Part shown: piece after piece, positions 1-64,000 of the stretch
How the letters are laid out: each line of letters starts with the position of its first letter
How positions within the stretch are numbered: position 1 is the first letter of the stretch
Assembly: GCF_001485535.1 (NCBI RefSeq)
Contig: NZ_BCMZ01000001.1
Coordinates: 1,240,001 to 1,304,000, forward strand
Length of the DNA: 64,000 nt
Source of the DNA: Halobacterium sp. CBA1132
GTDB lineage: Archaea > Halobacteriota > Halobacteria > Halobacteriales > Halobacteriaceae
Direction of reading: 5' to 3'
Program-made: the position numbers and the translations under genes
Notes under the pieces: model-generated
Database searches by the model: none
What the model was told of the DNA's origin: nothing
The model's input: the letters and a program-made list of their open reading frames with translations, nothing else

Positions 1-74
1 GCGTCACCGTCGGTGTCGGCGCGGCGACGGCCCTCCAAGACATGGCCGACGCGGACATCCAACTACTCGTCTGA
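1..74 (+). CDS. C-terminal end of a DsrE/DsrF-like protein (partial)
   Basis: An open frame enters from the left edge and stops with TGA at 72-74. It encodes about 24 residues ending ALQDMADADIQLLV. A terminal segment of the type 'G-V-x-x-x-A-A-x-x-L-Q-x-x-A' followed by a short beta strand resembles the last helix and strand of DsrE/DsrF small sulfur-carrier-like proteins. The fragment is too short to be sure. The next gene is a DUF302 protein, a family often found near sulfur and redox genes, which fits weakly. Confidence 0.35.
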   Translation, partial: VTVGVGAATALQDMADADIQLLV

Positions 75-293
75 CCGAGCGAGCCTCGACGACGTTCGGC
101 TCCGACACCTCGAATGGGCGGCACGCGGACACCGCTCCGACCGAGCTAGTCTTGCGTTTTCTATACAAGGGAAACGCGTGGGCCGGAGCGTTTCGAGGAC
201 GGCTACCGAGCGACTATCTCGCCCGCTTGTGGTCGCCACTCGTCGCCAATGTTCCTCCTTACCGAATGGTTCCGGGCAATTTTCGGTCGAAGG

Positions 294-304
294 AGTTTTG
301 TATT
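294..304 (+). promoter_or_regulatory. TATA box for the DUF302 gene
   Basis: The T/A-rich stretch AGTTTTGTATT lies in GC-rich DNA, with its centre about 27-30 bases upstream of the ATG at 330. This spacing predicts a leaderless or nearly leaderless transcript and supports starting the DUF302 gene at 330 rather than at the upstream in-frame ATG at 249. Confidence 0.5.
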
Positions 305-329
305 CCACGCCCAATATTCCACACGAGTT

Positions 330-767
330 ATGCTCCCTATCGACCCCGCAGACATCGACCCCGAGGACTACGGCGAGGCGCAGGCGACGCTGGAGATGGA
401 CCACGACGAGGCAGTCGAGCACGTGCGCGAGGTGTTCACGGACGCCGGGTTCGGCATCCCCGTGGAGTTCTCGCCCTCGGAGATGCTCAACGAGAAAGTC
501 GACGCGGACCGCGACCCGTACTACGTGCTCGGCGCGTGCAACCCCGAGTTCGCCGACCGCGCGCTCGACGCGACCGACAACCGACTCGGCGCGCTGATGC
601 CGTGCAACGTCGTCGTCTGGGAGGAAGCGCCCGGCCAACAGCGCGTCTACCACGTCTCGATTATGCGCATCGCACGCCTCCTCGGTCTCGACACCGACGA
701 GGACGCCATGACCGACATCATCGCCGAAACCGGCGAACTCGTGGACGAAGCCTTCGAGAACCTCTGA
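330..767 (+). CDS. DUF302 domain protein
   Basis: A protein of 145 residues belonging to the DUF302 family, small alpha/beta proteins of unknown biochemical role often linked to redox or metal stress. The family pattern is visible: an N-terminal helix pair (EAVEHVREVFTDAGFGIPVE), then 'YYVLGACNPEFADRALDATDNRLGALMPCNVVVWEE' spread over the middle, and a C-terminal segment MTDIIAETGELVDEAFENL. The ACNP segment and the PCNVVV strand are typical. The start at 330 is chosen because a TATA box lies about 27 bases upstream. Its TGA overlaps the ATG of the downstream methyltransferase by one base, so the two are probably cotranscribed. Confidence 0.85.
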   Translation: MLPIDPADIDPEDYGEAQATLEMDHDEAVEHVREVFTDAGFGIPVEFSPSEMLNEKVDADRDPYYVLGACNPEFADRALDATDNRLGALMPCNVVVWEEAPGQQRVYHVSIMRIARLLGLDTDEDAMTDIIAETGELVDEAFENL

Positions 768-1327
768 TGGGCCACCACACGTTCGACGCGTCCCGCGCCG
801 ACAAACTCGAAGACGCGGCGCGTCGGTACCGGTTCCTCTCGGCGGAGGAACTGCTCGGTGCGCTGGCGCTCGACCCGAGCGACACAGTCGTCGACCTCGG
901 GAGCGGCACCGGCTTCTACACTGACGACGTCGCGCCCCACGCTCGAACAGTGTACGCGGTGGACGTGCAGGACGCGATGCGCGACTACTACCGCGAGAAG
1001 GGCGTCCCCGAGAACGTCGAACTCGTGACCAGCGGCGTCGACGAACTGCCCTTCGACACCGGGCGTCTCGACGCGGCGCTGTCCACGATGACCTACCACG
1101 AGTTCGCGAGCGCGGACGCCCACGACGAAATCGCGCGAGTGCTCGGTGACACCGGAACGCTCGTCGTCGCGGACTGGGCGGCCAGCGGCGACGGGGCCGC
1201 TGGCCCGCCACTCGAAGAACGTTTCGCCGCGACGGACGCGGCGGACGCGCTCCGCGACAGCGGGTTCGACGTCGAATCGCTGGCCGTTCGCCCCGAGACG
1301 TTCGTCGTGGTCGCGCACCCGAACTGA
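767..1327 (+). CDS. class I SAM-dependent methyltransferase
   Basis: A 186-residue Rossmann-fold methyltransferase that probably transfers a methyl group from S-adenosylmethionine to an unidentified small molecule. Motif I is clear (TVVDLGSGTGFYTDDVA, about residues 38-54), followed by the acidic strand VYAVDVQDAM and the region 'LPFDTGRLDAALSTMTYHEF' for motifs III-IV. The TMTYHE segment is shared with arsenite/ubiE-like methyltransferases of Methyltransf_11/25 type. It begins at an ATG overlapping the stop of the DUF302 gene by one base (TGATG), so it is read as the second gene of a two-gene operon. There is no signal peptide, so it is cytoplasmic. Confidence 0.85.
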   Translation: MGHHTFDASRADKLEDAARRYRFLSAEELLGALALDPSDTVVDLGSGTGFYTDDVAPHARTVYAVDVQDAMRDYYREKGVPENVELVTSGVDELPFDTGRLDAALSTMTYHEFASADAHDEIARVLGDTGTLVVADWAASGDGAAGPPLEERFAATDAADALRDSGFDVESLAVRPETFVVVAHPN

Positions 1328-1368
1328 GCGAGTTCGCCGTCGTGGGGTGCTGTTCATCGACTACGTAG

Positions 1369-1560
1369 GGCGACCGGTACCCGCCCGCTGTTTCCCCGCT
1401 CACGGACGGCCTGCTCTCCTCGAACGCGGGCGGGTTCGTCTCCCGGCACCTCGCCGACACCGGCTACAGCGCCGTCGAACTCACCGGCAACAGCGACAGC
1501 CTCCTCGTCGTCCACGTCCGCGACGACGGCACCGTCCCGAACGCAGCGCAGTCCACCTAA
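1369..1560 (+). pseudogene. remnant of the C-terminal part of an unidentified gene
   Basis: After an in-frame TAG at 1366-1368 there are 63 codons with normal haloarchaeal composition ending in TAA at 1558-1560. The product ends with 'SLLVVHVRDDGTVPNAAQST' preceded by 'FVSRHLADTGYSAVELTGNSD'. There is no ATG or GTG start in the frame, and no upstream frame continues it. The codon pattern looks coding while the reading frame lacks a beginning, so I read it as the 3' relic of a decayed or deleted gene. The family is not recognised. Confidence 0.4.
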
Positions 1561-2093
1561 CACTCGATAGTGCGACTCACTAGGACGACACGCAACCGGG
1601 AGTGAAACCATACCTATCTTGTCTCTATATTATCTCTGACAATCTAATATACTGCTCTTTCGAGTGCTGTTCTCCACGACGTAACGAGAGCAGTTCGAAC
1701 CACAGTCCAGGTGCGTTCGAGAACACGAATCGCCAGTAGAAGCGCGTAACGGCCCTATTTTGGCACCTCGTTTCTAGCTTCGGTCGTCGAACGCCTCGAA
1801 ACTGCGGCGACCGAACATTCTGAGTTAGTGAGCGGCGGAAAGATATATCAATACGGTTTTCAAGCCGTCTTGCTGAGACAACGCGGTTCTAAGCCGAGTT
1901 CAGAGGGGGACAGCCGCGGACCGCTGCGGCAGACGAGTCGAGGCTCGATACCGGTTGTTCTAAACCGAAATTATCGGTTCGAAAGATAGTATATTGAGAT
2001 GGTAGTTATGTGGCCGAATCGGGATACAGATGCCGTAGTTGCGCGAGTGCCAGTCCCAACTCGGTAGTTTTCGCAGCCGGTCCCGGACTGCAC
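1561..2093. other. 533-base gap without a recognised gene
   Basis: This stretch is less GC-rich than its surroundings. It holds two TATA-like elements (AGATATATCAA near 1840 and GATAGTATATT near 1985), a compound palindrome at 1963-1979, and a 22-codon frame (ATG at 1999, stop at 2065-2067) following the second TATA. No long coding frame is convincing, and no tRNA fold could be drawn by eye. It separates the gene remnant on the left from the 3' end of the halogenase-like gene on the right. Confidence 0.5.
1963..1979. promoter_or_regulatory. palindrome AACCGA-AATTA-TCGGTT, possible operator
   Basis: This is a perfect 6-5-6 inverted repeat. A third half-site, CGGTT, stands at 1952-1956, so the element reads CGGTT-N6-AACCGA-N5-TCGGTT. 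A TATA-like GATAGTATATT follows within about 10 bases. The geometry equals that of the GTTCTG-N5-CAGAAC sites elsewhere in the window, but the half-sites differ. No convincing gene follows on the plus strand, so the target is unclear. Confidence 0.4.
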
Positions 2094-3635
2094 CTAGAAG
2101 TTCATGATGCCCTTGTAGAGTTCCTCGACCGTCAGGTGGTCGCTCTCGACGTTCTGTTCGACGTCCCGGTAGAACTGCTCGCGCTCGTCCGCGACGCTGT
2201 CGCTCACCTCGAAGTCGTTGGTCTCGTAGAACGCCGAGGTGGCGCCCATGTTCCGCATGACGGTGTAGAAGTCCGGCAGCGCGAAGACGTCCAGTTCCGC
2301 GAAGTCGTCGTCGGCCACGTCGACATTCCAGTTGAACCCGTATCGGTCGAACTCCTCGGCGACGCTGTCCGTGCGGGGGCTGACATCAAGCGACGCCACG
2401 GCCTGCCAGAACTCGGTTTCGCCCGACGCGTACTCGTAGTGGATACCGACGAAGTCGCGGATGGACTCCCACGTGCGGCGGACCGTCTCGTTGAACGCCG
2501 ACCGAATCGCGTCGTCGGCGACACGGCCGTGCGAGGACAGCAGGTTCGCGAACCGCACCGCCAGCGACGCGTTCGCGGTGAGCGCGGTCGACTGTAGCGG
2601 TTCGACGAACCCCTGGGCGTTCCCGATAGTCACGCAGTTCTGTACCCACGCGCGGTCGTAGTAGCCGGACTCGAAGTCGTACCTGTCGACATCCGCTTCA
2701 GTGACGATTGGGGCGTCGGAATCGTCGCCGGGAGCGACGTCCGCGACGAACTCGCGGAACTCCGCCATCGCCGTCTGCTCGTCGGCGTACTCGGTGGCGA
2801 AGACGTACCCGAGGTCGCGGTTGTCGTACGTGTCGATCTGCCAGAACCACCCGTGGTCGCCAGTCTCGACGACCGTCGCCGGAACCACGTCGGACAGCGA
2901 ACGGTCGATGCGGACGTTGAGCGCCGCGTCCAGCGGGAACTCGAAGTCCCGGAACACGGCGTCCTGCTCGCGCCGGAGGACGCGGTTGAACCCGGTCGCG
3001 TCGACGTAGAGGTCCGCCTCGTAGCGCTGCTGTTCGCTGTGCACGGCGTCGATGCGCGATTCAGTCGTCTCGACGTCGGTGATTTCGTCGTCGACAAGCG
3101 AGATTCCGCGCTCCCGGCAGCGCTGGCGCAGGAACCCGTTGAATCGCTCGGTGTCGAGGTGGTAGGCGACCTTGTCGTACTTGTCGAGGTCGCCGCCGGG
3201 GCCGTAGTACCACGGCGACTTGCCCTGTGCGAGAATCTGCTCGCCCCTCGTGCGGTGGTCGGGGTTGTCGTAGCTCTCGTCGTAGTGGTGGTAGAAGTGT
3301 TCGACGGCGTTCGGCGTGTTTGCATCCGGGTACTTCGCCGGCGCGTCGAACGGGAACTGGAAGGCCGGGTAGTCACACCAGTCGCGGAAGTACACCGACG
3401 CCTTCCATATCGGCTTCACCGCGGAGATGAACTCGTGTTCGTCCAGTTCGAGCGCGCCGTGGAGGATGTTCTGGATTTCGCGGTACGTGCTCTTCCCGAC
3501 CTGTGGAATCTCCGTTTGGAAGTCGTCGACGACGGAGACGGCCACGCTCGGGTTCATCTGCTGGATACCGAGCGCCGTCAGTAGCCCGACGTCGCCGCCG
3601 CCCACGATAGTTACGTCGTCTACCGTCTCGTTCAT
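2094..3635 (-). CDS. FAD-dependent halogenase-like protein (tryptophan halogenase family)
   Basis: A 513-residue flavoprotein of the Trp_halogenase family. The FAD-binding motif is VTIVGGGDVGLLTAL (residues 8-22). A lysine in IWKASVYFRDW (K78) aligns with the catalytic lysine of bacterial flavin halogenases, and WFWQID (263-268) corresponds to the halogenase WxWxIP motif with the final Pro changed to Asp. The glutamate of the conserved PLEST segment is replaced by Gln (EPLQST, Q348). The signature is therefore partly altered, and halogenation versus another flavin-dependent reaction is open. The ATG at 3635 is preferred over an upstream in-frame start at 3665 because the FAD strand begins within a few residues. 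A TATA-like GAGCTATTGTCC lies about 30 bases upstream. No flavin reductase gene is adjacent. Confidence 0.75.
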   Translation of the reverse strand: MNETVDDVTIVGGGDVGLLTALGIQQMNPSVAVSVVDDFQTEIPQVGKSTYREIQNILHGALELDEHEFISAVKPIWKASVYFRDWCDYPAFQFPFDAPAKYPDANTPNAVEHFYHHYDESYDNPDHRTRGEQILAQGKSPWYYGPGGDLDKYDKVAYHLDTERFNGFLRQRCRERGISLVDDEITDVETTESRIDAVHSEQQRYEADLYVDATGFNRVLRREQDAVFRDFEFPLDAALNVRIDRSLSDVVPATVVETGDHGWFWQIDTYDNRDLGYVFATEYADEQTAMAEFREFVADVAPGDDSDAPIVTEADVDRYDFESGYYDRAWVQNCVTIGNAQGFVEPLQSTALTANASLAVRFANLLSSHGRVADDAIRSAFNETVRRTWESIRDFVGIHYEYASGETEFWQAVASLDVSPRTDSVAEEFDRYGFNWNVDVADDDFAELDVFALPDFYTVMRNMGATSAFYETNDFEVSDSVADEREQFYRDVEQNVESDHLTVEELYKGIMNF

Positions 3636-3748
3636 CGGTACCAAACACCCCGTGGTTGCGGACAATAGCTCCGACGGTTCTATCCGAGAGTGTGTAATCG
3701 AAAATAAGTCGCGGCCAGCGGCCGCCCCTCAGGTGGCTGGTCGAACGA

Positions 3749-4528
3749 TTACAGTCGCGGGGAGTTCGTGGACCCGGGCGACGCCGAGCGCTCGAAACTC
3801 ACCGTCTCGCGGGTCCGCGCGACAGCCGTCAGCACGGGGTACGTCCACGGTTCGTCGTCGTAGAGCAGGGCACACACGGAGTGCTCGTCGAACTGCGGGA
3901 CGGAGTCGCGCTCGCGTATCGTCCGCTGTCGGTGGCGTGCGACGTCGTCGAGGCGTTCGGTGAACGATTCGCAGTGCCACTCGGGAATTATCGTCGTGTC
4001 GAGCGGACCGAAGACCTCCGCGAGCGCGCTTCTCGCGGACTCGATTGACTGGGCTTCGTCGTCGAGTGTGTCGAGGAAGTTATCGCGTCGGGAGAGCGCG
4101 CGTGCGGTCTTCACGCCGAGTTTCTGCTTGTACGGCGCGGACAACGACATCGACGACTCGGGACGGAGGCCGTCGGCGACTTCCGGGCCGAACTCGCCCG
4201 CGAGGTGTTCGAGGAGTGATTCGTCGTAGACGTCGTCGTAGTGTGGCGTGTCCAGTACGGTCTCGCGGAACGCAGTTCGCACCCGTTGGATTCTGTCGGT
4301 CGTCGCCGTGTCGCTGGTGAACCGCGTCGCTCGGTCCGGCGGCGTCGGCGGCGCGGAGTCGATGGCCGCCAAGCGCTCGCTGAACTCCCGGTAGGCGTCC
4401 CGCTCGGCTCTCACTTCGGTTCGTTCCTCGTCGACGACCCGCGCGGCCGTCGAGACCGGTGCGAGGACGTACTGCTGTAGGGACCGGACGAAGTACTGTG
4501 GGTTCTGCTCGCGCTCCGCGTCGCTCAT
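3749..4528 (-). CDS. haloarchaeal protein of unknown function, paralogue of the gene at 55146
   Basis: A 259-residue soluble, largely helical protein without signal peptide. I do not recognise an activity; it may belong to the haloarchaeal family DUF7260. It shares with the protein at 55146-55940 the order 'RxAFRxTV', 'DESLLE', a central helical region and a C-terminal motif of the form L-Y-x-D-x-P-x-x-YPVL. The N-terminal helix (VVDEERTEVRAERDAYREF) is coiled-coil-like. The ATG at 4528 is taken as start; a GTG six codons upstream (4546) is an alternative. It is convergent with nothing and lies between the halogenase-like gene (same strand, 113-base gap) and divergent pckA. Confidence 0.7.
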   Translation of the reverse strand: MSDAEREQNPQYFVRSLQQYVLAPVSTAARVVDEERTEVRAERDAYREFSERLAAIDSAPPTPPDRATRFTSDTATTDRIQRVRTAFRETVLDTPHYDDVYDESLLEHLAGEFGPEVADGLRPESSMSLSAPYKQKLGVKTARALSRRDNFLDTLDDEAQSIESARSALAEVFGPLDTTIIPEWHCESFTERLDDVARHRQRTIRERDSVPQFDEHSVCALLYDDEPWTYPVLTAVARTRETVSFERSASPGSTNSPRL

Positions 4529-4642
4529 ACGTGTGTCATGGGACACCGCAGCACAAAAATCTACTGACGGCGTGAAAGCCGAGCCGGATTCCGCGTTGCT
4601 AGCGGGATTCGTGGTTGAGTCGGTCGGATTCGAAGAATTCCA

Positions 4643-4675
4643 AAACGGTACCCCGTTTCGAAGTAATATTCTTCG
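4643..4675. promoter_or_regulatory. two adjacent inverted repeats upstream of pckA
   Basis: AAACGG-TACC-CCGTTT (4643-4658) is followed directly by CGAAG-N7-CTTCG (4659-4675). Both have perfect arms. They end about 25 bases before the pckA TATA box, a position suited to an activator or to a repressor blocking factor loading. The half-sites do not match the published TACT...GAGTA pattern of the archaeal sugar regulator TrmB. Confidence 0.4.
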
Positions 4676-4699
4676 CCGAAGTCCCCGCCTTCAACAGGC

Positions 4700-4707
4700 T
4701 TATTAAA
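4700..4707 (+). promoter_or_regulatory. TATA box of pckA
   Basis: TTATTAAA sits 25-32 bases upstream of the pckA ATG at 4732 in otherwise GC-rich sequence, predicting transcription start at or within a few bases of the start codon. Confidence 0.65.
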
Positions 4708-4731
4708 CTCTCTCGCGGACGGTAACACAGA

Positions 4732-6246
4732 ATGGTAGGGCAACGTAGCGTCCCGACGCCGACAGGGTACCCGGACCCGGAGACAGCCGAGCACGTCACG
4801 TACAATCCGTCCGTGGACGCGCTCCGAGAGTACTCCGCGCACGTCGAGACGACGACGGAGTACGGCGCGCCGTCGTACGTCAGCGACTACCGCTCTCGCA
4901 GCGCCGACCGGACCGCGAACGCCGTCGACGCCGACTTCGACGACGCCGACTTCTCGGTCTTCGAGACGGGGCTTGACTGGGTGCGGAACCCGGACAACGA
5001 CGTGATCTGTGTCGACCGTGTCGTCGGTCGCCACTCCGATTCGTCGTACGTCTGCCGGCTGTTCCTCCCGAAGGAGTACGGCCGCATCGCGCTGTCGTGG
5101 GCGAAACTGCTGGAGCCCTCGGAGGGCGTCGAACCCGACTTCGTCACGGTCCAACTCCCGGACGCGACCGACGAGCCGAAGATTCGCGTCCACCCCGACA
5201 ACGGCGTCACGACCGTGCTGGGCAGCGATTACACGGGCGAGGCGAAGAAGTCGTTCCTGCGCTTGTTCATGCTGCGCGCCAAAGAACAGGGCGGACTGGG
5301 CCTCCACGCCGGCAGCAAGCGCGTCACCCTTGACGACGAGGATGGCCACCGCGAAGTCGGCCAGCTTTTCTTGGGTCTCTCCGGCACCGGAAAGTCCACG
5401 CTCACCAGCCACGGCCTGTGGTTGGACGACCCGGAGGGCGTCGAGATGATTCAAGACGACGTCTGCGCACTCCTGCCCAACGGGACCGTCGCGGGCAGCG
5501 AGGGCGGCGGTCTCTACATCAAGACCATCGGCCTCGACGGCGACGAGCAACCCGAACTCCACGACGCCGCCACCGACGAGAGCGCCGTCCTCGAGAACGT
5601 CGCCGTCGACGACGACGGCACGGTTCACTTCGACGAACCGCGCTACGGCCGCAACGCCCGCGCCGTCGTCCAGCGTGACCACCTCCAGAGCGCCGCTGAC
5701 GGCATTGACTTGGAGAGCGTCGACCAGGTGTTTTTCATCACGCGGAATCCGCTGATGCCGCCAATCGCGAAGCTCAGCGACGAGCAGGCGGCCGTCGCGT
5801 TCATGCTCGGTGAGTCCGTCGAAACCAGCGCCGGCGACCCCTCTCGTGTGGGTGAGTCCATCCGCGTCGTCGGCACGAACCCGTTCATCGTCGGCTCCGA
5901 GGGCGCGGAAGGGAATCGCTTTCGGGACCTCATCGCGGACCTCGACGTCCAGTGTTACGTCATCAACACGGGCGTCGTCGGGACGGACGACCCCGAGGAC
6001 GTCGGCGTCGAAGAGACCGTCGCGGTCCTCGAAGGCGTCGCTCGCGGGAGCATCGAGTGGACCGACGACGACGCGCTCGACCTGACTGTTCCCAGCGACG
6101 TGCCGGGTATCGACATCGAGCAGTTCAGCGTGCCCGACCGCGTCGAGGACTTCCAGACCGCACAGACGGACCTCCGCGAGGAGCGCCTGACCTACCTCGA
6201 CCAGTTCGACGACCTCGACGACGACATCCGCGACGCGACCTACTGA
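4732..6246 (+). CDS. pckA: phosphoenolpyruvate carboxykinase (ATP)
   Basis: Converts oxaloacetate plus ATP to phosphoenolpyruvate, CO2 and ADP, the entry step of gluconeogenesis (EC 4.1.1.49). At 504 residues it is close to the usual 510-540. The kinase P-loop GLSGTGKST is at residues 215-223, followed by the second nucleotide/metal segment EMIQDDVCALLPNG and the substrate-site region GLYIKTIGLD and VFFITRN. The ATP-type rather than GTP-type enzyme is indicated by the P-loop spelling and overall architecture. It is a single gene with its own TATA box and two inverted repeats upstream, suggesting carbon-source control. Its role fits the island to the right, where pentose degradation ends at 2-oxoglutarate and sugars must be rebuilt from the citric acid cycle. 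Confidence 0.95.
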   Translation: MVGQRSVPTPTGYPDPETAEHVTYNPSVDALREYSAHVETTTEYGAPSYVSDYRSRSADRTANAVDADFDDADFSVFETGLDWVRNPDNDVICVDRVVGRHSDSSYVCRLFLPKEYGRIALSWAKLLEPSEGVEPDFVTVQLPDATDEPKIRVHPDNGVTTVLGSDYTGEAKKSFLRLFMLRAKEQGGLGLHAGSKRVTLDDEDGHREVGQLFLGLSGTGKSTLTSHGLWLDDPEGVEMIQDDVCALLPNGTVAGSEGGGLYIKTIGLDGDEQPELHDAATDESAVLENVAVDDDGTVHFDEPRYGRNARAVVQRDHLQSAADGIDLESVDQVFFITRNPLMPPIAKLSDEQAAVAFMLGESVETSAGDPSRVGESIRVVGTNPFIVGSEGAEGNRFRDLIADLDVQCYVINTGVVGTDDPEDVGVEETVAVLEGVARGSIEWTDDDALDLTVPSDVPGIDIEQFSVPDRVEDFQTAQTDLREERLTYLDQFDDLDDDIRDATY

Positions 6247-6279
6247 GAGCGCTCCCGCTGGGCGCCTCGTTCGGCGCTA

Positions 6280-6381
6280 TCAGTCGGAGCCGTGTTTCGG
6301 GGCGTGGCCGCAGTCTCGGCAGACGAGTGAGCCGTGTTCTCTCGTTACGTCGCTGCTGCACTGGGGGCACTTCCAACGCAT
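6280..6381 (-). CDS. 33-residue zinc-ribbon microprotein
   Basis: A very small protein reading MRWKCPQCSSDVTREHG followed by LVCRDCGHAPKHGSD. Two CxxC knuckles (CPQC and CRDC) are placed to bind one zinc ion, as in the haloarchaeal small zinc-finger proteins with CPxCG motifs. The frame is open further upstream, but a TATA box (CCTTATAC on the plus strand, 6405-6412) sits about 27 bases before the ATG at 6381, so a leaderless mRNA starting at this ATG is the best reading. It is convergent with pckA. Function is unknown; members of the group have been linked to regulation of biofilm and stress traits in Haloferax. Confidence 0.75.
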   Translation of the reverse strand: MRWKCPQCSSDVTREHGSLVCRDCGHAPKHGSD

Positions 6382-6558
6382 ACGTGCCGCTTGTTCGACA
6401 GACACCTTATACGTTGTCGTTGATTGTCGATGACTGAGAGTTATCCCCGCGAGCGCGACTGACGATGCGGCAGCCCTCTTTTCGGCCCAGTAACCGCCAC
6501 GCTTACGCACGCTGCCGTCGACGTACGGAGTGACCCCGACGGCGACTCCGAACTACGC

Positions 6559-7188
6559 ATGAACGTCCACCTCACTATCGACGACGCACCGGCCGAAACG
6601 CTCGGCGCGAAACTCGACGTGCTAGCCGACCACAACGTCCCCGCAGTCCTGTTCTGCGAGGGACGACGGCTGGACGACTATCCGGCGCTCGCGGAACACG
6701 CAGTCGAGTCGGGCTACCATCTCGGCAACCACACGTACTCCCATCCCCACGCGACTGACATCACCATCGAATCCTTCGAGCGAGAACTGGAACGCACCGA
6801 ACGCCGCATCGAGGCGGTCTACGACCGCGCGAGCGTCACGCGCCCAGCCCAGTTGTTCCGATTCCCGTACGGAGACGACGGCGGCGAGCGAGCGCCACAG
6901 TTCCAGTGCGTCCTCCGCGAACACGGGTTCACGGGGCCGAACCATTCCGGTGCCGCCGGAACGGAGCGAGCGGACTGGTCGTGGACGCTCGACGTCGAAG
7001 ACTGGAACACAGACGACATCACCGTGCTGCGCGAGCGCTTCGAGGGAGTTGCCAACGAATCGCGAGACGGCGACGAGATTTTCCTGTTCCACGACGCCAG
7101 CAACTCCGTCGAACTGTTCGAGACGTTCGTCGAGTGGCTCGACGACAGCGACCTCGACCTCGCGGACCCGCTGGATCTGATTCGGTAG
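6559..7188 (+). CDS. polysaccharide deacetylase family protein (NodB domain)
   Basis: A 209-residue protein spanning one NodB-type carbohydrate esterase 4 domain. Motif 1 is TIDDAP (D8, D9) in place of TFDDGP, motif 2 is GNHTYSHPH with the metal-binding H58 and H62, and motif 3 is RFPYG. These are the metal and catalytic residues of N- or O-deacetylases. There is no secretion signal, so it may act on intracellular sugar intermediates. Its 3' end lies 9 bases from the convergent MATE gene. Substrate unknown. Confidence 0.85.
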   Translation: MNVHLTIDDAPAETLGAKLDVLADHNVPAVLFCEGRRLDDYPALAEHAVESGYHLGNHTYSHPHATDITIESFERELERTERRIEAVYDRASVTRPAQLFRFPYGDDGGERAPQFQCVLREHGFTGPNHSGAAGTERADWSWTLDVEDWNTDDITVLRERFEGVANESRDGDEIFLFHDASNSVELFETFVEWLDDSDLDLADPLDLIR

Positions 7189-7197
7189 TGCGCCGCG

Positions 7198-8640
7198 TCA
7201 GTCGTCGGTCGCGGCTTCCGGGCGGTAACCTCGGCTGATGGCCTTCCACTTCCCGGAGCGGAAGCGATAGTAGTTGATTGCGGCACCCGGCACGCTCTCC
7301 GCGAGGAACGAGAGGTGGACGCCGAGCAGTCCGAGCGGCGTCGTTGCGCCGAGGAAGACCAGCGGGATGGCGAACACGAACATGCCGACGGCGCGCCCGT
7401 AGAACGGCCAGTTCGTGTCCCCGGTCGCGTCCAGCGCGCCCGCGACCGCGCTCGTGACGCCCTGCGGGACGCACGCGACGCAGGCGGTGTACACGAGCCC
7501 CACAGCGACGGGCACAGCCGACGACGACGGGTCGCCGACGAACACGAGAACGATGGGGCGCGCGAACGCTGCGACCGTGACCGCCGCGACGAGGTACGCA
7601 GCGACCGTGAACGTGGTAATCTCGCGGCCGTACTGCTCGGCGGTGTCCTCGTCACTCCGCCCGAGCGCCTGCCCGACGAGGCTGGACGCGGCGAGCCCGA
7701 ACCCCCAGCCGGGCGCGTTCATCAGCCCCCAGATGCGGCGGCTGATGACGTACGCGGCGACCACGTGCGAGCCGAACAACGCTAGCAGCGCGAGGATGGG
7801 GAACCGGGCGACCGTCCACACGGAGTTCCGCCCGACGACCGGGACGTTGATAGAGAGCAGGTCGCGGAGCATCCCCCACTGGAGGTAGCTGCCGAACCAG
7901 TCGACGCGAACCGGGAACGCCCCGACAACCGGCAGCCGAACGCCAGCGAAGCCGACCGCGAACGTGATGGTCACGAGGATACCCGCGAGAACCGTGCCGA
8001 GCGCGGCGCCCTCGACACCCATGTCGAGGACGAAGATGAACACCGCGTTGAGGACGAGGTTGACAGCCGCACCGGTGGAGCGTACGACCATCGGCGTCCA
8101 CGCATCGTCGACGCCGACGAGCGCGCGCGACCCGATTTGGTTGAGGATGGCGAACGGCACGCCGGCCGCGAGCACACGGAGGTAGTCGGCGCCGTACGCG
8201 ATAGCGACCGGGTCGTTGGACAGCACGTCGACGAGCGGCCGGGGCACGAGCCAGAACAGCGCTGTGAGCGGGAGCGCAATCGCCGTCACGAGGGCGACAC
8301 TCGACCGCACCACCTGCCCGAGTTGGCTGTGGTCGCCGGCGCCGAAGTGCTGGGAGACGAGCGCGATAGTCCCGGCGGCCATCCCGCCGCCGATGGCGAA
8401 CGACATCCCCCAGTACGGGCCCGTGAACCCCATCCCGGCGATGGCCGTCTGCCCGAGCGCGACGCCGACCATGGCGGTGTCCACGACGCTCCTCGACATT
8501 CGCGCGAGACCGGTGACGATGCGCGGCCACGCGAGGTCGGTCGTCTCCCGCGCTCGCTCGCCGCTGACGAGCCCGAGCCGGTCGAGCAGCGCGCCGATGC
8601 CCAGCAGTAGCAGTCGAATCGGATTCCGAGAGCGAACCAC
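7198..8640 (-). CDS. MATE family multidrug/cation exporter
   Basis: A 480-residue membrane protein with about 12 hydrophobic segments, expected to export organic cations or drugs by Na+ or H+ antiport. The paired MatE repeats are visible: an N-terminal half around 'SRSVVDTAMVGVALGQTAIAG' and 'GGGMAAGTIALVSQHFGAGD', and a second half around 'NVPVVGRNSVWTVARFPILA'. The GTG at 8640 (MVRSRNPIRLLLLGIGALLD) gives the usual family N-terminus; the frame remains open upstream without family similarity. It is convergent with the deacetylase gene and tail-to-head with the SDR gene at 8729. Confidence 0.85.
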   Translation of the reverse strand: MVRSRNPIRLLLLGIGALLDRLGLVSGERARETTDLAWPRIVTGLARMSRSVVDTAMVGVALGQTAIAGMGFTGPYWGMSFAIGGGMAAGTIALVSQHFGAGDHSQLGQVVRSSVALVTAIALPLTALFWLVPRPLVDVLSNDPVAIAYGADYLRVLAAGVPFAILNQIGSRALVGVDDAWTPMVVRSTGAAVNLVLNAVFIFVLDMGVEGAALGTVLAGILVTITFAVGFAGVRLPVVGAFPVRVDWFGSYLQWGMLRDLLSINVPVVGRNSVWTVARFPILALLALFGSHVVAAYVISRRIWGLMNAPGWGFGLAASSLVGQALGRSDEDTAEQYGREITTFTVAAYLVAAVTVAAFARPIVLVFVGDPSSSAVPVAVGLVYTACVACVPQGVTSAVAGALDATGDTNWPFYGRAVGMFVFAIPLVFLGATTPLGLLGVHLSFLAESVPGAAINYYRFRSGKWKAISRGYRPEAATDD

Positions 8641-8728
8641 CGTACGCCGCCGCAACTCGCAGCGAGCCAATAAGTGTTGTTCCAGCGACCCGACCCGCCG
8701 ATACCCGGGACATCCGAGAACCGCCGGC

Positions 8729-9655
8729 CTACGCGAAGTCCGGCCCGTCGACGGCCTCCTCGGCGGCCTCACGCCACGTGTACTCGGGCGTCCAACCGAG
8801 GTCGCGTTCGGCTTTTGCGGTGGTGAACGCGGCCTCGTCGCCGTCGGTATCACAGGGCGGCGCGTCCTCGAAGAGGGCGTCGAAGAGGTCGGCGGTGTCG
8901 ACGTCGAGGTAGTTCTCGTCGGCGTGACAGAGGTACGCCTCGTGGCCGTCGATGTCGGTATCCAGCGCTGCCGTAATCATCGACGCGAGGTCGCGCACGT
9001 CGATGTACGACCAGAAGTTCCCGATGCCGCCGTCCGGCGGCGCGTCCTCGGAGCGTGCGGCCAGCTCGTCGATGTCGAAGGCCTCGCGGTTCTGTTCGGT
9101 CAGGTACTCGCCGGGGTACTGGACCCACGACGGCCGGACGGAGACGACGGAGACGCTGTGGCGGCGCACGGTCGCTTCTGCGACGGCTTCCCCGGAGACT
9201 TTCGAGACGCCGTAGGGGTCCTCGGGCCGGAGCGGGTGGGCCTCGTCAATGGGGACGTACTCGGGTTTCAGCACGCTGTCGGCGAACGGGAATCCGTACG
9301 CGGACTCCGAACTCGCCCACACGACGTCCGCGCCGACGCGCCCGGCGGCGTCGAGGACGTTGTACGCGCTCTCGATGTTGTTCGTGAACACTCGCGAACC
9401 GGCGTGGCTCGTCGGGTCCGGTATCGCCGCGAGGTGGACGACGGCGTCCGGGTCCGCGTCCGCAATCAGTTCGGCCGTCTCCCCGTGGTCGGTCAGGTCG
9501 ACTTCGAAGAACGACGCGCCCTCGGGTCCGCCCTCGCTGGGGAGTCGCTGGTCGAGACCGACGACCTCGTGTTCGTCGACGAGCGCGTCGACCACCCACT
9601 GTCCGACGCCGCCGAGCGCACCCGTGACGACGACGGTCGATGATTTTGTACTCAC
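8729..9655 (-). CDS. extended SDR, uronate dehydrogenase-like
   Basis: A 308-residue NAD(P)-dependent epimerase/dehydratase-family enzyme. The nucleotide motif is VVVTGALGGVGQWVV, the catalytic pair is in DPYGVSK (Y and K), and the SSES strand precedes them. Extended SDRs of this size with the segment 'NNIESAYNVLDAAG' resemble uronate dehydrogenases and related sugar dehydrogenases. Placement next to an IclR regulator and the glucuronate isomerase/mannonate dehydratase genes makes oxidation of D-glucuronate or D-galacturonate the leading guess. The GTG at 9655 is chosen because the nucleotide-binding strand follows after only eight residues; the frame stays open upstream over the intergenic region. 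An epimerase role remains possible. Confidence 0.65.
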   Translation of the reverse strand: MSTKSSTVVVTGALGGVGQWVVDALVDEHEVVGLDQRLPSEGGPEGASFFEVDLTDHGETAELIADADPDAVVHLAAIPDPTSHAGSRVFTNNIESAYNVLDAAGRVGADVVWASSESAYGFPFADSVLKPEYVPIDEAHPLRPEDPYGVSKVSGEAVAEATVRRHSVSVVSVRPSWVQYPGEYLTEQNREAFDIDELAARSEDAPPDGGIGNFWSYIDVRDLASMITAALDTDIDGHEAYLCHADENYLDVDTADLFDALFEDAPPCDTDGDEAAFTTAKAERDLGWTPEYTWREAAEEAVDGPDFA

Positions 9656-9821
9656 AACGAGCGAGAGGGACGCCGACCCCTTCAATTCCGGGGACGCGAG
9701 GACGAGTGAGTCTTCGAGGCGTCGTTCGCGGCGCAGCGATTGAGTGACGGAGAACGCTCCGGTCATGCCGGATGACTTCGGCAGAAACTCGGCGTGGTTC
9801 CGAGGCCCAACCCCCGAATTT

Positions 9822-9838
9822 GTTCTGTCCTCCAGAAC
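9822..9838. promoter_or_regulatory. IclR-type operator, perfect copy 1 (GTTCTG-N5-CAGAAC)
   Basis: GTTCTGTCCTCCAGAAC is a 6-5-6 palindrome, extended by one more matching base on each side (T...A). It ends where the presumed TATA element ACACTTATGG (about 9837-9846) of the IclR gene begins, so a bound dimer would touch the basal promoter. Autoregulation of the IclR gene is the natural reading. The same word recurs at 10781, 34642 and 34770. Confidence 0.7.
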
Positions 9839-9871
9839 ACTTATGGCCCTCATAGACAGTAAGTGACTACC

Positions 9872-10627
9872 ATGGACGCCAAACATCCGGTACGGACAAC
9901 GGAGAAAACCCTCGCGTTGGTCGAGGAGCTGATGGACCGAGGGCCCTGTGGCGTCACGGAGTTGACCGAGGGCCTCGACATGGGGAAGAGCGCGGTCCAC
10001 AACCACCTCACGACCCTCCAGAAGCACGGTTACGTCCTCAAGACCGGCGACGAGTACCAACTCGGCCTGAAGTTCCTCGAAGTCGGGGGCTCCACGCGGA
10101 AGTCCATGGAGTTCTATCAGGTGGCCGAGCCGGAGGTGAAGTCGCTGGCCAGCGAGACCGGCGAACTCGCGAATCTCCTCGTCGAGGAACAGGGGATGGG
10201 CGTCTACCTGATGCGGTCGAAGGGTGACGAGGCCGTCGACCTCGACACGTACGCCGGACTCCGGACGCACCTCCACACGACCGCGCTCGGGAAGGCGATT
10301 CTCGCGTACCTCCCGGAGTCCCGCGTCGACGAAATCATCGAGCACCGCGGCCTCGAACAGAAGACACCGCGTAGCGTCGGCAGCCGCGAGGAACTGTTCG
10401 AGGTGCTGGAGGACGTCCGCGACCGCGGGTACGCCGTCGACGACGGCGAACGACTCGAAGGACTGCGCTGTGTCGCCGCGCCGGTCAAGGACTCCTCCGA
10501 CGAGGTGCTGGGCGCGATGAGCGTCTCCGCGCCCGCCAGTCGGGTCAGCGACGACGACCTCCACGGAGAACTCCCCGAGCGAGTGCTCAGTGCCGCGAAC
10601 GTCGTCGAACTCAACATCAACTACTGA
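9872..10627 (+). CDS. IclR family transcriptional regulator
   Basis: A 251-residue regulator with an N-terminal winged helix-turn-helix (about residues 8-65, including [23 protein letters not shown]) and a C-terminal IclR effector-binding domain (about 75-250) with the typical segment [14 protein letters not shown]. IclR proteins bind palindromes as dimers and respond to small carbon compounds; XacR of Haloferax volcanii, the activator of D-xylose and L-arabinose catabolism, is of this family. The ATG at 9872 is taken; a GTG three codons upstream is an alternative. A perfect palindrome precedes its TATA box, and identical palindromes lie beside the GH3 genes 24 kb away, so it probably governs uronate/xylan genes. 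The effector is unknown. Confidence 0.9.
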
Positions 10628-10633
10628 ACACTC

Positions 10634-10650
10634 GTTCTGTATCTCGGAAA
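10634..10650. promoter_or_regulatory. degenerate IclR-type operator
   Basis: GTTCTGTATCTCGGAAA keeps the left half-site exactly and four of six bases of the right half-site (CGGAAA for CAGAAC). It begins 7 bases after the IclR stop codon. Confidence 0.35.
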
Positions 10651-10780
10651 CAGGCTAGTCACTCGCTGAACGCGCGCTATTCGCGGATTCTACCGGGCCG
10701 TGGTGGGTAACTCGGAGGCAGGCAACGAATCCATTACAGTACTACGTATGTAATTCCTATCGCGGATTGGGCGACCCCTC

Positions 10781-10797
10781 GTTCTGTATTTCAGAAC
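10781..10797. promoter_or_regulatory. IclR-type operator, perfect copy 2
   Basis: GTTCTGTATTTCAGAAC is a perfect 6-5-6 palindrome with an A/T-rich centre. It stands in the convergent intergenic region with no obvious gene start nearby on either strand. Confidence 0.65.
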
Positions 10798-11062
10798 TAG
10801 GATGTGGCCGCAGACCGACTGCTGTTCAGCGGTGGTTGGCTGCGCGAAAACGCGGACCGGCACCCACCCGGGGAGGCGAGCACGGCTGTGGGGACAGACG
10901 CCGGAGAACACGCTGTTCGCGTACGCGGCACCTCCACCGGGTCGTGCAAGTCGAAACAGCGAGCAGACGCACTCAGTTCTTTCGGAACGCGGCGGTTCCA
11001 CACCCGACCACACCGCTCAGGACTCGCGAGCGAATCCGTGCCGAATTGCGGCTTCTGTGGCG

Positions 11063-12430
11063 CTACAGGCCGTACAGCTCCTTCGGCCGGTCGTAGGCAA
11101 CGTGCTCGACGAGGCGTTCGGCGTTCTCTCGCGGCATCCGGCCGCGCTCGACCATCTCGCCGACGACGTTCGCGAGCGAGCGCCGGAACATCTCGAAGCG
11201 GGAGCCGTAGGAGACGAGCTTCCGGGAGTCGCTGACCATGCCCGCGTGGTTCGCGAGCAAGTCCACTGCCGCCACCCGTTCGAGTTGGTTCTCGATACCG
11301 AGCGGGCTGTCGTTGAACCACCACGCTGGCCCGATGCTCACGTTCGGGTACGCCCGCGCGACGACCGTCGCGCTCGGGTAGTGCGTCGGGTCCAGCGTGT
11401 AGACGACAATCTCCATCTCGCCGTCGAAGCGGTCCAAGAAGTAGTCCAGCCCCTCGACGAGGTCGACGTCCTGCGTCGACACGTCCCCGCCAGCGTTCTT
11501 TCCGAGGTCCTCGTGCAGCGACTCGCGGTAGTCCCGCACCGCGCCGACGTGGAGTTGGGTCGTCCACCCCGCCTCGCTGTTCAACTCGCCGACGAACTCC
11601 AGCAGGAAGGCCCTGTAGTCGCGAATCTCCGCCGCCGAGAGGCTGGCGCCGCGGCGCGCCTTCGCGTACACGTCGCCGGCGTGTTCGACGCTGACCGGCC
11701 GGGAGACGGGACTCGTCCCGACGCCGACGTCGCAGGCGACGCAGCCGTGGTCGGCGAAGTAGTCGTGCGTCTCCGCGAGCGCGTCGAGGAACCCCTCGAA
11801 GTCGTCGACGTCGGCGTCGGTCACCTCGTCGAGTTCGGCGACGAACGTCTCCCACGCCGGGCCCTCGACTTTCAGCGCGCGGTCGGGCCGCCACGTCGGC
11901 CGGACGTCCACGCCCTCGACTTCCGTCTCGGCGCGCTCGTGGAGGCGGAGTTGCGACGTCGGGTCGTCGCTGCTGCACAGCACCTCGACGTTCATGTCCC
12001 GCAGCACCTGCTGTGGGCGCATCTCGTCGTCGGCGAGCTGGCGCTTCGTCTCCGCCCAGATTTCGTCGGCCGTGTCGGCGTTCAGCGGCGCTTCGATGCC
12101 GAACCGACGCCGCAGGTCGAGGTGGACCCAGTCGTAGGTCGGGTTGCCCGCGAAGTCCGGGAACACCGCCGCGAGGGCGTCCCACTTCTCGCGGTTGCTG
12201 GCGTCGCCGGTAATCTTCTCCTCGGGGACGCCGCGCTTGCGCATCAGCTGCCAGACGTAGTGGTCGGTCGCGCCCTCGACTTCCCAGATGTCGTCCCACG
12301 GCTCGTTCTCGACGACCTCCGCGAGGTCGACGTGGTTGTGCGGGTCGACGACCGGCAGGTCGGCAATCGAGTCGTAGAGGTCGACGGCGGCCGCCGAATC
12401 CAGCAGGTAGTCCTCGTCGAGGAAGCTCAT
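11063..12430 (-). CDS. uxaC: glucuronate isomerase
   Basis: Isomerises D-glucuronate to D-fructuronate, or D-galacturonate to D-tagaturonate (EC 5.3.1.12), the first step of the isomerase route of hexuronate breakdown. The 455 residues match the family length of about 460-470. The amidohydrolase-like metal motif DPHNHVD is at residues 29-35. Other family segments are TWRPDRALKVEG, DVYAKARRGASLS, YTLDPTHYPSATVVARAYPNVSIG split across the C-terminal third, and NHAGMVSDSRKLVSYGSRFEMFRR near the end. It is the last gene of the operon SDR-uxuA-uxaC, 45 bases downstream of uxuA. Confidence 0.95.
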   Translation of the reverse strand: MSFLDEDYLLDSAAAVDLYDSIADLPVVDPHNHVDLAEVVENEPWDDIWEVEGATDHYVWQLMRKRGVPEEKITGDASNREKWDALAAVFPDFAGNPTYDWVHLDLRRRFGIEAPLNADTADEIWAETKRQLADDEMRPQQVLRDMNVEVLCSSDDPTSQLRLHERAETEVEGVDVRPTWRPDRALKVEGPAWETFVAELDEVTDADVDDFEGFLDALAETHDYFADHGCVACDVGVGTSPVSRPVSVEHAGDVYAKARRGASLSAAEIRDYRAFLLEFVGELNSEAGWTTQLHVGAVRDYRESLHEDLGKNAGGDVSTQDVDLVEGLDYFLDRFDGEMEIVVYTLDPTHYPSATVVARAYPNVSIGPAWWFNDSPLGIENQLERVAAVDLLANHAGMVSDSRKLVSYGSRFEMFRRSLANVVGEMVERGRMPRENAERLVEHVAYDRPKELYGL

Positions 12431-12475
12431 GGCAGTATCTGCTCCGAGGTCGACAATAAAAGCTTGGACGCGCGG

Positions 12476-13429
12476 CTACGCGTCGGTCTGCTCCAGCAGC
12501 CCCTTCATGTACCCGACGGCGAACAGCCGACCCATGTCCGTGTAGCCGGCTTGGGCATCGTCGCGGTGACCCTCGTCGAGCATCCGGGGGACGTGGTCGG
12601 GGCGGATCGGCCCGTCGAAGCCCACCTCGCGGTACGCCTCCATCGCCGCGAGCATGTCCGTCGGACCGTCGTCCTGCCACGTCTCCACGAACTCCTCGGG
12701 CGTGCCGTCGACGTCCCGGAAGTGAACGAAGTGGATGCGGTCGCCGAACCGCCGAATCGTCTCGGGGACGTCGGCACCCATCGCCGCGTAGTTGCCCTGA
12801 CAGAACGTCAGCCCGTGGTTCGGGCTGTCGTGGAGGTCGAGGATGCGCTGGACGTTCTCGACGGAGTTGACGAGCCGAGGGACGCCCCGTACGGACTCCG
12901 TGGGAGGGTCGTCGGGGTGGAGCGCGAGTTTCACGCCAGCCTCCTCGGCGACAGGGACGACTTCGTCGAGGAAGTGTTCGAGGTTCTCCCAGAGTTCCGC
13001 CTCGGTGATATCGACGGGATGGTCGGGCGCTTGCTCGGACTGCTCGTGGTCGTAGGCCGTCGTCCGGGAGTCCCCGCGCAGCGGCACCTCGTCGGACGTC
13101 CGGAGCACGCCGACCGGGTTCTCGGTCCACACCCAGCAGTAGACGTCGATGCCGGCCCGCCCCATGTTCCGAACGAGCTGTTTGACCGTCTCGATTTCCT
13201 CGTCGCGGCCCTCGCGGCCGAGGACCGTGTTCGTCATCGGCGGGCGGTCCTCGACGACATCCAGCGAGAGGCCGTGGTCGGCGAATCGGTTTTTGGCGGC
13301 TAGCAGCGAGTCGTACGTCCACCACTCGTCTTCGCCCCAGAAGCGGACGACGGCGGTCGAGAGGCCGAGCTGTCGGGCGAGCGTCCACCGCCGGTCGGGG
13401 TGCGGCGGGAGCATCGTCGTCGTGTCCAT
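12476..13429 (-). CDS. uxuA: mannonate dehydratase
   Basis: Dehydrates D-mannonate to 2-keto-3-deoxy-D-gluconate (EC 4.2.1.8). At 317 residues it is shorter than enteric UxuA (about 390) but of similar size to archaeal and Gram-positive members. Metal ligands expected for this TIM-barrel family are visible: H in ALHPDDPP, C in FCQGNY, H in HFRDVDG, and D/H in RPDHVPRML. A WVWTENP strand lies earlier. It starts at the ATG at 13429, 56 bases after the SDR gene, in the same operon. Its product can enter the semi-phosphorylative Entner-Doudoroff route of haloarchaea. Confidence 0.92.
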   Translation of the reverse strand: MDTTTMLPPHPDRRWTLARQLGLSTAVVRFWGEDEWWTYDSLLAAKNRFADHGLSLDVVEDRPPMTNTVLGREGRDEEIETVKQLVRNMGRAGIDVYCWVWTENPVGVLRTSDEVPLRGDSRTTAYDHEQSEQAPDHPVDITEAELWENLEHFLDEVVPVAEEAGVKLALHPDDPPTESVRGVPRLVNSVENVQRILDLHDSPNHGLTFCQGNYAAMGADVPETIRRFGDRIHFVHFRDVDGTPEEFVETWQDDGPTDMLAAMEAYREVGFDGPIRPDHVPRMLDEGHRDDAQAGYTDMGRLFAVGYMKGLLEQTDA

Positions 13430-13485
13430 ACGTCGCCTCTCGTGGACGCCCACAATAGTAGTTCCGTGTGCCGCGGCCGGGCCCG

Positions 13486-14256
13486 TTACTGCGCGCTGTC
13501 GTCGTAGCCGCCGTCGACGGTGATGACCTCGCCGGTCGTGAAGGAGGCGGCGTCGCTGGCGAGGTAGAGCGCGGCGCCGACCATCTCCTCGGGCGCGGCG
13601 ACGCGACCCATCGGGGTGCGCTCGTCGACGGTCGCGCGGAACTCCGAGCCGTCTTCGAGTTTCGGGCCGGCCATCTCGGTCTTCACGAAGCCGGGGGCGA
13701 TGGCGTTCACGCGGACGTCGGGCGCGAGGTCCGCCGAGAGCGCGCGCGTCAGCCCGTTCACGCCGCTCTTCGCGGCGCAGTAGGCGGCGCGGGCTTCGCG
13801 GGCTTGGTCGGCGGACATCGAGGAGATGTTGACGATGCTCCCCGACTCCATCTCCCGAGCGAACACCTGACACGTCTTGAAGACGCCGGTGAGGTCGACG
13901 TCGATGTCACGCTGCCACTCCTCGTCGGTCATCTCTGTGACTGGTGATTGAGCGACCGTTCCCGCGGAGTTGACGAGAATGTCGACGTCGCCGACGTCCT
14001 CGGTGACAGTGTCCCGCAGCGTTTCCAGGGAGTCGGCGTCGGTCACGTCACACCTCACTTCTGCGGTGGCAGCGCCGCGCTCGCGGAGTTCCTCGGCGAC
14101 GCGCTCGACGGCGTCCGCGGAGCGACTGGTGGCGACGACGTCGGCGCCGTCCTCGGCGAACCCGAGCGCGATGGCGCGACCGATTCCTCTCGTCCCGCCG
14201 ACGACGACAGCGGTCTTTCCCTCGACAGTTACGGACGGCACGCTCTCTGAAGCCAT
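13486..14256 (-). CDS. short-chain dehydrogenase, probable fructuronate reductase
   Basis: A classical 256-residue SDR with the cofactor motif VVVGGTRGIGRAIAL, the NSAG strand, catalytic S in NISSMS and the Y-x-x-x-K pair in YCAAKSG, ending with the family signature ITVDGGYDDSAQ. It is the first gene of an operon with uxuA and uxaC. A reductase making D-mannonate from D-fructuronate is needed between those two enzymes and no UxuB-type long-chain dehydrogenase is present, so this SDR is the likely substitute. That function is inferred from position. A TATA box (TTTATACG on the plus strand, 14281-14288) lies 25-32 bases upstream of the ATG. Confidence 0.8.
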   Translation of the reverse strand: MASESVPSVTVEGKTAVVVGGTRGIGRAIALGFAEDGADVVATSRSADAVERVAEELRERGAATAEVRCDVTDADSLETLRDTVTEDVGDVDILVNSAGTVAQSPVTEMTDEEWQRDIDVDLTGVFKTCQVFAREMESGSIVNISSMSADQAREARAAYCAAKSGVNGLTRALSADLAPDVRVNAIAPGFVKTEMAGPKLEDGSEFRATVDERTPMGRVAAPEEMVGAALYLASDAASFTTGEVITVDGGYDDSAQ

Positions 14257-14286
14257 GTGCGACCGTTCCGCCGCCGGTGATTTATA

Positions 14287-14303
14287 CGTGGTGGAACACC
14301 ACG
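14287..14303. promoter_or_regulatory. palindrome CGTGGT-N5-ACCACG upstream of the uxu operon
   Basis: A perfect 6-5-6 inverted repeat overlaps the last bases of the operon TATA box on its upstream side. The length and geometry equal those of the GTTCTG-N5-CAGAAC operators, but the half-sites are different, so another regulator, or another member of the same family, may bind here. Confidence 0.5.
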
Positions 14304-14484
14304 CCGCAGGCTCGACAGCGGGCGCGACTCACTCGACTATCGCGTCGAGGCGCCCCCGAGTGGCGACTATCGACCGTCCGAGTCGCCAGTGGTCAGTAAG
14401 AACCGTTCGACAACTACGATGAACTAACGACACCAATGATTAAATACTAACAATACGTAGGCGTGGGTGGAGTGAGCACACTCC

Positions 14485-16524
14485 ATGGAAAGAGACAACG
14501 GCAGTTACGACAGTAGGCGGCGTACGTTCCTCAAAGCACTCGGCGCGCTCGGCGCCACGGCGGCAGCGGGCCCCGCCGTCGCCGGACAGACCGCGGCCGC
14601 ACAGGCCGCGAACTACCACGAGTCGCTGCGAGCGGAACTCACAGCATCGAGCAGACAGAACAAGCAACTCCCGGCGGGCGAGTACGTCTACGACGAGAGC
14701 GAGGCCGCGACCATCGAGACGTTCTCGCTGGTCGGCGACGGTACAGCATCGACGGTTAGCGTCGACGCGGACGCCGTCCCGCACACGCAGGCCGAACGAC
14801 TCGACGTCGCGGGCGCCGACGACCCGGCGGCAGTCGCGTATCGAGGACTGATTACCGACCACGACGTCGAGCAGGGCGACCTGCTCCTCGGCGTCGCGTG
14901 GGTGCGAAGCGACGACGACGCGGCGGAGGCGAGCGCGCGATTCGGCTACGTCGACGGTAGCGGCGAACGAGTCGGCGAGAACTTCGTCCAGCGCGGCGCG
15001 CACGTCGACCCGCGGGGCGAGTGGCTCCGGTACTTCTTCCCCGTCGAAGTCGGCGAGCGACCGAGCAGCGCCGACGTGCCCGCGCTGGAACTCCAGGCCG
15101 GGTACGCTGACCAGACGCTCGACGTAGGCGGCGTCGCGCTGTTCGACTACAGCGACGACGACGTCGGCCTCGGCACGCTCCCGCCGTACCACTACGAGGG
15201 GCGCGCCGAGGACGCCGACTGGCGGCAGGCCGCCCACGAGCGCATCGAACAGCACCGCAAGACCGACTTCGACGTCGAAGTGCTGAACCCCGGCGGCCAG
15301 CCGATGGACGGCGCGAGCGTCGACGTCGAGATGGTCGAACACGAGTTCGACTTCGGGAGCGCCGTCTCCGTCGAGCACGTCGTCGGCGACAGCGAGGACG
15401 ACGAAATCTACCGGGAGACGTTCCTGGAGCACTTCAACAAGGCCGTCGTCGAGAACGGTCTCAAGCACCCCGCGTGGGAGGGCACGTGGGACACCGACAA
15501 GGACGACGTGCGGGCGACCCTCGACTGGCTGAACGAGCGCGACGTCCCGACGCGCGGCCACTACCTGCTCTGGGAGGAAGACCAAACCGGTGGCGGCGGC
15601 GGGATGAACGTCGACCCGGACCTGCCCGCCGACGAGAAGCGCGAAGTCATCGCCGAGAAAATCGCCGACCACGCCGCGGAGTTCGAGGGCGACGTCACGG
15701 AATGGGACATGCACAACCACCCCATCTGGCAGAGCAACTACCGTGACGACCCCGACCTCGGCTGGGACGCCATCCACGAGTGGTGGGAGGCCGCCGACGA
15801 GACCACCGACACGGAGCTGTACACCAACGAGATGGGCGCGCTCGGTGGGCAGTGGCAGCGCAGCCAGTACCTCGACTACATCCAGCACCTCGTCGAGAAC
15901 GACTACCCCATCGACGGCATCGGCTTCATGGGCCACCACCAACAGCAGTGGGGGCAGATGCTCGACATCACGGGCGAGAACAGCATGGAGGAGGGCTTCG
16001 ACCAGTTCGCGGCGTTCGACCTCCCGCTGCTGGTCACGGAGTTCGACATCGAAATCCATGACCGCCGGAACGCCCAGGACGTCGGCGTGCAGGTCGACTA
16101 CACGCGTGACTTCCTGACGATGGCGTTCAGCAAGGAATCCGTAGAGGGCGTGCTCTCGTGGGGCTTCTGGGAGGACGACCACTGGCGACCCACGGGCGCC
16201 TACTACGACTCGGACTGGACGCTCCGGGAGAACGGCGAGCAGTTCCTCGAACTCGTCTTCGAGGAGTGGTGGACCGAGGAAACCGGCGAGACGGACGACG
16301 ACGGCGCCTACCCTACACGCGGCTTCAAGGGCGACTACCGAATCACCGCGGAGAAAGGCGCGCTCTCCGGGGAGACGACCGTGTCCGTCGACGACGAAAC
16401 CGAGACTGTCACCGTCGAACTCACGCCGCCCGGGAAGGGCGGCGGGAACGGTCGCGGGAACGGAAACAGCCCCGGAAACGGTAACGGTCCCGGAAACGGC
16501 AACGGCCCGAAGAACGCGCAGTGA
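14485..16524 (+). CDS. secreted GH10-like endo-1,4-beta-xylanase with altered acid/base residue
   Basis: A 679-residue protein exported by the Tat route: RRRTFLKAL at residues 11-19 is followed by an alanine-rich hydrophobic stretch. Residues about 45-230 resemble a beta-sandwich carbohydrate-binding region. Residues about 255-600 form a GH10-like TIM barrel, beginning with the typical 'MDGASVDVEM...FDFGSAV'. The nucleophile is seen in LLVTEFDIE (E519). The acid/base position, normally the glutamate of WDVVNE, reads WDMHNH (H412). Activity may therefore be altered or use another group. The C-terminus is a Gly/Asn/Pro tail with repeated GNGNGP-type units. A TATA-like GATTAAATACTAA lies at 14436-14448. 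It is divergent from the uxu operon. Confidence 0.8.
   Translation: MERDNGSYDSRRRTFLKALGALGATAAAGPAVAGQTAAAQAANYHESLRAELTASSRQNKQLPAGEYVYDESEAATIETFSLVGDGTASTVSVDADAVPHTQAERLDVAGADDPAAVAYRGLITDHDVEQGDLLLGVAWVRSDDDAAEASARFGYVDGSGERVGENFVQRGAHVDPRGEWLRYFFPVEVGERPSSADVPALELQAGYADQTLDVGGVALFDYSDDDVGLGTLPPYHYEGRAEDADWRQAAHERIEQHRKTDFDVEVLNPGGQPMDGASVDVEMVEHEFDFGSAVSVEHVVGDSEDDEIYRETFLEHFNKAVVENGLKHPAWEGTWDTDKDDVRATLDWLNERDVPTRGHYLLWEEDQTGGGGGMNVDPDLPADEKREVIAEKIADHAAEFEGDVTEWDMHNHPIWQSNYRDDPDLGWDAIHEWWEAADETTDTELYTNEMGALGGQWQRSQYLDYIQHLVENDYPIDGIGFMGHHQQQWGQMLDITGENSMEEGFDQFAAFDLPLLVTEFDIEIHDRRNAQDVGVQVDYTRDFLTMAFSKESVEGVLSWGFWEDDHWRPTGAYYDSDWTLRENGEQFLELVFEEWWTEETGETDDDGAYPTRGFKGDYRITAEKGALSGETTVSVDDETETVTVELTPPGKGGGNGRGNGNSPGNGNGPGNGNGPKNAQ
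16432..16521 (+). repeat. Gly/Asn/Pro-rich tail encoded by short imperfect repeats
   Basis: The last 30 codons of the xylanase-like gene are built from imperfect copies of a unit spelling G-N-G-N-(S/G)-P. Such flexible tails can act as linkers or surface-retention segments. No membrane anchor or sorting motif follows it. Confidence 0.6.
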
Positions 16525-16542
16525 GCGGTCCGCGTCGTCCCG

Positions 16543-16998
16543 TCAGTCCATCTGGACGGTGACGAACCCCGGGAAGTTGAGGACGAGCCGCTGGGTCGTG
16601 TCGCCGAACACCGCCTTCCCCGTGGGGGAGCGCTGGCGACCCACCGTGAAGACGTGGTCGCAGCCACGTTCGTCGGCGATTTCGATGATGCGCGGCGCCT
16701 CGACTTCCTCGGTGACGTCGGTGACCACCGAGTAGTCGACATCGAAGCCCTCCAGCGCCTCCTCGGTGACGTCCTCGGCGTACTGCTGGGCGACGCTCAG
16801 CGCGTCCGCGTCGCTGTAGTCCTTGTTCTCCACGCGGCCGATCTCGTCGAGCGCGGCCAGCGACTCCTCGAACTCCGCCTCGCTCAGCGGCACGTAGAGC
16901 ACGAGCTCTGCGTCCGCGCCAGTCGCGTACGCGGCGGCCTCGCGGAGCACGCCGGCTGTACTCTCCCTATCGTCGACGACTACGAGTGCGTCTTCCAT
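16543..16998 (-). CDS. universal stress protein family protein
   Basis: A 151-residue UspA-fold protein. It starts with the parallel strand DALVVVDDRESTAGVLREAAAYA and ends with the region DHVFTVGRQRSPTGKAVFGDTTQRLVLNFPGFVTVQ, where the Gly/Ser-rich loop corresponds to the G-x2-G-x9-G-(S/T) nucleotide site, here modified (GRQRSPTGKAVFGDTT). It may bind ATP or AMP. The start at 16998 is supported by a TATA box (CGTATAAAAC on the plus strand, about 17021-17031). It lies between the xylanase and xacF genes and is convergent with the former. Confidence 0.85.
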   Translation of the reverse strand: MEDALVVVDDRESTAGVLREAAAYATGADAELVLYVPLSEAEFEESLAALDEIGRVENKDYSDADALSVAQQYAEDVTEEALEGFDVDYSVVTDVTEEVEAPRIIEIADERGCDHVFTVGRQRSPTGKAVFGDTTQRLVLNFPGFVTVQMD

Positions 16999-17083
16999 GG
17001 ATACCGCCACGAACTCCCTCCGTATAAAACTCGGCTCTCGAAAGAGCGACCCCGGGTGGGCCGCGAGTGGACCGCAGGCGGCG

Positions 17084-18526
17084 TCAGTAGTTGTCGTAGA
17101 CGGTTTTCTCGATGGTGTAGAATTCGAGGCCTTCGTCGCCCTGTTCGCGCCACGTCTCCGAGGACGAGCGCTTGAAGCCGCCGAAGGGCACGTGGAGTTC
17201 CAGGCCAGTCGTCTTCTCGTTGACTTTGACGACGCCGGCTTCGGCCTCGTCGACGAACCGATTCGCTTCCGTGTGGTCGTCAGTCACGACGCTCGCAGAG
17301 AGGCCGTATTCGACATCGTTGGCGGCTTCGAGACCTTCCTCGAAGTCGCTGACTTTGATGACGGCGACAACCGGGCCGAAGACCTCTTCCTGAGCGATGC
17401 GCATGTCGTTGTCGACGTCCGTGAACACGGTCGGTTCGACGAAGTAGCCGTCACCGAGGCCGTCGGGCGTATCACCGCCAGCCGCTAGGGTCGCTCCCTC
17501 GTCCCGGGCGATGTCGATGTATTCGAGCGTGGAGTCCAGTTCGCTCTGGCTGACCTGCGGCCCCATTTCGGCTTCGAGACCCGGCCCGATGTCGATGGAT
17601 TCGGCCTCGTCGACGAGCGCGTCGACGAACTCGTCGTAGACGTCCTCGTGGACGATTGCTCGGGAGCACGCCGTACACGACTGTCCGGTAGTGCCGAATC
17701 CGCCGTTCGCAACGATTTCAGCGGCTTCTTCGGGGTCCGCCGAGTCCGCGACGAGCGTGGGGTTCTTCCCGCCCATCTCCGTCTGGACGCGCTTGCCTTG
17801 GTCGGTCGCTTGGTCGTACACCATCTCCCCCACCTGACTACTGCCGGTGAACGAGACGGCGTCGGTGCCCTCGTTCTCGATGAACTCGCTGCCGACGCTG
17901 CTGCCGGGGCCGGTGACGACGTTCAGCACGCCGTCCGGGAGGCCGGCTTCGTCGAGCGCCTCGGCGATAGCGAGAACGACACCGGGCGCGGCGCTGGCGG
18001 GCTTGAGGACGACCGTATTGCCCGCGGCGAGCGCGGGTGCGAGTTTCCACGCCGGAATCGCAATCGGGTAGTTCCACGGCGTGACGAGTGCTGCGACACC
18101 GACCGGCTCCTTGCGCGTGTAGAGTGTGGTGTCGGGGCTGCTGGAGGCTTTCATCGTGCCGCCGAGGTCGGACGCCTTCCCCGCGAAGTAGTGGAAGATG
18201 TCGATGGCTCGCTGTACCTCGCCCGCTGCTTCGGGGCGAGCCTTTCCTTCCTCTTCGACGAGCATCTCCGTGAGTTCGTCCTTGCGGTCGGCGAGGATGC
18301 TGCCGGCCTGTCGGAGGATGCGTCCGCGCTCCGGACCGGGTGTGCTCGCCCACTCGTCCTCGGCAGCGACGGCCGCGTCGACGGCCTCGGTGGCGTCGGC
18401 CGTACTGGACTGCTGGTAGCTCGCGACCGTTTCGCTGGGATTTGCCGGATTCTCGACGTCGAACGTCTCGCCCGTCTCCGAGGAGACCCACTCCCCGTCG
18501 ACGTAGTTCTGGTTGGTCTCGGTCAC
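17084..18526 (-). CDS. xacF: 2-oxoglutarate semialdehyde dehydrogenase
   Basis: Oxidises 2,5-dioxopentanoate (2-oxoglutarate semialdehyde) to 2-oxoglutarate, the last step of oxidative pentose degradation. The 480-residue aldehyde dehydrogenase has the NAD(P) region LVTPWNYPIAIPAWKLAPALAAGN, the FTGSSQVG turn, the general base in QTEMGGKNP and the catalytic cysteine in GQSCTACSRAIV. It closely resembles what I recall of Haloferax XacF, including the C-terminal WREQGDEGLEFYTIEKTVYDNY region. The GTG at 18526 (MTETNQNYVDGEWVSS) gives the family N-terminus; the frame is open further up to 18628, overlapping xacA. It is divergent from xacA across 100 bases. Confidence 0.9.
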   Translation of the reverse strand: MTETNQNYVDGEWVSSETGETFDVENPANPSETVASYQQSSTADATEAVDAAVAAEDEWASTPGPERGRILRQAGSILADRKDELTEMLVEEEGKARPEAAGEVQRAIDIFHYFAGKASDLGGTMKASSSPDTTLYTRKEPVGVAALVTPWNYPIAIPAWKLAPALAAGNTVVLKPASAAPGVVLAIAEALDEAGLPDGVLNVVTGPGSSVGSEFIENEGTDAVSFTGSSQVGEMVYDQATDQGKRVQTEMGGKNPTLVADSADPEEAAEIVANGGFGTTGQSCTACSRAIVHEDVYDEFVDALVDEAESIDIGPGLEAEMGPQVSQSELDSTLEYIDIARDEGATLAAGGDTPDGLGDGYFVEPTVFTDVDNDMRIAQEEVFGPVVAVIKVSDFEEGLEAANDVEYGLSASVVTDDHTEANRFVDEAEAGVVKVNEKTTGLELHVPFGGFKRSSSETWREQGDEGLEFYTIEKTVYDNY

Positions 18527-18626
18527 ACTCGAAACGTCACAACTCACCCATACCATTCTTACGATTCCGGCACTCCCCAGTCCGGCGTCCAGTACACTTT
18601 TGAGGAGCGCCACGAACCCACACACC
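18527..18626. promoter_or_regulatory. divergent promoter region xacF/xacA
   Basis: One hundred bases separate the start codons of xacF and xacA. A TATA-like GTACACTTTTGAG near 18589-18601 serves xacA about 26-38 bases upstream. On the other strand GTAAGAATGGTATGG serves xacF. No copy of the GTTCTG palindrome is present; a direct repeat TCCGGC...TCCGGC is seen near 18572-18592. Confidence 0.5.
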
Positions 18627-19712
18627 ATGTCCGCACCCGACTACCTGCGAAGCGTCCGCAATCGCGACTGGGAGCACCTCGAATCCGGGACGCTGCGCGT
18701 CGCGATGGTGAGCCTCGGCTGGTGGACTCGCGAGCAAGCGATGCCGGCCGTCGACGATTCGGCGTTCTGCGAGACCACCGTCGTCGTCAGCAGCAGCCAC
18801 GAGAAAGCCGAGGAGGTCGCCGAGGAGACGCCGACCGTCGAGGCCGCACTCACCTACGAGGAGTTCGAGGCCGGCGAGGCCACAGACGAGTACGACGCGG
18901 TCTACGTCTGCACGCCGAACGCGCTCCACCTGCCGTACGCGGAAGCCGCCGCCGACCACGGGAAGGCGGTCCTCTGCGAGAAGCCAATCGAGGCGACCCG
19001 CGAGCGCGCCGAGGCGCTCGTCGACGCCACCGAGGATGTCCCGCTGATGGTCGCCTACCGGATGCAGACCGACCCACAGGTCCGCCGGATGCGCGAACTC
19101 GTCGCCGAGGGCGCCATCGGTGACCCCGTGGCCGTCCACGGGAGCATGACCCAGCAGATGCTGGACGTCGTCACCAGCGACACCGACCAGTGGCGCCTCG
19201 ACCCCGACCTCGTCGGGTACGGCGCGACCGTGATGGACCTCGGCATCTATCCCATCAACACCGCGCGGTTCGTCCTCGACGCCGACCCCGTGAGCGTCAC
19301 CGCGCAGATGCACTCCGAGGACGAGGCGTTCCGCGACGTCTCCGACCAGCACGCCGCGTTCACGCTGCAGTTCGACGACGGCACGTACGCCGCGTGTACG
19401 GCCAGCCAGCACGCCGCGCGCTCGGGCCACCTGCGCGTCGTCGGCACCGACGGCGAACTCCGCCTCGAACCGACGTTCCTCGGGGAGTCACCGCAGACGC
19501 TGACGCTCCGCGTCGACGGCAAGGAGATGGAGATAGACGACGGCCGCCGGGACGTGTTCGGTGACGAGATGACCGAGGAGTTCGACTACTTCGCCGACCG
19601 CGTGCTCCGCGAGGAACCGATTCACCCGGACGGCGACCACGCGCTCGTCGACATGCAGGCGCTCGAAGCCGTCTACGAAGCCGCAGAAACCGGCACCACA
19701 GTCTCGCTGTAG
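18627..19712 (+). CDS. xacA: D-xylose 1-dehydrogenase (NADP+)
   Basis: Oxidises D-xylose to xylonolactone/xylonate, starting the oxidative pathway (EC 1.1.1.424). The 361-residue Gfo/Idh/MocA-fold enzyme has an N-terminal Rossmann domain (LRVAMVSLGWWTREQAMPAV), the conserved C-E-K-P motif in VLCEKPIEATRERAE with its catalytic-region lysine, and the C-terminal beta-sheet domain with DLGIYPINTARFVLDADPV. The opening 'RNRDWEHL...GTLRVAMV.LGWWTREQA.PAVDDS.FCETTVVVSSS' pattern matches the Haloferax volcanii xylose dehydrogenase as I remember it. The ATG at 18627 is used. It is convergent with the gene at 19726. Confidence 0.9.
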   Translation: MSAPDYLRSVRNRDWEHLESGTLRVAMVSLGWWTREQAMPAVDDSAFCETTVVVSSSHEKAEEVAEETPTVEAALTYEEFEAGEATDEYDAVYVCTPNALHLPYAEAAADHGKAVLCEKPIEATRERAEALVDATEDVPLMVAYRMQTDPQVRRMRELVAEGAIGDPVAVHGSMTQQMLDVVTSDTDQWRLDPDLVGYGATVMDLGIYPINTARFVLDADPVSVTAQMHSEDEAFRDVSDQHAAFTLQFDDGTYAACTASQHAARSGHLRVVGTDGELRLEPTFLGESPQTLTLRVDGKEMEIDDGRRDVFGDEMTEEFDYFADRVLREEPIHPDGDHALVDMQALEAVYEAAETGTTVSL

Positions 19713-19725
19713 CCGCGCGCTCGGC

Positions 19726-20094
19726 TCACTCGGGCGTCTCGGGGTCGTGTTTTCCCTGCTGTTCGAGGATGTCCACGAGTTCGTTCGCGAACTCCACGGT
19801 CCGCCGGGGGAGCCCGTAGCGCTCGGTGTCCATGCCGTAGTCGCGGACTTCGGCGACGGTCTCCGGCGTGTGCGGGAGCGTCGTCACGGCCTCGTGGACG
19901 TCGACGTCGAGCACGCCGCCGTCGGTGTCCAGCCACGGCTGCTTGCGCTGCTTCTGGTCGTACTCTATCGGGTGCGTGTCGCCGCCCATCGCGGCGACGA
20001 CGTCGTCGACGGTACCGATTTCGACGCGGTCGTCGCGCGTGTCGGCGACGAGAACGAGCGTGTCGTCCTCGACGACCGGTTCGTAGCGTGTCAT
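19726..20094 (-). CDS. conserved haloarchaeal protein of unknown function
   Basis: A 122-residue acidic soluble protein that begins MTRYEPVVEDDTLVLVADTR and contains no recognised motif, signal or membrane segment. Its first half looks beta-rich and its second half helical (TVEFANELVDILEQQGK). It is on the same strand as the ABC importer operon, 75 bases upstream of nothing on its own side and downstream of the operon end, so it might be cotranscribed as its last gene. Function not assignable. Confidence 0.6.
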   Translation of the reverse strand: MTRYEPVVEDDTLVLVADTRDDRVEIGTVDDVVAAMGGDTHPIEYDQKQRKQPWLDTDGGVLDVDVHEAVTTLPHTPETVAEVRDYGMDTERYGLPRRTVEFANELVDILEQQGKHDPETPE

Positions 20095-20169
20095 GCGTGG
20101 ACGTTGCCCGCCGCGCGTAATAATCCTGTTGTCGCGGTGACGGGCGTCCGAGCGCGAGGAACCCCGGAA

Positions 20170-22365
20170 CTACTGCTTCACGGCGTCCGGGTCCTCCTCG
20201 GCGCCTTCGAGCGGTTCGCTGTCCCAGTACGCGTGGTCCGGGTCCTCGCGGAAGCACGCCGCCTTGCCGTCGCCGTCGTCGACGTCACGCAGGCTCGGCT
20301 TCTCCTCGCGGCACGCCTCGCGGGCGACCGGACAGCGCGTGTGGAACCGGCACCCCGATGGCGGGTCCACCGGGTCGGGCACGTCGACTTCGCGCAGCGG
20401 CGGCTCGGACTCGTCCATCGCGTCGAGGTCGAGGTTCGGGGTCGCCCACCGCAACACCTCCGTGTAGGGGTGGCGGGGGTCGTGGATGAGCCGCTCCGCC
20501 GACGCGATTTCGACGATCTCCCCGAGGTACATCACCGCGATGCGGCCGTCGCCGTGCTCGGCGAAGTACCGCGCGTTCGAGAGGTCGTGGGAGATGAACA
20601 GGAACGACGTCTCGAACTCCTCCTGCAGTTCGAGCATCAGGTCCATAATCTCGATGCGCAGCGAGACGTCGACCGCGCTGATGGCCTCGTCGGCGAGAAT
20701 CGCCTCCGGGTTCATCAGCAGCGCTCGCGCCAGCGCGACGCGCTGCTTCTCGCCGCCCGAGAGCTGGTGGGGGTACCGGTCGAGGAAGTCGTCGGCCGGG
20801 GACATTCCCACGCGCTCCAGCAGGGAGACCATCCGAGCGCGGCGCTCACTGCGGTCGCTGTTCGGGTGCGTGTGGCGAAGCGCCTCCGAGAGGATGTTGA
20901 CGACGCGCTGGTTCGGGTTGAGCGCGCTGCCCGGGTCTTGGTGGATGATCTGGAGGGCCTGCCGAATCTCCTCGTGGGAGATGTCGCCGTTCCCGCGCTT
21001 GGCCTCCCAGATGTCCTGCCCGCGGAACTCGATGGAGCCGCCGGTCGGCTCCTGCAGGCCGATCATCGTCTTCCCGAGCGTCGTCTTCCCACAGCCGCTC
21101 TCGCCGAGCAGGCAGACGAGGTCCTGTTCCTCGATGTCCAGCGAGACGCCGTCGACGGCGCGCACGGTCCGGGAGTCACCGAGGAACTGCTCGACGACTC
21201 CCTGTTCCTCCTCGAAGTGGACTTCCACGTCGTCCAGCGACAGGAGCGCGTCCTCACCGGTCGCGCGACTCTCTCCGGTGTCGCTCGTGGCTTCGATTCC
21301 CCCGACGTCGGGGCTGTCTTCCCCGAAGTTCAGCGGAATTTCCTCGCGGGCCTCCTCCCAGTGGTGGCACGCCGACCGGTGCTCGTTCCCGTCGTGGGAG
21401 ACCAGCGGCGGGTCGTCGGTGCGACACTCGGAGGTCGCGAGCGGACACCGGGGGTGGAATCGACACCCGTCGGGCACGTTCACCGGTGCCGGTCCCTCGC
21501 CCTCGATGGGCTGCATCTCGGACAGCGGCGCGTCGAGGTTCGGCGTCGCGTTCAACAACTTCCGCGTGTACGGGTGCCCGGAGTTCTGGATGATGTCGTC
21601 TCGCGGGCCGATTTCCGCGAACTGGAACGCGTAGATGATGGCCATGCGGTCGGCCAGCGACGCGACCAGCGGCAGGTCGTGGGTGATGAAGACGATAGAC
21701 AGGTCGTACTCCTCCTGGAGGTTCTCCAGCAGCGAGAGAATCGACCGCTGCATCAGCAAGTCCAGCGCAGCGGTCGGCTCGTCCATCACCAACACCTCGG
21801 GGTCGAGCACCATGCTCAACGCGATGAGTGCGCGCTGCTGCATCCCCCCGGAGAGTTCGTGGGGGTACGCGCCGAGCACGCGGTCGGGTTCGAGGTAGAG
21901 GTTCTCCAGCAGTTCGCGAGCGAACTCCAGTCCCTCCGAGACGCTCTTGTCGTGGGCCTTCAGCGTCTCCTCGAAGTGCGCGCCAATCTTCATCGTCGGG
22001 TTGAACGACGACATCGCGCCCTGGAACACCATCGACACCTCCTCCCAGCGGAACTGTCGGAGTTCCTCGTCGCTCAACTCGAGGATGTCGACAGTCTCCC
22101 CGTCCTCGGGGTGGTAGTGAATCTTCCCGCTGAGCACGCCGGGGTCGGGGATGGCGTCCATGAGCGCGGACGCGAACATCGACTTGCCGCTGCCGCTCTC
22201 ACCGACGATGCCCAACACCTCGTGGCGGTCGATGCTGACGTTCGCGTCGTCGAGCACGTACGTGTGCCCGTCGTTGAACGTGACGTTCGTGTCTTCGACT
22301 TCGATAATCGGGTCGTCGACGCTCTCGTCGGTCGTCGGGTCGCTAAGTGAGTTCTCAGTAGCCAT
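20170..22365 (-). CDS. fused two-domain ABC importer ATPase (DppD-DppF type)
   Basis: Energises the adjacent permease pair. The 731 residues carry two complete ABC ATPases, normally separate proteins: domain 1 (about 20-330) with GESGSGKS, signature LSGGMQQR and Walker B VLVMDEPTAALD; domain 2 (about 375-720) with GESGCGKT, signature LSGGEKQR and Walker B ILADEAISAVD, where the usual Pro after DE is Ala. Each domain ends in the oligopeptide-type cysteine segment (CRFHPRCP and CRFHTRCP). The ATG follows the permease stop codon without any gap. The context of xylan and pentose genes suggests oligosaccharide rather than peptide uptake. Confidence 0.9.
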   Translation of the reverse strand: MATENSLSDPTTDESVDDPIIEVEDTNVTFNDGHTYVLDDANVSIDRHEVLGIVGESGSGKSMFASALMDAIPDPGVLSGKIHYHPEDGETVDILELSDEELRQFRWEEVSMVFQGAMSSFNPTMKIGAHFEETLKAHDKSVSEGLEFARELLENLYLEPDRVLGAYPHELSGGMQQRALIALSMVLDPEVLVMDEPTAALDLLMQRSILSLLENLQEEYDLSIVFITHDLPLVASLADRMAIIYAFQFAEIGPRDDIIQNSGHPYTRKLLNATPNLDAPLSEMQPIEGEGPAPVNVPDGCRFHPRCPLATSECRTDDPPLVSHDGNEHRSACHHWEEAREEIPLNFGEDSPDVGGIEATSDTGESRATGEDALLSLDDVEVHFEEEQGVVEQFLGDSRTVRAVDGVSLDIEEQDLVCLLGESGCGKTTLGKTMIGLQEPTGGSIEFRGQDIWEAKRGNGDISHEEIRQALQIIHQDPGSALNPNQRVVNILSEALRHTHPNSDRSERRARMVSLLERVGMSPADDFLDRYPHQLSGGEKQRVALARALLMNPEAILADEAISAVDVSLRIEIMDLMLELQEEFETSFLFISHDLSNARYFAEHGDGRIAVMYLGEIVEIASAERLIHDPRHPYTEVLRWATPNLDLDAMDESEPPLREVDVPDPVDPPSGCRFHTRCPVAREACREEKPSLRDVDDGDGKAACFREDPDHAYWDSEPLEGAEEDPDAVKQ

Positions 22366-23379
22366 TTACATCAACCCCGTCGAGGAGTCGGTTTCTTCTT
22401 CGACTGACTCGGACTCCCCCGAGAAGCGGGTCCGCACCCGGGGGTTGAAGATGCGGTCCATGCCCTGACTCAACAGGAGGAGGCCGAACGCCAGTCCGAC
22501 GATGGCGGTAATCGGGACGAGTAGCCAGTGAACGGCGTCCATCGTGAACAGGCCACCGCGACTGTACGCGTTGTTCAGTGTGACGCCCCAGTTCTGGCCG
22601 CTGTAGGGGAGCACGCCGATGAAGTACAGCCCGACTGACGCGAAGATGGTGTAGCGGGCCGCCTTCACGAAGTTCACCAGCACGTACGGCATGATGTTCG
22701 GGAGGATGTCCTTGCGGATGATTCGGAACGTGCTCGTCCCCATCGTGCGCGACGCTTCGACGTAGCTGTTCTCGCGAATCGACAGCACCTGCGAACGGAT
22801 GGAGCGGCCGAGGCCGGCCCAGTAGTTGATAGTGAGAATCACGCCGAGCAACAGCGGATTCTCCGGACTGAGCGTGATGGCGAGCACGATGACGAGCGGG
22901 AGTCCCGGAATCGCCATGAAGAAGTCCGAGATAGCCGTGATGACGGCGTCGACACGCCCGCCCTTGTACCCCGAGACGGTGCCGACGACCACAGCGAGGC
23001 TGGTCGCCCAGACGCCGCCGGCAAGCACCATCAGCAAGATGAACGGCGTCGAGTCGATGATGAGCGCCAGCAGGTCGATACCCGACGGCGTCGTTCCGAG
23101 CGGGTACTTCAGCGACTGGAACGGCACGAGGAGCCGCTGCGTGGACTGGTTCGGGACGGCGTCCCGCCAGAGCCCGAACACGTCCACGAGCGCCATGAGG
23201 ACGTAGACGCTCAGGATGGCGGCCCCGACGCGCGTCCGCGTGTCCGACCACGCGACGAGGGCGGGCTCTCGGACCGAGCGCTCGTAGAACTCCGAGAGGC
23301 GGTCGCGGAAATCGACTTCCTCGGTCGACTCGTCGGCTCGCCAGTCGAACTCCTCGGACGCGTCGGCGTCAGTAGGCAT
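22366..23379 (-). CDS. ABC importer permease (DppC/OppC type)
   Basis: A 337-residue inner-membrane permease with about six transmembrane segments and the binding-protein-dependent transport domain; the EAA-like loop is around EASRTMGTSTFRIIRKDILPN. The long hydrophilic N-terminus (about 75 residues before the first helix LSVYVLMALVDVFGLW) is typical of DppC. The ATG at 23379 overlaps the end of the DppB-type gene by 11 bases, so the two are translationally linked. It forms the channel with its neighbour. Confidence 0.92.
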   Translation of the reverse strand: MPTDADASEEFDWRADESTEEVDFRDRLSEFYERSVREPALVAWSDTRTRVGAAILSVYVLMALVDVFGLWRDAVPNQSTQRLLVPFQSLKYPLGTTPSGIDLLALIIDSTPFILLMVLAGGVWATSLAVVVGTVSGYKGGRVDAVITAISDFFMAIPGLPLVIVLAITLSPENPLLLGVILTINYWAGLGRSIRSQVLSIRENSYVEASRTMGTSTFRIIRKDILPNIMPYVLVNFVKAARYTIFASVGLYFIGVLPYSGQNWGVTLNNAYSRGGLFTMDAVHWLLVPITAIVGLAFGLLLLSQGMDRIFNPRVRTRFSGESESVEEETDSSTGLM

Positions 23380-24367
23380 CGGAATCACCTGCGCTGATGC
23401 GTGGGTCGATGAATCCGTACGTCAGGTCCGCGATGAAGACGGCGACGACGAGTGTTACTGTAATCACGAGGAAACACCCCATCATCAGGGGGTAGTCGTT
23501 GGCGTTGACCGCCGCAATCAGGTAGTAGCCGAGGCCGGGGTACGAGAAGATTTGTTCGAGGACGACGGTGCCGCCGAGCCGGAACCCGATCTGCAACAGC
23601 AGGCCCGTGTACATCGGGAGAATCGCGTTCTTCGCGACGTAGCTAGTCGCGATGCGATTGTCCGAGAGGCCACGGAGCCGGGCCACCTCGACGAACTCCT
23701 CGCCGAGCACCTGGATGCTGTTCCCGCGCATGTTGAGCGCCGTCGACCCGATACCGCCGATGGTGAACGCCGCTATCGGGAGTATCGCGTGGTAGAGGAC
23801 GCTCTGGATGTACGCCAGCGAGAATCCGGGTTGGATGCTGCGTGCGGCCGCGTCCCCCGTCGGGAACCAGTTGAGGTGGAACGACAGGAAGAACAGGCCG
23901 ACCACGGCGAAGATGTAGTACGGGACCGACATCAGGAAGATGGACGCGCCGGACGTGATCTTGTCGAACCGCGATCCCTCCCAGTACGCCTGCACGGCGC
24001 CGATGAGTACGCCGATAACGAACATCAGCACCGTCGACGTCACGACGAGGAAGATAGTCCACGGGAGCGCCCGTGCGACTACCGACGCGACCGGTTCGCC
24101 CAGCGATATTGACCGACCGAGGTCGAGTTGGACGACGCCGACCATGTAGTCGAGGTACTGCTGCCATAGCGGTGCGTCCGGTCTGATGTTCTGGAGAATT
24201 TGAATGCGCTCGTTGACCTGTTCGGCCGGAATCCCCCGCTGGAGGAGCTGAATCCGTAGCTGCGTGAACGGACCGCCCGGGAGCAAGCGAATCAACCCGA
24301 ACGTGAGCGTCGCCACTGCGAGGATGGTTGCGGGAATCCTGAGCGTCCGTCTGAGGTAGTAATTCAT
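23369..24367 (-). CDS. ABC importer permease (DppB/OppB type)
   Basis: A 332-residue membrane protein, opening with the DppB-like segment YYLRRTLRIPATILAVATLTFGLIRLLPGGPF. The coupling loop EFVEVARLRGLSDNRIATSYVAKNAILP is the EAA motif contacting the ATPase. It starts 34 bases after the binding-protein gene, in the operon SBP-B-C-DF. Confidence 0.92.
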   Translation of the reverse strand: MNYYLRRTLRIPATILAVATLTFGLIRLLPGGPFTQLRIQLLQRGIPAEQVNERIQILQNIRPDAPLWQQYLDYMVGVVQLDLGRSISLGEPVASVVARALPWTIFLVVTSTVLMFVIGVLIGAVQAYWEGSRFDKITSGASIFLMSVPYYIFAVVGLFFLSFHLNWFPTGDAAARSIQPGFSLAYIQSVLYHAILPIAAFTIGGIGSTALNMRGNSIQVLGEEFVEVARLRGLSDNRIATSYVAKNAILPMYTGLLLQIGFRLGGTVVLEQIFSYPGLGYYLIAAVNANDYPLMMGCFLVITVTLVVAVFIADLTYGFIDPRISAGDSDAY

Positions 24368-24401
24368 GTTGATATATGATGGACAGTGAACCGCCGGCGC
24401 T

Positions 24402-26198
24402 TCAACCTTTGTACTGGAGGTCGCCCTCGTGGGGCCACCAGAACTGCGGCCACTTCACCTTGCGGTTGGGGTTGTCGTCGCCGGCGACCGTCCAGTCGTC
24501 GCTGGTCGTCCACGACTGCTCGTACTTAGAGACGAGCCCGAGGAACGGAAGCTCGATGTGGTTGTGCCAGGCGGCCCGCTGAACGTACTCTCGGGCGTCC
24601 TCGTCGGTGGACTGTCGGGCGATCTGCTCGACTTCGTCCAGCGGCGTAATCGTCATCTCCCCGCCGTCCGGGCCGGGAATCGTCTGCTCGGTCTGCGCGG
24701 GGTCGCGGTAGTTGTGACCGCCGCCGATCTCCGACTCCCAGAGCTGGTAGTACAGCGGGAAGTACGGGAACGACGACCGGGACCCACCGGGCAGCCAGTA
24801 GAGACTCCCCATCGAGAAGTTGCTGTTCGAGTACTGGTTGAACCAGTCGTTGGTCGGCTTCGTGCTGATGGAGAAGTCGAACCCGAACTGGTTGAGCTGG
24901 CTGACGACCGTCTGCGTCATCGTCGTCCAGTCGGTCCAGCCCGCCGGCGAGAAGTAGTCCCCGCCGATGGTGTTGCCGTTCTCGTCCTTCCAGTTGCTGC
25001 CCTGTTTGCTGTAGCCGGCGTCTTGGAGGAGCTGGGTGGCTTCCTCGGTCTGACTGTCGCCGGCGCCGTACGTCTCGAAGTCGCTTTTCATGTCGTCCAG
25101 CCAGTACTCCTGGTCGCGCGGGGCGATCCCACACGGCGTGTCGGTCACGAACTTCGAGCGCGGGCCCGCGTTCTGGACGATTTGCTCCCGGTTGATGACG
25201 TGGGCGACCGCCTGCCGGACCGGCCGCTTGCTGAAGTGCTGGTCGTCGTGGTTGAACACGATGCCGTACCCCCACTTCGCGGGGATGTTCACCTGCTCGA
25301 CGTTGTCCGGGAACTGGTCGACAATCTCGGGGGGACAGAACAGGCTCGGCGCGCCGTCGACCTCCGACCCCGAGATGAGCGCCTGCTGTTGGGCGGTGTT
25401 CCCACCGTAGCTCTCGATGAGGAACTTCTCGAAGTTGATGTTGTCCGCGTTGTAGAACTCGGGGTTGCGTTCGAACTCGAAGGCCTGTCGACCCTTGCTG
25501 ACGAACGACCACGGACCGCTGGCGACCGGGTCCTCCCACGCCCACCGGAGGAACTCGGAGGCGTCCTTGTCGAGCCACTGCTCGTGGGTCTCGGCCTTCG
25601 TGTCCACGAGGAAGTTCGTGAGCTCGAACTTGATGATGCGCGGGTTCGTCGGCCCGGAGAGCACGAGCCGCGCGGTCCGGTCGTCGACGATTTCGTAGCT
25701 GTCGAGGTACCCCCACAGCGAACTGCCGGTCTTCTTCGCTAGCTGCAGTTGGACGTCGAGGTCCTCGGTCGTCCAGTCGTCGCCGTTGTCCCACTTCAGG
25801 TCCTCGCGGAACGTCAGCGTCACCTCCTGGTCGTCTATCGTGAGGTCGCTGAGCGCCCCGAGGACGAACTCGTTGCTGGTGAACGAGTACTTCAGGAACG
25901 GCGCGAACACCGAGCGGCCCGCCGGCCACCGGTAGTTCTGAATCGCGGACGTGTTGAAGTGCAGGTCGTTCGGGTTGCCGGTGTACGCGTTGGTGTACGT
26001 CGCGTCGTACACCGTGTCACCGCTCTCGGTCGTTCCGGAGCCGTCCGAGTTGCCGGAGTCGGTCGGGTCCGAACTCCCACTGTCGCCGCCACTACTGCAT
26101 CCCGCGAGGGCGGCTAAGCCGGACGCCCCCGCGACTGACAGTATTTTTCGACGGCTGACGGTGTGGTCGTATCTGTCGCTTCCATCGTCGGCTGACAT
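24402..26198 (-). CDS. ABC importer substrate-binding lipoprotein, SBP family 5
   Basis: A 598-residue extracellular binding protein. The Tat signal SRRKILSVAGASG is followed by a lipobox ending in LAALAGC, and a Ser/Asp/Gly-rich linker leads to the SBP_bac_5 fold (segments DLTIDDQEVTLTFREDLKWDNG and RPVRQAVAHVINREQIVQ are typical). Family members bind di- and oligopeptides, but several bind cello- or xylo-oligosaccharides. The position, divergent from the GH67 alpha-glucuronidase and amid xac genes, makes glucuronoxylo-oligosaccharides the best guess. It is the first gene of the importer operon. A TATA-like element (AATATTTATGACC on the minus strand) lies about 30 bases upstream. Confidence 0.9.
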   Translation of the reverse strand: MSADDGSDRYDHTVSRRKILSVAGASGLAALAGCSSGGDSGSSDPTDSGNSDGSGTTESGDTVYDATYTNAYTGNPNDLHFNTSAIQNYRWPAGRSVFAPFLKYSFTSNEFVLGALSDLTIDDQEVTLTFREDLKWDNGDDWTTEDLDVQLQLAKKTGSSLWGYLDSYEIVDDRTARLVLSGPTNPRIIKFELTNFLVDTKAETHEQWLDKDASEFLRWAWEDPVASGPWSFVSKGRQAFEFERNPEFYNADNINFEKFLIESYGGNTAQQQALISGSEVDGAPSLFCPPEIVDQFPDNVEQVNIPAKWGYGIVFNHDDQHFSKRPVRQAVAHVINREQIVQNAGPRSKFVTDTPCGIAPRDQEYWLDDMKSDFETYGAGDSQTEEATQLLQDAGYSKQGSNWKDENGNTIGGDYFSPAGWTDWTTMTQTVVSQLNQFGFDFSISTKPTNDWFNQYSNSNFSMGSLYWLPGGSRSSFPYFPLYYQLWESEIGGGHNYRDPAQTEQTIPGPDGGEMTITPLDEVEQIARQSTDEDAREYVQRAAWHNHIELPFLGLVSKYEQSWTTSDDWTVAGDDNPNRKVKWPQFWWPHEGDLQYKG

Positions 26199-26210
26199 AG
26201 CGTAGCATCA

Positions 26211-26221
26211 ATTACCGTAAT
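26211..26221. promoter_or_regulatory. palindrome ATTAC-C-GTAAT at the importer promoter
   Basis: A perfect 5-1-5 inverted repeat lies between the TATA box and the start codon of the binding-protein gene, where a bound repressor would cover the transcription start. Function is inferred from position only. Confidence 0.35.
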
Positions 26222-26341
26222 AGGTCATAAATATTGGGGAGAATACCGCCGCCGTTCTCACCATCTACCCGGAACGACCGCGCTTGCAGAACCCGCGTGG
26301 TACAGACACATGTGCCTACCGCCGAACCACGCCGCGACCGC

Positions 26342-26367
26342 GGTGGCGCGACCACTACCATTTTACC
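26342..26367 (+). promoter_or_regulatory. alpha-glucuronidase promoter with GTGG-N5-CCAC element
   Basis: The TATA-like CCATTTTACC at 26358-26367 stands about 30 bases before the ATG at 26396. Directly upstream, GTGG-CGCGA-CCAC (26343-26355) is an inverted repeat with a five-base centre, in the same position relative to the TATA box as the palindromes of the uxu operon and xacD, but with only four matching bases per arm. Confidence 0.35.
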
Positions 26368-26395
26368 GACCGGCCCCGACCCTCCGAGCGAGACG

Positions 26396-28465
26396 ATGAA
26401 CGAGTACGACGACTGCTGGCTCCGATACGAACGCGTGGCCGACGACGACCGAAGGGCCGCGTATCGACGCCGGTGCAGCCACGCGTACGTCGCCGAGGAA
26501 TCCCCCGAGTGCAGCGCGGTCCGGGACGAACTCCGTCGCGCACTCCCCTCCCTGCTCGGGCGCGACCCCCACCTCTGGCAGCACCCGCCCGAGACCGCCG
26601 ACGGCTTCCTCGCGGTCGGCACGCCCGACGACATGGCGATGATTGCCGACACCGTCCCCGCCGAGGACATCGAAACGCTCGCGGACGGCGGGTACCTGCT
26701 CCGCTCGGTGACGTACAACGACGCGGACTGTCTCGTCGTCACCGCGCCGACCGACCGCGGACTCGTCTACGGCACCTTCCACCTCCTCCGACTGCTGAGC
26801 GCGCACGAGCCAATCGACGACCTCGACGTCCGCGAGGAGCCAGCCCACGAACACCGCCTGCTGAACCAGTGGGACACGCCGTTCCACCGCTCCGTCGAGC
26901 GCGGGTACGGCGGCGAGTCCATCTTCGACTTCGAGCGCCTGCCGGACCTCCGCGAGCGCTACGAGGACTACGCGCGCCTGCTGGCGTCCGTCGGCGTCAA
27001 CGGCATCGTCCTCAACAACGTCAACACGACGAAGCCGCCCCGGGAGAGCGCGAACGAGGCCTTCGACGCCTTCGAGGGGTGGCAGCTCCTCGAATCCCGG
27101 CGCCTCGAATCGCTCACGGGACTGGCGTCGACGTTCCGCCGGTACGGGATTCAGACGTACCTCTCCGTGAATTTCGCCGCGCCGATGCTCGTCGGTGACC
27201 TCGACACCGCCGACCCCCTTGACGAGGATGTCCGGGAGTGGTGGCGCCGGAAGGCCGACGAAGTGTACGACCTGATTCCGGACTTCGGCGGGTTCCTCGT
27301 CAAAGCCGACTCCGAAGGCCAGCCCGGTCCCTACGACTACGACCGCAACCACGTCGACGGCGCGAACGCGATTGCGCAAGCGCTGGAACCCCACGGCGGG
27401 CGCGTCTGGTGGCGGGCGTTCGTCTACGGCAGCCACGAGGACCGCGCCGTGCAGGCGTACGACACCTTCGAGCCGCTGGACGGCGAGTTCGCGGACAACG
27501 TCACCGTGCAGGTGAAAAACGGCCCCATCGACTTCCAGCCCCGAGAGCCGGCGTCGACGCTGTTCGGTGCGATGCCCGAGACGGACCTCGGTCTCGAACT
27601 CCAGATCACCCAAGAGTACACCGGACAGGGCGTCCACGCGACCTACCACCTCCCGCTGTGGACGGAGGTCTTCGACTTCGACACGCACGCCGACGGCCCC
27701 GGGACGCCCGTGAGCGAGTTGTTCGGCGGGAGCGGCGAGGGCGTGGTCGGCGTCGGGAACGTCGGCGAGGACTACAACTGGACGGGGCACTATCTCGCGC
27801 AGGCGAACCTGTACGCGTTCGGGCGCGCAGCGTGGAACCCCGACGCCGACACGGAGGAAGTGACGCGCGAGTGGGCGCGACAGACGTTCGGCGCCGACGA
27901 CGATGTCGTAGACACCGTCCTCGAAATCCTGCACGACTCGTGGGCGGCCTGCATCGACTACGAGACCGGCGGACTCGGCCTGCTGCACATGATGCACAAC
28001 GGCGAGGAGTACCTCGAAAACCACTACTACCCGTCGCCCGAGGAGTGGCCGGGCTACCACGGTATCACCGAGGACGGCGTCGGCGTCGACCGCACCGAGA
28101 CCGGAAGCGGGTACGCCAGCCAGTACCGCGACCCGGTCGCGGAGCGGTTTGAGTCGGTCGATGACTGCCCCGAGAAGTACCTCCTGTTCTTCCACCACCT
28201 GCCGTGGGACCACGAACTCGACGACGGCACGACCGTCGTCCAGCGCCTCTACGACAACTGCTTCGCGGGCGTCGAAGAAGCCCGGCGCCTGCGCGCGCTG
28301 TGGCGGGACCTCGAAGGCCGAGTAGACGACCGGCGCTTCCGGCACGTCGCCGAGCGCTTCGACGAGCAGGTCGCGCAGGCCGAGCAGTGGCGCGACGTGC
28401 TCACCGAGTATTTCTACGACCACTCGGGCATCCCCGACGAACGGGGCCGCGTCCCCTCCGAGTGA
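26396..28465 (+). CDS. GH67 alpha-glucuronidase
   Basis: Removes (4-O-methyl-)D-glucuronate from the non-reducing-end xylose of xylo-oligosaccharides (EC 3.2.1.139/131). The 689 residues span the whole GH67 architecture: an N-terminal beta-sandwich-type domain, the central barrel and a helical C-terminus. The catalytic segments are unmistakable: KADSEGQPGP with the presumed acid E307, and the two carboxylates D379 in NGPIDFQPREP and E407 in QITQEYTGQ. There is no signal peptide, so it acts inside the cell on imported oligomers. It is divergent from the importer operon. The ATG at 26396 lies about 30 bases after a TATA-like element. Confidence 0.95.
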   Translation: MNEYDDCWLRYERVADDDRRAAYRRRCSHAYVAEESPECSAVRDELRRALPSLLGRDPHLWQHPPETADGFLAVGTPDDMAMIADTVPAEDIETLADGGYLLRSVTYNDADCLVVTAPTDRGLVYGTFHLLRLLSAHEPIDDLDVREEPAHEHRLLNQWDTPFHRSVERGYGGESIFDFERLPDLRERYEDYARLLASVGVNGIVLNNVNTTKPPRESANEAFDAFEGWQLLESRRLESLTGLASTFRRYGIQTYLSVNFAAPMLVGDLDTADPLDEDVREWWRRKADEVYDLIPDFGGFLVKADSEGQPGPYDYDRNHVDGANAIAQALEPHGGRVWWRAFVYGSHEDRAVQAYDTFEPLDGEFADNVTVQVKNGPIDFQPREPASTLFGAMPETDLGLELQITQEYTGQGVHATYHLPLWTEVFDFDTHADGPGTPVSELFGGSGEGVVGVGNVGEDYNWTGHYLAQANLYAFGRAAWNPDADTEEVTREWARQTFGADDDVVDTVLEILHDSWAACIDYETGGLGLLHMMHNGEEYLENHYYPSPEEWPGYHGITEDGVGVDRTETGSGYASQYRDPVAERFESVDDCPEKYLLFFHHLPWDHELDDGTTVVQRLYDNCFAGVEEARRLRALWRDLEGRVDDRRFRHVAERFDEQVAQAEQWRDVLTEYFYDHSGIPDERGRVPSE

Positions 28466-28550
28466 CCCAGACACCCCGCACAGCGCGGCCAACGCCGCCG
28501 TGACTCGGCTCACCGCTGGCTTTTTGGCGCTCGTCCGCGACGCTGTCAGC

Positions 28551-28790
28551 ATGTCGAAGACATCGACGCTACTCGATCTCGTCTGCGCGCACCGCGGCCA
28601 GATGAAGGTCGCACTCGCCGTGCTCATCGCGTGTGGGTTGCTCCTCGGGTTCTCCGTGCTGTTCGTCTCTCCCGGCGACGACGCGTGGCCCATCCTCGTC
28701 ATCGACGCCGTGCTCGTCGTCGGCGGCATCGTCTTCTTCACGGGGACGTACTGGTACTGCACGAAGCGGTCAATGAGCGAGTCGGCTTAG
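28551..28790 (+). CDS. small two-helix membrane protein
   Basis: A 79-residue protein with two hydrophobic segments (MKVALAVLIACGLLLGFSVLF and WPILVIDAVLVVGGIVFF) separated by a short acidic loop, ending in a hydrophilic tail with a WYC segment. The TATA-like CTTTTTGGC about 30 bases before the ATG at 28551 supports this start. It is convergent with the HEAT-repeat gene, overlapping it by four bases. Function unknown. Confidence 0.65.
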   Translation: MSKTSTLLDLVCAHRGQMKVALAVLIACGLLLGFSVLFVSPGDDAWPILVIDAVLVVGGIVFFTGTYWYCTKRSMSESA

Positions 28791-29692
28791 GCGTCAGTGA
28801 GGAACGCAGCGGTCTCCGCTGCGAGGTCTCGAACGTCCTCGTTCTCGTCGGTGTCTGCGAGCGTCCGCAGTTTCGGGACGGCGCTCACGTCCCCGAGGCG
28901 CCCGATAGCACCGACTGCTCGCGCACGCACAGACGGGTTGTCGTGGTCGAGGCAGTCACGCAGTCGGTCGCTGACGGGCGCGACGGCCGCGGGGTTCTCG
29001 GCGGCTAGCTCTCCGAGCGCGTCGATGGCGGGTCCAGTGACACTCGGGTTTTCGTCGTCCAGCAGCGCCGCGAGCGCGTCGACCGCGTCGAGCGCCGATT
29101 CCGGTGTCTCCTCGGTGACGGCGACGACGACGTTGGCGAGCGTCTGCCGGGCGGAGACGCGCCGCTCGCGCTCCTCGCGTTCGTGTTCGGCAATCGTCTC
29201 CCGAGTCCCGGGGTGTTCGACGAACTCGCTGACGTCTGCCGATTCGTCGCTGGGTTCGGTCGCACGGACGTTGTCGGCGATGGTCGGTGCGTACCCTGCG
29301 ACGAGGCCTGTGCGTTCGACGACGAGGTTTCCGAGGACCATCGCCGCGGTCAACTGGACGTCGACGATGTCGCTGCCGGTCGCGGCGACGAGCGCGTCGA
29401 GGCGGCCGTCGAGAGCGTCGGGGTCCGCGGCCGCGACGGCCTTCAGCGTCGAGATTGCGGTCAGCCCGATTGCGGCGTTGTCGTCGTCGGGCAGCGACGC
29501 GATGTCGTCGAGCAGCGGACGCACGGCGTCGACGTCGTCTTCGGCGAGCGATTCGCAGGCGTCGACGCCGCGCTGACGGACGAGCGGGTTCGTGGACGCG
29601 AGCGCCGCTCGCACCTCCGCGACGTCAACGTCGTCGGCCGAGACCGAGGTCGGGTCAGTCCCGGCTAGGGGGTCTGAGGAGTTCGTGGCCAT
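28787..29692 (-). CDS. HEAT-repeat protein
   Basis: A 301-residue helical solenoid made of HEAT repeats, for example ALASTNPLVRQRGVDACESL, LAALLDDENPSVTGPAIDAL and CLDHDNPSVRARAVGAIGRL, with the typical D-x-x-x-x-V-R-x-x-A pattern. It probably serves as a protein-binding scaffold; partners are unknown. The ATG at 29692 is chosen since the repeats start soon after; the frame continues far upstream antisense to xacD, which is not coding. It is divergent from xacD. Confidence 0.8.
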   Translation of the reverse strand: MATNSSDPLAGTDPTSVSADDVDVAEVRAALASTNPLVRQRGVDACESLAEDDVDAVRPLLDDIASLPDDDNAAIGLTAISTLKAVAAADPDALDGRLDALVAATGSDIVDVQLTAAMVLGNLVVERTGLVAGYAPTIADNVRATEPSDESADVSEFVEHPGTRETIAEHEREERERRVSARQTLANVVVAVTEETPESALDAVDALAALLDDENPSVTGPAIDALGELAAENPAAVAPVSDRLRDCLDHDNPSVRARAVGAIGRLGDVSAVPKLRTLADTDENEDVRDLAAETAAFLTDA

Positions 29693-29756
29693 AGCCGAAG
29701 GATGTGCGTCGCGGGGTAAATACGTGGGGGTCGGGGGGACGGCGTGTGCGGGACGA

Positions 29757-29773
29757 GTGCCAGCGAGTGGCAC
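29757..29773. promoter_or_regulatory. palindrome GTGCCA-N5-TGGCAC upstream of xacD
   Basis: A perfect 6-5-6 inverted repeat ends about seven bases before the TATA-like GTTTTACTAT (29781-29790) of xacD, so it occupies the site just upstream of the BRE. It has the same geometry as the IclR-type operators but different half-sites. Confidence 0.5.
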
Positions 29774-29815
29774 ATCCAAAGTTTTACTATCAGGTTGTGG
29801 AATATACGGACGCAA

Positions 29816-31054
29816 ATGGTCGATTACGCGAAGCTCCGCGACCCGAACGCGGAGTACACCATGCGGGACCTCTCCGCAGAGACGATGGGCATCTCCAACG
29901 AGCGCGGCGGCGTCCGCGACGCGGAGATTACGGACGTACAGACGACGATGGTCGACGGCAACTACCCGTGGATTCTCGTCCGCGTCTACACGGACGCGGG
30001 CGTCGTCGGCACCGGTGAATCCTACTGGGGCGGCGGCGACACCGCCATCATCGAGCGGATGAAGCCGTTCCTCGTCGGGGAGAACCCCCTCGACATCGAC
30101 CGGCTCTACGAGCACCTCGTCCAGAAGATGAGCGGCGAGGGCTCCATCTCCGGGAAAGTCATCTCCGCCATCTCCGGCATCGAAATCGCGCTCCACGACG
30201 CCGCCGGGAAGCTCCTCGACGTCCCCGCCTACCAGCTCGTCGGCGGGAAGTACCGCGACGAGGTCCGGGTCTACTGTGACCTCCACACGGAGAACGAGGC
30301 GGACCCGCAGGCCTGTGCCGACGAGGCCGAGCGCGTCGTCGAGAACCTCGGCTACGACGCCATCAAGTTCGACCTCGACGTGCCCTCCGGCCACGAGAAG
30401 GACCGCGCGAACCGCCACCTCCGCAACCCCGAAATCGACCACAAGGTCGACATCGTGGAGGCGACCACCGAGCGCGTCGGCGACAAGGCCGACGTGGCCT
30501 TCGACTGCCACTGGTCGTTCACTGGTGGGTCGGCGAAGCGCCTCGCAAGCGAACTCGAAGAGTACGACGTGTGGTGGCTCGAAGACCCCGTTCCCCCAGA
30601 GAACCACGAAGTACAGGAGGAAGTCACGAAGTCCACGACGACGCCCATCGCGGTCGGCGAGAACGTCTACCGGAAGCACGGCCAGCGGACGCTGCTGGAG
30701 CCCCAGGCCGTCGACATCGTCGCGCCCGACCTGCCCCGCGTCGGCGGGATGCGCGAGACCCGCAAAATCGCGGACCTCGCGGACATGTACTACATCCCCG
30801 TGGCGATGCACAACGTCTCCTCGCCCATCGGGACGATGGCGAGCGCGCACGTCGGCGCCGCCATCCCGAACTCGCTGGCGCTGGAGTACCACTCCTACGA
30901 ACTCGGCTGGTGGGAGGACCTGGTCGAGCAGGACGGCCTCATCGAGGAGGGCCGCATGGAGATTCCCGAGGAACCCGGCCTCGGTCTGACCCTCAACTTC
31001 GACGCCATCGAGGAGCACATGGTCGAAGGCGAGACCCTGTTCGACGAGGCGTAG
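29816..31054 (+). CDS. xacD: D-xylonate dehydratase (enolase superfamily)
   Basis: Dehydrates D-xylonate (and L-arabinonate in Haloferax) to 2-keto-3-deoxy-pentonate. The 412 residues begin MVDYAKLRDPNAEYTMRDLS, the opening I recall for the Haloferax enzyme. Enolase-superfamily landmarks follow in order: the base region IKFDLDVPSG, metal ligands D in FDCHWSF, E in LEDPVPPE and E in AVGENVY, and the C-terminal His in AMHNVSSPIG. The ATG at 29816 has a TATA box 26-35 bases upstream. It is followed after about 200 bases by xacE, which has its own promoter. Confidence 0.9.
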   Translation: MVDYAKLRDPNAEYTMRDLSAETMGISNERGGVRDAEITDVQTTMVDGNYPWILVRVYTDAGVVGTGESYWGGGDTAIIERMKPFLVGENPLDIDRLYEHLVQKMSGEGSISGKVISAISGIEIALHDAAGKLLDVPAYQLVGGKYRDEVRVYCDLHTENEADPQACADEAERVVENLGYDAIKFDLDVPSGHEKDRANRHLRNPEIDHKVDIVEATTERVGDKADVAFDCHWSFTGGSAKRLASELEEYDVWWLEDPVPPENHEVQEEVTKSTTTPIAVGENVYRKHGQRTLLEPQAVDIVAPDLPRVGGMRETRKIADLADMYYIPVAMHNVSSPIGTMASAHVGAAIPNSLALEYHSYELGWWEDLVEQDGLIEEGRMEIPEEPGLGLTLNFDAIEEHMVEGETLFDEA

Positions 31055-31252
31055 TGCAACAGAGCTCGGTCAATTCCGGGGCGTAACGCCCCACTCGCCC
31101 GACACTAACCCTTTGGCTCGCGTCTCCCGGCCCGCGTGCCGGGCGTCGCCACGCGCTACTTCTCCGACGCTTCGCCGCACAACCGAGTATTATGAGTGGG
31201 TTTGTCCGCAGGGCGGCGATACTCTTTTAACTACATCGGTGTATCAACGAGT

Positions 31253-32137
31253 ATGCGGTATTACCGACTCCCTAGTAGAGAGCGGGGAACGGACTCCGAG
31301 TCCCTCGTCGTCGTCGACGGGGAAGACGACGCCTACGACCTGACGACGGCGTCTGACGACCTCGGGTCGTTCACCGAGCTAGCCCGCGCGGCGAACGCCA
31401 GCGACCGAACCGTCGACGCCATCGCCCGCGACCGGATTCAGGACGCCGAACGCTGCGAACTTGACCGCGCGGAGCGCGACGCGCTCCTCCCGGTCGTCCC
31501 CGACGAAGTGTGGGCGGCGGGCGTCACGTACAGCATCAGCGAGGAGGCCCGGAAAGCCGAGAGCGGGAAGCCGGAGGTCTACATCGACGTCTACGACAGC
31601 GACCGTCCGGAGCTGTTCCTGAAGGCGACACCATCCCGGACCGTCGGGCCGAACGACGCCATCGGCGTGCGCGGCGACTCCGAGTGGAACGTCCCCGAAC
31701 CCGAACTCGGCGTCGTCCTGCACCACGAGGAGGTCGTCGGCTACACCGTCGGCAACGACGTGTCCAGCCGCGACATCGAGGGCGAGAACCCCCTGTACCT
31801 CCCGCAAGCGAAGGTGTACGACAAGTGTTGTTCGCTCGGCCCCTGCGTCGCGACCGGCGGCGTCGTCGAAGACCCCCACGACCTCGGCATGTCGCTGACA
31901 ATCGAGCGCGACGGCGAAGTGGTCTTCGAGGACGAGACGACGACCGCGGAGATGGCGACGACCTGCGAGACGCTCGTGAAGTACCTCCGCCGGCACAACG
32001 ACCTCCCGGAAACGGTGGTGTTGCTCACGGGCACCGCACTCGTCCCCCCGGACACGTTCTCGCTCGACGAGGGTGACGAAGTGACTATCGACATCGACCA
32101 CATCGGCGAACTCGTCAACGACACGGTTGTCGTCTGA
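31253..32137 (+). CDS. xacE: 2-keto-3-deoxy-pentonate dehydratase (FAH family)
   Basis: Dehydrates 2-keto-3-deoxy-D-xylonate to 2-oxoglutarate semialdehyde, the substrate of XacF. The 294-residue protein has the fumarylacetoacetate hydrolase C-terminal fold, with metal-binding acids in VPEPELGVVLHHEEVVGYTVGNDVSSRD (E-x-E and the following D), then LPQAKVYDKCCSLGPCV and LLTGTALVPPD. An N-terminal 70-residue cap precedes the catalytic core. The ATG at 31253 follows a TATA-like CTTTTAACTA (about 31223-31232). It lies on the same strand as xacD. Confidence 0.9.
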   Translation: MRYYRLPSRERGTDSESLVVVDGEDDAYDLTTASDDLGSFTELARAANASDRTVDAIARDRIQDAERCELDRAERDALLPVVPDEVWAAGVTYSISEEARKAESGKPEVYIDVYDSDRPELFLKATPSRTVGPNDAIGVRGDSEWNVPEPELGVVLHHEEVVGYTVGNDVSSRDIEGENPLYLPQAKVYDKCCSLGPCVATGGVVEDPHDLGMSLTIERDGEVVFEDETTTAEMATTCETLVKYLRRHNDLPETVVLLTGTALVPPDTFSLDEGDEVTIDIDHIGELVNDTVVV

Positions 32138-32232
32138 GCGCGGCGAGCGGCAGTGCAGTGTGACCGGCGGAAAGACGGCCAACAGAAGATTTCGGCGCTG
32201 CCTGTGGCGCCAGCGAAGACGACTGGACGCTC

Positions 32233-34563
32233 CTATTCTGCGTTTCCGACGTCCGTCTCCGTGAAGTACGTCCGTCCGCCTTCAGGGACTTCCTTCGTGT
32301 CGGTTACCTCGAAGGCCGCCGTCGAGACGACGTCCGCGGCGGAGTGGCCGACGCGGAACTCGTAGGGACCTTCCTCGACGGCGAGGTTCATGTCGCGGTC
32401 GTGGTACGCCAACTGGGAGGCGTCGATTTCGAACGTGACGCGCTTGGCTTCGCCCGCGTCGAGAGAGACGCGCTCGAACCCGACGAGTTCCTGAACCGGC
32501 CGGGCTTGGTCGGGGTTCTGGGCGCTGGCGTACAACTGCACGACGTCGTGGCCCGCGGTGTCACCCGTGTTCTCGACGGTGGCCTCGGCCGTAATCGTGC
32601 CCGCGGCCGGAAGTTCGTCCGTGGACAGCGATAGGTCACCGTACTCGAAGTCGGTGTAGCTGAGGCCGTGGCCGAACGGGAACAGCGGGTCGCTCTCCGT
32701 GTAGACGTACTCCTCGTTGGCGGTGTTGGGCTTCCGGCTGTAGTGGACCGGGAGCTGGCCGACCGACCGCGGAATCGACACGGGGAGGTGGCCGCCGGGG
32801 TTGTGCTCGCCGAACAGCACCTCGGCGACGCCTTCGCCGCCGCGCTCGCCGGGGAGCCACGCCTGCAGGACGGCGGGCACCGACTCCGCGATGGACTCGA
32901 TGGAGTGGGGTTTGCCGCTGACGACGACCGTCACGACGGGCGTGCCGGTCTCCTCGACGCGCTCGACGAGGGCGCGCTGGACGCCGGGGAGACTCAGGTC
33001 GACGACGTCACAGCCCTCGCCGCTGGTGGCGACGCTGGGCATGTTGACGCGCTCGCGGTCGGAGTCCGAGAAGTCGACGGCCGAGCGGGCGCCGACGAAC
33101 GCGAGCGCCACGTCCGCGTCCTCGGCCGCGTCGGCGGCCGCGTCGAAGTCGTCCGTGTCGGGGCCGGTCGTCGTACAGCCCTGCTCGTAGTGGACGTCGA
33201 AGCCGTACTCGTCAGCGCGCGCCTGCACGGCGTCGAGGGGAGTCGTCGCGTCGAGTTCGACCTCCTCCTCGGGGTAGTGAGCGGGGTACGCGTAGTCGCC
33301 CATGAGCTCTTGGGCGTCGTCGGCCTTCGGCCCGAGGACCGCCACGGTGTCGGTGTCTTCGCCGACCAGCGGGAGCAGGTCGTCCTCGTTCTTCAGCAGC
33401 GTCATCGACTCGCGGGCGGCGCGCGTCGTGAGGTCGCGCGCCTCCTCGGTGCCGAACGGCTCGTCGGCCGCGTCGGCGTCCACAGTCGGGTCGTCGAGGA
33501 CGCCCTTCTCGGCTTTCGCGCGGAGCACGCGGCGGACCGCGCGGTCGAGGGTCGCCTCCGAGAGCTCCCCGGCTTCGACGGCGTCCGCGAGGTGGCTGCC
33601 GTAGCAGTCCGTGTACGGGAGTTCAACGTCGATACCGGCCTCGACGGCGGCGACACCGGCTTCGCGCTCGTCGGCGGCGACGCCGTGCTCGCTGCGGAGG
33701 AACTCGACGCTGTAGTAGTCCGAGACGACGGTGCCGTCGAAGCCCCACTCGCCGCGCAGCACGTCCGTCAGCAGCCACTCGTCGCTGGCGCACGGGACGC
33801 CGTCGATGTCGTGGTAGGCGTTCATCACGGACTCCGCGTCGGCCGTCCGGATAGCCGCTTCGAACGGGAACAGGTGCGTCTCACGGAGTTCCCGGCGCCC
33901 GATATTGACGGAGCTACGGTTCTTCCCGCCCTCGCCGGCGCCGTGGCCGGCGAAGTGTTTGAGCGTCGCCGTGATGCCGTCACCGTCGCCCTGTAGGCCG
34001 TCCACGTAGCCACAAGCCATCGCGGCGACTAGGTACGGGTCCTCGCCGAACGTCTCCTCGACGCGCCCCCAGCGGAGGTCGCGGGCGATGTCCAGCACCG
34101 GCGAGAGCGCGTGGACGGTGCCGATAGCTTCCAGTTGGTCGCGGATGGTGTCCGTGACCGTCTCCAGCAGGTCCGGCGACCACGTGCTCGCCATCCCAAT
34201 CATCTGCGGGAACGTCGTGGCTTCCGGGCCCATGTAGCCGCTCAGGCACTCCTCGTGGGGGATTGCGGGGACACCGAGTCGCGTCTCCTCGCGGAGGTAC
34301 TCTTGGAGTTCGTTCGTGCGCTCGGCTGCTTCTCGGGGCGAGAGGCTTCCCTCGCCGCCGATGCGGGTGAGGTGGCCGATGCCGTTCGAGAGGTGGTCGT
34401 CGACGGCCGCCTCGTCGAGCGTGCCGTCCTCGTTCAGGAGTTGCTCGGCGTTCACGGAGCCGAGTTGCGCTGCCTTCTCCTCGACGGTCATCTCCTCGAG
34501 GAGGTCGTCTACGCGTCGGTCGGTCGGCGTCTCGGCGACACCGGCGTCTGGACCAGTTCGCAT
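32233..34563 (-). CDS. GH3 beta-xylosidase/beta-glucosidase
   Basis: A 776-residue glycoside hydrolase family 3 enzyme with the three-part layout: N-terminal barrel, alpha/beta sandwich and a C-terminal fibronectin type III-like domain (starting near DELPAAGTITAEATVENTG). The substrate-pocket segment is LKHFAGHGAGEGGKNR and the catalytic nucleophile is the Asp of GTVVSDYYSVEFL. The pattern DIDGVPCASDEWLLTDVLRGEWGFDG is common in xylosidases and broad beta-glycosidases. There is no export signal, so it trims imported oligomers. A TATA-like element (AATTATTAATACC on the minus strand, 34588-34600) is 25-37 bases upstream of the ATG at 34563, and a perfect IclR-type operator lies about 45 bases further. 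Confidence 0.92.
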   Translation of the reverse strand: MRTGPDAGVAETPTDRRVDDLLEEMTVEEKAAQLGSVNAEQLLNEDGTLDEAAVDDHLSNGIGHLTRIGGEGSLSPREAAERTNELQEYLREETRLGVPAIPHEECLSGYMGPEATTFPQMIGMASTWSPDLLETVTDTIRDQLEAIGTVHALSPVLDIARDLRWGRVEETFGEDPYLVAAMACGYVDGLQGDGDGITATLKHFAGHGAGEGGKNRSSVNIGRRELRETHLFPFEAAIRTADAESVMNAYHDIDGVPCASDEWLLTDVLRGEWGFDGTVVSDYYSVEFLRSEHGVAADEREAGVAAVEAGIDVELPYTDCYGSHLADAVEAGELSEATLDRAVRRVLRAKAEKGVLDDPTVDADAADEPFGTEEARDLTTRAARESMTLLKNEDDLLPLVGEDTDTVAVLGPKADDAQELMGDYAYPAHYPEEEVELDATTPLDAVQARADEYGFDVHYEQGCTTTGPDTDDFDAAADAAEDADVALAFVGARSAVDFSDSDRERVNMPSVATSGEGCDVVDLSLPGVQRALVERVEETGTPVVTVVVSGKPHSIESIAESVPAVLQAWLPGERGGEGVAEVLFGEHNPGGHLPVSIPRSVGQLPVHYSRKPNTANEEYVYTESDPLFPFGHGLSYTDFEYGDLSLSTDELPAAGTITAEATVENTGDTAGHDVVQLYASAQNPDQARPVQELVGFERVSLDAGEAKRVTFEIDASQLAYHDRDMNLAVEEGPYEFRVGHSAADVVSTAAFEVTDTKEVPEGGRTYFTETDVGNAE

Positions 34564-34641
34564 CAACGTGGCCGTCGTCGTCCCCGGTATTAATAATTCG
34601 GATGTGCGAACCCGTGACGCACCAGACGAGCGCGGCGAATA

Positions 34642-34658
34642 GTTCTGAATGACAGAAC
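34642..34658. promoter_or_regulatory. IclR-type operator, perfect copy 3
   Basis: GTTCTGAATGACAGAAC is a perfect 6-5-6 palindrome located about 45 bases upstream of the TATA box of the leftward GH3 gene, a spacing compatible with an activator. Confidence 0.7.
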
Positions 34659-34769
34659 AATATTCGAACCGGGGAAAATCAGATGTTCGGTGAAAACCCA
34701 AAATAGTCGCTGCTAACGGCCTATCGGTGCGTTTCGGCGCGGTTTCCATCAGATTCCACCCACGATCTA

Positions 34770-34786
34770 GTTCTGTTATACAGAAC
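34770..34786. promoter_or_regulatory. IclR-type operator, perfect copy 4
   Basis: GTTCTGTTATACAGAAC is a perfect 6-5-6 palindrome 112 bases from copy 3 and about 265 bases upstream of the TATA box of the rightward GH3 gene. Confidence 0.7.
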
Positions 34787-34986
34787 GAGATTCGGGCGTC
34801 GTGGGCCGACTCGAACTCCCGGTTTCGTCGAGATACGAGAGTTTCTGCTGCGCCGGCGAGCCACGAAATCCGTGTCGGGACGCGAGAGCGCCAGCGACGG
34901 ACTATCACGGTTCTGTCAGCGCTCCGCCTCCGCTTCGAGCGGCCGCGACTACTCCGTCGTGTTCGGGCGACGAACCGCCGAACACG

Positions 34987-35003
34987 ATTCGCCATCACAG
35001 AAC
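34987..35003. promoter_or_regulatory. degenerate IclR-type operator before the rightward GH3 gene
   Basis: The right half CAGAAC (34998-35003) is exact and the left half reads ATTCGC (three of six matches to GTTCTG). It is about 48 bases upstream of the TATA box of the GH3 gene at 35084, the same spacing as copy 3 has to its gene. Confidence 0.3.
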
Positions 35004-35083
35004 GTGATTATCGAGATGGTGGGTTTCAGGCCCTCTATCGCCATCTCAGCAATTATTAAATAGGGCCGGTGACAGGTACGTGT

Positions 35084-37342
35084 ATGGACACCGACGCCGA
35101 CGTGCCGACGTACGAGCGCGCCGACGCGCCGACCGAGAGACGCGTAGACGACCTCCTCGACCGGATGACCGTCGCCGAGAAAGCGGGACAGGCGGCGGGC
35201 ACGTGGGCGGGCTACCTGCGCGACGGCCACGACCTCGACGACGTGAAGCGCGCCATCGACGACCACCACCTCGGGTTCGCGGCGCCGTTCGGCTGGGGCG
35301 GCGCGCTGGCGACCGACCCCGAAGACGTCGCCGCGGCCGTCGAGGAACTGCAGACGCACGCACGAACGGAGACGCGACTCGGCATCCCGCTGCTGTTCAG
35401 CGTCGACGCCGTCCACGGCAACGCGTACGTCTCCGGCGCAACCGTCTTCCCGAACGGACTCGGGGCGGCGGCGACGTGGGACCCCGAGGGCGTCGAGGAC
35501 GCCGCGGCAGTCACCGCCAAAGAAGTACGCGCGACCGGTGCGCACCAGAACTACGGGCCGACAGTCGACGTCGGCCGCGAACCGCGCTGGGGCCGCGTCT
35601 TCGAGACGTTCGGGGAGAGCCCGCACCTCGTCGCGGAACTCGCGGCTGCGAAGGTGCGCGGCTATCGGGGCGACGGCCTCGACGACCCCGACGGCGTGGT
35701 CGCAACGGCGAAGCATTTCCCCGCGTACAGCGAACCCGAGCGCGGTGAGGACGCCTCGCCCGTCGACATCTCCGAGTACAAGCTCCGGAACACGTTCCTC
35801 CCGCCGCTGGAGCGCGCGCTCGACGCCGGCGTGGACTCCGTCATGCCGTCGTACAACTCCATCAACGGCGAGCCGTCACACGGCTCCGAGGCGCTGCTGG
35901 GCGGCCTGCTGCGGGAGGACCTCGGGTTCGAGGGACACGTGGTCTCCGACTGGAACGGGATTCGCCACCTCCACGAGGACCACCACACCGCCCGCGACCA
36001 CGCCGACGGCGTGCGACAGGCTCGGGAGGCGGGCGTCGACGTGGCGTCTGTCGGTCACGTCCCGCACGCCGAACGCGTCGTCGAACTCGTAGAGGCCGGC
36101 GACCTCGACGAGGCCACGCTCGACGAGAGCGTCCGCCGCGTGCTCCGCCTGAAGTTCGAACTGGGGCTGTTCGAGGAGTCGCCGAGCGAGGCGGTGGACG
36201 CCGAGACGGCGGCCGAGACGCTCGGTGCGCCGGCGCACCGCGAGCAGGCACTGGACGCGGCCCGCGACAGCATGACGCTCCTGCAGAACGACGGCGTGCT
36301 GCCGCTGTCGGGCGACGAGGACGTGTTCGTCGGCGGGCCGAACGCCGACAACATGGTTCACCAACTCGGCGGGTGGAGCGTCAGCAGCGACGACGGACTT
36401 CCGGGCGCGACGATTCGCGAGGGCGTCGAGGACGCGACGAGCGGCGACGTGTCGTACGCGCAGGGGACGACGCTCAACGAGACGGAGGACATCGACGCCG
36501 CGGTCGAGCGCGCTGTGGAGGCGGACGTCGCGGTGCTGGCGGTGGGCGAGGGCTGGTACCTCCACGAGTTCGGGCCGAGCGAGAACGCCGGCTCGGAGAC
36601 GGGCGAGTGGCCGACCCGCAGCGACCTCGGGCTGGCGGACGCCCAGGAGGAACTCGTGCGTCGGGTTCACGAGACCGGGACGCCCGTCGTCGGGGTGTTG
36701 GTGACCGGCCGGCCACTGGCCGTCGACTGGATGGCCGACAGCCTCCCCGCGCTCTTGCTGGCGTACTTCCCGGGAACAGAGGGCGGAACGGCTGTCGCAG
36801 AGACGCTGTTCGGCGAGAACGACCCGAGCGGCCGACTCCCGATAACCGTGCCGCGCTCGGAAGGCGACCTGCCACAACACCACGACTATCTCGCCCACCC
36901 GACGCCCATCGGCGACGACGAACACCCCGACTCCTACGACCCGCTGTTCGAGTTCGGGCACGGCCTCAGCTACACCGACTTCGAGTACGGAAACGTGTCG
37001 GCGGCGTTCGAGCGCGGGGACGAGACAGTGGACGGCGGCGCGGCCGCTGGCGCGGTGCAGGTGACAGTACCTGTGGCGAACGTCGGCGACCGCGAGGGGA
37101 CCGAGACCGTGCAGGTGTACGCGCGCCAGCGCCACGCTTCGCGCGTCCGTCCGGTGCGCGAACTCGTCGGGTTCGACCGCGTGACGCTCGCTGCCGGCGA
37201 GCGAACGACCGTCGAAATCGAGGTCCCCGTCGACCGCCTCGGGTTCTACAAGCCCCGCGAGGGCCACGTCACCGAACCCGAGGAGTACCGTATCGAGGTC
37301 GGCGACGAGGCTGTCAGCGTCACCGTTCCGGACGCCGAGTGA
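35084..37342 (+). CDS. GH3 beta-glucosidase/beta-xylosidase
   Basis: A second family 3 enzyme of 752 residues, distinct from its divergent neighbour. Barrel landmarks are VATAKHFPAYSEPERG and the nucleophile Asp in GHVVSDWNGIRHL; the alpha/beta sandwich contains ENDPSGRLPITVPRS and the C-terminal FN3-like domain ends in ELVGFDRVTLAAGERTTVEIEV. There is no secretion signal. The ATG at 35084 is preferred over an upstream GTG at 35069 because the TATA box AATTATTAAA is 22-33 bases before it. Different pocket residues from the other GH3 protein suggest complementary substrates (for example xylobiose versus cellobiose). Confidence 0.92.
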   Translation: MDTDADVPTYERADAPTERRVDDLLDRMTVAEKAGQAAGTWAGYLRDGHDLDDVKRAIDDHHLGFAAPFGWGGALATDPEDVAAAVEELQTHARTETRLGIPLLFSVDAVHGNAYVSGATVFPNGLGAAATWDPEGVEDAAAVTAKEVRATGAHQNYGPTVDVGREPRWGRVFETFGESPHLVAELAAAKVRGYRGDGLDDPDGVVATAKHFPAYSEPERGEDASPVDISEYKLRNTFLPPLERALDAGVDSVMPSYNSINGEPSHGSEALLGGLLREDLGFEGHVVSDWNGIRHLHEDHHTARDHADGVRQAREAGVDVASVGHVPHAERVVELVEAGDLDEATLDESVRRVLRLKFELGLFEESPSEAVDAETAAETLGAPAHREQALDAARDSMTLLQNDGVLPLSGDEDVFVGGPNADNMVHQLGGWSVSSDDGLPGATIREGVEDATSGDVSYAQGTTLNETEDIDAAVERAVEADVAVLAVGEGWYLHEFGPSENAGSETGEWPTRSDLGLADAQEELVRRVHETGTPVVGVLVTGRPLAVDWMADSLPALLLAYFPGTEGGTAVAETLFGENDPSGRLPITVPRSEGDLPQHHDYLAHPTPIGDDEHPDSYDPLFEFGHGLSYTDFEYGNVSAAFERGDETVDGGAAAGAVQVTVPVANVGDREGTETVQVYARQRHASRVRPVRELVGFDRVTLAAGERTTVEIEVPVDRLGFYKPREGHVTEPEEYRIEVGDEAVSVTVPDAE

Positions 37343-37385
37343 GGCCCGTTCGCGGCGGGGGCCGTAGCCCGGGCGCCAGCGATTT

Positions 37386-37413
37386 GGGATTACACCAGTA
37401 GCTTTGTAATCCC
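37386..37413. promoter_or_regulatory. 9-bp-arm inverted repeat over the rdfA TATA box
   Basis: GGGATTACA (37386-37394) and TGTAATCCC (37405-37413) are perfect reverse complements separated by ten bases. The right arm overlaps the presumed TATA element CTTTGTAAT (37402-37410), which is about 25-30 bases before the rdfA ATG at 37433. A protein bound here would block TBP, so a repressor operator is the simplest reading. Confidence 0.6.
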
Positions 37414-37432
37414 CGAGCGAATACACGGAAGT

Positions 37433-38053
37433 ATGACAGAGTCGTCACGGCCCAACAGCAAGGTCGCACGCGTCATCGAGGCGTACGATATCGGCGGCAT
37501 GGGGGAGCAACTGGAAGTCGCGTGGACGGGCGAACACGGCGAGCGGACGAGCCTGCGGGACCTCGCCGACGAGTTCAACCGCGCGGTACTGGACGAGGCC
37601 ATCCGGCGTTCGGACGGCGCAGTCCCCGAGACGGACGTACAGAGCGCCTACCAGACGCTCACGGGGGACGACGTCTCCAGCGCCGACCGCATGCGCAAAC
37701 AGCGCGAACTCGAAGCCATGGGTGTTGACGTCGACGACGTCCAGTCGGACTTCGTCACGCACCAAGCGGTCCACACGTACCTCACCGAGTACCGCGAAGC
37801 CGAACTCCCCGACCAGTCCGGCGACCCCGACCAGAAGGCCGACGTTATCGAGCGTCTGCAGGGCCGGACGACGGCGGTCACGGAATCCACCATCGAGAGT
37901 CTGACGGGCAGCGGCGACCTCAGCGACCACGACTACGACGTCATCGTCGACGTGCGCGTCATCTGCGGGGACTGCGGCACGGGCTACGCGGCCGGAGAGC
38001 TACTCCGGCAGGGCGGCTGTGACTGCGACGCCCCGGAACGTGACAACACTTAA
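37433..38053 (+). CDS. rdfA: rod-determining factor RdfA-like protein
   Basis: A 206-residue soluble protein resembling RdfA, a haloarchaeal factor needed in Haloferax volcanii for rod-shaped cells. It opens with SKVARVIEAYDIGGMGEQLEVAWTG and has an 'SLRDLADEFN' helix segment near residue 40. The C-terminus has a cysteine-rich end (ICGDCGTGYAAGELLRQGGCDCDAP) that could bind a metal. The adjacent downstream gene is an Sph3-like SMC protein, the same pairing as in Haloferax, which strengthens the call. Its promoter carries a striking inverted repeat. It probably acts in the cytoplasm as a regulator. Confidence 0.75.
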   Translation: MTESSRPNSKVARVIEAYDIGGMGEQLEVAWTGEHGERTSLRDLADEFNRAVLDEAIRRSDGAVPETDVQSAYQTLTGDDVSSADRMRKQRELEAMGVDVDDVQSDFVTHQAVHTYLTEYREAELPDQSGDPDQKADVIERLQGRTTAVTESTIESLTGSGDLSDHDYDVIVDVRVICGDCGTGYAAGELLRQGGCDCDAPERDNT

Positions 38054-38079
38054 GCCTCCGGCGGGGTTTGAGTGTCGTA

Positions 38080-40032
38080 ATGGCATCAAATCAGTCAGTC
38101 GAACGTGACGTGCGTGTTCACGCTCGCAACGTCGGCGGCATCGACGAGGCGGAGGTTTCGCTGCCGCCCGGAGTGACCGTGCTCACCGGCCGGAACGCCA
38201 CCAACCGAACGTCGTTCCTGCAGGCGATTATGGCGGGCCTCGGCAGCGAACGCGCGACGCTGAAAGGCGACACCGAAGAGGGCGAAGTCGAACTCCACGT
38301 CGGCGACGAGACGTACACTCGGACGCTCACTCGCAGCGGCGACACCGTTGTCTACGGCGGCGACCCGTACCTCGACGACCCCACTGTCGCCGACCAGTTC
38401 GCGTTCCTCCTGGAGAACACGGAAGTCCGGCGCGCAGTCGCTCGGGGCGACGACCTCCGCGAAATCATCATGGACCCCGTCGACACCGACGAAATCGAAG
38501 CCGAGATTCGGGACCTCGAGAACGAGAAGCGCGACCTCGACGACGAGATTCAGGAGTTAGAGCGCATCGAGAACGAACTGCCGGAGTTGGAGGCCGAGAA
38601 GCAGCGCCTCGAATCCGATCTCGAGGACGCCCGCGAGGAACTCGCGGAGGTCGAAGCGGAGATCGAGGAGAAGGATGTCAGCCTCGAACAGAGCCGTTCG
38701 CAGAAGGAAGCCATCGAGGACGCCTTCGAGACGCTTCGGGAGGCCCAATCCGACCTCGAAGACGTCGAGTTCGAACTCGAGACGGAGCGACAGACCCTCG
38801 AAGACCTCCAAAACGAACGCGACGAACTCGAAGCCGACCTCGAAGACGTCGACGAGCACGACGAGAACCCCGACCGCCTCGCCGGCCGCATCGACGAACT
38901 CCGCGAGCGCAAGCGCGCGCTCGACGACACCATCAGCCAACTCGGCAGCGTCATCAGTTTCAACGAGGAGATGCTCGACGGCGAAGGCCTGGACCTCGAC
39001 GAGCTCGGTGACGACGCGGACGGCGACAGCGACCCCACCCAACAGCTGCTGGGCGACACGGAGAACGTCGTCTGCTGGACGTGTGGCTCGGAGGTCGAAC
39101 GGGACCACATCGAGGGGACCGTCGACCACCTCCGGGAGCTGCGCGCGGAGAAACTCGACGAGCGAAGCGACATCGACGCCGAAATCGACGACCTCTCGGC
39201 GACGCGCTCGGAGATTCAACAGTCCCAGCGCGAGCGCGAACGCACCGAGCGACGCCTCTCGGAGGTCGAGAACGAAATCGAGTCCACCGAGCGACGCATC
39301 GAGTCCCTCGAAGACTCCCTGGAGGAACAACGCGAGGAAGTCGAGCGCCTCGAAGCGGAGACCGAGGACGCGGGCACGGACGGCGACTACGACGAGGTGC
39401 TGGACCTCCACCGCGAGTCCAACGGAATCGAGTTGCGCATCGAGCGCACGGAGAGCGACCTCGAAGACGTCGAGGCCGAAATTGCGGAGTGCGAGGAGAC
39501 GCTCGGCGAGCGCGACGAACTGGTCGCTCGGCGCGAGGACATCGAGGACGAACTCACCGACCTGCGGACGAAAGTCGACCGCATCGAGAGCGAGGCCGTC
39601 GAGGAGTTCAACGACCACATGGAATCCGTGCTCGCGGTGCTGGAGTACGACAACATCGAACGCATCTGGGTGGAGCGCCGCGAGCGCGAGGTCCGCGAGG
39701 GCCGCCGGAAGGTCGAGCAGACGACGTTCGACCTCCACGTCATCCGCGCCACCGACGACGGCGCGTCCTACCGGGACACCATCGACCACCTCTCGGAGAG
39801 CGAGCGCGAAGTGACCGGACTGGTGTTCGCGCTGGCTGGCTACCTCGTCCACGAGGTGTACGAGGACGTCCCGTTCATGGTGCTGGACTCCCTGGAAGCC
39901 ATCGACTCCGACCGCATCGCGCGCGTCGTGGACTACTTCAGCGACTACGCCGACCACCTCACCGTCGCCCTCCTCCCCGAGGACGCCCAAGCGCTCTCCG
40001 AGGACTACACCTACGTCGAGCAAATCGACTGA
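38080..40032 (+). CDS. SMC-like coiled-coil protein, Sph3 family
   Basis: A 650-residue archaea-specific SMC-related protein. A globular N-terminus carries a P-loop-like segment GRNATNRTS (residues 37-45), where the usual lysine is Arg (R43). A long coiled coil runs to about residue 280, a zinc-hook-like CWTC (C332, C335) marks the turn, a returning coiled coil follows, and the C-terminal half of the ATPase has the Walker B-like VPFMVLDSLEAID (D603, S604). It has a TATA-like ACACTTAAGCC at the end of rdfA, about 30 bases before the ATG at 38080, besides possible read-through from rdfA. The role is likely in cell shape or chromosome/cytoskeleton organisation. Confidence 0.85.
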   Translation: MASNQSVERDVRVHARNVGGIDEAEVSLPPGVTVLTGRNATNRTSFLQAIMAGLGSERATLKGDTEEGEVELHVGDETYTRTLTRSGDTVVYGGDPYLDDPTVADQFAFLLENTEVRRAVARGDDLREIIMDPVDTDEIEAEIRDLENEKRDLDDEIQELERIENELPELEAEKQRLESDLEDAREELAEVEAEIEEKDVSLEQSRSQKEAIEDAFETLREAQSDLEDVEFELETERQTLEDLQNERDELEADLEDVDEHDENPDRLAGRIDELRERKRALDDTISQLGSVISFNEEMLDGEGLDLDELGDDADGDSDPTQQLLGDTENVVCWTCGSEVERDHIEGTVDHLRELRAEKLDERSDIDAEIDDLSATRSEIQQSQRERERTERRLSEVENEIESTERRIESLEDSLEEQREEVERLEAETEDAGTDGDYDEVLDLHRESNGIELRIERTESDLEDVEAEIAECEETLGERDELVARREDIEDELTDLRTKVDRIESEAVEEFNDHMESVLAVLEYDNIERIWVERREREVREGRRKVEQTTFDLHVIRATDDGASYRDTIDHLSESEREVTGLVFALAGYLVHEVYEDVPFMVLDSLEAIDSDRIARVVDYFSDYADHLTVALLPEDAQALSEDYTYVEQID

Positions 40033-40518
40033 GCGCCCCGGCACCATCCGTATTTGCGGCGGATTCGATTCGTCGTTCTCGCTCGAAACGGGAACGAACG
40101 CTCGAATATCCAGTGTTAAATAGAACTGATACGTTGTCGTTTTAGTCTGTTCTGTTATGTGGTGTTTTGGTTTCGATACCACTCGACGCATCGGTAGTCG
40201 CTCGTGACCGCGACCCGAAGATGTGGTTTGGGTAGAGAGCGCCTAACTTCAGCGTGTATCGAACTCTACGTCTCTGTCGTTGGTTCGTCCCCGCGCAACT
40301 AAGTTATTTGGGGCTTCTAGAACGACACAATACGGCTATTTTCGTTAACAGTCGAAATAACGCGCTAACGAACCTATACAAGCGTTTTCTTCGATACGTT
40401 TCCAGAAATCCCACGGTCGAGAAGCCGTCGTCGAGGTCCGGAGACTCGAATAGCTAATCGACTGATGGAACCAGATCACTCGGAAAATTATAGTGTTTTT
40501 GAATTTGGTTCGTCTGCG
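40033..40518. other. 486-base AT-richer gap without a recognised gene
   Basis: From about 40100 on, the base composition is clearly less GC-rich than the neighbours. One GTTCTG half-site (about 40149) without a partner, an imperfect stem CGTTC...GAACG near 40074-40095 and several A/T blocks are visible. A 67-codon frame at 40254-40457 lacks the acidic character of haloarchaeal proteins. I see no tRNA or other defined element. Confidence 0.5.
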
Positions 40519-41208
40519 TCACGTAAACTGTTCGTCGGGCCACGCGACCAACGCCAGCGCCATCGACACGGACCCCGCGACGATGGCGACGCCGACCCAC
40601 ACGAGTATCTGTCGCGTGACGCCGGGCGCGGTGGCTGCGAGGTCGACGAACACGCGAACGTCGAACACCACGACGAGGAGCGCGCCCACGACGTCGAACA
40701 CGAGATCGTACGCGGTGTCTTTCCAGCCGTAGTACACGAGGACGGGTTCGACGTCGTAGCGCTCGCCGACGGCGCGCGCGACGAGCTCGCCGAGTTCCCA
40801 GCAGACGCCGGCAGCGACCGTGAAACCGACGGCGGCAACGGCGACGACGCTGGTGGACGCGGCGTCGCCGACAGCGACCAGCAGGCCGGCGTACACGAGC
40901 GCGGTGAACAGTGCCGCGGAGAGCGCGTGCGTCAGGTGGTCCCACCACCAGACCGACTCGTAGGGGCCGAGCATCCCGATAGCGTGGAGGAGGCCAGCGA
41001 CCGCCGTCCAGAACGCGAGTTCCGGCGCGACGAACCCGCGCTGGCCGAACGCGAACCCGGTCGCGGCAGCGACGGCGACGGCGCCGACGACCAGCGAGGC
41101 CCCAGCGTTGACTGCTGCTGCGGCGTTCCCGCGGCGAACAGCGAGCGCGAGGACGAACGCGATGGCCGCCAGCAGCACGGCGAGGGCCGCGGTTGCGACG
41201 GCGTTCAT
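40519..41208 (-). CDS. membrane protein, YjdF/DUF2238-like
   Basis: A 229-residue protein with about seven hydrophobic segments. The central signature WWWDHLTHALSAALF and the later CWELGELVARAVGERY...WKDTAYDLVFDVVGALL, with charged residues buried between helices, resemble the DUF2238/YjdF group of integral membrane proteins of unknown function. The start ATG at 41208 precedes the first helix directly. It is on the same strand as the FKBP gene, with about 130 bases between them. Confidence 0.7.
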   Translation of the reverse strand: MNAVATAALAVLLAAIAFVLALAVRRGNAAAAVNAGASLVVGAVAVAAATGFAFGQRGFVAPELAFWTAVAGLLHAIGMLGPYESVWWWDHLTHALSAALFTALVYAGLLVAVGDAASTSVVAVAAVGFTVAAGVCWELGELVARAVGERYDVEPVLVYYGWKDTAYDLVFDVVGALLVVVFDVRVFVDLAATAPGVTRQILVWVGVAIVAGSVSMALALVAWPDEQFT

Positions 41209-41344
41209 GCGTTTCCGAACATCGTGCCGGAAGATGGCGGCAATCCGGTATGACTCTTCGGGAAAAACGAGGCCGCGCCGGATCGTCACGTGACGAGCGG
41301 TCGGACGCGACCCAGTAGATAGCCGACTGCGGGTGTGTCGCGGT

Positions 41345-41815
41345 TCAGTTGACGTCGACGATTTCGACGTCGAACGCCAGTTTCTCGCCCGCAAGTTCGT
41401 GGTTGAAGTCCACGCGAATCTCCTCGTCGCCGGCGTGGACGACTTCGCCGACCTGCCCGTTCTGGGCTTCCAGATACTCGCCGACGTCGGGCGTCTGCCC
41501 GCCGAGCATCTCGCTCAGTTCCGCCGTCTCGAAGGACTGGACTTCCTCCTCGCTCCACTCGCCGTACCCCTTCTCCGGCGGGACTTCGATGGTCGTCGAC
41601 TCGCCCTGCTCCAGACCGAGCAGGCCCTCCTCCATGCCCTCGATGACCTGTTGTGCGCCGACGTCGATTGTCAGGGGCGCGTACTCGCGCTCGCCCTCGG
41701 GGTCGGTCAGCCCAGCGTCCTCGGCGACGGCTTCACGCGACGTGTCGAAGACGGTGCCGTCGTCCGTTCGGCCGGTGTACTCCAGTGTCACAGAATCGCC
41801 GGTAGCGATTGTCAT
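41345..41815 (-). CDS. FKBP-type peptidyl-prolyl cis-trans isomerase (SlyD-like)
   Basis: A 156-residue folding helper. The N-terminal FKBP strand DSVTLEYTGRTDDGTVFDTS and the segment IDVGAQQVIEGMEEGLLGLEQGES are diagnostic; the inserted-in-flap region following VPPEKGYGEWSEEEVQSFE is the IF domain of SlyD-like archaeal FKBPs with chaperone function. It ends with VDFNHELAGEKLAFDVEIVDVN. It lacks the His-rich tail of bacterial SlyD. It is cytoplasmic. The ATG at 41815 directly precedes the first strand. Confidence 0.92.
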   Translation of the reverse strand: MTIATGDSVTLEYTGRTDDGTVFDTSREAVAEDAGLTDPEGEREYAPLTIDVGAQQVIEGMEEGLLGLEQGESTTIEVPPEKGYGEWSEEEVQSFETAELSEMLGGQTPDVGEYLEAQNGQVGEVVHAGDEEIRVDFNHELAGEKLAFDVEIVDVN

Positions 41816-41934
41816 ACGCGAAGTAGCAGCGACGGCCGGAAAACCCCTCGCATCGAGGAACGGAGCGCCCGAGGTCGCCGGCGAGCGACCGGCGCTATCG
41901 GTTGTCCGAGACGACCTGTGGCCGGCCCAAGTCA

Positions 41935-43067
41935 CTATCCGCGGAGGGACTCGACCGGCCGCTCGTTGGCCGCCTTCCACGCCGGGTAGAGGCCGCTGAG
42001 GAGGCTCGCCACGAGCGCGAAGCCGACGCCGTAGACGAGATACCGGGAGCTACTCCACGCGAGCGCGGCCATCGGGTCCCCGACCAACGCCTCGAAGATG
42101 ACGAAGCCGACGCCCATCGAGACGACCGCTCCCGAGAGGCCGCCGACCAATCCGAGGAAGCCCGCCTCCGTGAGGAGCATGCGCAGCACCTCGCTGCGGC
42201 GGATGCCGACCGCACGCAGGACGCCGATTTCGCCGCGGCGCTCGATGGTGCTCATCAGCATGACGTTCAGAATCGCGACGCTGGCGACGACCAGCGAGAT
42301 GGAGCCGATGCCCAGCAGCGCGAGGTTCAGCGTGTTCAAGAAGGAGTTTATCTGTTCGAGCGCGGCCGCGGACGTCGTGGCGCTGACGACCTGTTCGCGC
42401 TCGTTGAGGCGGGCGTCGACGGCCGCCGCTAGCTCTCGGGCGGCGTCGCCGCCGTCGGTAATCAGGGTGACGCGACTGTACGTGGGCTGGTCCGCGAGCG
42501 CGGACACCGGCAGCACGAGCGTGTTGCTCCCGCCGCCGAAGCCGCCCGAGGACTGGATGACGCCGCGAATCCGGTACAGTTGCCCGCCGTACTCGACGGG
42601 GTCGCCGACGTCGAGGCCGAGTTCGCTGGCGAGGTTGCTGCTGACGACCGCGCCGGATTCGAGGCGGGACGGCACCTCACCCTCGCCGGCGTCGTAGAGG
42701 GCGCTCGCCTGCGTCACCCCGGTGACGCCCGCGACCACCTCCTCGCCGTTCGCCGCGACTGTCGTCCGGTCGCCCTTGATGGGGATGACGGTGGCGTCCG
42801 TGGACACCTGCCGAATCTTCCGGACGTGCGTCTCGGTCAGGCCGTCCGGGTTGTCTTCGCCGGCGGTGACCGTGACTTCGTCCGCGAGCCCGCCGAGGTT
42901 CTCGGTCGCCTGATACTGGAGGGCGGCGCCGGCCATCCCCAGCGACGCGATGGCGACGACGCCGATGACGATGCCGAGCGCGGCCAGCGCCGTGCGGACG
43001 CGGTTGCGGCCGAGGTTCCGCCACGCCATCAGCGCGCTCGGGTACTGGCGGAGGATGTCCGGCGGGC

Positions 43068-43071
<4 letters not shown>
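41935..43071 (-). CDS. MacB/FtsX-type ABC transporter permease
   Basis: A 378-residue permease: one N-terminal membrane helix (MAWRNLGRNRVRTALAALGIVIG), a large extracytoplasmic MacB_PCD-type domain (about residues 45-225), and three C-terminal helices of the FtsX fold (GSISLVVASVAILNVMLMSTIERRGEIGVLRAVG). The family moves lipoproteins or peptides or transmits mechanical force rather than importing. The GTG start at 43071 overlaps the ATPase stop (GTGA), so translation is coupled. Confidence 0.9.
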
Positions 43072-43726
<655 letters not shown>

Positions 43727-43730
<4 letters not shown>

Positions 43731-45184
43731 CTGCGCCATCGGTACACGGCCACGCCGCCCACGACTACCGCGAGGAGCGCGCCGACGCCGAGCCACGGGA
43801 TGCCACCGGACCCCGATCCGCCGGAGCCGCCCTCGCCGGGAGCGGAGCGCTGGCCGAGGTCGACGGTCGCGACCCGCGAGTGGCGCTCGCCGTTCACGGA
43901 GTAACTGATGGTGAGCGGGACGCGGTCGACGGCTTCGTCGACGCTCGCGGTCACCTCGAAGGTCGCGAACTCGCTCGACTCGACGGATCCGACGAAGTAC
44001 TCGGCGTTCGGCGGCACCGGCGAAACGCCGTCACGCTCGCCGACGGACACCAACAGCGAGCCGGCGTCCGCGCTGCCGAGGTTCGCGGTGTCACCGCTGA
44101 TGCCGACTGCTGCACCGTCTCGCGTGAAGTCGACGCCCGTGAGCGCGATTTCCGCGGTTTCCCGGGGCGAATACTGGAGCGTCCGCTCGACGCTGCGGCG
44201 CTCGCCGGCGGCGGTGTACGCCGCCCGAATCGTCACGTCGCCCGCCGGGATGCTGGACCCGTCGAGCGTGGCCGTTCGCGTCCCCTCCGCCGGCACGTCC
44301 GCGGCGAGCGCGCGAGCGACGACGTCGCCGCCGCTGAGCGCGCGCACCTCGACGTCGCGGAGTTCGACGTTCCCGTACTCGGTCAGCGACGCCTCGATGG
44401 CAGACGACCCGTTCGCCGCCGTCGGCGTCACCGTCAACGCGGCGTCGATGTTGCTCTCGGCCACGTCGACAGTCACGTTGCGGTTCGTGGTCCGGGTGAC
44501 GCCCTCGCTCGTCTTGTACGTCAGCGTCGCGTCGAGCGCGCGCTGGCCGGCTTCCGGGAACGTGACGTGGTACTGGTGGGTGACCTGCGCCCCGGACGCG
44601 ATGGCCGCGCTCACGCGCTCGGGGTTGTCGACCGTCGCGTCGCCGGCCACGTCGAGTCGAACGTTCGACAGCGTCGCGTCGTCGCCGTTCGAGACGGAGA
44701 CGTTCACGCGACTCTCCTGTCCCGCTACGAGGTCCGGCGTCGCGAACGACACCACTGCCTCGTCCGGCTCCTCGACATCGACGTACAACGGGTAGTTGAC
44801 GCGCTTCGTGTCGCCGTCGGCGTCCCGTACGACCGCGTGGATCGTGAGTCGCTTCCCGCCCGTACTCCCGATGCTCAGGGTCAGTGGTACGTCTAGCGTC
44901 TGTCCGGCGGCTATCGCGCCGACGTTCTCGATGCGACCGTACTCCGTCGTCGTACCGGACTTGCGCACGTACACGTCGGTGACATCAACGGAACCCGAAC
45001 TGCTCTCGAGGTTCGCGATGGTCGTGGTCAGCGTGAACGGCTCGCCCGGCGCGGGCTGGTCGACGGACAAGTCCACGGACTGAACGGCGACGTCCGTCGT
45101 GGCGGCGCTCCCGACGGTGACGACGCCGCTCACGGGCGCGACGACCAGCACGCAGGCAACTGCCAGTGCGACGGACCGCCTCAC
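43727..45184 (-). CDS. secreted, membrane-anchored CARDB-domain protein
   Basis: A 485-residue cell-surface protein: Sec-type signal (RRSVALAVACVLVVAPVSGVVTVGSAA), several repeated CARDB/immunoglobulin-like beta domains with the phrase 'APGEPFTLTTTIANLESSSGSVDV', a Gly/Ser linker (GEGGSGGSGSGG) and a C-terminal helix PWLGVGALLAVVVGGVAVYRWRR. It starts at a GTG. It is the first gene of the three-gene operon with the ATPase and the permease and is probably the surface partner, like the extracytoplasmic adaptor of bacterial MacAB systems. Substrate unknown. Confidence 0.85.
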
Positions 45185-45423
45185 GGCTGTTCCCCCGCAG
45201 CGGTCAGACGAACGCCCGCTTCCCCCCGAAAGCGCCGCTCGGCACGCCCGTCGTCGGTCGGCACAGTCTCGCCGGTCTGTCCTCGCGGTATCACGTCCCC
45301 GTAGACGGCGCCCGGGAACTTATGATTAGTAGTTTGTCGAACCCTTTCGGCGGTTCCGCCCGAGCGGCGGAAGAGGCTGCTGGAAGCACAACTGACCTCG
45401 GGTTCCAAAATGTAAGGGGTGGT

Positions 45424-46437
45424 ATGCGAGACTCCAACCGCGAGTGGGTGTTCGCCGAACGCCCCGAGGGGGAACCGGACATGGACAGCTTCGAACTCCG
45501 CGAGGGCGACGTGCCGAGTCCGAAGCACGGCGAACTGCTCGTCCGCGTGCAGTATCTCTCCGTCGACCCCTACATGCGGGGCCGGATGCGCGACGCCGAG
45601 TCGTACGCCGAACCGTGGGACGTCGGCGACGCGATGGCGGGCGCCGTGGTCGGCGAAGTCGTCGAGAGCGAGAGCGACACCTACGACGCCGGCGACCTCG
45701 TGACCGGGAACGGAACGTGGGCGGACTACACCGTCCTCGACGCCGACGAAGTCGCGCCCGTCGACCCCTCGGTCGCCGACCTGCCCGCGTACCTCGGCGT
45801 GCTCGGGATGCCCGGGCGGACGGCGTACTTCGGGCTGCTCGACGTCGGCGAACCCAAGCCCGGCGACACGGTCGTCGTCTCCGGCGCGGCGGGCGCGGTC
45901 GGCTCCGTTGTCGGCCAAATTGCGAAGTTCAACGGCTGTCGGGTCGTCGGGTTCGCCGGCAGCGACGAGAAGGTTGACTGGCTCACGGACGACCTCGGGT
46001 TCGACGCCGCGATCAACTACAAGGACGTCGAGGACTACCGCGGTGCCCTCGACGAGGCCGCCCCCGACGGCGTGGACGTCTACTTCGACAACGTCGGCGG
46101 CCCGATTACGGACGCCGTGTTCACGAAACTGAACCTCGACGCCCGCGTCGCGGTCTGCGGGCAGATTGCCCACTACAACGACGAGGGCGTGCCGACCGGC
46201 CCGCGGAAGCTCCCGCAGCTCATCGCGGCGCGCGCGAAAGTCCAGGGCCTGCTCGTCGGCGACTACGCGACGCGGTTCGGCGAAGCCAGCGAGCAACTCG
46301 GCGAGTGGGTCGCCACCGGCGAACTCGCCCACCGCGAGACTATCGTCGACGGCCTCGAAAACGCGCCCGACGCGTTCCTCGGGCTGTTCTCCGGCGACAA
46401 CATCGGCAAGCAAGTCGTCGCCGTCGCCGAGGAATAG
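45424..46437 (+). CDS. NADP-dependent medium-chain oxidoreductase (CurA/leukotriene B4 dehydrogenase type)
   Basis: A 337-residue zinc-free medium-chain reductase. The N-terminal segment REWVFAERPEGEPDMDSFELRE and LSVDPYMRGRMRDAESYAEPWDVGDAM are typical of the prostaglandin reductase/CurA group, which reduces the C=C bond of enones. The cofactor motif is VVVSGAAGAVGSVVGQIAK and the substrate region is VDVYFDNVGGPITDAV. It has its own promoter region and is convergent with the aminotransferase. Confidence 0.92.
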   Translation: MRDSNREWVFAERPEGEPDMDSFELREGDVPSPKHGELLVRVQYLSVDPYMRGRMRDAESYAEPWDVGDAMAGAVVGEVVESESDTYDAGDLVTGNGTWADYTVLDADEVAPVDPSVADLPAYLGVLGMPGRTAYFGLLDVGEPKPGDTVVVSGAAGAVGSVVGQIAKFNGCRVVGFAGSDEKVDWLTDDLGFDAAINYKDVEDYRGALDEAAPDGVDVYFDNVGGPITDAVFTKLNLDARVAVCGQIAHYNDEGVPTGPRKLPQLIAARAKVQGLLVGDYATRFGEASEQLGEWVATGELAHRETIVDGLENAPDAFLGLFSGDNIGKQVVAVAEE

Positions 46438-46452
46438 GACGAAACGGCCGCG

Positions 46453-47598
46453 TCAGTCGATGAACTGTTCGATGCGCGCGAGCGCTTCCTTGAGGTCGTC
46501 CAATCCCGTGGCGTAGGTGACCCGGAGGTGGCTCTCGCCGCCGTTGCCGAAGACGCCACCGGGGACGACGGCGACGCCCTGTTCTTCGATGAGCGCTTCC
46601 GCGAACGCCTCGCTGTCGTCCCACGGGCACTCGGGGAACACGTAGAACGCGCCCGACGCCGGGAAGCAGTCGATGCCCATCTCCTCGAAGCGCGAGAGCA
46701 CGAAGTTCCGGCGGCGGTCGTACTGCTCGCGCATCTCCGCGACGTCGTCCTCGCAGTTGCGCAGCGCCTCGATGGCGGCGTGCTGGGCCGTTGTCGGCGC
46801 CGAGAGCATCGTGTACTGGTGGATTCGATTCATCGACTCGATGGCTTCCGGCGGCGCGAGCGCGTACCCGAGCCGCAGCCCCGTCATCGCGTACGCCTTC
46901 GAGAAGCCGTTGAAGACGACGGTACGCTCGCGCATCCCCGGCAGCGTCGCAATCGAGGTGTGGTCGTGCTCGTAGGACAGCGCCGCGTAGATTTCGTCGG
47001 CGAACACGCGCAGGTCGTGCTCGCGGACGAACTCCGCGACCGGCTCCAGTTCCTCCCGGGTCATCGTCGCGCCGGTCGGATTGTTCGGGTAGCATAGCAC
47101 GAGCGTGTCCGCCTCCGCGGCGCCCGATGCTTCGAGGACTTCCCGGGTGAGTTTGAACTCGTCCTCGCGGCGCGTCTGCACGTCGACGACGTCCGCGCCG
47201 GCGAGTCGCGCCGCCGGCACGTACGAGAGGTACGACGGCTGCACGACCGCGACGGTATCGCCGGGGTCGTGGAACGCGCGGAACGCCAAGTCGACGGCCT
47301 CGCTGGCGCCCGCCGTCACGAGCACCTCCTCGTCGGCGTCGTAGTCGAGGTCGTAGCGGTCGTGGACGTGCGCGACGATTTCCTCGCGAAGTTCCCGCAG
47401 CCCGCGGTTGGGCGTGTACGACGTCTTCCCGCGTTCGAGTGACTCGATGGCCGCGTCGCGGGCCGCCCACGGCGGCGCGAAGTCGGGTTCGCCGACGCCA
47501 AGCGAGATGATGTCGTCCTGCTCCTCGGCGAGTTCGAAGTACCGCCGGATGCCGCTCGGCGGGACGGTTTCGAGGCGCTCGGACTCCTCGAAACTCAT
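46453..47598 (-). CDS. class I/II pyridoxal-phosphate aminotransferase
   Basis: A 381-residue fold-type I aminotransferase. The PLP lysine lies in VVFNGFSKAYAMTGLRLGY, the Asn of LCYPNNPTGATM and the Asp/Tyr of RVFADEIYAALSY contact the cofactor, and the N-terminal ISLGVGEPDFAPP is characteristic of the aspartate/aromatic subgroup. It overlaps the upstream Lrp-type regulator by four bases (ATGA), so both come from one transcript. The amino donor is probably an aromatic, branched or acidic amino acid; this is not decided by sequence. Confidence 0.92.
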   Translation of the reverse strand: MSFEESERLETVPPSGIRRYFELAEEQDDIISLGVGEPDFAPPWAARDAAIESLERGKTSYTPNRGLRELREEIVAHVHDRYDLDYDADEEVLVTAGASEAVDLAFRAFHDPGDTVAVVQPSYLSYVPAARLAGADVVDVQTRREDEFKLTREVLEASGAAEADTLVLCYPNNPTGATMTREELEPVAEFVREHDLRVFADEIYAALSYEHDHTSIATLPGMRERTVVFNGFSKAYAMTGLRLGYALAPPEAIESMNRIHQYTMLSAPTTAQHAAIEALRNCEDDVAEMREQYDRRRNFVLSRFEEMGIDCFPASGAFYVFPECPWDDSEAFAEALIEEQGVAVVPGGVFGNGGESHLRVTYATGLDDLKEALARIEQFID

Positions 47599-48083
47599 GG
47601 CGAGACCGAGAGCCGGTCGTCGTCGTCGCCGTCCTCGAACTCCACGCCACCCTCCTTGTACGTCTCCATGATGTAGTGGGTGACCGTCTGCGTGATCTCG
47701 GGGACGGGCGCGACCTGCTCGCTGATGAAGTTCGACACCTCTCGCATCGAGTCGCCCTCGACGTCCATCGCGAAGTCGTAGTCGCCGCTGACCAGTCGCA
47801 GCCCCTCGACTTCGGGGAACTTCGCGAGGCGCTGGGCGATGTCGTCGTAGCCGGTCTCGCGGTCGAGCGTGACGTTCAACTCCACGGACGCCCGCACGCG
47901 CTCGGGTTCGATCTGGTTCCGGTCGACAATGGCGCGATAGCCGTGCACGACGCCGTCGCTCTCCAACTCGTGGATGGTGGCTTCGACCTCCTCGACGTCG
48001 AGGCCGGTCTGTCGAGCCAGGTCTTCGGTGGAGTAGCGCGCGTTCTCGCGCAACAACGGGAGGATTTTCTCGCGACTGCTCAT
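47595..48083 (-). CDS. Lrp/AsnC family transcriptional regulator
   Basis: A 162-residue regulator with an N-terminal helix-turn-helix (EKILPLLRENARYSTEDLARQTGLDVEEVEATIHEL) and a C-terminal RAM domain (VRASVELNVTLDRE...). It ends with an acidic tail. It is the first gene of an operon with the aminotransferase and probably senses an amino acid to control it. A TATA-like CCTTTTGT (48106-48113, plus-strand complement) is about 26 bases before the ATG at 48083. Confidence 0.9.
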   Translation of the reverse strand: MSSREKILPLLRENARYSTEDLARQTGLDVEEVEATIHELESDGVVHGYRAIVDRNQIEPERVRASVELNVTLDRETGYDDIAQRLAKFPEVEGLRLVSGDYDFAMDVEGDSMREVSNFISEQVAPVPEITQTVTHYIMETYKEGGVEFEDGDDDDRLSVSP

Positions 48084-48224
48084 GCGTACACTCCACGGTA
48101 TCGCGACAAAAGGATTTCTCACCCACGGCAGATACTGACACGCCGGGAGCGCCGGCCAGCTTCGCAGGAAACGACGCCGTCCCGGACGTCGAGTCGGAAC
48201 GCCGCGCGAACGTAGTCGTGCCCG

Positions 48225-49448
48225 TCAGTAGTCCCCGTTGATGACGTTGCTGACTCGCTGCCGGTCGAAGAGTCGTTCGTCGGCGGGAATCTCGGGATAC
48301 GGCCCCTCCGTGTACGTCGGCCAGTCGCCGAACGCGTCGGGGTAGAGCTGCTTAGCGGTCATCTCCAGCTGGAACAGATTCAGAATCGGGCCCTGATAGC
48401 GCGCGCCCTGCGCGTAGATGCGCTCGTTCTCGACGGCGTCGATCTGCTGGCCCACCGGGTCGTCGCGGAAGCCGGCGCGAATCTCCTCGATGTCGGTCGA
48501 CGGATGCATCCCGCCGAGCGCGAAAATCACGTCCGGGTTCGCCTCCCGGAGCGCTTCCATGCCGACCGTCGAGGTCGATTCGACGTCCTCGCTGAACGCG
48601 CTGACCGGCTCCAGTGGCGTGATGTGCGAGGTCAGGAACCCGGGGTTGTCGAGCGGGTAGGCGTAGATGCTGTCCAGGCTGCTCGCACCGATTAGCACGG
48701 CGGCCGGACGTTCGGATCCGGGTGGCAGCCCCGAGTCGATGGTACTCAAGAGGTCGTCGCGAACCTCGGCGAGTGCCTCGTACCGGGCTTGCTCCTGGAA
48801 GACTGCGGCGACCTTCTCGAACATCTCCCAGAGGCCGTAGTACTCGTACTGGTCGGCCCACTCCTCGGGCGGCGCACCGTGCGAGTCGCTGAACTGGTTC
48901 CCGAACCACGGGGAGACGTTGTCGCGAATCTCCTCGATGTCGTCCATATTCCAGCCTGAGAGTGCGAACACGCTCGCGGGGTCTGCGAGGTGGACGTCGC
49001 TGTCCAACTCGTACAGTTTCTCTTTGCTCGGCTCCCACGAGGAGTACAGTCCCGTCCAGTCCAGCGAGACGCCGTCGAGTCGGGGCGTGAACTGGTTCCA
49101 GAGCGCGTCGTAGTAGTCGGGCGCGTGCATCGCGTTCACGTCGTTGCCGCGGCCGAGCGCGAACGCCATCCCCGCGAGGTGCGTGAGGCGCGTGAAGATG
49201 CTCTCGGGCGCGTTCTCGAACTCGACGTCGCCCATCGGTGCCATGCTGACCGTGTACGACTCGCTCGTGGTCGTGTTCGTCGACGTCTCAGTCGGCACTT
49301 CAGACGAGGCGGTAGTGTCGGTCGGGTCCGCTCCGCCGTCGGTCCCGCCGAGACAGCCAGCGAGCAGGCCGCCGCCGAGGAGTGCGCCGCCGCCCTTGAC
49401 GAAGTCTCTGCGCGTGGGAATCTTGTCTGTGTGTTCATCTCGGACCAT
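48225..49448 (-). CDS. ferric-siderophore ABC transporter binding lipoprotein (1)
   Basis: A 407-residue FecB/FepB-type binding protein. It begins with a Tat signal (RRDFVKGGGALLGGGLLAGC) with lipobox LAGC, then a Thr/Ser/Asp-rich linker and the Peripla_BP_2-like fold, ending DERLFDRQRVSNVINGDY. It is clearly paralogous to the binding protein at 52533-53693, sharing VSMAPMGDVEFENAPE, the RYQGPILNLFQLE segment and the same C-terminal motif. An iron box lies between its TATA box and ATG, so it is iron-repressed as a single gene. The ATG at 49448 is used. Confidence 0.9.
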   Translation of the reverse strand: MVRDEHTDKIPTRRDFVKGGGALLGGGLLAGCLGGTDGGADPTDTTASSEVPTETSTNTTTSESYTVSMAPMGDVEFENAPESIFTRLTHLAGMAFALGRGNDVNAMHAPDYYDALWNQFTPRLDGVSLDWTGLYSSWEPSKEKLYELDSDVHLADPASVFALSGWNMDDIEEIRDNVSPWFGNQFSDSHGAPPEEWADQYEYYGLWEMFEKVAAVFQEQARYEALAEVRDDLLSTIDSGLPPGSERPAAVLIGASSLDSIYAYPLDNPGFLTSHITPLEPVSAFSEDVESTSTVGMEALREANPDVIFALGGMHPSTDIEEIRAGFRDDPVGQQIDAVENERIYAQGARYQGPILNLFQLEMTAKQLYPDAFGDWPTYTEGPYPEIPADERLFDRQRVSNVINGDY

Positions 49449-49449
49449 A

Positions 49450-49469
49450 TTTTTAGGCCGACCTAAAAA
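49450..49469. promoter_or_regulatory. DtxR-type iron box of the single binding-protein gene
   Basis: TTTTTAGG-CCGA-CCTAAAAA has perfect 8-base arms and contains the core TTAGGNNNNCCTAA seen at bacterial DtxR/IdeR sites. It lies between the TATA-like element (ACATAACTG, 49471-49479) and the start codon at 49448, covering the expected transcription start, a repressor position. Confidence 0.7.
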
Positions 49470-49550
49470 CACATAACTGTTACTATCCGCGTCGATTGTT
49501 TTCGAGAGACACAGTCGGCCGCAAACGTGCGAGTTCGGCGCCGACGCCCG

Positions 49551-50441
49551 TTACTCGTCGTCGTGGAGGGGGCTCTCCATCGACACCTTCGGCCCGTGCG
49601 TTCCCGCCTCGACCGTCGCCTCGATGCGGAACACGTCGGCCAGCAGCTCCTCGGTCACGACGTCCTCGGGAGTCCCCCGCGCCTGAATCGCGCCGTCGCG
49701 GAGCGCGATGACGCGGTCGGCGTACCGCGCGGCCTGCTCGATGTCGTGGAGGACGAGGACGACCGTGATGTCGCTCTCGTCGTGGAGCTTCTCGACGATT
49801 TCCAGCACCTCCAGTTGGTGGTGGGGGTCGAGGAACGTCGTCGGCTCGTCGAGCAACAGAATGTCCGTCTCCTGGGCGAGAATCATCGCAATCCACGCTA
49901 ACTGCTTCTGGCCGCCGCTGAGACTCCCCAGCTCGCGCGTCCGCAGGTGGCCGACGCCAGCGAGCTCCATCGCGCGATTCACCGCGGCTTGGTCGGCTTC
50001 CGTCACCTGCTCGAAGAATCCGCGGTGGGGATGCCGGCCGTGGTAGACGAGGTCCTCGACGGTCAGACTGTTCGGGGACGCGCTCTCCTGGGAGAGCAAC
50101 CCCAGCTTCTTCGCCATCTCCTTGGGCGCCAGCGAGTGGATGTCGCTACCGTCGACGAGCACGGAGCCGGCGTCCGCGTCCAGTTGCTTGGCGAGGGTTT
50201 TCAGCAGCGTCGACTTCCCACTGCCGTTCGGGCCGATGAGCGCGGTCACCGACCCCGGCTCGACCTCGACCGTTTCGCCGTCGATGACTGGCGTTTCCGT
50301 CCCCGGATAGCCGATGACGAGGTCCTTCCCTGCGAGCTGGCCCGCACCGCGCTCGCCCGCGAGCAAGTCCGAAGTACCGTCTTCGGTGGACACCTGTTCA
50401 CCGTCCGTCGACGTGGACACGAAGTTCGTGTTCTCGAACAT
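49551..50441 (-). CDS. ferric-siderophore ABC transporter ATPase (FecE type)
   Basis: A 296-residue ATPase. Walker A is GPNGSGKST, signature LSGGQKQLAWIAMIL, Walker B ILLLDEPTTFLD and the H-loop LHDIEQ; the phrase YHGRHPHRGFF after the Q-loop is typical of the Fe3+-siderophore/B12 group. A 40-residue N-terminal extension precedes the ABC domain. It overlaps the permease stop by one base, as the last gene of the operon from 53693. Confidence 0.93.
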   Translation of the reverse strand: MFENTNFVSTSTDGEQVSTEDGTSDLLAGERGAGQLAGKDLVIGYPGTETPVIDGETVEVEPGSVTALIGPNGSGKSTLLKTLAKQLDADAGSVLVDGSDIHSLAPKEMAKKLGLLSQESASPNSLTVEDLVYHGRHPHRGFFEQVTEADQAAVNRAMELAGVGHLRTRELGSLSGGQKQLAWIAMILAQETDILLLDEPTTFLDPHHQLEVLEIVEKLHDESDITVVLVLHDIEQAARYADRVIALRDGAIQARGTPEDVVTEELLADVFRIEATVEAGTHGPKVSMESPLHDDE

Positions 50442-51622
50442 CAGATTTCACCTAGCTCCTGTTTCTTCCGCATCAAGTAGAGGAAGTACGGCCCGCCGAC
50501 CAGCCCGGTCACGAGGCCGACCGGGAGCTGGCCGCCGTTCGACCCCGTAATCACCATCATTCCGAGGCGCGCGCCGACGTCGGCGCCGACCATCAACGCC
50601 GGCCCCGCGAACAGGCAGCCGACAACGAGCTTCTTGTAGTTGCTCCCGACGACGTTCCGCACCAAGTGCGGGACGATGAGGCCGACGAAGCTCACGATGC
50701 CCGCAACGGCGATGCTCGCGGCTGCCGCCAGCACCGCGATGCTGGACAGCGCGAACCGCACGCGCTCGACGGAGACGCCGAGGGACTTCGCCGTCTGCTC
50801 GCCGAGCAACAGGACGTTCATCTGGCGCGAGCTGAGCGCCGCGAGGAGCATCGAGATAACCGTCCACGGCAACACCATGCGGACCTGCGCCCAGCCGACG
50901 CCCGTCAGCGACCCCGTCGTCCACTGAATCGCCGTCTGGACGACGCCGAGGTCGTCCGCGAAGAAGAACATCGCCGTCTGCAGCGACCCGAACACGGTGG
51001 AGATGATGACGCCCGCGAGCACGAGCCGCACCGGGCTCGTGCCGTTCTTCCACGCGATCGCGTAGACGATGAGGAACGCCACCATACCGCCGAAGGCGGC
51101 GACGAGCGGCAGTATCGTCGAGAGGCTACTGAACACCACCAGCGACAGCAGAATCATCAGACCCGCGCCCGAGGAGACCCCGAGGATGAACGGGCTCGCC
51201 AGTTCGTTGCGCGTGACCGCTTGGAAGATTGCCCCCGAGACCGCGAGGTTCATCCCGACGAAGGCGGCGACGAACACGCGCGGGAGCCGGATGTTCCAGA
51301 CGATGAGCGTCCCGGTCGCTAGCTCCGGCAGCTCCCCCTGGAACCCAGTGACCGTTCGCATCAGCTCCTCCCCGAGGAAGAACTGGAGCAGCCACCGCGC
51401 GTCGAGGAGTACGTCGGTATCGACGACGGCCTGCCACGCTTGACTGACCGGCATCGTGTAGGAGCCGAAGCTGACCTGCACGAGTCCCGCGAGCACGACG
51501 ATGCCGACGCTAGCGAGACACAGTGTGAGCAGCGCCGGGTCTTGGACCCACGCGAGTCGGCCTTCTTCGGCGCGACGTGATTTGAACTGCTCTGCCGCCG
51601 CAGACGGGTCCGAGTTGCTCAT
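50441..51622 (-). CDS. ferric-siderophore ABC transporter permease (FecCD family)
   Basis: A 393-residue permease with about ten transmembrane helices. Family landmarks are the RLPRVFVAAFVGMNLAVSGAIFQAVTRNELASP segment and, near the end, GIVSFVGLIVPHLVRNVVG. A single permease gene implies a homodimeric channel. It is coupled by an ATGA overlap to the upstream FAD oxidoreductase gene. Confidence 0.93.
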   Translation of the reverse strand: MSNSDPSAAAEQFKSRRAEEGRLAWVQDPALLTLCLASVGIVVLAGLVQVSFGSYTMPVSQAWQAVVDTDVLLDARWLLQFFLGEELMRTVTGFQGELPELATGTLIVWNIRLPRVFVAAFVGMNLAVSGAIFQAVTRNELASPFILGVSSGAGLMILLSLVVFSSLSTILPLVAAFGGMVAFLIVYAIAWKNGTSPVRLVLAGVIISTVFGSLQTAMFFFADDLGVVQTAIQWTTGSLTGVGWAQVRMVLPWTVISMLLAALSSRQMNVLLLGEQTAKSLGVSVERVRFALSSIAVLAAAASIAVAGIVSFVGLIVPHLVRNVVGSNYKKLVVGCLFAGPALMVGADVGARLGMMVITGSNGGQLPVGLVTGLVGGPYFLYLMRKKQELGEI

Positions 51623-52536
51623 TGTGCCTCCGCGCCGTCATCGACGCGATCGAGATACGCTCGAATGCGGTCCGTCTCCAGCGATTCCAGAATCGCGTCG
51701 TGAGCCCGTTGCTTCCGCTGGTCGATTTCGTCGTCGGTGACGTACGCGTCGAGGAGGTCGTCGATCTCCTGCTCGCGTAACGCGACCAGCTTGTCCTCCG
51801 ACAGCCCGTGGTCGTCGGGCAGGTGGTTCTGGAAGTACTCGCGCCAGCGCTCCCGGTCGCCCCATTCGTCGTCGCGGGCGCGCTCCCGTCGGAGCCAGTC
51901 GACGCGCTCGGCGACCTCGTCCCAGTAGCCCTCGTCTCGTCGGGCGTCGCCCGCGACGTGCCGGCCGACGAGCGCGCCGTGACCGGCCGCCGTAATCGCC
52001 TGCTCGCTCACCTCGTCGACGGGTGACGCGACGTACAGTCCCTCGATTGGCGTGCGGCCGTCGCGGTCGGCGTACGACCGGTCGAAGTGTTCGTGCTCCT
52101 CGCCGCCGTGGGAGTGGGTCACGAACATCTCGTCGGCGTCGTCCAGCGGCTTCAGGTACTCGCTCCCGTAGCGGGTCGCCCCGACGACGCGGTCCGCGTG
52201 CACGGTCCGTCCCTCCTGCGTCTCGACCACGAACCCGTCGGTGGCCGCCCGGGTCACCGACTCGACGAGGTCCGGGACGACGTCACAGCCCGCCGTCTCC
52301 GCGTGGTCGTGTGCGAGGTCGTAGAACGCCTCGACGTCGATGCCCGCGGGGAACCCGAGGTAGTTCTCCAAGTGCGCACACTGCCCGAGCGACGAGCGCC
52401 CGCGGTCGAAGATGACGGTGTCGAGGCCCTCGCGGGCGGTGAACACACCCGTCGAGCAGCCCGCCGGCCCGCCGCCGACGACGACGACGTCGTAGTCGGA
52501 CGTGGCTGTCGCGTCAGTAGATTCGTCGGCACTCAT
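51619..52536 (-). CDS. FAD-dependent oxidoreductase in the siderophore operon
   Basis: A 305-residue flavoprotein of the thioredoxin-reductase-like fold. The FAD motif is VVVVGGGPAGCSTGVF, followed by LDTVIFDRGRSSLGQCAHLENYLGFP and the C-terminal FAD-contact segment TPIEGLYVASPV. The redox-active CxxC of true thioredoxin reductases is absent. The last 90 residues are a helical acidic extension. Overlapping start and stop codons with both neighbours place it firmly in the iron-uptake operon, so a role in releasing iron from the ferri-siderophore by reduction, or in processing the siderophore, is inferred. Confidence 0.8.
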   Translation of the reverse strand: MSADESTDATATSDYDVVVVGGGPAGCSTGVFTAREGLDTVIFDRGRSSLGQCAHLENYLGFPAGIDVEAFYDLAHDHAETAGCDVVPDLVESVTRAATDGFVVETQEGRTVHADRVVGATRYGSEYLKPLDDADEMFVTHSHGGEEHEHFDRSYADRDGRTPIEGLYVASPVDEVSEQAITAAGHGALVGRHVAGDARRDEGYWDEVAERVDWLRRERARDDEWGDRERWREYFQNHLPDDHGLSEDKLVALREQEIDDLLDAYVTDDEIDQRKQRAHDAILESLETDRIRAYLDRVDDGAEAQ

Positions 52537-53693
52537 GCCTGGAACTCCCCGTGGACGATGTTCGCGACGCGCTGGCGGTCGAAGAGCTGTTCGCCGCCGA
52601 ACTCCTCGGGATAGAGCCCCTGGGCGGCCTGTTCGAGCTGGAACAAGTGGACGATCGGCCCCTGGTAGGTCAGGCCGCCGTAGACGACGCGGTCGTTCTG
52701 GACGGCCGAGAGCTGGCTGGCGGCGTCGTGGTTCTCCAAGTGCGAGCGGATGTTCTCCTCGAAGTACGACTCCGAGATTTCGCCCTGCAGTCTGATTGCG
52801 AGCGCGTCCGGGTCGATCTCCAGCAGCGTCTCGAAGTCGATGGCGCCGCCGCCGGCTTGGGCGTCCGTGACGCCGTGTTCGGCGAGCGCGTCGCCGACGC
52901 CGAGGTCGTTCCAGTGCTTAGACTGGGTGCCGCCGCCGACGAGGTACGGATAGAACGACTCCGGGGGGAGTTCCGCGGGGTAGAGCAAGGCGATGTCGGG
53001 CGTCTCGTCGGGCAGCCGCTGTTCGACATCCGCGAGCACCTTCTCGTGGAGGCTCGCGAACGCCTCGTAGCGGGCGCGCTCCTGGAACAGCTGCGCGAGC
53101 TTCTCGAAGGCCTCGTACAGCGAGTAGTACTGGTAGTCGTCGTGCCAGCCGTACGCCCGCGAGAAGATGGTGTTCCCGAAGAACGGCGCGACGCCCTCAC
53201 TGATTTCCTCGACGTCGCCCTCGCTCCACTGGAGTCGGTTGACCATGAAGTTCGGGTCGGTGACGTGGACGTCGGCGTCGAGTTCGTAGTAGATCTCTTT
53301 CCCGGTGCCGTTCTGCCAGAGCTCCGTGAGCCCGTCCGTGTCGACGGAGACGCCGGGCAAGTCCTCGTAGAGGTGGGTGGCATATCGGGCTTTGACGCCG
53401 ATGGCGGCGAGGCCGTCGCCGTGCCCGAGGGCGACCCCCATGTCGGCGTAGTCCGCAGTGTACGGAACCCACGTCTCCGGGGGCGAGTCGAACTCGACGG
53501 CGCCGACGGGCTCCATCGTGACGGTGTACGAGCCGTCGGTCGTCGTCTGGCTGGTGGGTCCGGATGAGGTGTCCGCGTCGGTCGTACTCGGCGACGCGGT
53601 GCCGTCACCGGTGCAGCCGGCGAGGAGGCCGGCCGTGAGCATCGATCCACCGTACTTCACCACGTCGCGCCGTGTGGGCGAATCTCGGTCCAT
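52533..53693 (-). CDS. ferric-siderophore ABC transporter binding lipoprotein (2)
   Basis: A 386-residue binding protein and first gene of the four-gene operon (binding protein, oxidoreductase, permease, ATPase). It has a Tat signal (TRRDVVKYGGSMLTAGLLAGC) with lipobox LAGC, a Ser/Thr/Asp linker and a Peripla_BP_2-type fold; YQGPIVHLFQLEQAAQGLYP and LFDRQRVANIVHGEF recur in the paralogue at 48225. Two iron boxes flank its TATA box. Confidence 0.9.
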   Translation of the reverse strand: MDRDSPTRRDVVKYGGSMLTAGLLAGCTGDGTASPSTTDADTSSGPTSQTTTDGSYTVTMEPVGAVEFDSPPETWVPYTADYADMGVALGHGDGLAAIGVKARYATHLYEDLPGVSVDTDGLTELWQNGTGKEIYYELDADVHVTDPNFMVNRLQWSEGDVEEISEGVAPFFGNTIFSRAYGWHDDYQYYSLYEAFEKLAQLFQERARYEAFASLHEKVLADVEQRLPDETPDIALLYPAELPPESFYPYLVGGGTQSKHWNDLGVGDALAEHGVTDAQAGGGAIDFETLLEIDPDALAIRLQGEISESYFEENIRSHLENHDAASQLSAVQNDRVVYGGLTYQGPIVHLFQLEQAAQGLYPEEFGGEQLFDRQRVANIVHGEFQA

Positions 53694-53698
53694 GAAGT

Positions 53699-53712
53699 TT
53701 AGGCTCGCCTAA
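53699..53712. promoter_or_regulatory. iron box, downstream copy, siderophore operon
   Basis: TTAGGC-TC-GCCTAA is a perfect 6-2-6 palindrome just upstream of the ATG at 53693, expected to cover the transcription start. Confidence 0.7.
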
Positions 53713-53734
53713 TCATCAATAGGCGTTTCGAATC

Positions 53735-53748
53735 TTAGGCGAGCCTAA
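53735..53748. promoter_or_regulatory. iron box, upstream copy, siderophore operon
   Basis: TTAGGC-GA-GCCTAA is a second perfect palindrome, 36 bases from the first. Between the two lies the TATA-like CGCCTATTGATG (minus strand, about 53716-53727), so the pair brackets the basal promoter. Confidence 0.7.
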
Positions 53749-53755
53749 AAGAGTG

Positions 53756-54766
53756 TTACGGGCCCCCGCATCGCGGACACAACGGGGGGCCATGCTCGGG
53801 CAACACGTGGCCGCACTGCGAACACGTCCTGTCTTCGTCGGGCGACGTGACATCCTCGACGATGGGTTCGGTCCCCTCTCGCAGGCCCTCGACAGTCCCG
53901 ACAGCGTCGGGGACCCCGGAGTCACCGGTGTGGTCCGCGAGATTACCGAGCGCGAACCGCGCCCGCTCCGCGACGAACGACGCCTCGTCGTCCCGCAGCG
54001 ACGCGAGCCGCTCCTCGGGGAGCGGTCCGCCCGGTTCGTCGACCCGAGCGAGCAGCCCGACGGCCTCCGCAGCGCGACCGCGAACGTAGCGATTGTCGTC
54101 GTCGAGACGGTCTACGAGAGCGCCCCGGCAGTCGACGAGCGCCGCCGGGCGCTCGCAGCCGACCGCAGTGATCGCCGTGCAGAGGTGGTATCGGACGAGT
54201 TCGTCGCCGTCGTCGAGGTGGGCGGCGAGCGCAGCGGTGTGGTGGGCGAGTCGCTGCGGCCGCCCGAGCGCCACGCATTCCAGGGCCTTCGCCAACTTCG
54301 CCACGACCTCCGGCTCGTCGAAGGAGAGCCCGACCCGTAGCTCCGCGAGGAACGCCGGCGAGTCGACGGCGTCGGGGTCGCTGCGGGCCACGTAGCCGAG
54401 CGCCTCCGCCGCACGAGCGCGGACGTAGTAGAACTCGTCCTCGTCGGCGAGCCGGTCGACCAGCGGCGCCGCGACGTCCCCGACCGCCGCCGGCTCCACG
54501 TCGGCGACGGCGACGAACAGCTTCGCGGCCGTCAACCGAATCGAGCGCTCCTCGTCCGTGAGAAACGTGACGACCCCCAAAAGCACCGGCGGGAATGCGG
54601 CCGGCTGCTCGGTCGCGAGCGCGCGAAGCGCTCGCAGGGCCGCCTTTCGGTCCTCGGCCGCCGCCGATTCGTACTGTGCCAGCCCCGACAGAAACGCCTC
54701 GTGTGCGCCCGTCGTGACGTACTCTGTCAGCCGGCCCGTCGTGGGCAAGTCGTTCGGGTCCGCCAT
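53756..54766 (-). CDS. HEAT-repeat protein with C-terminal zinc ribbon
   Basis: A 336-residue solenoid protein. HEAT repeats run from about residue 15 to 280 (for example DRLADEDEFYYVRARAAEAL and DRLDDDNRYVRGRAAEAVG), followed by a short linker and a terminal zinc ribbon with CSQCGH and CPRCGG. The combination suggests a binding scaffold. The ATG at 54766 follows a TATA-like ACTTTTTCACGG about 45 bases upstream. Its 3' end lies only 7 bases from the upstream iron box of the siderophore operon. Function unknown. Confidence 0.8.
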   Translation of the reverse strand: MADPNDLPTTGRLTEYVTTGAHEAFLSGLAQYESAAAEDRKAALRALRALATEQPAAFPPVLLGVVTFLTDEERSIRLTAAKLFVAVADVEPAAVGDVAAPLVDRLADEDEFYYVRARAAEALGYVARSDPDAVDSPAFLAELRVGLSFDEPEVVAKLAKALECVALGRPQRLAHHTAALAAHLDDGDELVRYHLCTAITAVGCERPAALVDCRGALVDRLDDDNRYVRGRAAEAVGLLARVDEPGGPLPEERLASLRDDEASFVAERARFALGNLADHTGDSGVPDAVGTVEGLREGTEPIVEDVTSPDEDRTCSQCGHVLPEHGPPLCPRCGGP

Positions 54767-54950
54767 GATTCGTGGAGCCTCTCGGGTGGACCACGGACGT
54801 ACACCGTGAAAAAGTCGGGTTGTTCGCCGGGCCGAGCAGAGTGCGATTGGTCGGCACCGACCGCTGCGCCCCGCGAAAGCCCCCACAGTGCCACGGCTAC
54901 GTCGCGGTCGACGCGAACGGGTCACGTCCGTATCTCCGTCAGGGGCGGAA

Positions 54951-54978
54951 CGTTTATACTTTTTTAGGCAAGCCTAAA
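54951..54978 (+). promoter_or_regulatory. iron-regulated promoter: TATA box plus DtxR-type box
   Basis: CGTTTATACTTTT (54951-54963) is a strong TATA box. It is followed immediately by TTTAGGC-AA-GCCTAAA (54963-54978), a perfect 7-2-7 palindrome of the same type as the siderophore iron boxes. The expected transcription start, about 27 bases after the TATA centre, falls at the ATG at 54984. Confidence 0.7.
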
Positions 54979-54983
54979 CAACG

Positions 54984-55142
54984 ATGGACGAGAGTGGCTC
55001 ACCCCGATTTGGCCGGCGAGACGGGCGCTTCACGCCCTGCTCCAGCCACCACGCCCGCGAGTCGCGTGGACGCCGTCTCCCGACGGCTCGCACGTGGCGT
55101 GGCCCAGACAGACAGCGCATCGGCGACCGCGCCAATCGATGA
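54984..55142 (+). CDS. possible 52-residue leaderless small ORF
   Basis: An ATG at the predicted transcription start of the iron-box promoter opens a 52-codon frame, MDESGSPRFGRRDGRFTPCS onwards, that stops with TGA at 55140-55142. It is in the same frame as the next gene, whose ATG comes three bases later. The product is arginine-rich, unlike most haloarchaeal proteins, so it may be untranslated leader instead. If translated, it would form a bicistron with the gene at 55146. Confidence 0.35.
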   Translation: MDESGSPRFGRRDGRFTPCSSHHARESRGRRLPTARTWRGPDRQRIGDRANR

Positions 55143-55145
55143 CTT

Positions 55146-55940
55146 ATGCTCGGTGAAACACACCTCCGCGATGCCCGAGAGCGAGCGCGCTCGGAGCGAA
55201 GCGCGGTCCAAGAGAAGCTCGCGGCCTACGACCAGTTCATCTCACGAGTACGGGAGCTCTCCCCGGAGACGGACCCGGCCGGCCAGCGAGCCCGTGCGCT
55301 TTCGGCGGGCGGAGCACAGTCCTCCGGGCCGGCAACCGGAACGAACACGGGCTGTGCCGGGGTCCGTTCCGCCTTCCGGGACACCGTTCGCCCCTACAGC
55401 GTCGACGACCTGAACGGCGACGAGTCACTGCTCGAAACGATTCGGTCCGAACTCTCGGATACGATCGCCGTCGCCCTCGCACCCGCGACGGAGACCGGCT
55501 TGACGAACAGCCTGCAGGACGCCGTCGTCGCGGCGTCGCGGTCCCGGCGCGTCGAAGCCCGAGCGATGGAGACGGCAGTAGACCGCGAAGTCGAGCAGCT
55601 GGAGACGGCGACGGCGACCGTCGAGTCGATTCTGGAGTGGCTGGTCAGCGCCGACGAGACGCCGCTCACCGAGCTCGGATTCGACGAGCTGCAGGCCCGA
55701 CACGCGACGCTCGACGCGCACCGCGAAGACTGCGGACAGCTACTGGCCGACCGGCAGGCCTTCCTCGACCGGTCGACGAACCACGCCGCCCGGGCCGGAA
55801 TGACCCACCGCACGCTCACCAGCTATCTCTACCACGACCTCCCCGTCGATTACCCCGTCCTCTCGACGGGCGTTCGCGTCGAGACGCTGTGTGCCGACAG
55901 CCAACGGACCATCCGGAGTCACCTCACTCGGCGGGTCTGA
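55146..55940 (+). CDS. haloarchaeal protein of unknown function, iron-box controlled
   Basis: A 264-residue helical protein, paralogous to the one at 3749-4528 (possible DUF7260 member). It begins with an Arg/Glu-rich coiled-coil-like stretch (THLRDARERARSERSAVQEKLAAYDQF), has the shared RSAFRDTVRP and DESLLETI segments, and ends with YLYHDLPVDYPVLSTGVRVETL. No signal peptide or membrane segment. No promoter is seen closer than the iron-box promoter 160 bases upstream, so it should be derepressed under iron limitation. No biochemical role can be named. Confidence 0.7.
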   Translation: MLGETHLRDARERARSERSAVQEKLAAYDQFISRVRELSPETDPAGQRARALSAGGAQSSGPATGTNTGCAGVRSAFRDTVRPYSVDDLNGDESLLETIRSELSDTIAVALAPATETGLTNSLQDAVVAASRSRRVEARAMETAVDREVEQLETATATVESILEWLVSADETPLTELGFDELQARHATLDAHREDCGQLLADRQAFLDRSTNHAARAGMTHRTLTSYLYHDLPVDYPVLSTGVRVETLCADSQRTIRSHLTRRV

Positions 55941-56034
55941 CCAGAGACGGTCGCGGCTGGCGGACGCTGGGGTGAGCCGACGGCCGGCCACGTTCGAACC
56001 TAACTTAACGTATCGGCCCGACGTAACGACTGGT

Positions 56035-56508
56035 ATGGTAGCTACTGGCGACTCCGCACCGCGGTTCGAGGCAACACTCGGAACGAGCGACCACGAGGAC
56101 TTCGCGCTTGCCGACGCGCTCGGCGACGGCCCGGTCGTGTTAGCGTTCTTCCCGGGGGCGTTCACGCCGCCGTGTACGAACGAAATGGTGGCGTTCCAAG
56201 AGCGACTCGGCGACTTCGAGGACGCGGGCGCGACCCTCCTCGGCGTGAGCGCGGACTCGCCGTTCTCGCAGGGCGCGTTCCGCGAGGAGCACGGCATCGA
56301 GTTCGACCTCGTCAGCGACATGGCCGGCGACGCCATCCGCGCGTACGACCTCGAAATGGACATCCCCGACCTCGGCCTCTACGGCATCGCCAACCGCGCG
56401 GTGTTCGTGCTCGACGACGACGGCGACGTGACGTACGCGTGGGTCGCCGACGACCCGACGAACGAACCCGACTACGACGCCGTGCTGGACGCCGTCGAGT
56501 CGGCGTAA
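56035..56508 (+). CDS. 1-Cys peroxiredoxin (AhpC/TSA family, BCP-like)
   Basis: Reduces peroxides with a thiol. The 157-residue thioredoxin-fold protein has the peroxidatic cysteine C47 in FFPGAFTPPCTNEM and the conserved Arg in the later ANRAVFVLDDDG strand. There is no second cysteine anywhere, so the resolving thiol must come from another molecule. The ATG at 56035 has a TATA-like ACTTAACG 25-32 bases upstream. It stands next to the iron genes, which fits iron-linked oxidative stress, though this is only proximity. Confidence 0.92.
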   Translation: MVATGDSAPRFEATLGTSDHEDFALADALGDGPVVLAFFPGAFTPPCTNEMVAFQERLGDFEDAGATLLGVSADSPFSQGAFREEHGIEFDLVSDMAGDAIRAYDLEMDIPDLGLYGIANRAVFVLDDDGDVTYAWVADDPTNEPDYDAVLDAVESA

Positions 56509-56529
56509 CCGACCCGTTTTCACCCGCTA

Positions 56530-57495
56530 TCAGGGCGTGACGACGAGCTTCCCGAAGTAGCTCTCCGCGAGCACGTCGCGGTGGGCGTCGGCGGCCTCGT
56601 CGAGGTCGTACGTCCGCGCGAGTTCGATGGAGAGTTCGTCGGTTGCCATGAGGTGCGCGACCCCGCGCAGCGGCACGCGCAGATCGGGCGTGTTGAACAT
56701 GCTCATGAACTGGTAGGTGACGTCCTTCGAGCGGGCGGCGCCGTCGTCGGTGAACCCCGGGTCCGGGCTGTTCTCGCCGATGCCGATGACGCGGGCGTTC
56801 TGCGCGGCGACGTTCGCGTCGAACTGGAGGTAGTCGTCGAGGCGGTGGTCGAGCACGACGTCGACGCCGCCCTCGGAAGCCGATAGAACGGCGTCTTCGA
56901 GGTCGTCGCGGGCGTAGCCCAACACCGCATCGGCGCCGAGCGCGGCGACCTCGTCGTGGTACTCGGGGCGAGCGGTCGTGAGCACGCGCGCGCTCACCGC
57001 GTCCGCAATCTGGACGGCAGCGTGGCCGACGCCGCCGGACCCACCGTGGACGAGCGCGTACTCGGCGGGGTCGAGGGCCGCGTGGTCGACGAGCGCGCGC
57101 CACGACGTGACGGCTGCGACGCCCGCCGCGCCCGCTTCGACGGCGTCCGCGCCGTCGGGCAGCGCGACCGTGCGGTCCGTCGGTACGGTGGCGTACTCGG
57201 CGTACGCGCCCTGATAGCCCGCGTTCCCGATGCCGGTGCCGTAGACCCGGTCGCCGACCGCGAAGTCCTCAACGCCCTGTCCAACTTCGGCGACGGTGCC
57301 GGCGTAGTCGACGCCAGGCGTGAACGGGAGGCCGACCGGCTCGTAGGACCCGTCGCGGAAGTACGTGTCCACGGGGTTGACGCCCGCGGCCGCGACTTCC
57401 ACGAGGAGTTCCCCCGCATCGGGGGACGGTCGGTCGACATCTTCGACGCGCATCACGTCCGGTTCGCCGTGTTCCTGTAAGCGGACTGCTCGCAT
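56530..57495 (-). CDS. NADPH:quinone reductase-like medium-chain oxidoreductase
   Basis: A 321-residue zinc-free MDR enzyme. N-terminal MRAVRLQEHGEPDVMRVEDV, the substrate-domain AAAGVNPVDTYFRDGSY, cofactor motif ALVHGGSGGVGHAAVQIA and C-terminal SYFGKLVVTP identify the zeta-crystallin/quinone oxidoreductase group, which uses NADPH to reduce quinones or enones. The 3' end is convergent with the peroxiredoxin gene, 21 bases apart. Confidence 0.92.
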   Translation of the reverse strand: MRAVRLQEHGEPDVMRVEDVDRPSPDAGELLVEVAAAGVNPVDTYFRDGSYEPVGLPFTPGVDYAGTVAEVGQGVEDFAVGDRVYGTGIGNAGYQGAYAEYATVPTDRTVALPDGADAVEAGAAGVAAVTSWRALVDHAALDPAEYALVHGGSGGVGHAAVQIADAVSARVLTTARPEYHDEVAALGADAVLGYARDDLEDAVLSASEGGVDVVLDHRLDDYLQFDANVAAQNARVIGIGENSPDPGFTDDGAARSKDVTYQFMSMFNTPDLRVPLRGVAHLMATDELSIELARTYDLDEAADAHRDVLAESYFGKLVVTP

Positions 57496-57601
57496 ACTTC
57501 ACGGCCACTGCGTACGAGGAGATAAGACTACGGCCTCCGGCGGAACGGGCGTCGAATCAGCGAGCGACTCGGTCCGCAGCGGCGTTCCGAACGGAGACGG
57601 A

Positions 57602-57814
57602 TTACTTACCTCGGTGTCGTTGGATGGCGTACCTGAGACAGCCGAGAACGACGCCGAGCGGGGCGGCGACAGCGAGACTGAACCCCGGCGGGTCGCCGTT
57701 GACTGTGAGGACGACGGCGAGCGTGAGCGTGACGAGTACGCCGAACAGGACGCACTCGCCGGCGAGTCCGACTGCGTTACGGAGGGCTCTATCGAAGCGG
57801 TTTGTCGTGTCCAT
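57602..57814 (-). CDS. small two-helix membrane protein
   Basis: A 70-residue protein with two hydrophobic segments (GECVLFGVLVTLTLAVVLTV and GFSLAVAAPLGVVLGCL) and charged ends (MDTTNRFDRALR; RYAIQRHRGK). The frame has normal codon character and no competitor on the other strand. Function unknown. Confidence 0.6.
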   Translation of the reverse strand: MDTTNRFDRALRNAVGLAGECVLFGVLVTLTLAVVLTVNGDPPGFSLAVAAPLGVVLGCLRYAIQRHRGK

Positions 57815-57937
57815 GGGTATCTCTCGTGGGTGGGGCGGCGTGTGTCGACGTACCTGTGGCCGACAAGTAGTCTTTGTCCCGACAGGTGTCGGGAGGTGAC
57901 AGCGACTGTTAAGTTCCGGAGGCCGCGTACGCTACGT

Positions 57938-58999
57938 ATGCGCGCAGCAGTCCTCCGCGAGTACGGGGAGCCGCTGGCCGTCGAGGAAGTGCCGGACCCG
58001 GAGCCGGCGTCCCACGGCGTCGTCGTCTCGGTGGAAGCGTGTGGCATCTGTCGCAGCGACTGGCACTCCTGGAAGGGGCACGGCGAGTGGGCAGACGACC
58101 GCGTCGACCGCGGCCAGATTCTCGGCCACGAGCCGGCCGGCACCGTCGCCGAAGTCGGCGACGACGTCGAAAGCGTCGCCGTCGGGGACCGGGTGGCCGT
58201 CCCGTTCAACCTCGGGGAGGGGTCGTGCCCGCAGTGCCGTCGTGGCCACGGGAACGTCTGCGAGGACGGCTACGCGCTCGGGTTCGAGCAGGACGCGCAG
58301 GGCGCGTTCGCGGAGCGCGTCCACGTCCCGCACGCCGAGTTCAACGCCACTGTCGTCCCCGAGGCCGTGCCGATGGAGGCGGTGGCGGCGCTGGGCTGCC
58401 GGTACGCGACGGCGTTCCACGCGCTCGCTCACCGCGCGGACGTCGCGGGCGGCGACTGGGTGGCCATCCACGGCTGCGGCGGCCTCGGACTCGCTGGCGT
58501 CCAGATTGCGAGTGCGCTCGGCGCCGCCGTGGTCGCCGTCGACGTGCGCGAGGAACCACTGGAACTCGCCGAGCACGTCGGCGCCGCCGAGACCGTGCGC
58601 TCGGACCGCGTGGAGTCGGTCCCCGAGACCATCGCCGAACTGACTGACGGCGGCGCGCACGTCTCGATGGACGCGCTCGGGCGCGCGGAGACCTGCCGGA
58701 ACAGCGTCGACTGCCTCCGCACGCGCGGCACGCACGTCCAAGTCGGCCTGACGACCGACGCCGAGGAGGGCGAAGTCTCGCTGCCGGTGGACGAAATCAC
58801 GCGCTGGGACGTCTCCGTCCTCGGCTCCCGCGGGATGCCGCCGTCCCGGTACGACGAACTCCTGCGGATGATTTCCTCGGGGAGCCTCCGGCCCGAGAAA
58901 CTCGTCACCGAACGCGTCGCCCTCGGAGGCGTCTCCGACCGGCTAGCGGCGATGACCGACTACGAGACCAGCGGCATCGAACTCGTCACCGAGTTCTGA
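57938..58999 (+). CDS. zinc-dependent alcohol dehydrogenase family protein
   Basis: A 353-residue zinc MDR enzyme. The catalytic zinc ligands are C35 (CGICRSDWHSW) and H64-E65 (GHEPAG); the structural zinc site has C97, C100 and C108 in GSCPQCRRGHGNVC. The cofactor motif is WVAIHGCGGLGLAGVQIA with an acidic residue after the second strand (VAVDVREE), pointing to NAD. The overall pattern is that of the alcohol/L-threonine dehydrogenase-like group acting on an undetermined alcohol. The ATG at 57938 follows a TATA-like CTGTTAAG about 30 bases upstream. Confidence 0.92.
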   Translation: MRAAVLREYGEPLAVEEVPDPEPASHGVVVSVEACGICRSDWHSWKGHGEWADDRVDRGQILGHEPAGTVAEVGDDVESVAVGDRVAVPFNLGEGSCPQCRRGHGNVCEDGYALGFEQDAQGAFAERVHVPHAEFNATVVPEAVPMEAVAALGCRYATAFHALAHRADVAGGDWVAIHGCGGLGLAGVQIASALGAAVVAVDVREEPLELAEHVGAAETVRSDRVESVPETIAELTDGGAHVSMDALGRAETCRNSVDCLRTRGTHVQVGLTTDAEEGEVSLPVDEITRWDVSVLGSRGMPPSRYDELLRMISSGSLRPEKLVTERVALGGVSDRLAAMTDYETSGIELVTEF

Positions 59000-59059
59000 C
59001 CGCCGCGCTTGCCGATTGCCCCACGCTTTTTCGACGGGTCGGCGTAGTACCGAACGAAC

Positions 59060-60067
59060 ATGACTGACTCCGACGACGGACTCGGGTTCGTGCAGTTCGG
59101 CGACACGGGCCTCCAGACCAGCGAGCTGCAGTTCGGGACGTGGCGATTCGGCAAGGAGACCGAGGAGGGTAACGTCGAAATCGGCGAGAAGCGCGCGAAG
59201 AAGCTGCTGGACGCGTACGCCGACGCGGGCGGCCGCTACATCGACACCGCGGACGTCTACGGCGGCGGGAAGAGCGAGGAGTGGATCGGTGACTGGCTCG
59301 CGGACCGCGACCGCGAGCGCTACACCATCGCCTCGAAGGTCTACTGGCAGATTCGGGACGGCGACCCGAACAGCCGCGGAAACAACCGGAAGAACGTCCG
59401 GGACCGCGTGGACGCCATCCTCGACCGCCTCGACACCGACTACATCGACGTGCTGTACATCCACCGCTGGGACGACCAGACGCCGACGCGGGAGCTGATG
59501 CGGACGCTGAACGGCCTCGTGGAAGCCGGGAAGGTCCACTACATCGGCGCGTCGACGCTGCGACCGAACGCGTGGAAGGTCGCGAAGGCCAACGAACTCG
59601 CGCGCAGCGAGGGCTGGGAGCCGTTCACGGTCGTCCAGCCGCGGTACAACCTCGTGGACCGCGAAATCGAGGGAGACTACCTCGAGATGGCGCGCAGCGA
59701 GGGGCTGGCGGTCTGTCCGTGGAGCCCGCTCGGGCAGGGCTTCCTCACCGGGAAGTACGACCGCGAGGACGGCCTCACCGGCGAGTCGAAGGCCAGCGAG
59801 TCCACGCGCTGGGAGGAGGGCTACCTCACCGAGGAGAACTTCGACCTCCACGACGTGCTCGACGAGGTGGCTGCCGAAGTGGACGCGACGCCGGCACAGG
59901 TCGCGCTCGCGTGGCTGACCCACCGCGACGGCGTCACCGCGCCCATCGTCGGCGCGCGCACCGTCGACCAACTGGAGGAGAACCTCGCGGCCGCCGACAT
60001 CGACCTCTCGGACGAACAGGTCGACCGGCTCACGGAAGCCAAGGAAGGCCCGTACGCCGGCCTGTAG
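59060..60067 (+). CDS. aldo/keto reductase
   Basis: A 335-residue TIM-barrel NADPH oxidoreductase. The catalytic tetrad is visible: D62 and Y67 in YIDTADVYGGGKSEE, K93 in IASKVYW and the His in VLYIHRWDD. The C-terminal PIVGARTVDQLEENL segment binds the cofactor phosphate. It belongs to the potassium-channel-beta/YajO-like group reducing aldehydes or ketones. The TATA-like ACGCTTTTTCG (about 59022-59032) lies 28-38 bases before the ATG. Confidence 0.92.
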   Translation: MTDSDDGLGFVQFGDTGLQTSELQFGTWRFGKETEEGNVEIGEKRAKKLLDAYADAGGRYIDTADVYGGGKSEEWIGDWLADRDRERYTIASKVYWQIRDGDPNSRGNNRKNVRDRVDAILDRLDTDYIDVLYIHRWDDQTPTRELMRTLNGLVEAGKVHYIGASTLRPNAWKVAKANELARSEGWEPFTVVQPRYNLVDREIEGDYLEMARSEGLAVCPWSPLGQGFLTGKYDREDGLTGESKASESTRWEEGYLTEENFDLHDVLDEVAAEVDATPAQVALAWLTHRDGVTAPIVGARTVDQLEENLAAADIDLSDEQVDRLTEAKEGPYAGL

Positions 60068-60152
60068 CGGTCGCCCCGGGACGCGCTCGTTCTCCCGAAT
60101 TGGCAGCCGTTCGACGGAAAACACTTAGCGGAACTCTCTCTAATGATCCAGT

Positions 60153-60422
60153 ATGGGACTGGCGTCCACCGTCGGGAGCGTCGTCGGACTCGCGCTGCTC
60201 GCGCTGGCGGCGCTCGCGACAATCCTCGTCGGCGTCGTCGCCGCGCAGAGCCTCCTGTGGGGGCTCACCAGCGGGCGCTTCCTCACAATCTGGTTCGCTG
60301 CCGGGTTCGCGCTCACCACCGGCTTCACCGGCTACGTGATTCGGAAACGTATCGCTGGAAACGTGCTTCCGCTGGACTACGACATCTCGGTCGCGTTCCG
60401 CGGCGGACAGGGCGGACTGTGA
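60153..60422 (+). CDS. small membrane protein of unknown function
   Basis: An 89-residue protein with two hydrophobic segments (SVVGLALLALAALATILVGVVAA and FLTIWFAAGFALTTGFTGYVI) and a short hydrophilic tail. A TATA-like AAACACTTAGCGG about 25-35 bases before the ATG supports the start. No known family is recognised. Confidence 0.7.
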   Translation: MGLASTVGSVVGLALLALAALATILVGVVAAQSLLWGLTSGRFLTIWFAAGFALTTGFTGYVIRKRIAGNVLPLDYDISVAFRGGQGGL

Positions 60423-60607
60423 CGAAACCGCGCGCTCCGTTCGCGGTGTGTCCTTCGGTTTCTCCGGTAGTGACGCGGTAGGACCGCCCGTCATCGACGC
60501 CACTGAACTTTACTTTCGAGTATGTTTGGTTAATCGTGGCGTAGTAAAGGCTATTACGGATGCATATGTACTATATTTCGTAGAATTAAACTCGGTTAAG
60601 GACAACT

Positions 60608-60697
60608 ATGAAACGTACTAGTGGACACGCGTCGAATCATATTCTGGTCGTGGTGGTCGGCACGGACACGACCACCAGCCGGGAGGAGCCGTGGTGA
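60608..60697 (+). CDS. possible 29-residue leader ORF before the TrkA-N gene
   Basis: An ATG at 60608 opens 29 codons (MKRTSGHASNHILVVVVGTD onwards) ending in TGA at 60695-60697. The TGA overlaps a GTG at 60694 that can start the TrkA-N gene (GTGA). A TATA-like TAGAATTAAA (60581-60590) precedes it by about 20 bases, and a Shine-Dalgarno-like GGGAGGAG (60681-60688) lies inside its end, in front of the downstream gene. The arrangement suggests a translationally coupled leader peptide, but composition alone does not prove it is translated. Confidence 0.4.
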   Translation: MKRTSGHASNHILVVVVGTDTTTSREEPW

Positions 60698-61452
60698 AGC
60701 GCTCGCTCGACACGCCGTTGCGGGCCGTCGTCCGCCGCCAACTCCTCCGGCAGCTACTCCGCCCCGTCGCCGCCTTCGCCGTGGTCGTCGCCGCCGGCGT
60801 CGCGGGATTCAGTTCGCTGGGCGGCATCGGCGCGGTGGACGCGCTGTTCTGGCTGCTCGACCCCACGAGCATCGAACTCCACTTTCGAGCCCACGACGGC
60901 CCCGAGACGCTCGTGAAGGCCTACGCCGTGGTCGTTCTCTCCGGGCTCGTCGTCGCCGGCCTCTGGATCGGCGAGACGGTGCTGTCGGCCGCGTTCGGCG
61001 GCCAAATCCAGACGGAACTCAAACACATGCACATCGAACAAGCAGTCGCGGACCTCCGCGGCCACGTCATCATCTGCGGGTACGGCACGTTCGGGAAGAC
61101 CATCGCGCGGGCGCTCCACGACACCGACCGGGAGGTCGTCGTCATCGAGTCACAGGACGCGGAGTTCCAGCGCGCGCTCGACGACGACCTGCTCGCGATT
61201 CAAGGCGACGCCCGGCGCGAGGAGACGCTGACCGACGCCGGCGTCGAACGCGCGGGCGTCGTCGTCGGCGCCATCGACGACTCGAACGCGAACATCCAGA
61301 TTGCGATGAACACCAGTCAAATCGCGCCCACCGTCCGCCTCGTCGTGCGCGTCGGCGACGACACCTACGAGCAACTCGCGCGCCGCGCCGGCGCCGACCG
61401 CGTCATCATCCCCGAAGTCGCGAGCGCCGAACAAGTCACGTCGACGCTCTAG
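60694..61452 (+). CDS. TrkA-N/RCK-domain membrane protein (potassium channel/transport regulator-like)
   Basis: A 252-residue protein: two N-terminal hydrophobic segments (LLRPVAAFAVVVAAGVAGFSSLG and ETLVKAYAVVVLSGLVVAGLWIG), then an RCK/KTN NAD-binding domain with HVIICGYGTFGKTIARAL and the acidic VVVIESQDAEF. This resembles ligand-gated K+ channels of MthK/Kch type but with a degenerate pore: no TVGYG-like filter is present, so it may be a regulatory relative rather than a channel. GTG codons at 60691 and 60694 are both possible starts; a GGAGG element lies just upstream. Its stop codon overlaps the stop of the convergent gene by two bases. Confidence 0.8.
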   Translation: MKRSLDTPLRAVVRRQLLRQLLRPVAAFAVVVAAGVAGFSSLGGIGAVDALFWLLDPTSIELHFRAHDGPETLVKAYAVVVLSGLVVAGLWIGETVLSAAFGGQIQTELKHMHIEQAVADLRGHVIICGYGTFGKTIARALHDTDREVVVIESQDAEFQRALDDDLLAIQGDARREETLTDAGVERAGVVVGAIDDSNANIQIAMNTSQIAPTVRLVVRVGDDTYEQLARRAGADRVIIPEVASAEQVTSTL

Positions 61453-62087
61453 TAGCCGGTGCCGAGGTAGGTGTGGACCGCCTCGCCGGACTCCAGTTCG
61501 TCGACGAACGCCACCGCGAAGTCCTCCATCGAGATGTAGCTCTCGCCGTCCTCGTCGGCGACGAGTTCGCCGTCCGCAGTCCGATACTCGCCCGTGCGCT
61601 CGCCGGGTTCGATGAGCGCCGCGGGCGCGACGTACGTCCAGTCGAGGTCGTCGGCCGCCTCGAACACGTCGTAGGCTTCGATTGCCGCGCGCGCCACCGG
61701 CTTCCACTCCTCGGGGAAGTCCTCGGTCTCGATGAGGCGCGTGTCGGGGCCGACGCGGAGGCCGCCAGCGCCGCCCGTCCACACGAGGCGGTCGACGCCC
61801 GCGTCGCGCATCCCCTCGACGACGGCTTCCGCCATCTCGACGAGTACCGTCACGTCCTCGTTCTCGCTGGGGCCGAGCGCGGACGCGACGGCGTCGTGGC
61901 CCTCTGCGAGGTCCGCAACGTCGATAGCGTTGGTCGCGTCGCCGGCGACTGCCTCGAAGTCGGTGTCGTCGATGCCCTCGACGTCGCCGCTCCGGGAGAC
62001 GCCGGTGACCGTGTGCCCGCGGTCGAGGAGTTCGTTCGCGATTCGATGGCCGATACGGCCGCTCGCGCCGAGCAAGAGTACGTCCAT
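61449..62087 (-). CDS. NAD(P)-binding SDR-like protein (NmrA/atypical SDR)
   Basis: A 212-residue atypical SDR with the motif VLLLGASGRIGHRIANEL and the later RLVWTGGAGGLRVG strand. The classical Tyr-x-x-x-Lys pair is absent, as in NmrA-like and flavin-reductase-like members acting as redox sensors or reductases. The start ATG at 62087 directly precedes the nucleotide strand. Stop codons of this gene and the TrkA-N gene overlap tail to tail. Confidence 0.88.
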   Translation of the reverse strand: MDVLLLGASGRIGHRIANELLDRGHTVTGVSRSGDVEGIDDTDFEAVAGDATNAIDVADLAEGHDAVASALGPSENEDVTVLVEMAEAVVEGMRDAGVDRLVWTGGAGGLRVGPDTRLIETEDFPEEWKPVARAAIEAYDVFEAADDLDWTYVAPAALIEPGERTGEYRTADGELVADEDGESYISMEDFAVAFVDELESGEAVHTYLGTGY

Positions 62088-62180
62088 ACCCGACAGTTCG
62101 GCGGTGACAACCATATGGGTTTGTGAAGGGGCACTCCCCGGTGATACTCCAAGAGAATCGTGAACCGGACCGTGAACGCC

Positions 62181-62528
62181 CTACGCGACGGCCTCGACGG
62201 CAGCCTCCATCGCCGCGTCCTCGTCACCAAGGTCCGCGTACGCGGTCTCGTAGTGGGTCGCGAATTCGAGCGCGCGCTCGAACGCCGCCTCGCGGTCGTC
62301 GACGGTCTCGATGGGGTGCTCGCTGTCGAACTCGTCGCGATTCCCGCGAATCGCGGCGGCGCGATACCGCTCGGCGTCGTGCGGCGACGACGTCGAAACC
62401 GGGAGCACGTGTACGCCGACGTCGTGGTCCTCGCGCACGAACAGCGTCGGGTTCGTCGCGCGGTACTTCTCCGTGATGTAGTCGGGGTTCTGTACCTCCG
62501 CCCACTCCGCCGGCAGGGACGACGCCAT
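62181..62528 (-). CDS. conserved haloarchaeal protein of unknown function
   Basis: A 115-residue acidic soluble protein (MASSLPAEWAEVQNPDYITE at the start) with a helical C-terminal half (AAFERALEFATHYETAYADL). No known motif, signal or membrane segment is visible. It stands alone between the SDR-like gene and the ParA operon on the same strand. Confidence 0.65.
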   Translation of the reverse strand: MASSLPAEWAEVQNPDYITEKYRATNPTLFVREDHDVGVHVLPVSTSSPHDAERYRAAAIRGNRDEFDSEHPIETVDDREAAFERALEFATHYETAYADLGDEDAAMEAAVEAVA

Positions 62529-62570
62529 ACGCCGGCTACCGCCGGCTAGGGTTTGTGCTTTCTGGCAGAT

Positions 62571-62960
62571 TCAGTCCTCGTCGCGGGCTTCCCGGACGGC
62601 GTCCGCGATTTCGTCGGGGTGGTCGGCGGCGACCCGGAGGACGGCGTCGTGGAGTTCGCGCTTCTCCTCGTTGCGGACGCCCGCCTCGCGCAGCGTGCGC
62701 ACGACATCGAGGTCGAGTGCGTCTTCCAGCGCCGTCCACGACTCCGGGCGCGCGTACATCGGCGCCTGCTTGACGTCGTCGTACTCGAACGCCGGCTCCT
62801 CGCTGGTAGCCGACGACGCTGCGTCCCCGTCCGTGGACGCGTCCGCCGTCGCGGTGCCTTCGGAGTCACTCGCTCGGTCGTCGTCGCGTTCGGGTGCTGG
62901 CGGTTCGTCCCCGCGGTCGGCGCGGTCCTGCTCGGCGGCTTCGAGGTCGTCGAACCCCAT
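62571..62960 (-). CDS. acidic partner protein of ParA
   Basis: A 129-residue strongly acidic protein. Its first half is disordered (rich in Asp, Glu, Ser, Ala, Thr), and the second half from FEYDDVKQAPMYARPESWTA is ordered and helical. Its ATG overlaps the ParA stop by one base, so the pair is translated together. Small partners encoded after ParA often link it to centromere DNA; a DNA-binding role is inferred from position and not visible in sequence. Confidence 0.7.
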   Translation of the reverse strand: MGFDDLEAAEQDRADRGDEPPAPERDDDRASDSEGTATADASTDGDAASSATSEEPAFEYDDVKQAPMYARPESWTALEDALDLDVVRTLREAGVRNEEKRELHDAVLRVAADHPDEIADAVREARDED

Positions 62961-63835
62961 TACCGAGTCACCTCCCCGCGCTCGACGATAGCAGCGAGTT
63001 CGTCGTACGCCGCGAGCTGGTCGCACTCGGGGTCGTAGTCTCGCAGCGGGACGCCCTCCTGATGGGCGTCGTCGATGGCCGCGCGATACCGGATTCCCGG
63101 GAGGTCGCCGTCGTAGCTCCCGTCGTCGACGGCCGCCCAGTCCGACTCCGAGAGGTACGCGAAGTTCGGGACGAGGTGGTCGATGGCGTCCCGGGTCGTG
63201 ATCTCCCGGAGGAGCTTCCGGTCCCGAGTGGACTGGTCGATGCGCTTGCGGAGGTCCGAGGGGACGACCGCGAGGATGTTCAACTCGAAGTACTCGCGGG
63301 CCTCCCCGACGAGCCGGTCGAGCGTGTTCGACAGCCCTGTCTCGTAGCCGTTCTCGGGGCGCAGCGGGATGATGAGATTGCCCGTCGCGTACATCGCGTT
63401 GTCGTTGAGTTTCCCGCGGTTGGCGGGACAGTCGATAACGACGTAGTCGTACTCATCGCCGAGCAGCGGGTCGACGAGGTCGCGTTTCAACCGCGTCGTC
63501 CCCATCGTCGCCTCCTTGAGTGCGGACTGCACGCTCTCTAAGTCCTCGTGCGCGGGGAAGAGGTCCAATCCCTCCGCGACCTCGACGACGTACTCGCGGG
63601 GGTCGTCGCCCTCCAGCAGGACGGCTTCGGCGTGGTTGCCGCCGTCGCCGTCGGTGCTGTTGTACTCGTCGTCGAACCCGAGATTGAGCGTCATGTGCCC
63701 GTTGTCGTCGAGGTCGACGACGAGCGCGCGCTCGTTGCGGTGCGCGAGTTCGCGCGCGAGATTGAGTGCGGTGGTCGTCTTCGCGAAGCCTCCCTTCAGG
63801 ATACCGACACTGACAGCGCGTGGTTCCGTTTGCAT
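62960..63835 (-). CDS. ParA/Soj family partition ATPase
   Basis: A 291-residue deviant-Walker ATPase that probably segregates a replicon. The motif KGGFAKTTT (K14-T22) carries the signature lysine of the ParA class, followed by VVDLDDNGHMTLNLG and the Walker B-like YDYVVIDCPANRG. There is no N-terminal DNA-binding extension, so it is of the short ParA type. The ATG at 63835 is chosen; the upstream frame has no family similarity. Repeats of AGGYRCCT type lie in its promoter, consistent with operator or centromere sites. Confidence 0.9.
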   Translation of the reverse strand: MQTEPRAVSVGILKGGFAKTTTALNLARELAHRNERALVVDLDDNGHMTLNLGFDDEYNSTDGDGGNHAEAVLLEGDDPREYVVEVAEGLDLFPAHEDLESVQSALKEATMGTTRLKRDLVDPLLGDEYDYVVIDCPANRGKLNDNAMYATGNLIIPLRPENGYETGLSNTLDRLVGEAREYFELNILAVVPSDLRKRIDQSTRDRKLLREITTRDAIDHLVPNFAYLSESDWAAVDDGSYDGDLPGIRYRAAIDDAHQEGVPLRDYDPECDQLAAYDELAAIVERGEVTR

Positions 63836-63853
63836 TGTGTACCTCGTCAGAGA

Positions 63854-63998
63854 TAGGCACCTATTGTAGATGAGGCGCCTACGCTGAATCAGACCGATAT
63901 TTCGCGCCATCAGGCATAAAACGACGGGAATAGGTAGAGAAGGTAGGCGAACAAGCCAACCCAGGTAGCATAGCTACGTTAGCTGCAATAGGTGCCTA
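63854..63998. repeat. cluster of AGGYRCCT repeats upstream of parA
   Basis: TAGGCACCTATTG (63854-63866) and its exact reverse complement CAATAGGTGCCTA (63986-63998) form a 13-base inverted repeat about 120 bases apart. A third related core, GAGGCGCCTA, lies at 63872-63881. Each core is itself a near-palindrome. A further perfect GTAGC-ATA-GCTAC repeat is at 63965-63977 and two GGTAG words lie at about 63932-63947. The array could be a parS-like centromere, a partition-operon operator, or iterons of a replication origin just outside the window. Confidence 0.55.
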
Positions 63999-64000
63999 AG

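Follow-up and report, generated by a model that had tools for sequence, protein, structure and literature searches.

The stretch of Halobacterium sp. CBA1132 DNA analyzed here (64,000 nucleotides, referred to as the window) encodes a GH10-fold protein in which the acid/base Glu of canonical GH10 enzymes is replaced by His. We call proteins of this kind H-type and those that retain the Glu E-type. The UxuA, UxaC and SDR genes lie on one side of the H-type gene and a universal stress protein gene on the other. A sequence-only reading had placed the gene in a functional-looking xylan island, a description that the Pfam and NF family matches of the neighboring genes support, and the island is a glucuronoxylan island (Table 1). 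The ABC transporter is complete and likely an oligosaccharide importer, as suggested by its context, which also suggests that the MR/MLE and FAH proteins would serve an oxidative pentose route. The program-made ORF for UxuA (12476-13873, minus strand) is over-long; its probable start lies near 13420 and its Arg-rich extension overlaps the SDR gene. Also near the xylan island is a gene for a tryptophan halogenase family protein (2094-3665, minus strand; PF04820, E = 1.1e-69).

Table 1. Genes of the glucuronoxylan island in the window and features of the H-type protein
Feature	Positions in window	Strand	Basis
IclR-family regulator	9863..10627	+	Pfam
Glucuronate isomerase UxaC	11063..12430	-	NF002794 above cut-off, Pfam
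Mannonate dehydratase UxuA	12476..13420	-	Pfam, NF003027
SDR oxidoreductase, putative fructuronate reductase	13486..14256	-	Family match
H-type GH10-fold protein, 679 aa	14485..16524	+	ORF and translation, Pfam GH10, fold match 7d88 (Z 30.5)
Tat-type signal region, RRRTFLKALGALG	14485..14604	+	Twin Arg, weak TIGR02811 match
N-terminal beta-sandwich, CBM-like, residues 44-233	14614..15183	+	Low-confidence model, fold matches
GH10 (beta/alpha)8 catalytic domain, Pfam range 283-570	15331..16194	+	Pfam and fold match
H412, acid/base position, Glu in canonical GH10	15718..15720	+	Aligned to E182 of 7D88
E449-M450 in place of the Asp-Tyr of canonical NDYN, without the aromatic +1 platform	15829..15834	+	Alignment of 109 rows
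M482, in place of the conserved Gln of the -1 subsite	15928..15930	+	Alignment of 109 rows
E519, catalytic nucleophile position, kept	16039..16041	+	Aligned to E280 of 7D88
2,5-dioxovalerate dehydrogenase, XacF type	17084..18628	-	NF052305 above cut-off
D-xylose 1-dehydrogenase Gfo6	18513..19712	+	NF041392 above cut-off
Oligopeptide-type ABC transporter (two-ATPase protein, two permeases, SBP)	20170..26198	-	Pfam
GH67 alpha-glucuronidase	26393..28465	+	PF07488, PF07477, PF03648
Xylonate dehydratase-like MR/MLE and 2-keto-3-deoxyxylonate dehydratase-like FAH proteins	29819..32137	+	Pfam
Two GH3 glycosidases	32233-34998; 35069-37342	-; +	Pfam

The catalytic domain of the H-type protein matches the Pfam GH10 profile (PF00331) with 97.8 bits (E = 9.4e-28; cut-off 22.1 bits). 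Its closest solved structure is that of the GH10 xylanase XynA, 7D88, which is found by phmmer at 153.6 bits and by a profile of the subfamily at 234 bits. The predicted structure (pLDDT 65.6) can be superposed on 7d88 over 348 residues with an rmsd of 3.5, a Z score of 30.5 and 27% identity, and essentially all of the 50 fold matches listed for it are GH10. The motif WDMHNH spans residues 407-412 and VTEFD residues 517-521; the codon of H412 is CAC. phmmer and a 16-sequence profile agree on both sites: opposite NH412 stand NE in 7D88 and NA in 7D89, and opposite TE519 stand TE and TA, respectively. By its title, 7D89 is the inactivated double mutant E182A/E280A of the 7D88 xylanase, and because its Ala residues align exactly at H412 and E519, both catalytic positions are fixed without any reading of motifs. 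These alignments confirm the earlier claim that WDMHNH, ending in H412, stands where WDVVNE would be expected, numbering included, and also that the nucleophile E519 is kept, this position being Glu in 109 of 109 aligned rows. We looked for a Glu supplied to the acid/base site by another segment; profile and pairwise alignments to 7D88 and 7D89 agree, none aligns there and the possibility is ruled out.

The profile match and the superposition of the (beta/alpha)8 barrel place the protein in family GH10. As for the features of a retaining GH10 xylanase (EC 3.2.1.8), strand 7 ends in the nucleophile Glu as expected (E519), strand 4 ends in H412 in place of the acid/base Glu, and the aromatic +1 platform, the Tyr of NDYN, is lost. 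The residues listed for the -1 subsite (His, Gln, His, Trp, Lys and Asn; PMC4227162, PMC6163442) are kept in H-type proteins save the Gln, which is M482. The protein is GH10 by sequence and fold, but its catalytic pair and +1 platform fall outside what defines a GH10 xylanase, and it should not be annotated as a xylanase ahead of an assay. Annotation pipelines take the acid/base Glu for granted, and the H-type gene carries the name endo-1,4-beta-xylanase in the annotated record that we examined.

Two features precede the barrel. The twin Arg, R12-R13, is conserved in at least 90% of the H-type clade and the protein weakly matches TIGR02811 (TAT target region), so that the Tat export proposed earlier is upheld as a predicted Tat-like signal, RRRTFLKALGALG. 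Residues 44-233 are modeled weakly (pLDDT 54.5), and their fold is matched best by sugar-binding modules (3see, 8.7; CBM15, 8.5; CBM22/GH10 2w5f, 8.2; CBM4-2, 8.1); at a Z of about 8 a common fold means little, and we treat the CBM-like assignment as a fold-level lead. One H-type protein (L041) is without this domain. In the Halosimplex carlsbadense xylan locus two separate ORFs (L034:1-822 and L034:4883-5800, minus strand) match it at about 33%, indicating that the module is also present in other proteins.

To sample the H-type proteins, the Pfam GH10 profile was searched over 391 haloarchaeal genomes and an H-type profile over the class; the latter was also run on the families to which genomes G137, G080 and G383 and the window genome belong, and plasmid matches were added. 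At least 28 distinct H-type genes were recovered from 24 haloarchaeal genomes, all with His at the acid/base position. They form 29 rows, L034 and L152 being one gene, and one row (L087) is partial, from a broken gene. The site could be read in 109 GH10 rows, which formed the comparison set; almost all of them are haloarchaeal, with 7D88 and one Persicobacter protein added. Position 412 is His in 29 of 29 H-type rows and Glu in 80 of 80 others. The His codon is CAC in 18 and CAT in 3 of the subset counted, and the change from Glu (GAG/GAA) requires two base changes. H-type proteins range from 85% down to about 37% identity to the window protein, and 16 of 16 members match PF00331. With 28 distinct genes carrying the His, a one-off mutation or a sequencing or assembly error is ruled out. 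The H-type gene of genome G264 (L098:8955-10877, minus strand; L087) has an in-frame stop at about the W363 position.

Among the bacterial relatives brought in by the plasmid search, the GH10 proteins of Haliscomenobacter and Persicobacter have Glu at the site, and none of those read is H-type. A single scan of genome contigs returned haloarchaeal loci only, and a scan of viral contigs for the H-type motif returned none. Our search of the open-access literature found no report of His at the GH10 acid/base position.

Three further pocket positions change together with the His. Position 482 is Met in 29/29 H-type rows, as against Gln in 78 and Glu in 2 of the 80 E-type rows; position 450 is non-aromatic (M/L/G/A) in 29/29 and aromatic (Y/F/W) in 80/80; and position 449 is Glu in 29/29, whereas the E-type rows have Asp in 73 and Glu in 7. 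In GH10 enzymes the Gln is listed among the -1 residues (PMC4227162, PMC6163442), while the Tyr belongs to the +1 and the following Asn to the +2 subsite (PMC4227162). Next to the acid/base position, P413 is invariant in H-types and occurs in 5/80 others. H410 is present in 28/29 H-types and 1/80 others; it is Ile in L109 and is therefore not essential. N324, K327, H359, W363, N411, N448, H484, E519, W559 and W567 are kept in H-types, rare exceptions aside. By this pattern, which is hard to read as decay, the acid/base and leaving-group half of the site was rebuilt in concert, with the glycone half (-2/-1) and the nucleophile kept. A subfamily that is without the acid/base Glu and is fixed together with three other pocket positions constitutes a natural experiment on the proton-transfer needs of retaining glycosidases, and it may show how the leaving-group side can be re-tooled with the glycone side untouched.

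Between close orthologues the barrel has a dN/dS of about 0.23-0.26, a rough value from a simple method applied to high-GC DNA, and among more distant H-types conservation is higher in the barrel than in the N-terminal domain. The barrel is under purifying selection. That the protein is the product of a decaying pseudogene or of an isolated mutation, as the interrupted G264 copy might suggest, is hardly credible: 28 distinct genes in 24 genomes, the matched neighboring residues and the purifying selection refute it by conservation. The single crippled xylanase that the sequence-only reading had implied is likewise not supported, since the His is fixed in a distinct subfamily with matched changes at 449, 450 and 482, the barrel is under selection and the gene is tied to glucuronoxylan genes, as described below.

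In a careful IQ-TREE analysis from which the trait columns were left out, 27 H-types form one clade with support 100/99. The most distant H-type, a GH10 encoded on a Halocatena marina plasmid (L109:2932-4254; about 37% identity), reads WDVINHP, NEA and FMGH, has the same suite of His, Met, Glu and non-aromatic residue, and falls outside an E-type pair in this tree. A single H-type clade that includes it is not rejected (AU p 0.398); we considered an independent double origin of the suite and do not claim convergence. The suite may have arisen once or twice. The L109 gene has a sulfatase as its neighbor, not uronate genes.

Three kinds of relative can be set against the H-type proteins. XynA 7D88, their nearest solved relative, shares the barrel with a preceding beta-domain and the aligned nucleophile and glycone residues, but reads WDVNNE for the WDMHNH of the H-type, NDYN for its NEMG and VQGH for its FMGH. 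Plant-like E-type haloarchaeal GH10 paralogues (for example L075, L037 and L031; about 27-37% identity) belong to the same architecture class and are exported; unlike the H-type, they have the acid/base Glu, Gln or Glu at 482 and an aromatic residue at 450. Short canonical haloarchaeal GH10 proteins (for example L030) often share a xylan island with the H-type, yet have WDVVNE intact, are about 24% identical and form a separate clade.

Most of the H-type loci also hold genes for glucuronoxylan use. A gene for GH67, GH4, UxaC or UxuA is found within plus/minus 10 kb in 20/27 H-type loci as against 3/27 loci of plant-like E-type paralogues (Fisher 5e-6, a p-value that is too small because loci of related species, counted separately, are non-independent and because the control was split into plant-like E-type and canonical after the pooled result had been seen). 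Against the pooled control of E-type and canonical loci the linkage is weaker (14/20 vs 14/40, p 0.014), because canonical GH10 loci are xylan islands themselves; 10 of 12 have one of these four genes within 10 kb. The linkage recurs across several genera, and 7/27 H-type loci are without a glucuronoxylan gene within 10 kb. At four loci a GH67 gene stands directly upstream of the H-type gene on the same strand, at about 118-207 bp by match coordinates (spans L137:9640-13874, L171:6830-10987, L172:9072-13372 and L173:6759-10989), and the pair is likely an operon, in two families. A plain linkage to xylose oxidation genes was also considered and rejected, as H-type and E-type loci do not differ in this respect. 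A gene for a GDSL-type esterase, perhaps a xylan acetyl esterase, recurs near the H-type gene (L095, L096, L098, L099, L106) in 4/27 loci vs 0/27.

We asked which other xylanases accompany the H-type protein. In the window genome it is the sole GH10, and searches of that genome for GH11, GH43, GH5 and GH30 (PF02055) gave no matches. In a Halobacterium relative (G319) the canonical GH10 (L088:1007-1645) is a pseudogene with an in-frame stop that has lost about 90 internal residues, the acid/base segment included, next to an intact H-type gene. In genome G353 the canonical GH10 and the H-type are both intact. The H-type is the sole intact GH10 in two Halobacterium genomes, which means that there either the His works or the islands begin from pre-cut oligosaccharides. 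A canonical GH10 lies within 10 kb in 11/27 H-type loci, so that depolymerization in these genomes does not have to fall to the H-type.

This frequent companion, together with the loss of the canonical acid/base and Gln and the presence of an export signal and a CBM-like N-terminal domain, would fit a non-catalytic glucuronoxylan-binding protein that uses its cleft for binding only and aids capture or delivery to the ABC importer. We regard such a role as unlikely, because the nucleophile and the whole glycone site save the Gln are kept: most of the -1 residues stay the same, as does the nucleophile, in sequences of only 37-45% identity, and constraint on the barrel exceeds that on the binding module. 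Moreover, the canonical partner is missing from the window genome and has decayed in G319 beside an intact H-type.

The H-type protein looks re-tooled for glucuronic-acid-decorated xylan rather than broken, as far as can be told from sequence. From the sequence, fold, conservation, co-variation and linkage we infer, with confidence that is evenly balanced, an active exported retaining GH10-type enzyme whose substrate would be glucuronoxylan or oligosaccharides derived from it and whose acid/base would be His412. Xylose units would be held in the preserved -2/-1 subsites, a xylosyl-enzyme would form on E519, and His412 would donate and accept the proton in place of Glu. The changes of Gln482 to Met and Asp449 to Glu and the loss of the aromatic +1 residue would then be one joint remodeling of the leaving-group side. 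GH10 enzymes yield products of the UXX type, in which the non-reducing xylose bears the uronate, and this is the only position at which GH67 acts (PMC3879575; also PMC8618192); hence the uronate-bearing xylose occupies +1 in GH10. In the most specific version that we favor, this uronate-bearing xylose would likewise sit at +1, beside the acid/base, where a neutral or cationic His would leave one negative charge fewer next to the uronate and where the platform that stacks a neutral xylose is gone; the product would be what the neighboring GH67 requires. A natural redesign of this scope, in which a clan-A retaining glycosidase exchanged its strand-4 Glu for His, the Gln for Met and gave up the +1 aromatic for a uronate-bearing leaving group so as to supply GH67, seems to us plausible but somewhat short of an even prospect. 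We count against the active-enzyme reading that xylan might be bound less well once the aromatic +1 residue is gone.

A His acting as general acid has precedents. It is known for GH117, where an Asp is its partner and QM/MM supports a His/Asp dyad, and is also named for GH3 and GH156 (PMC11574756). The GH117 3,6-anhydro-L-galactosidase (His302/Asp320) and the NagZ-type GH3 enzymes resemble the H-type in that His replaces the carboxylic general acid (PMC11574756), but they belong to unrelated families, GH117 is inverting, and the Asp partner is demonstrated for GH117 whereas for the H-type there are candidates: H412 might pair with E449 or with the face of strand 4 that carries H410 and D408 and that, by strand parity, should line the barrel interior.

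The enzyme might also be active with H412 shaping the pocket and the proton coming from elsewhere, from E449 or the substrate's own uronate carboxylate, or being dispensable with a good leaving group, as in aryl or acyl xylosides. E449 is invariant in the H-type clade, the linkage to uronate genes is strong and the +1 side is remodeled, all of which such an enzyme would accommodate. However, Glu at 449 is non-specific, being present in 7/80 ordinary E-type sequences, and residue 449 adjoins the canonical +1 residue; we know of no catalytic role for this GH10 position. There is also no apparent neutral reason for an invariant His over Ala, Gln or Asn, and we give this arrangement a minor though appreciable chance.

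Finally, the His might open the xylosyl-enzyme to attack by an anionic nucleophile or a sugar acceptor, a role proposed for it in some GH3 enzymes, making the protein a transglycosylase or phosphorylase. The +1 site is altered, and the title of Macdonald 2015 (cited in PMC6987092, PMC6572805) ties a His acid/base in GH3 to phosphorolysis. We consider this very improbable: the protein is predicted to be exported by the Tat route to where phosphorolysis gives no energetic gain, no sugar-1-phosphate gene was recognized among the neighbors examined, and His-type GH3 enzymes themselves need not be phosphorylases (PMC6987092).
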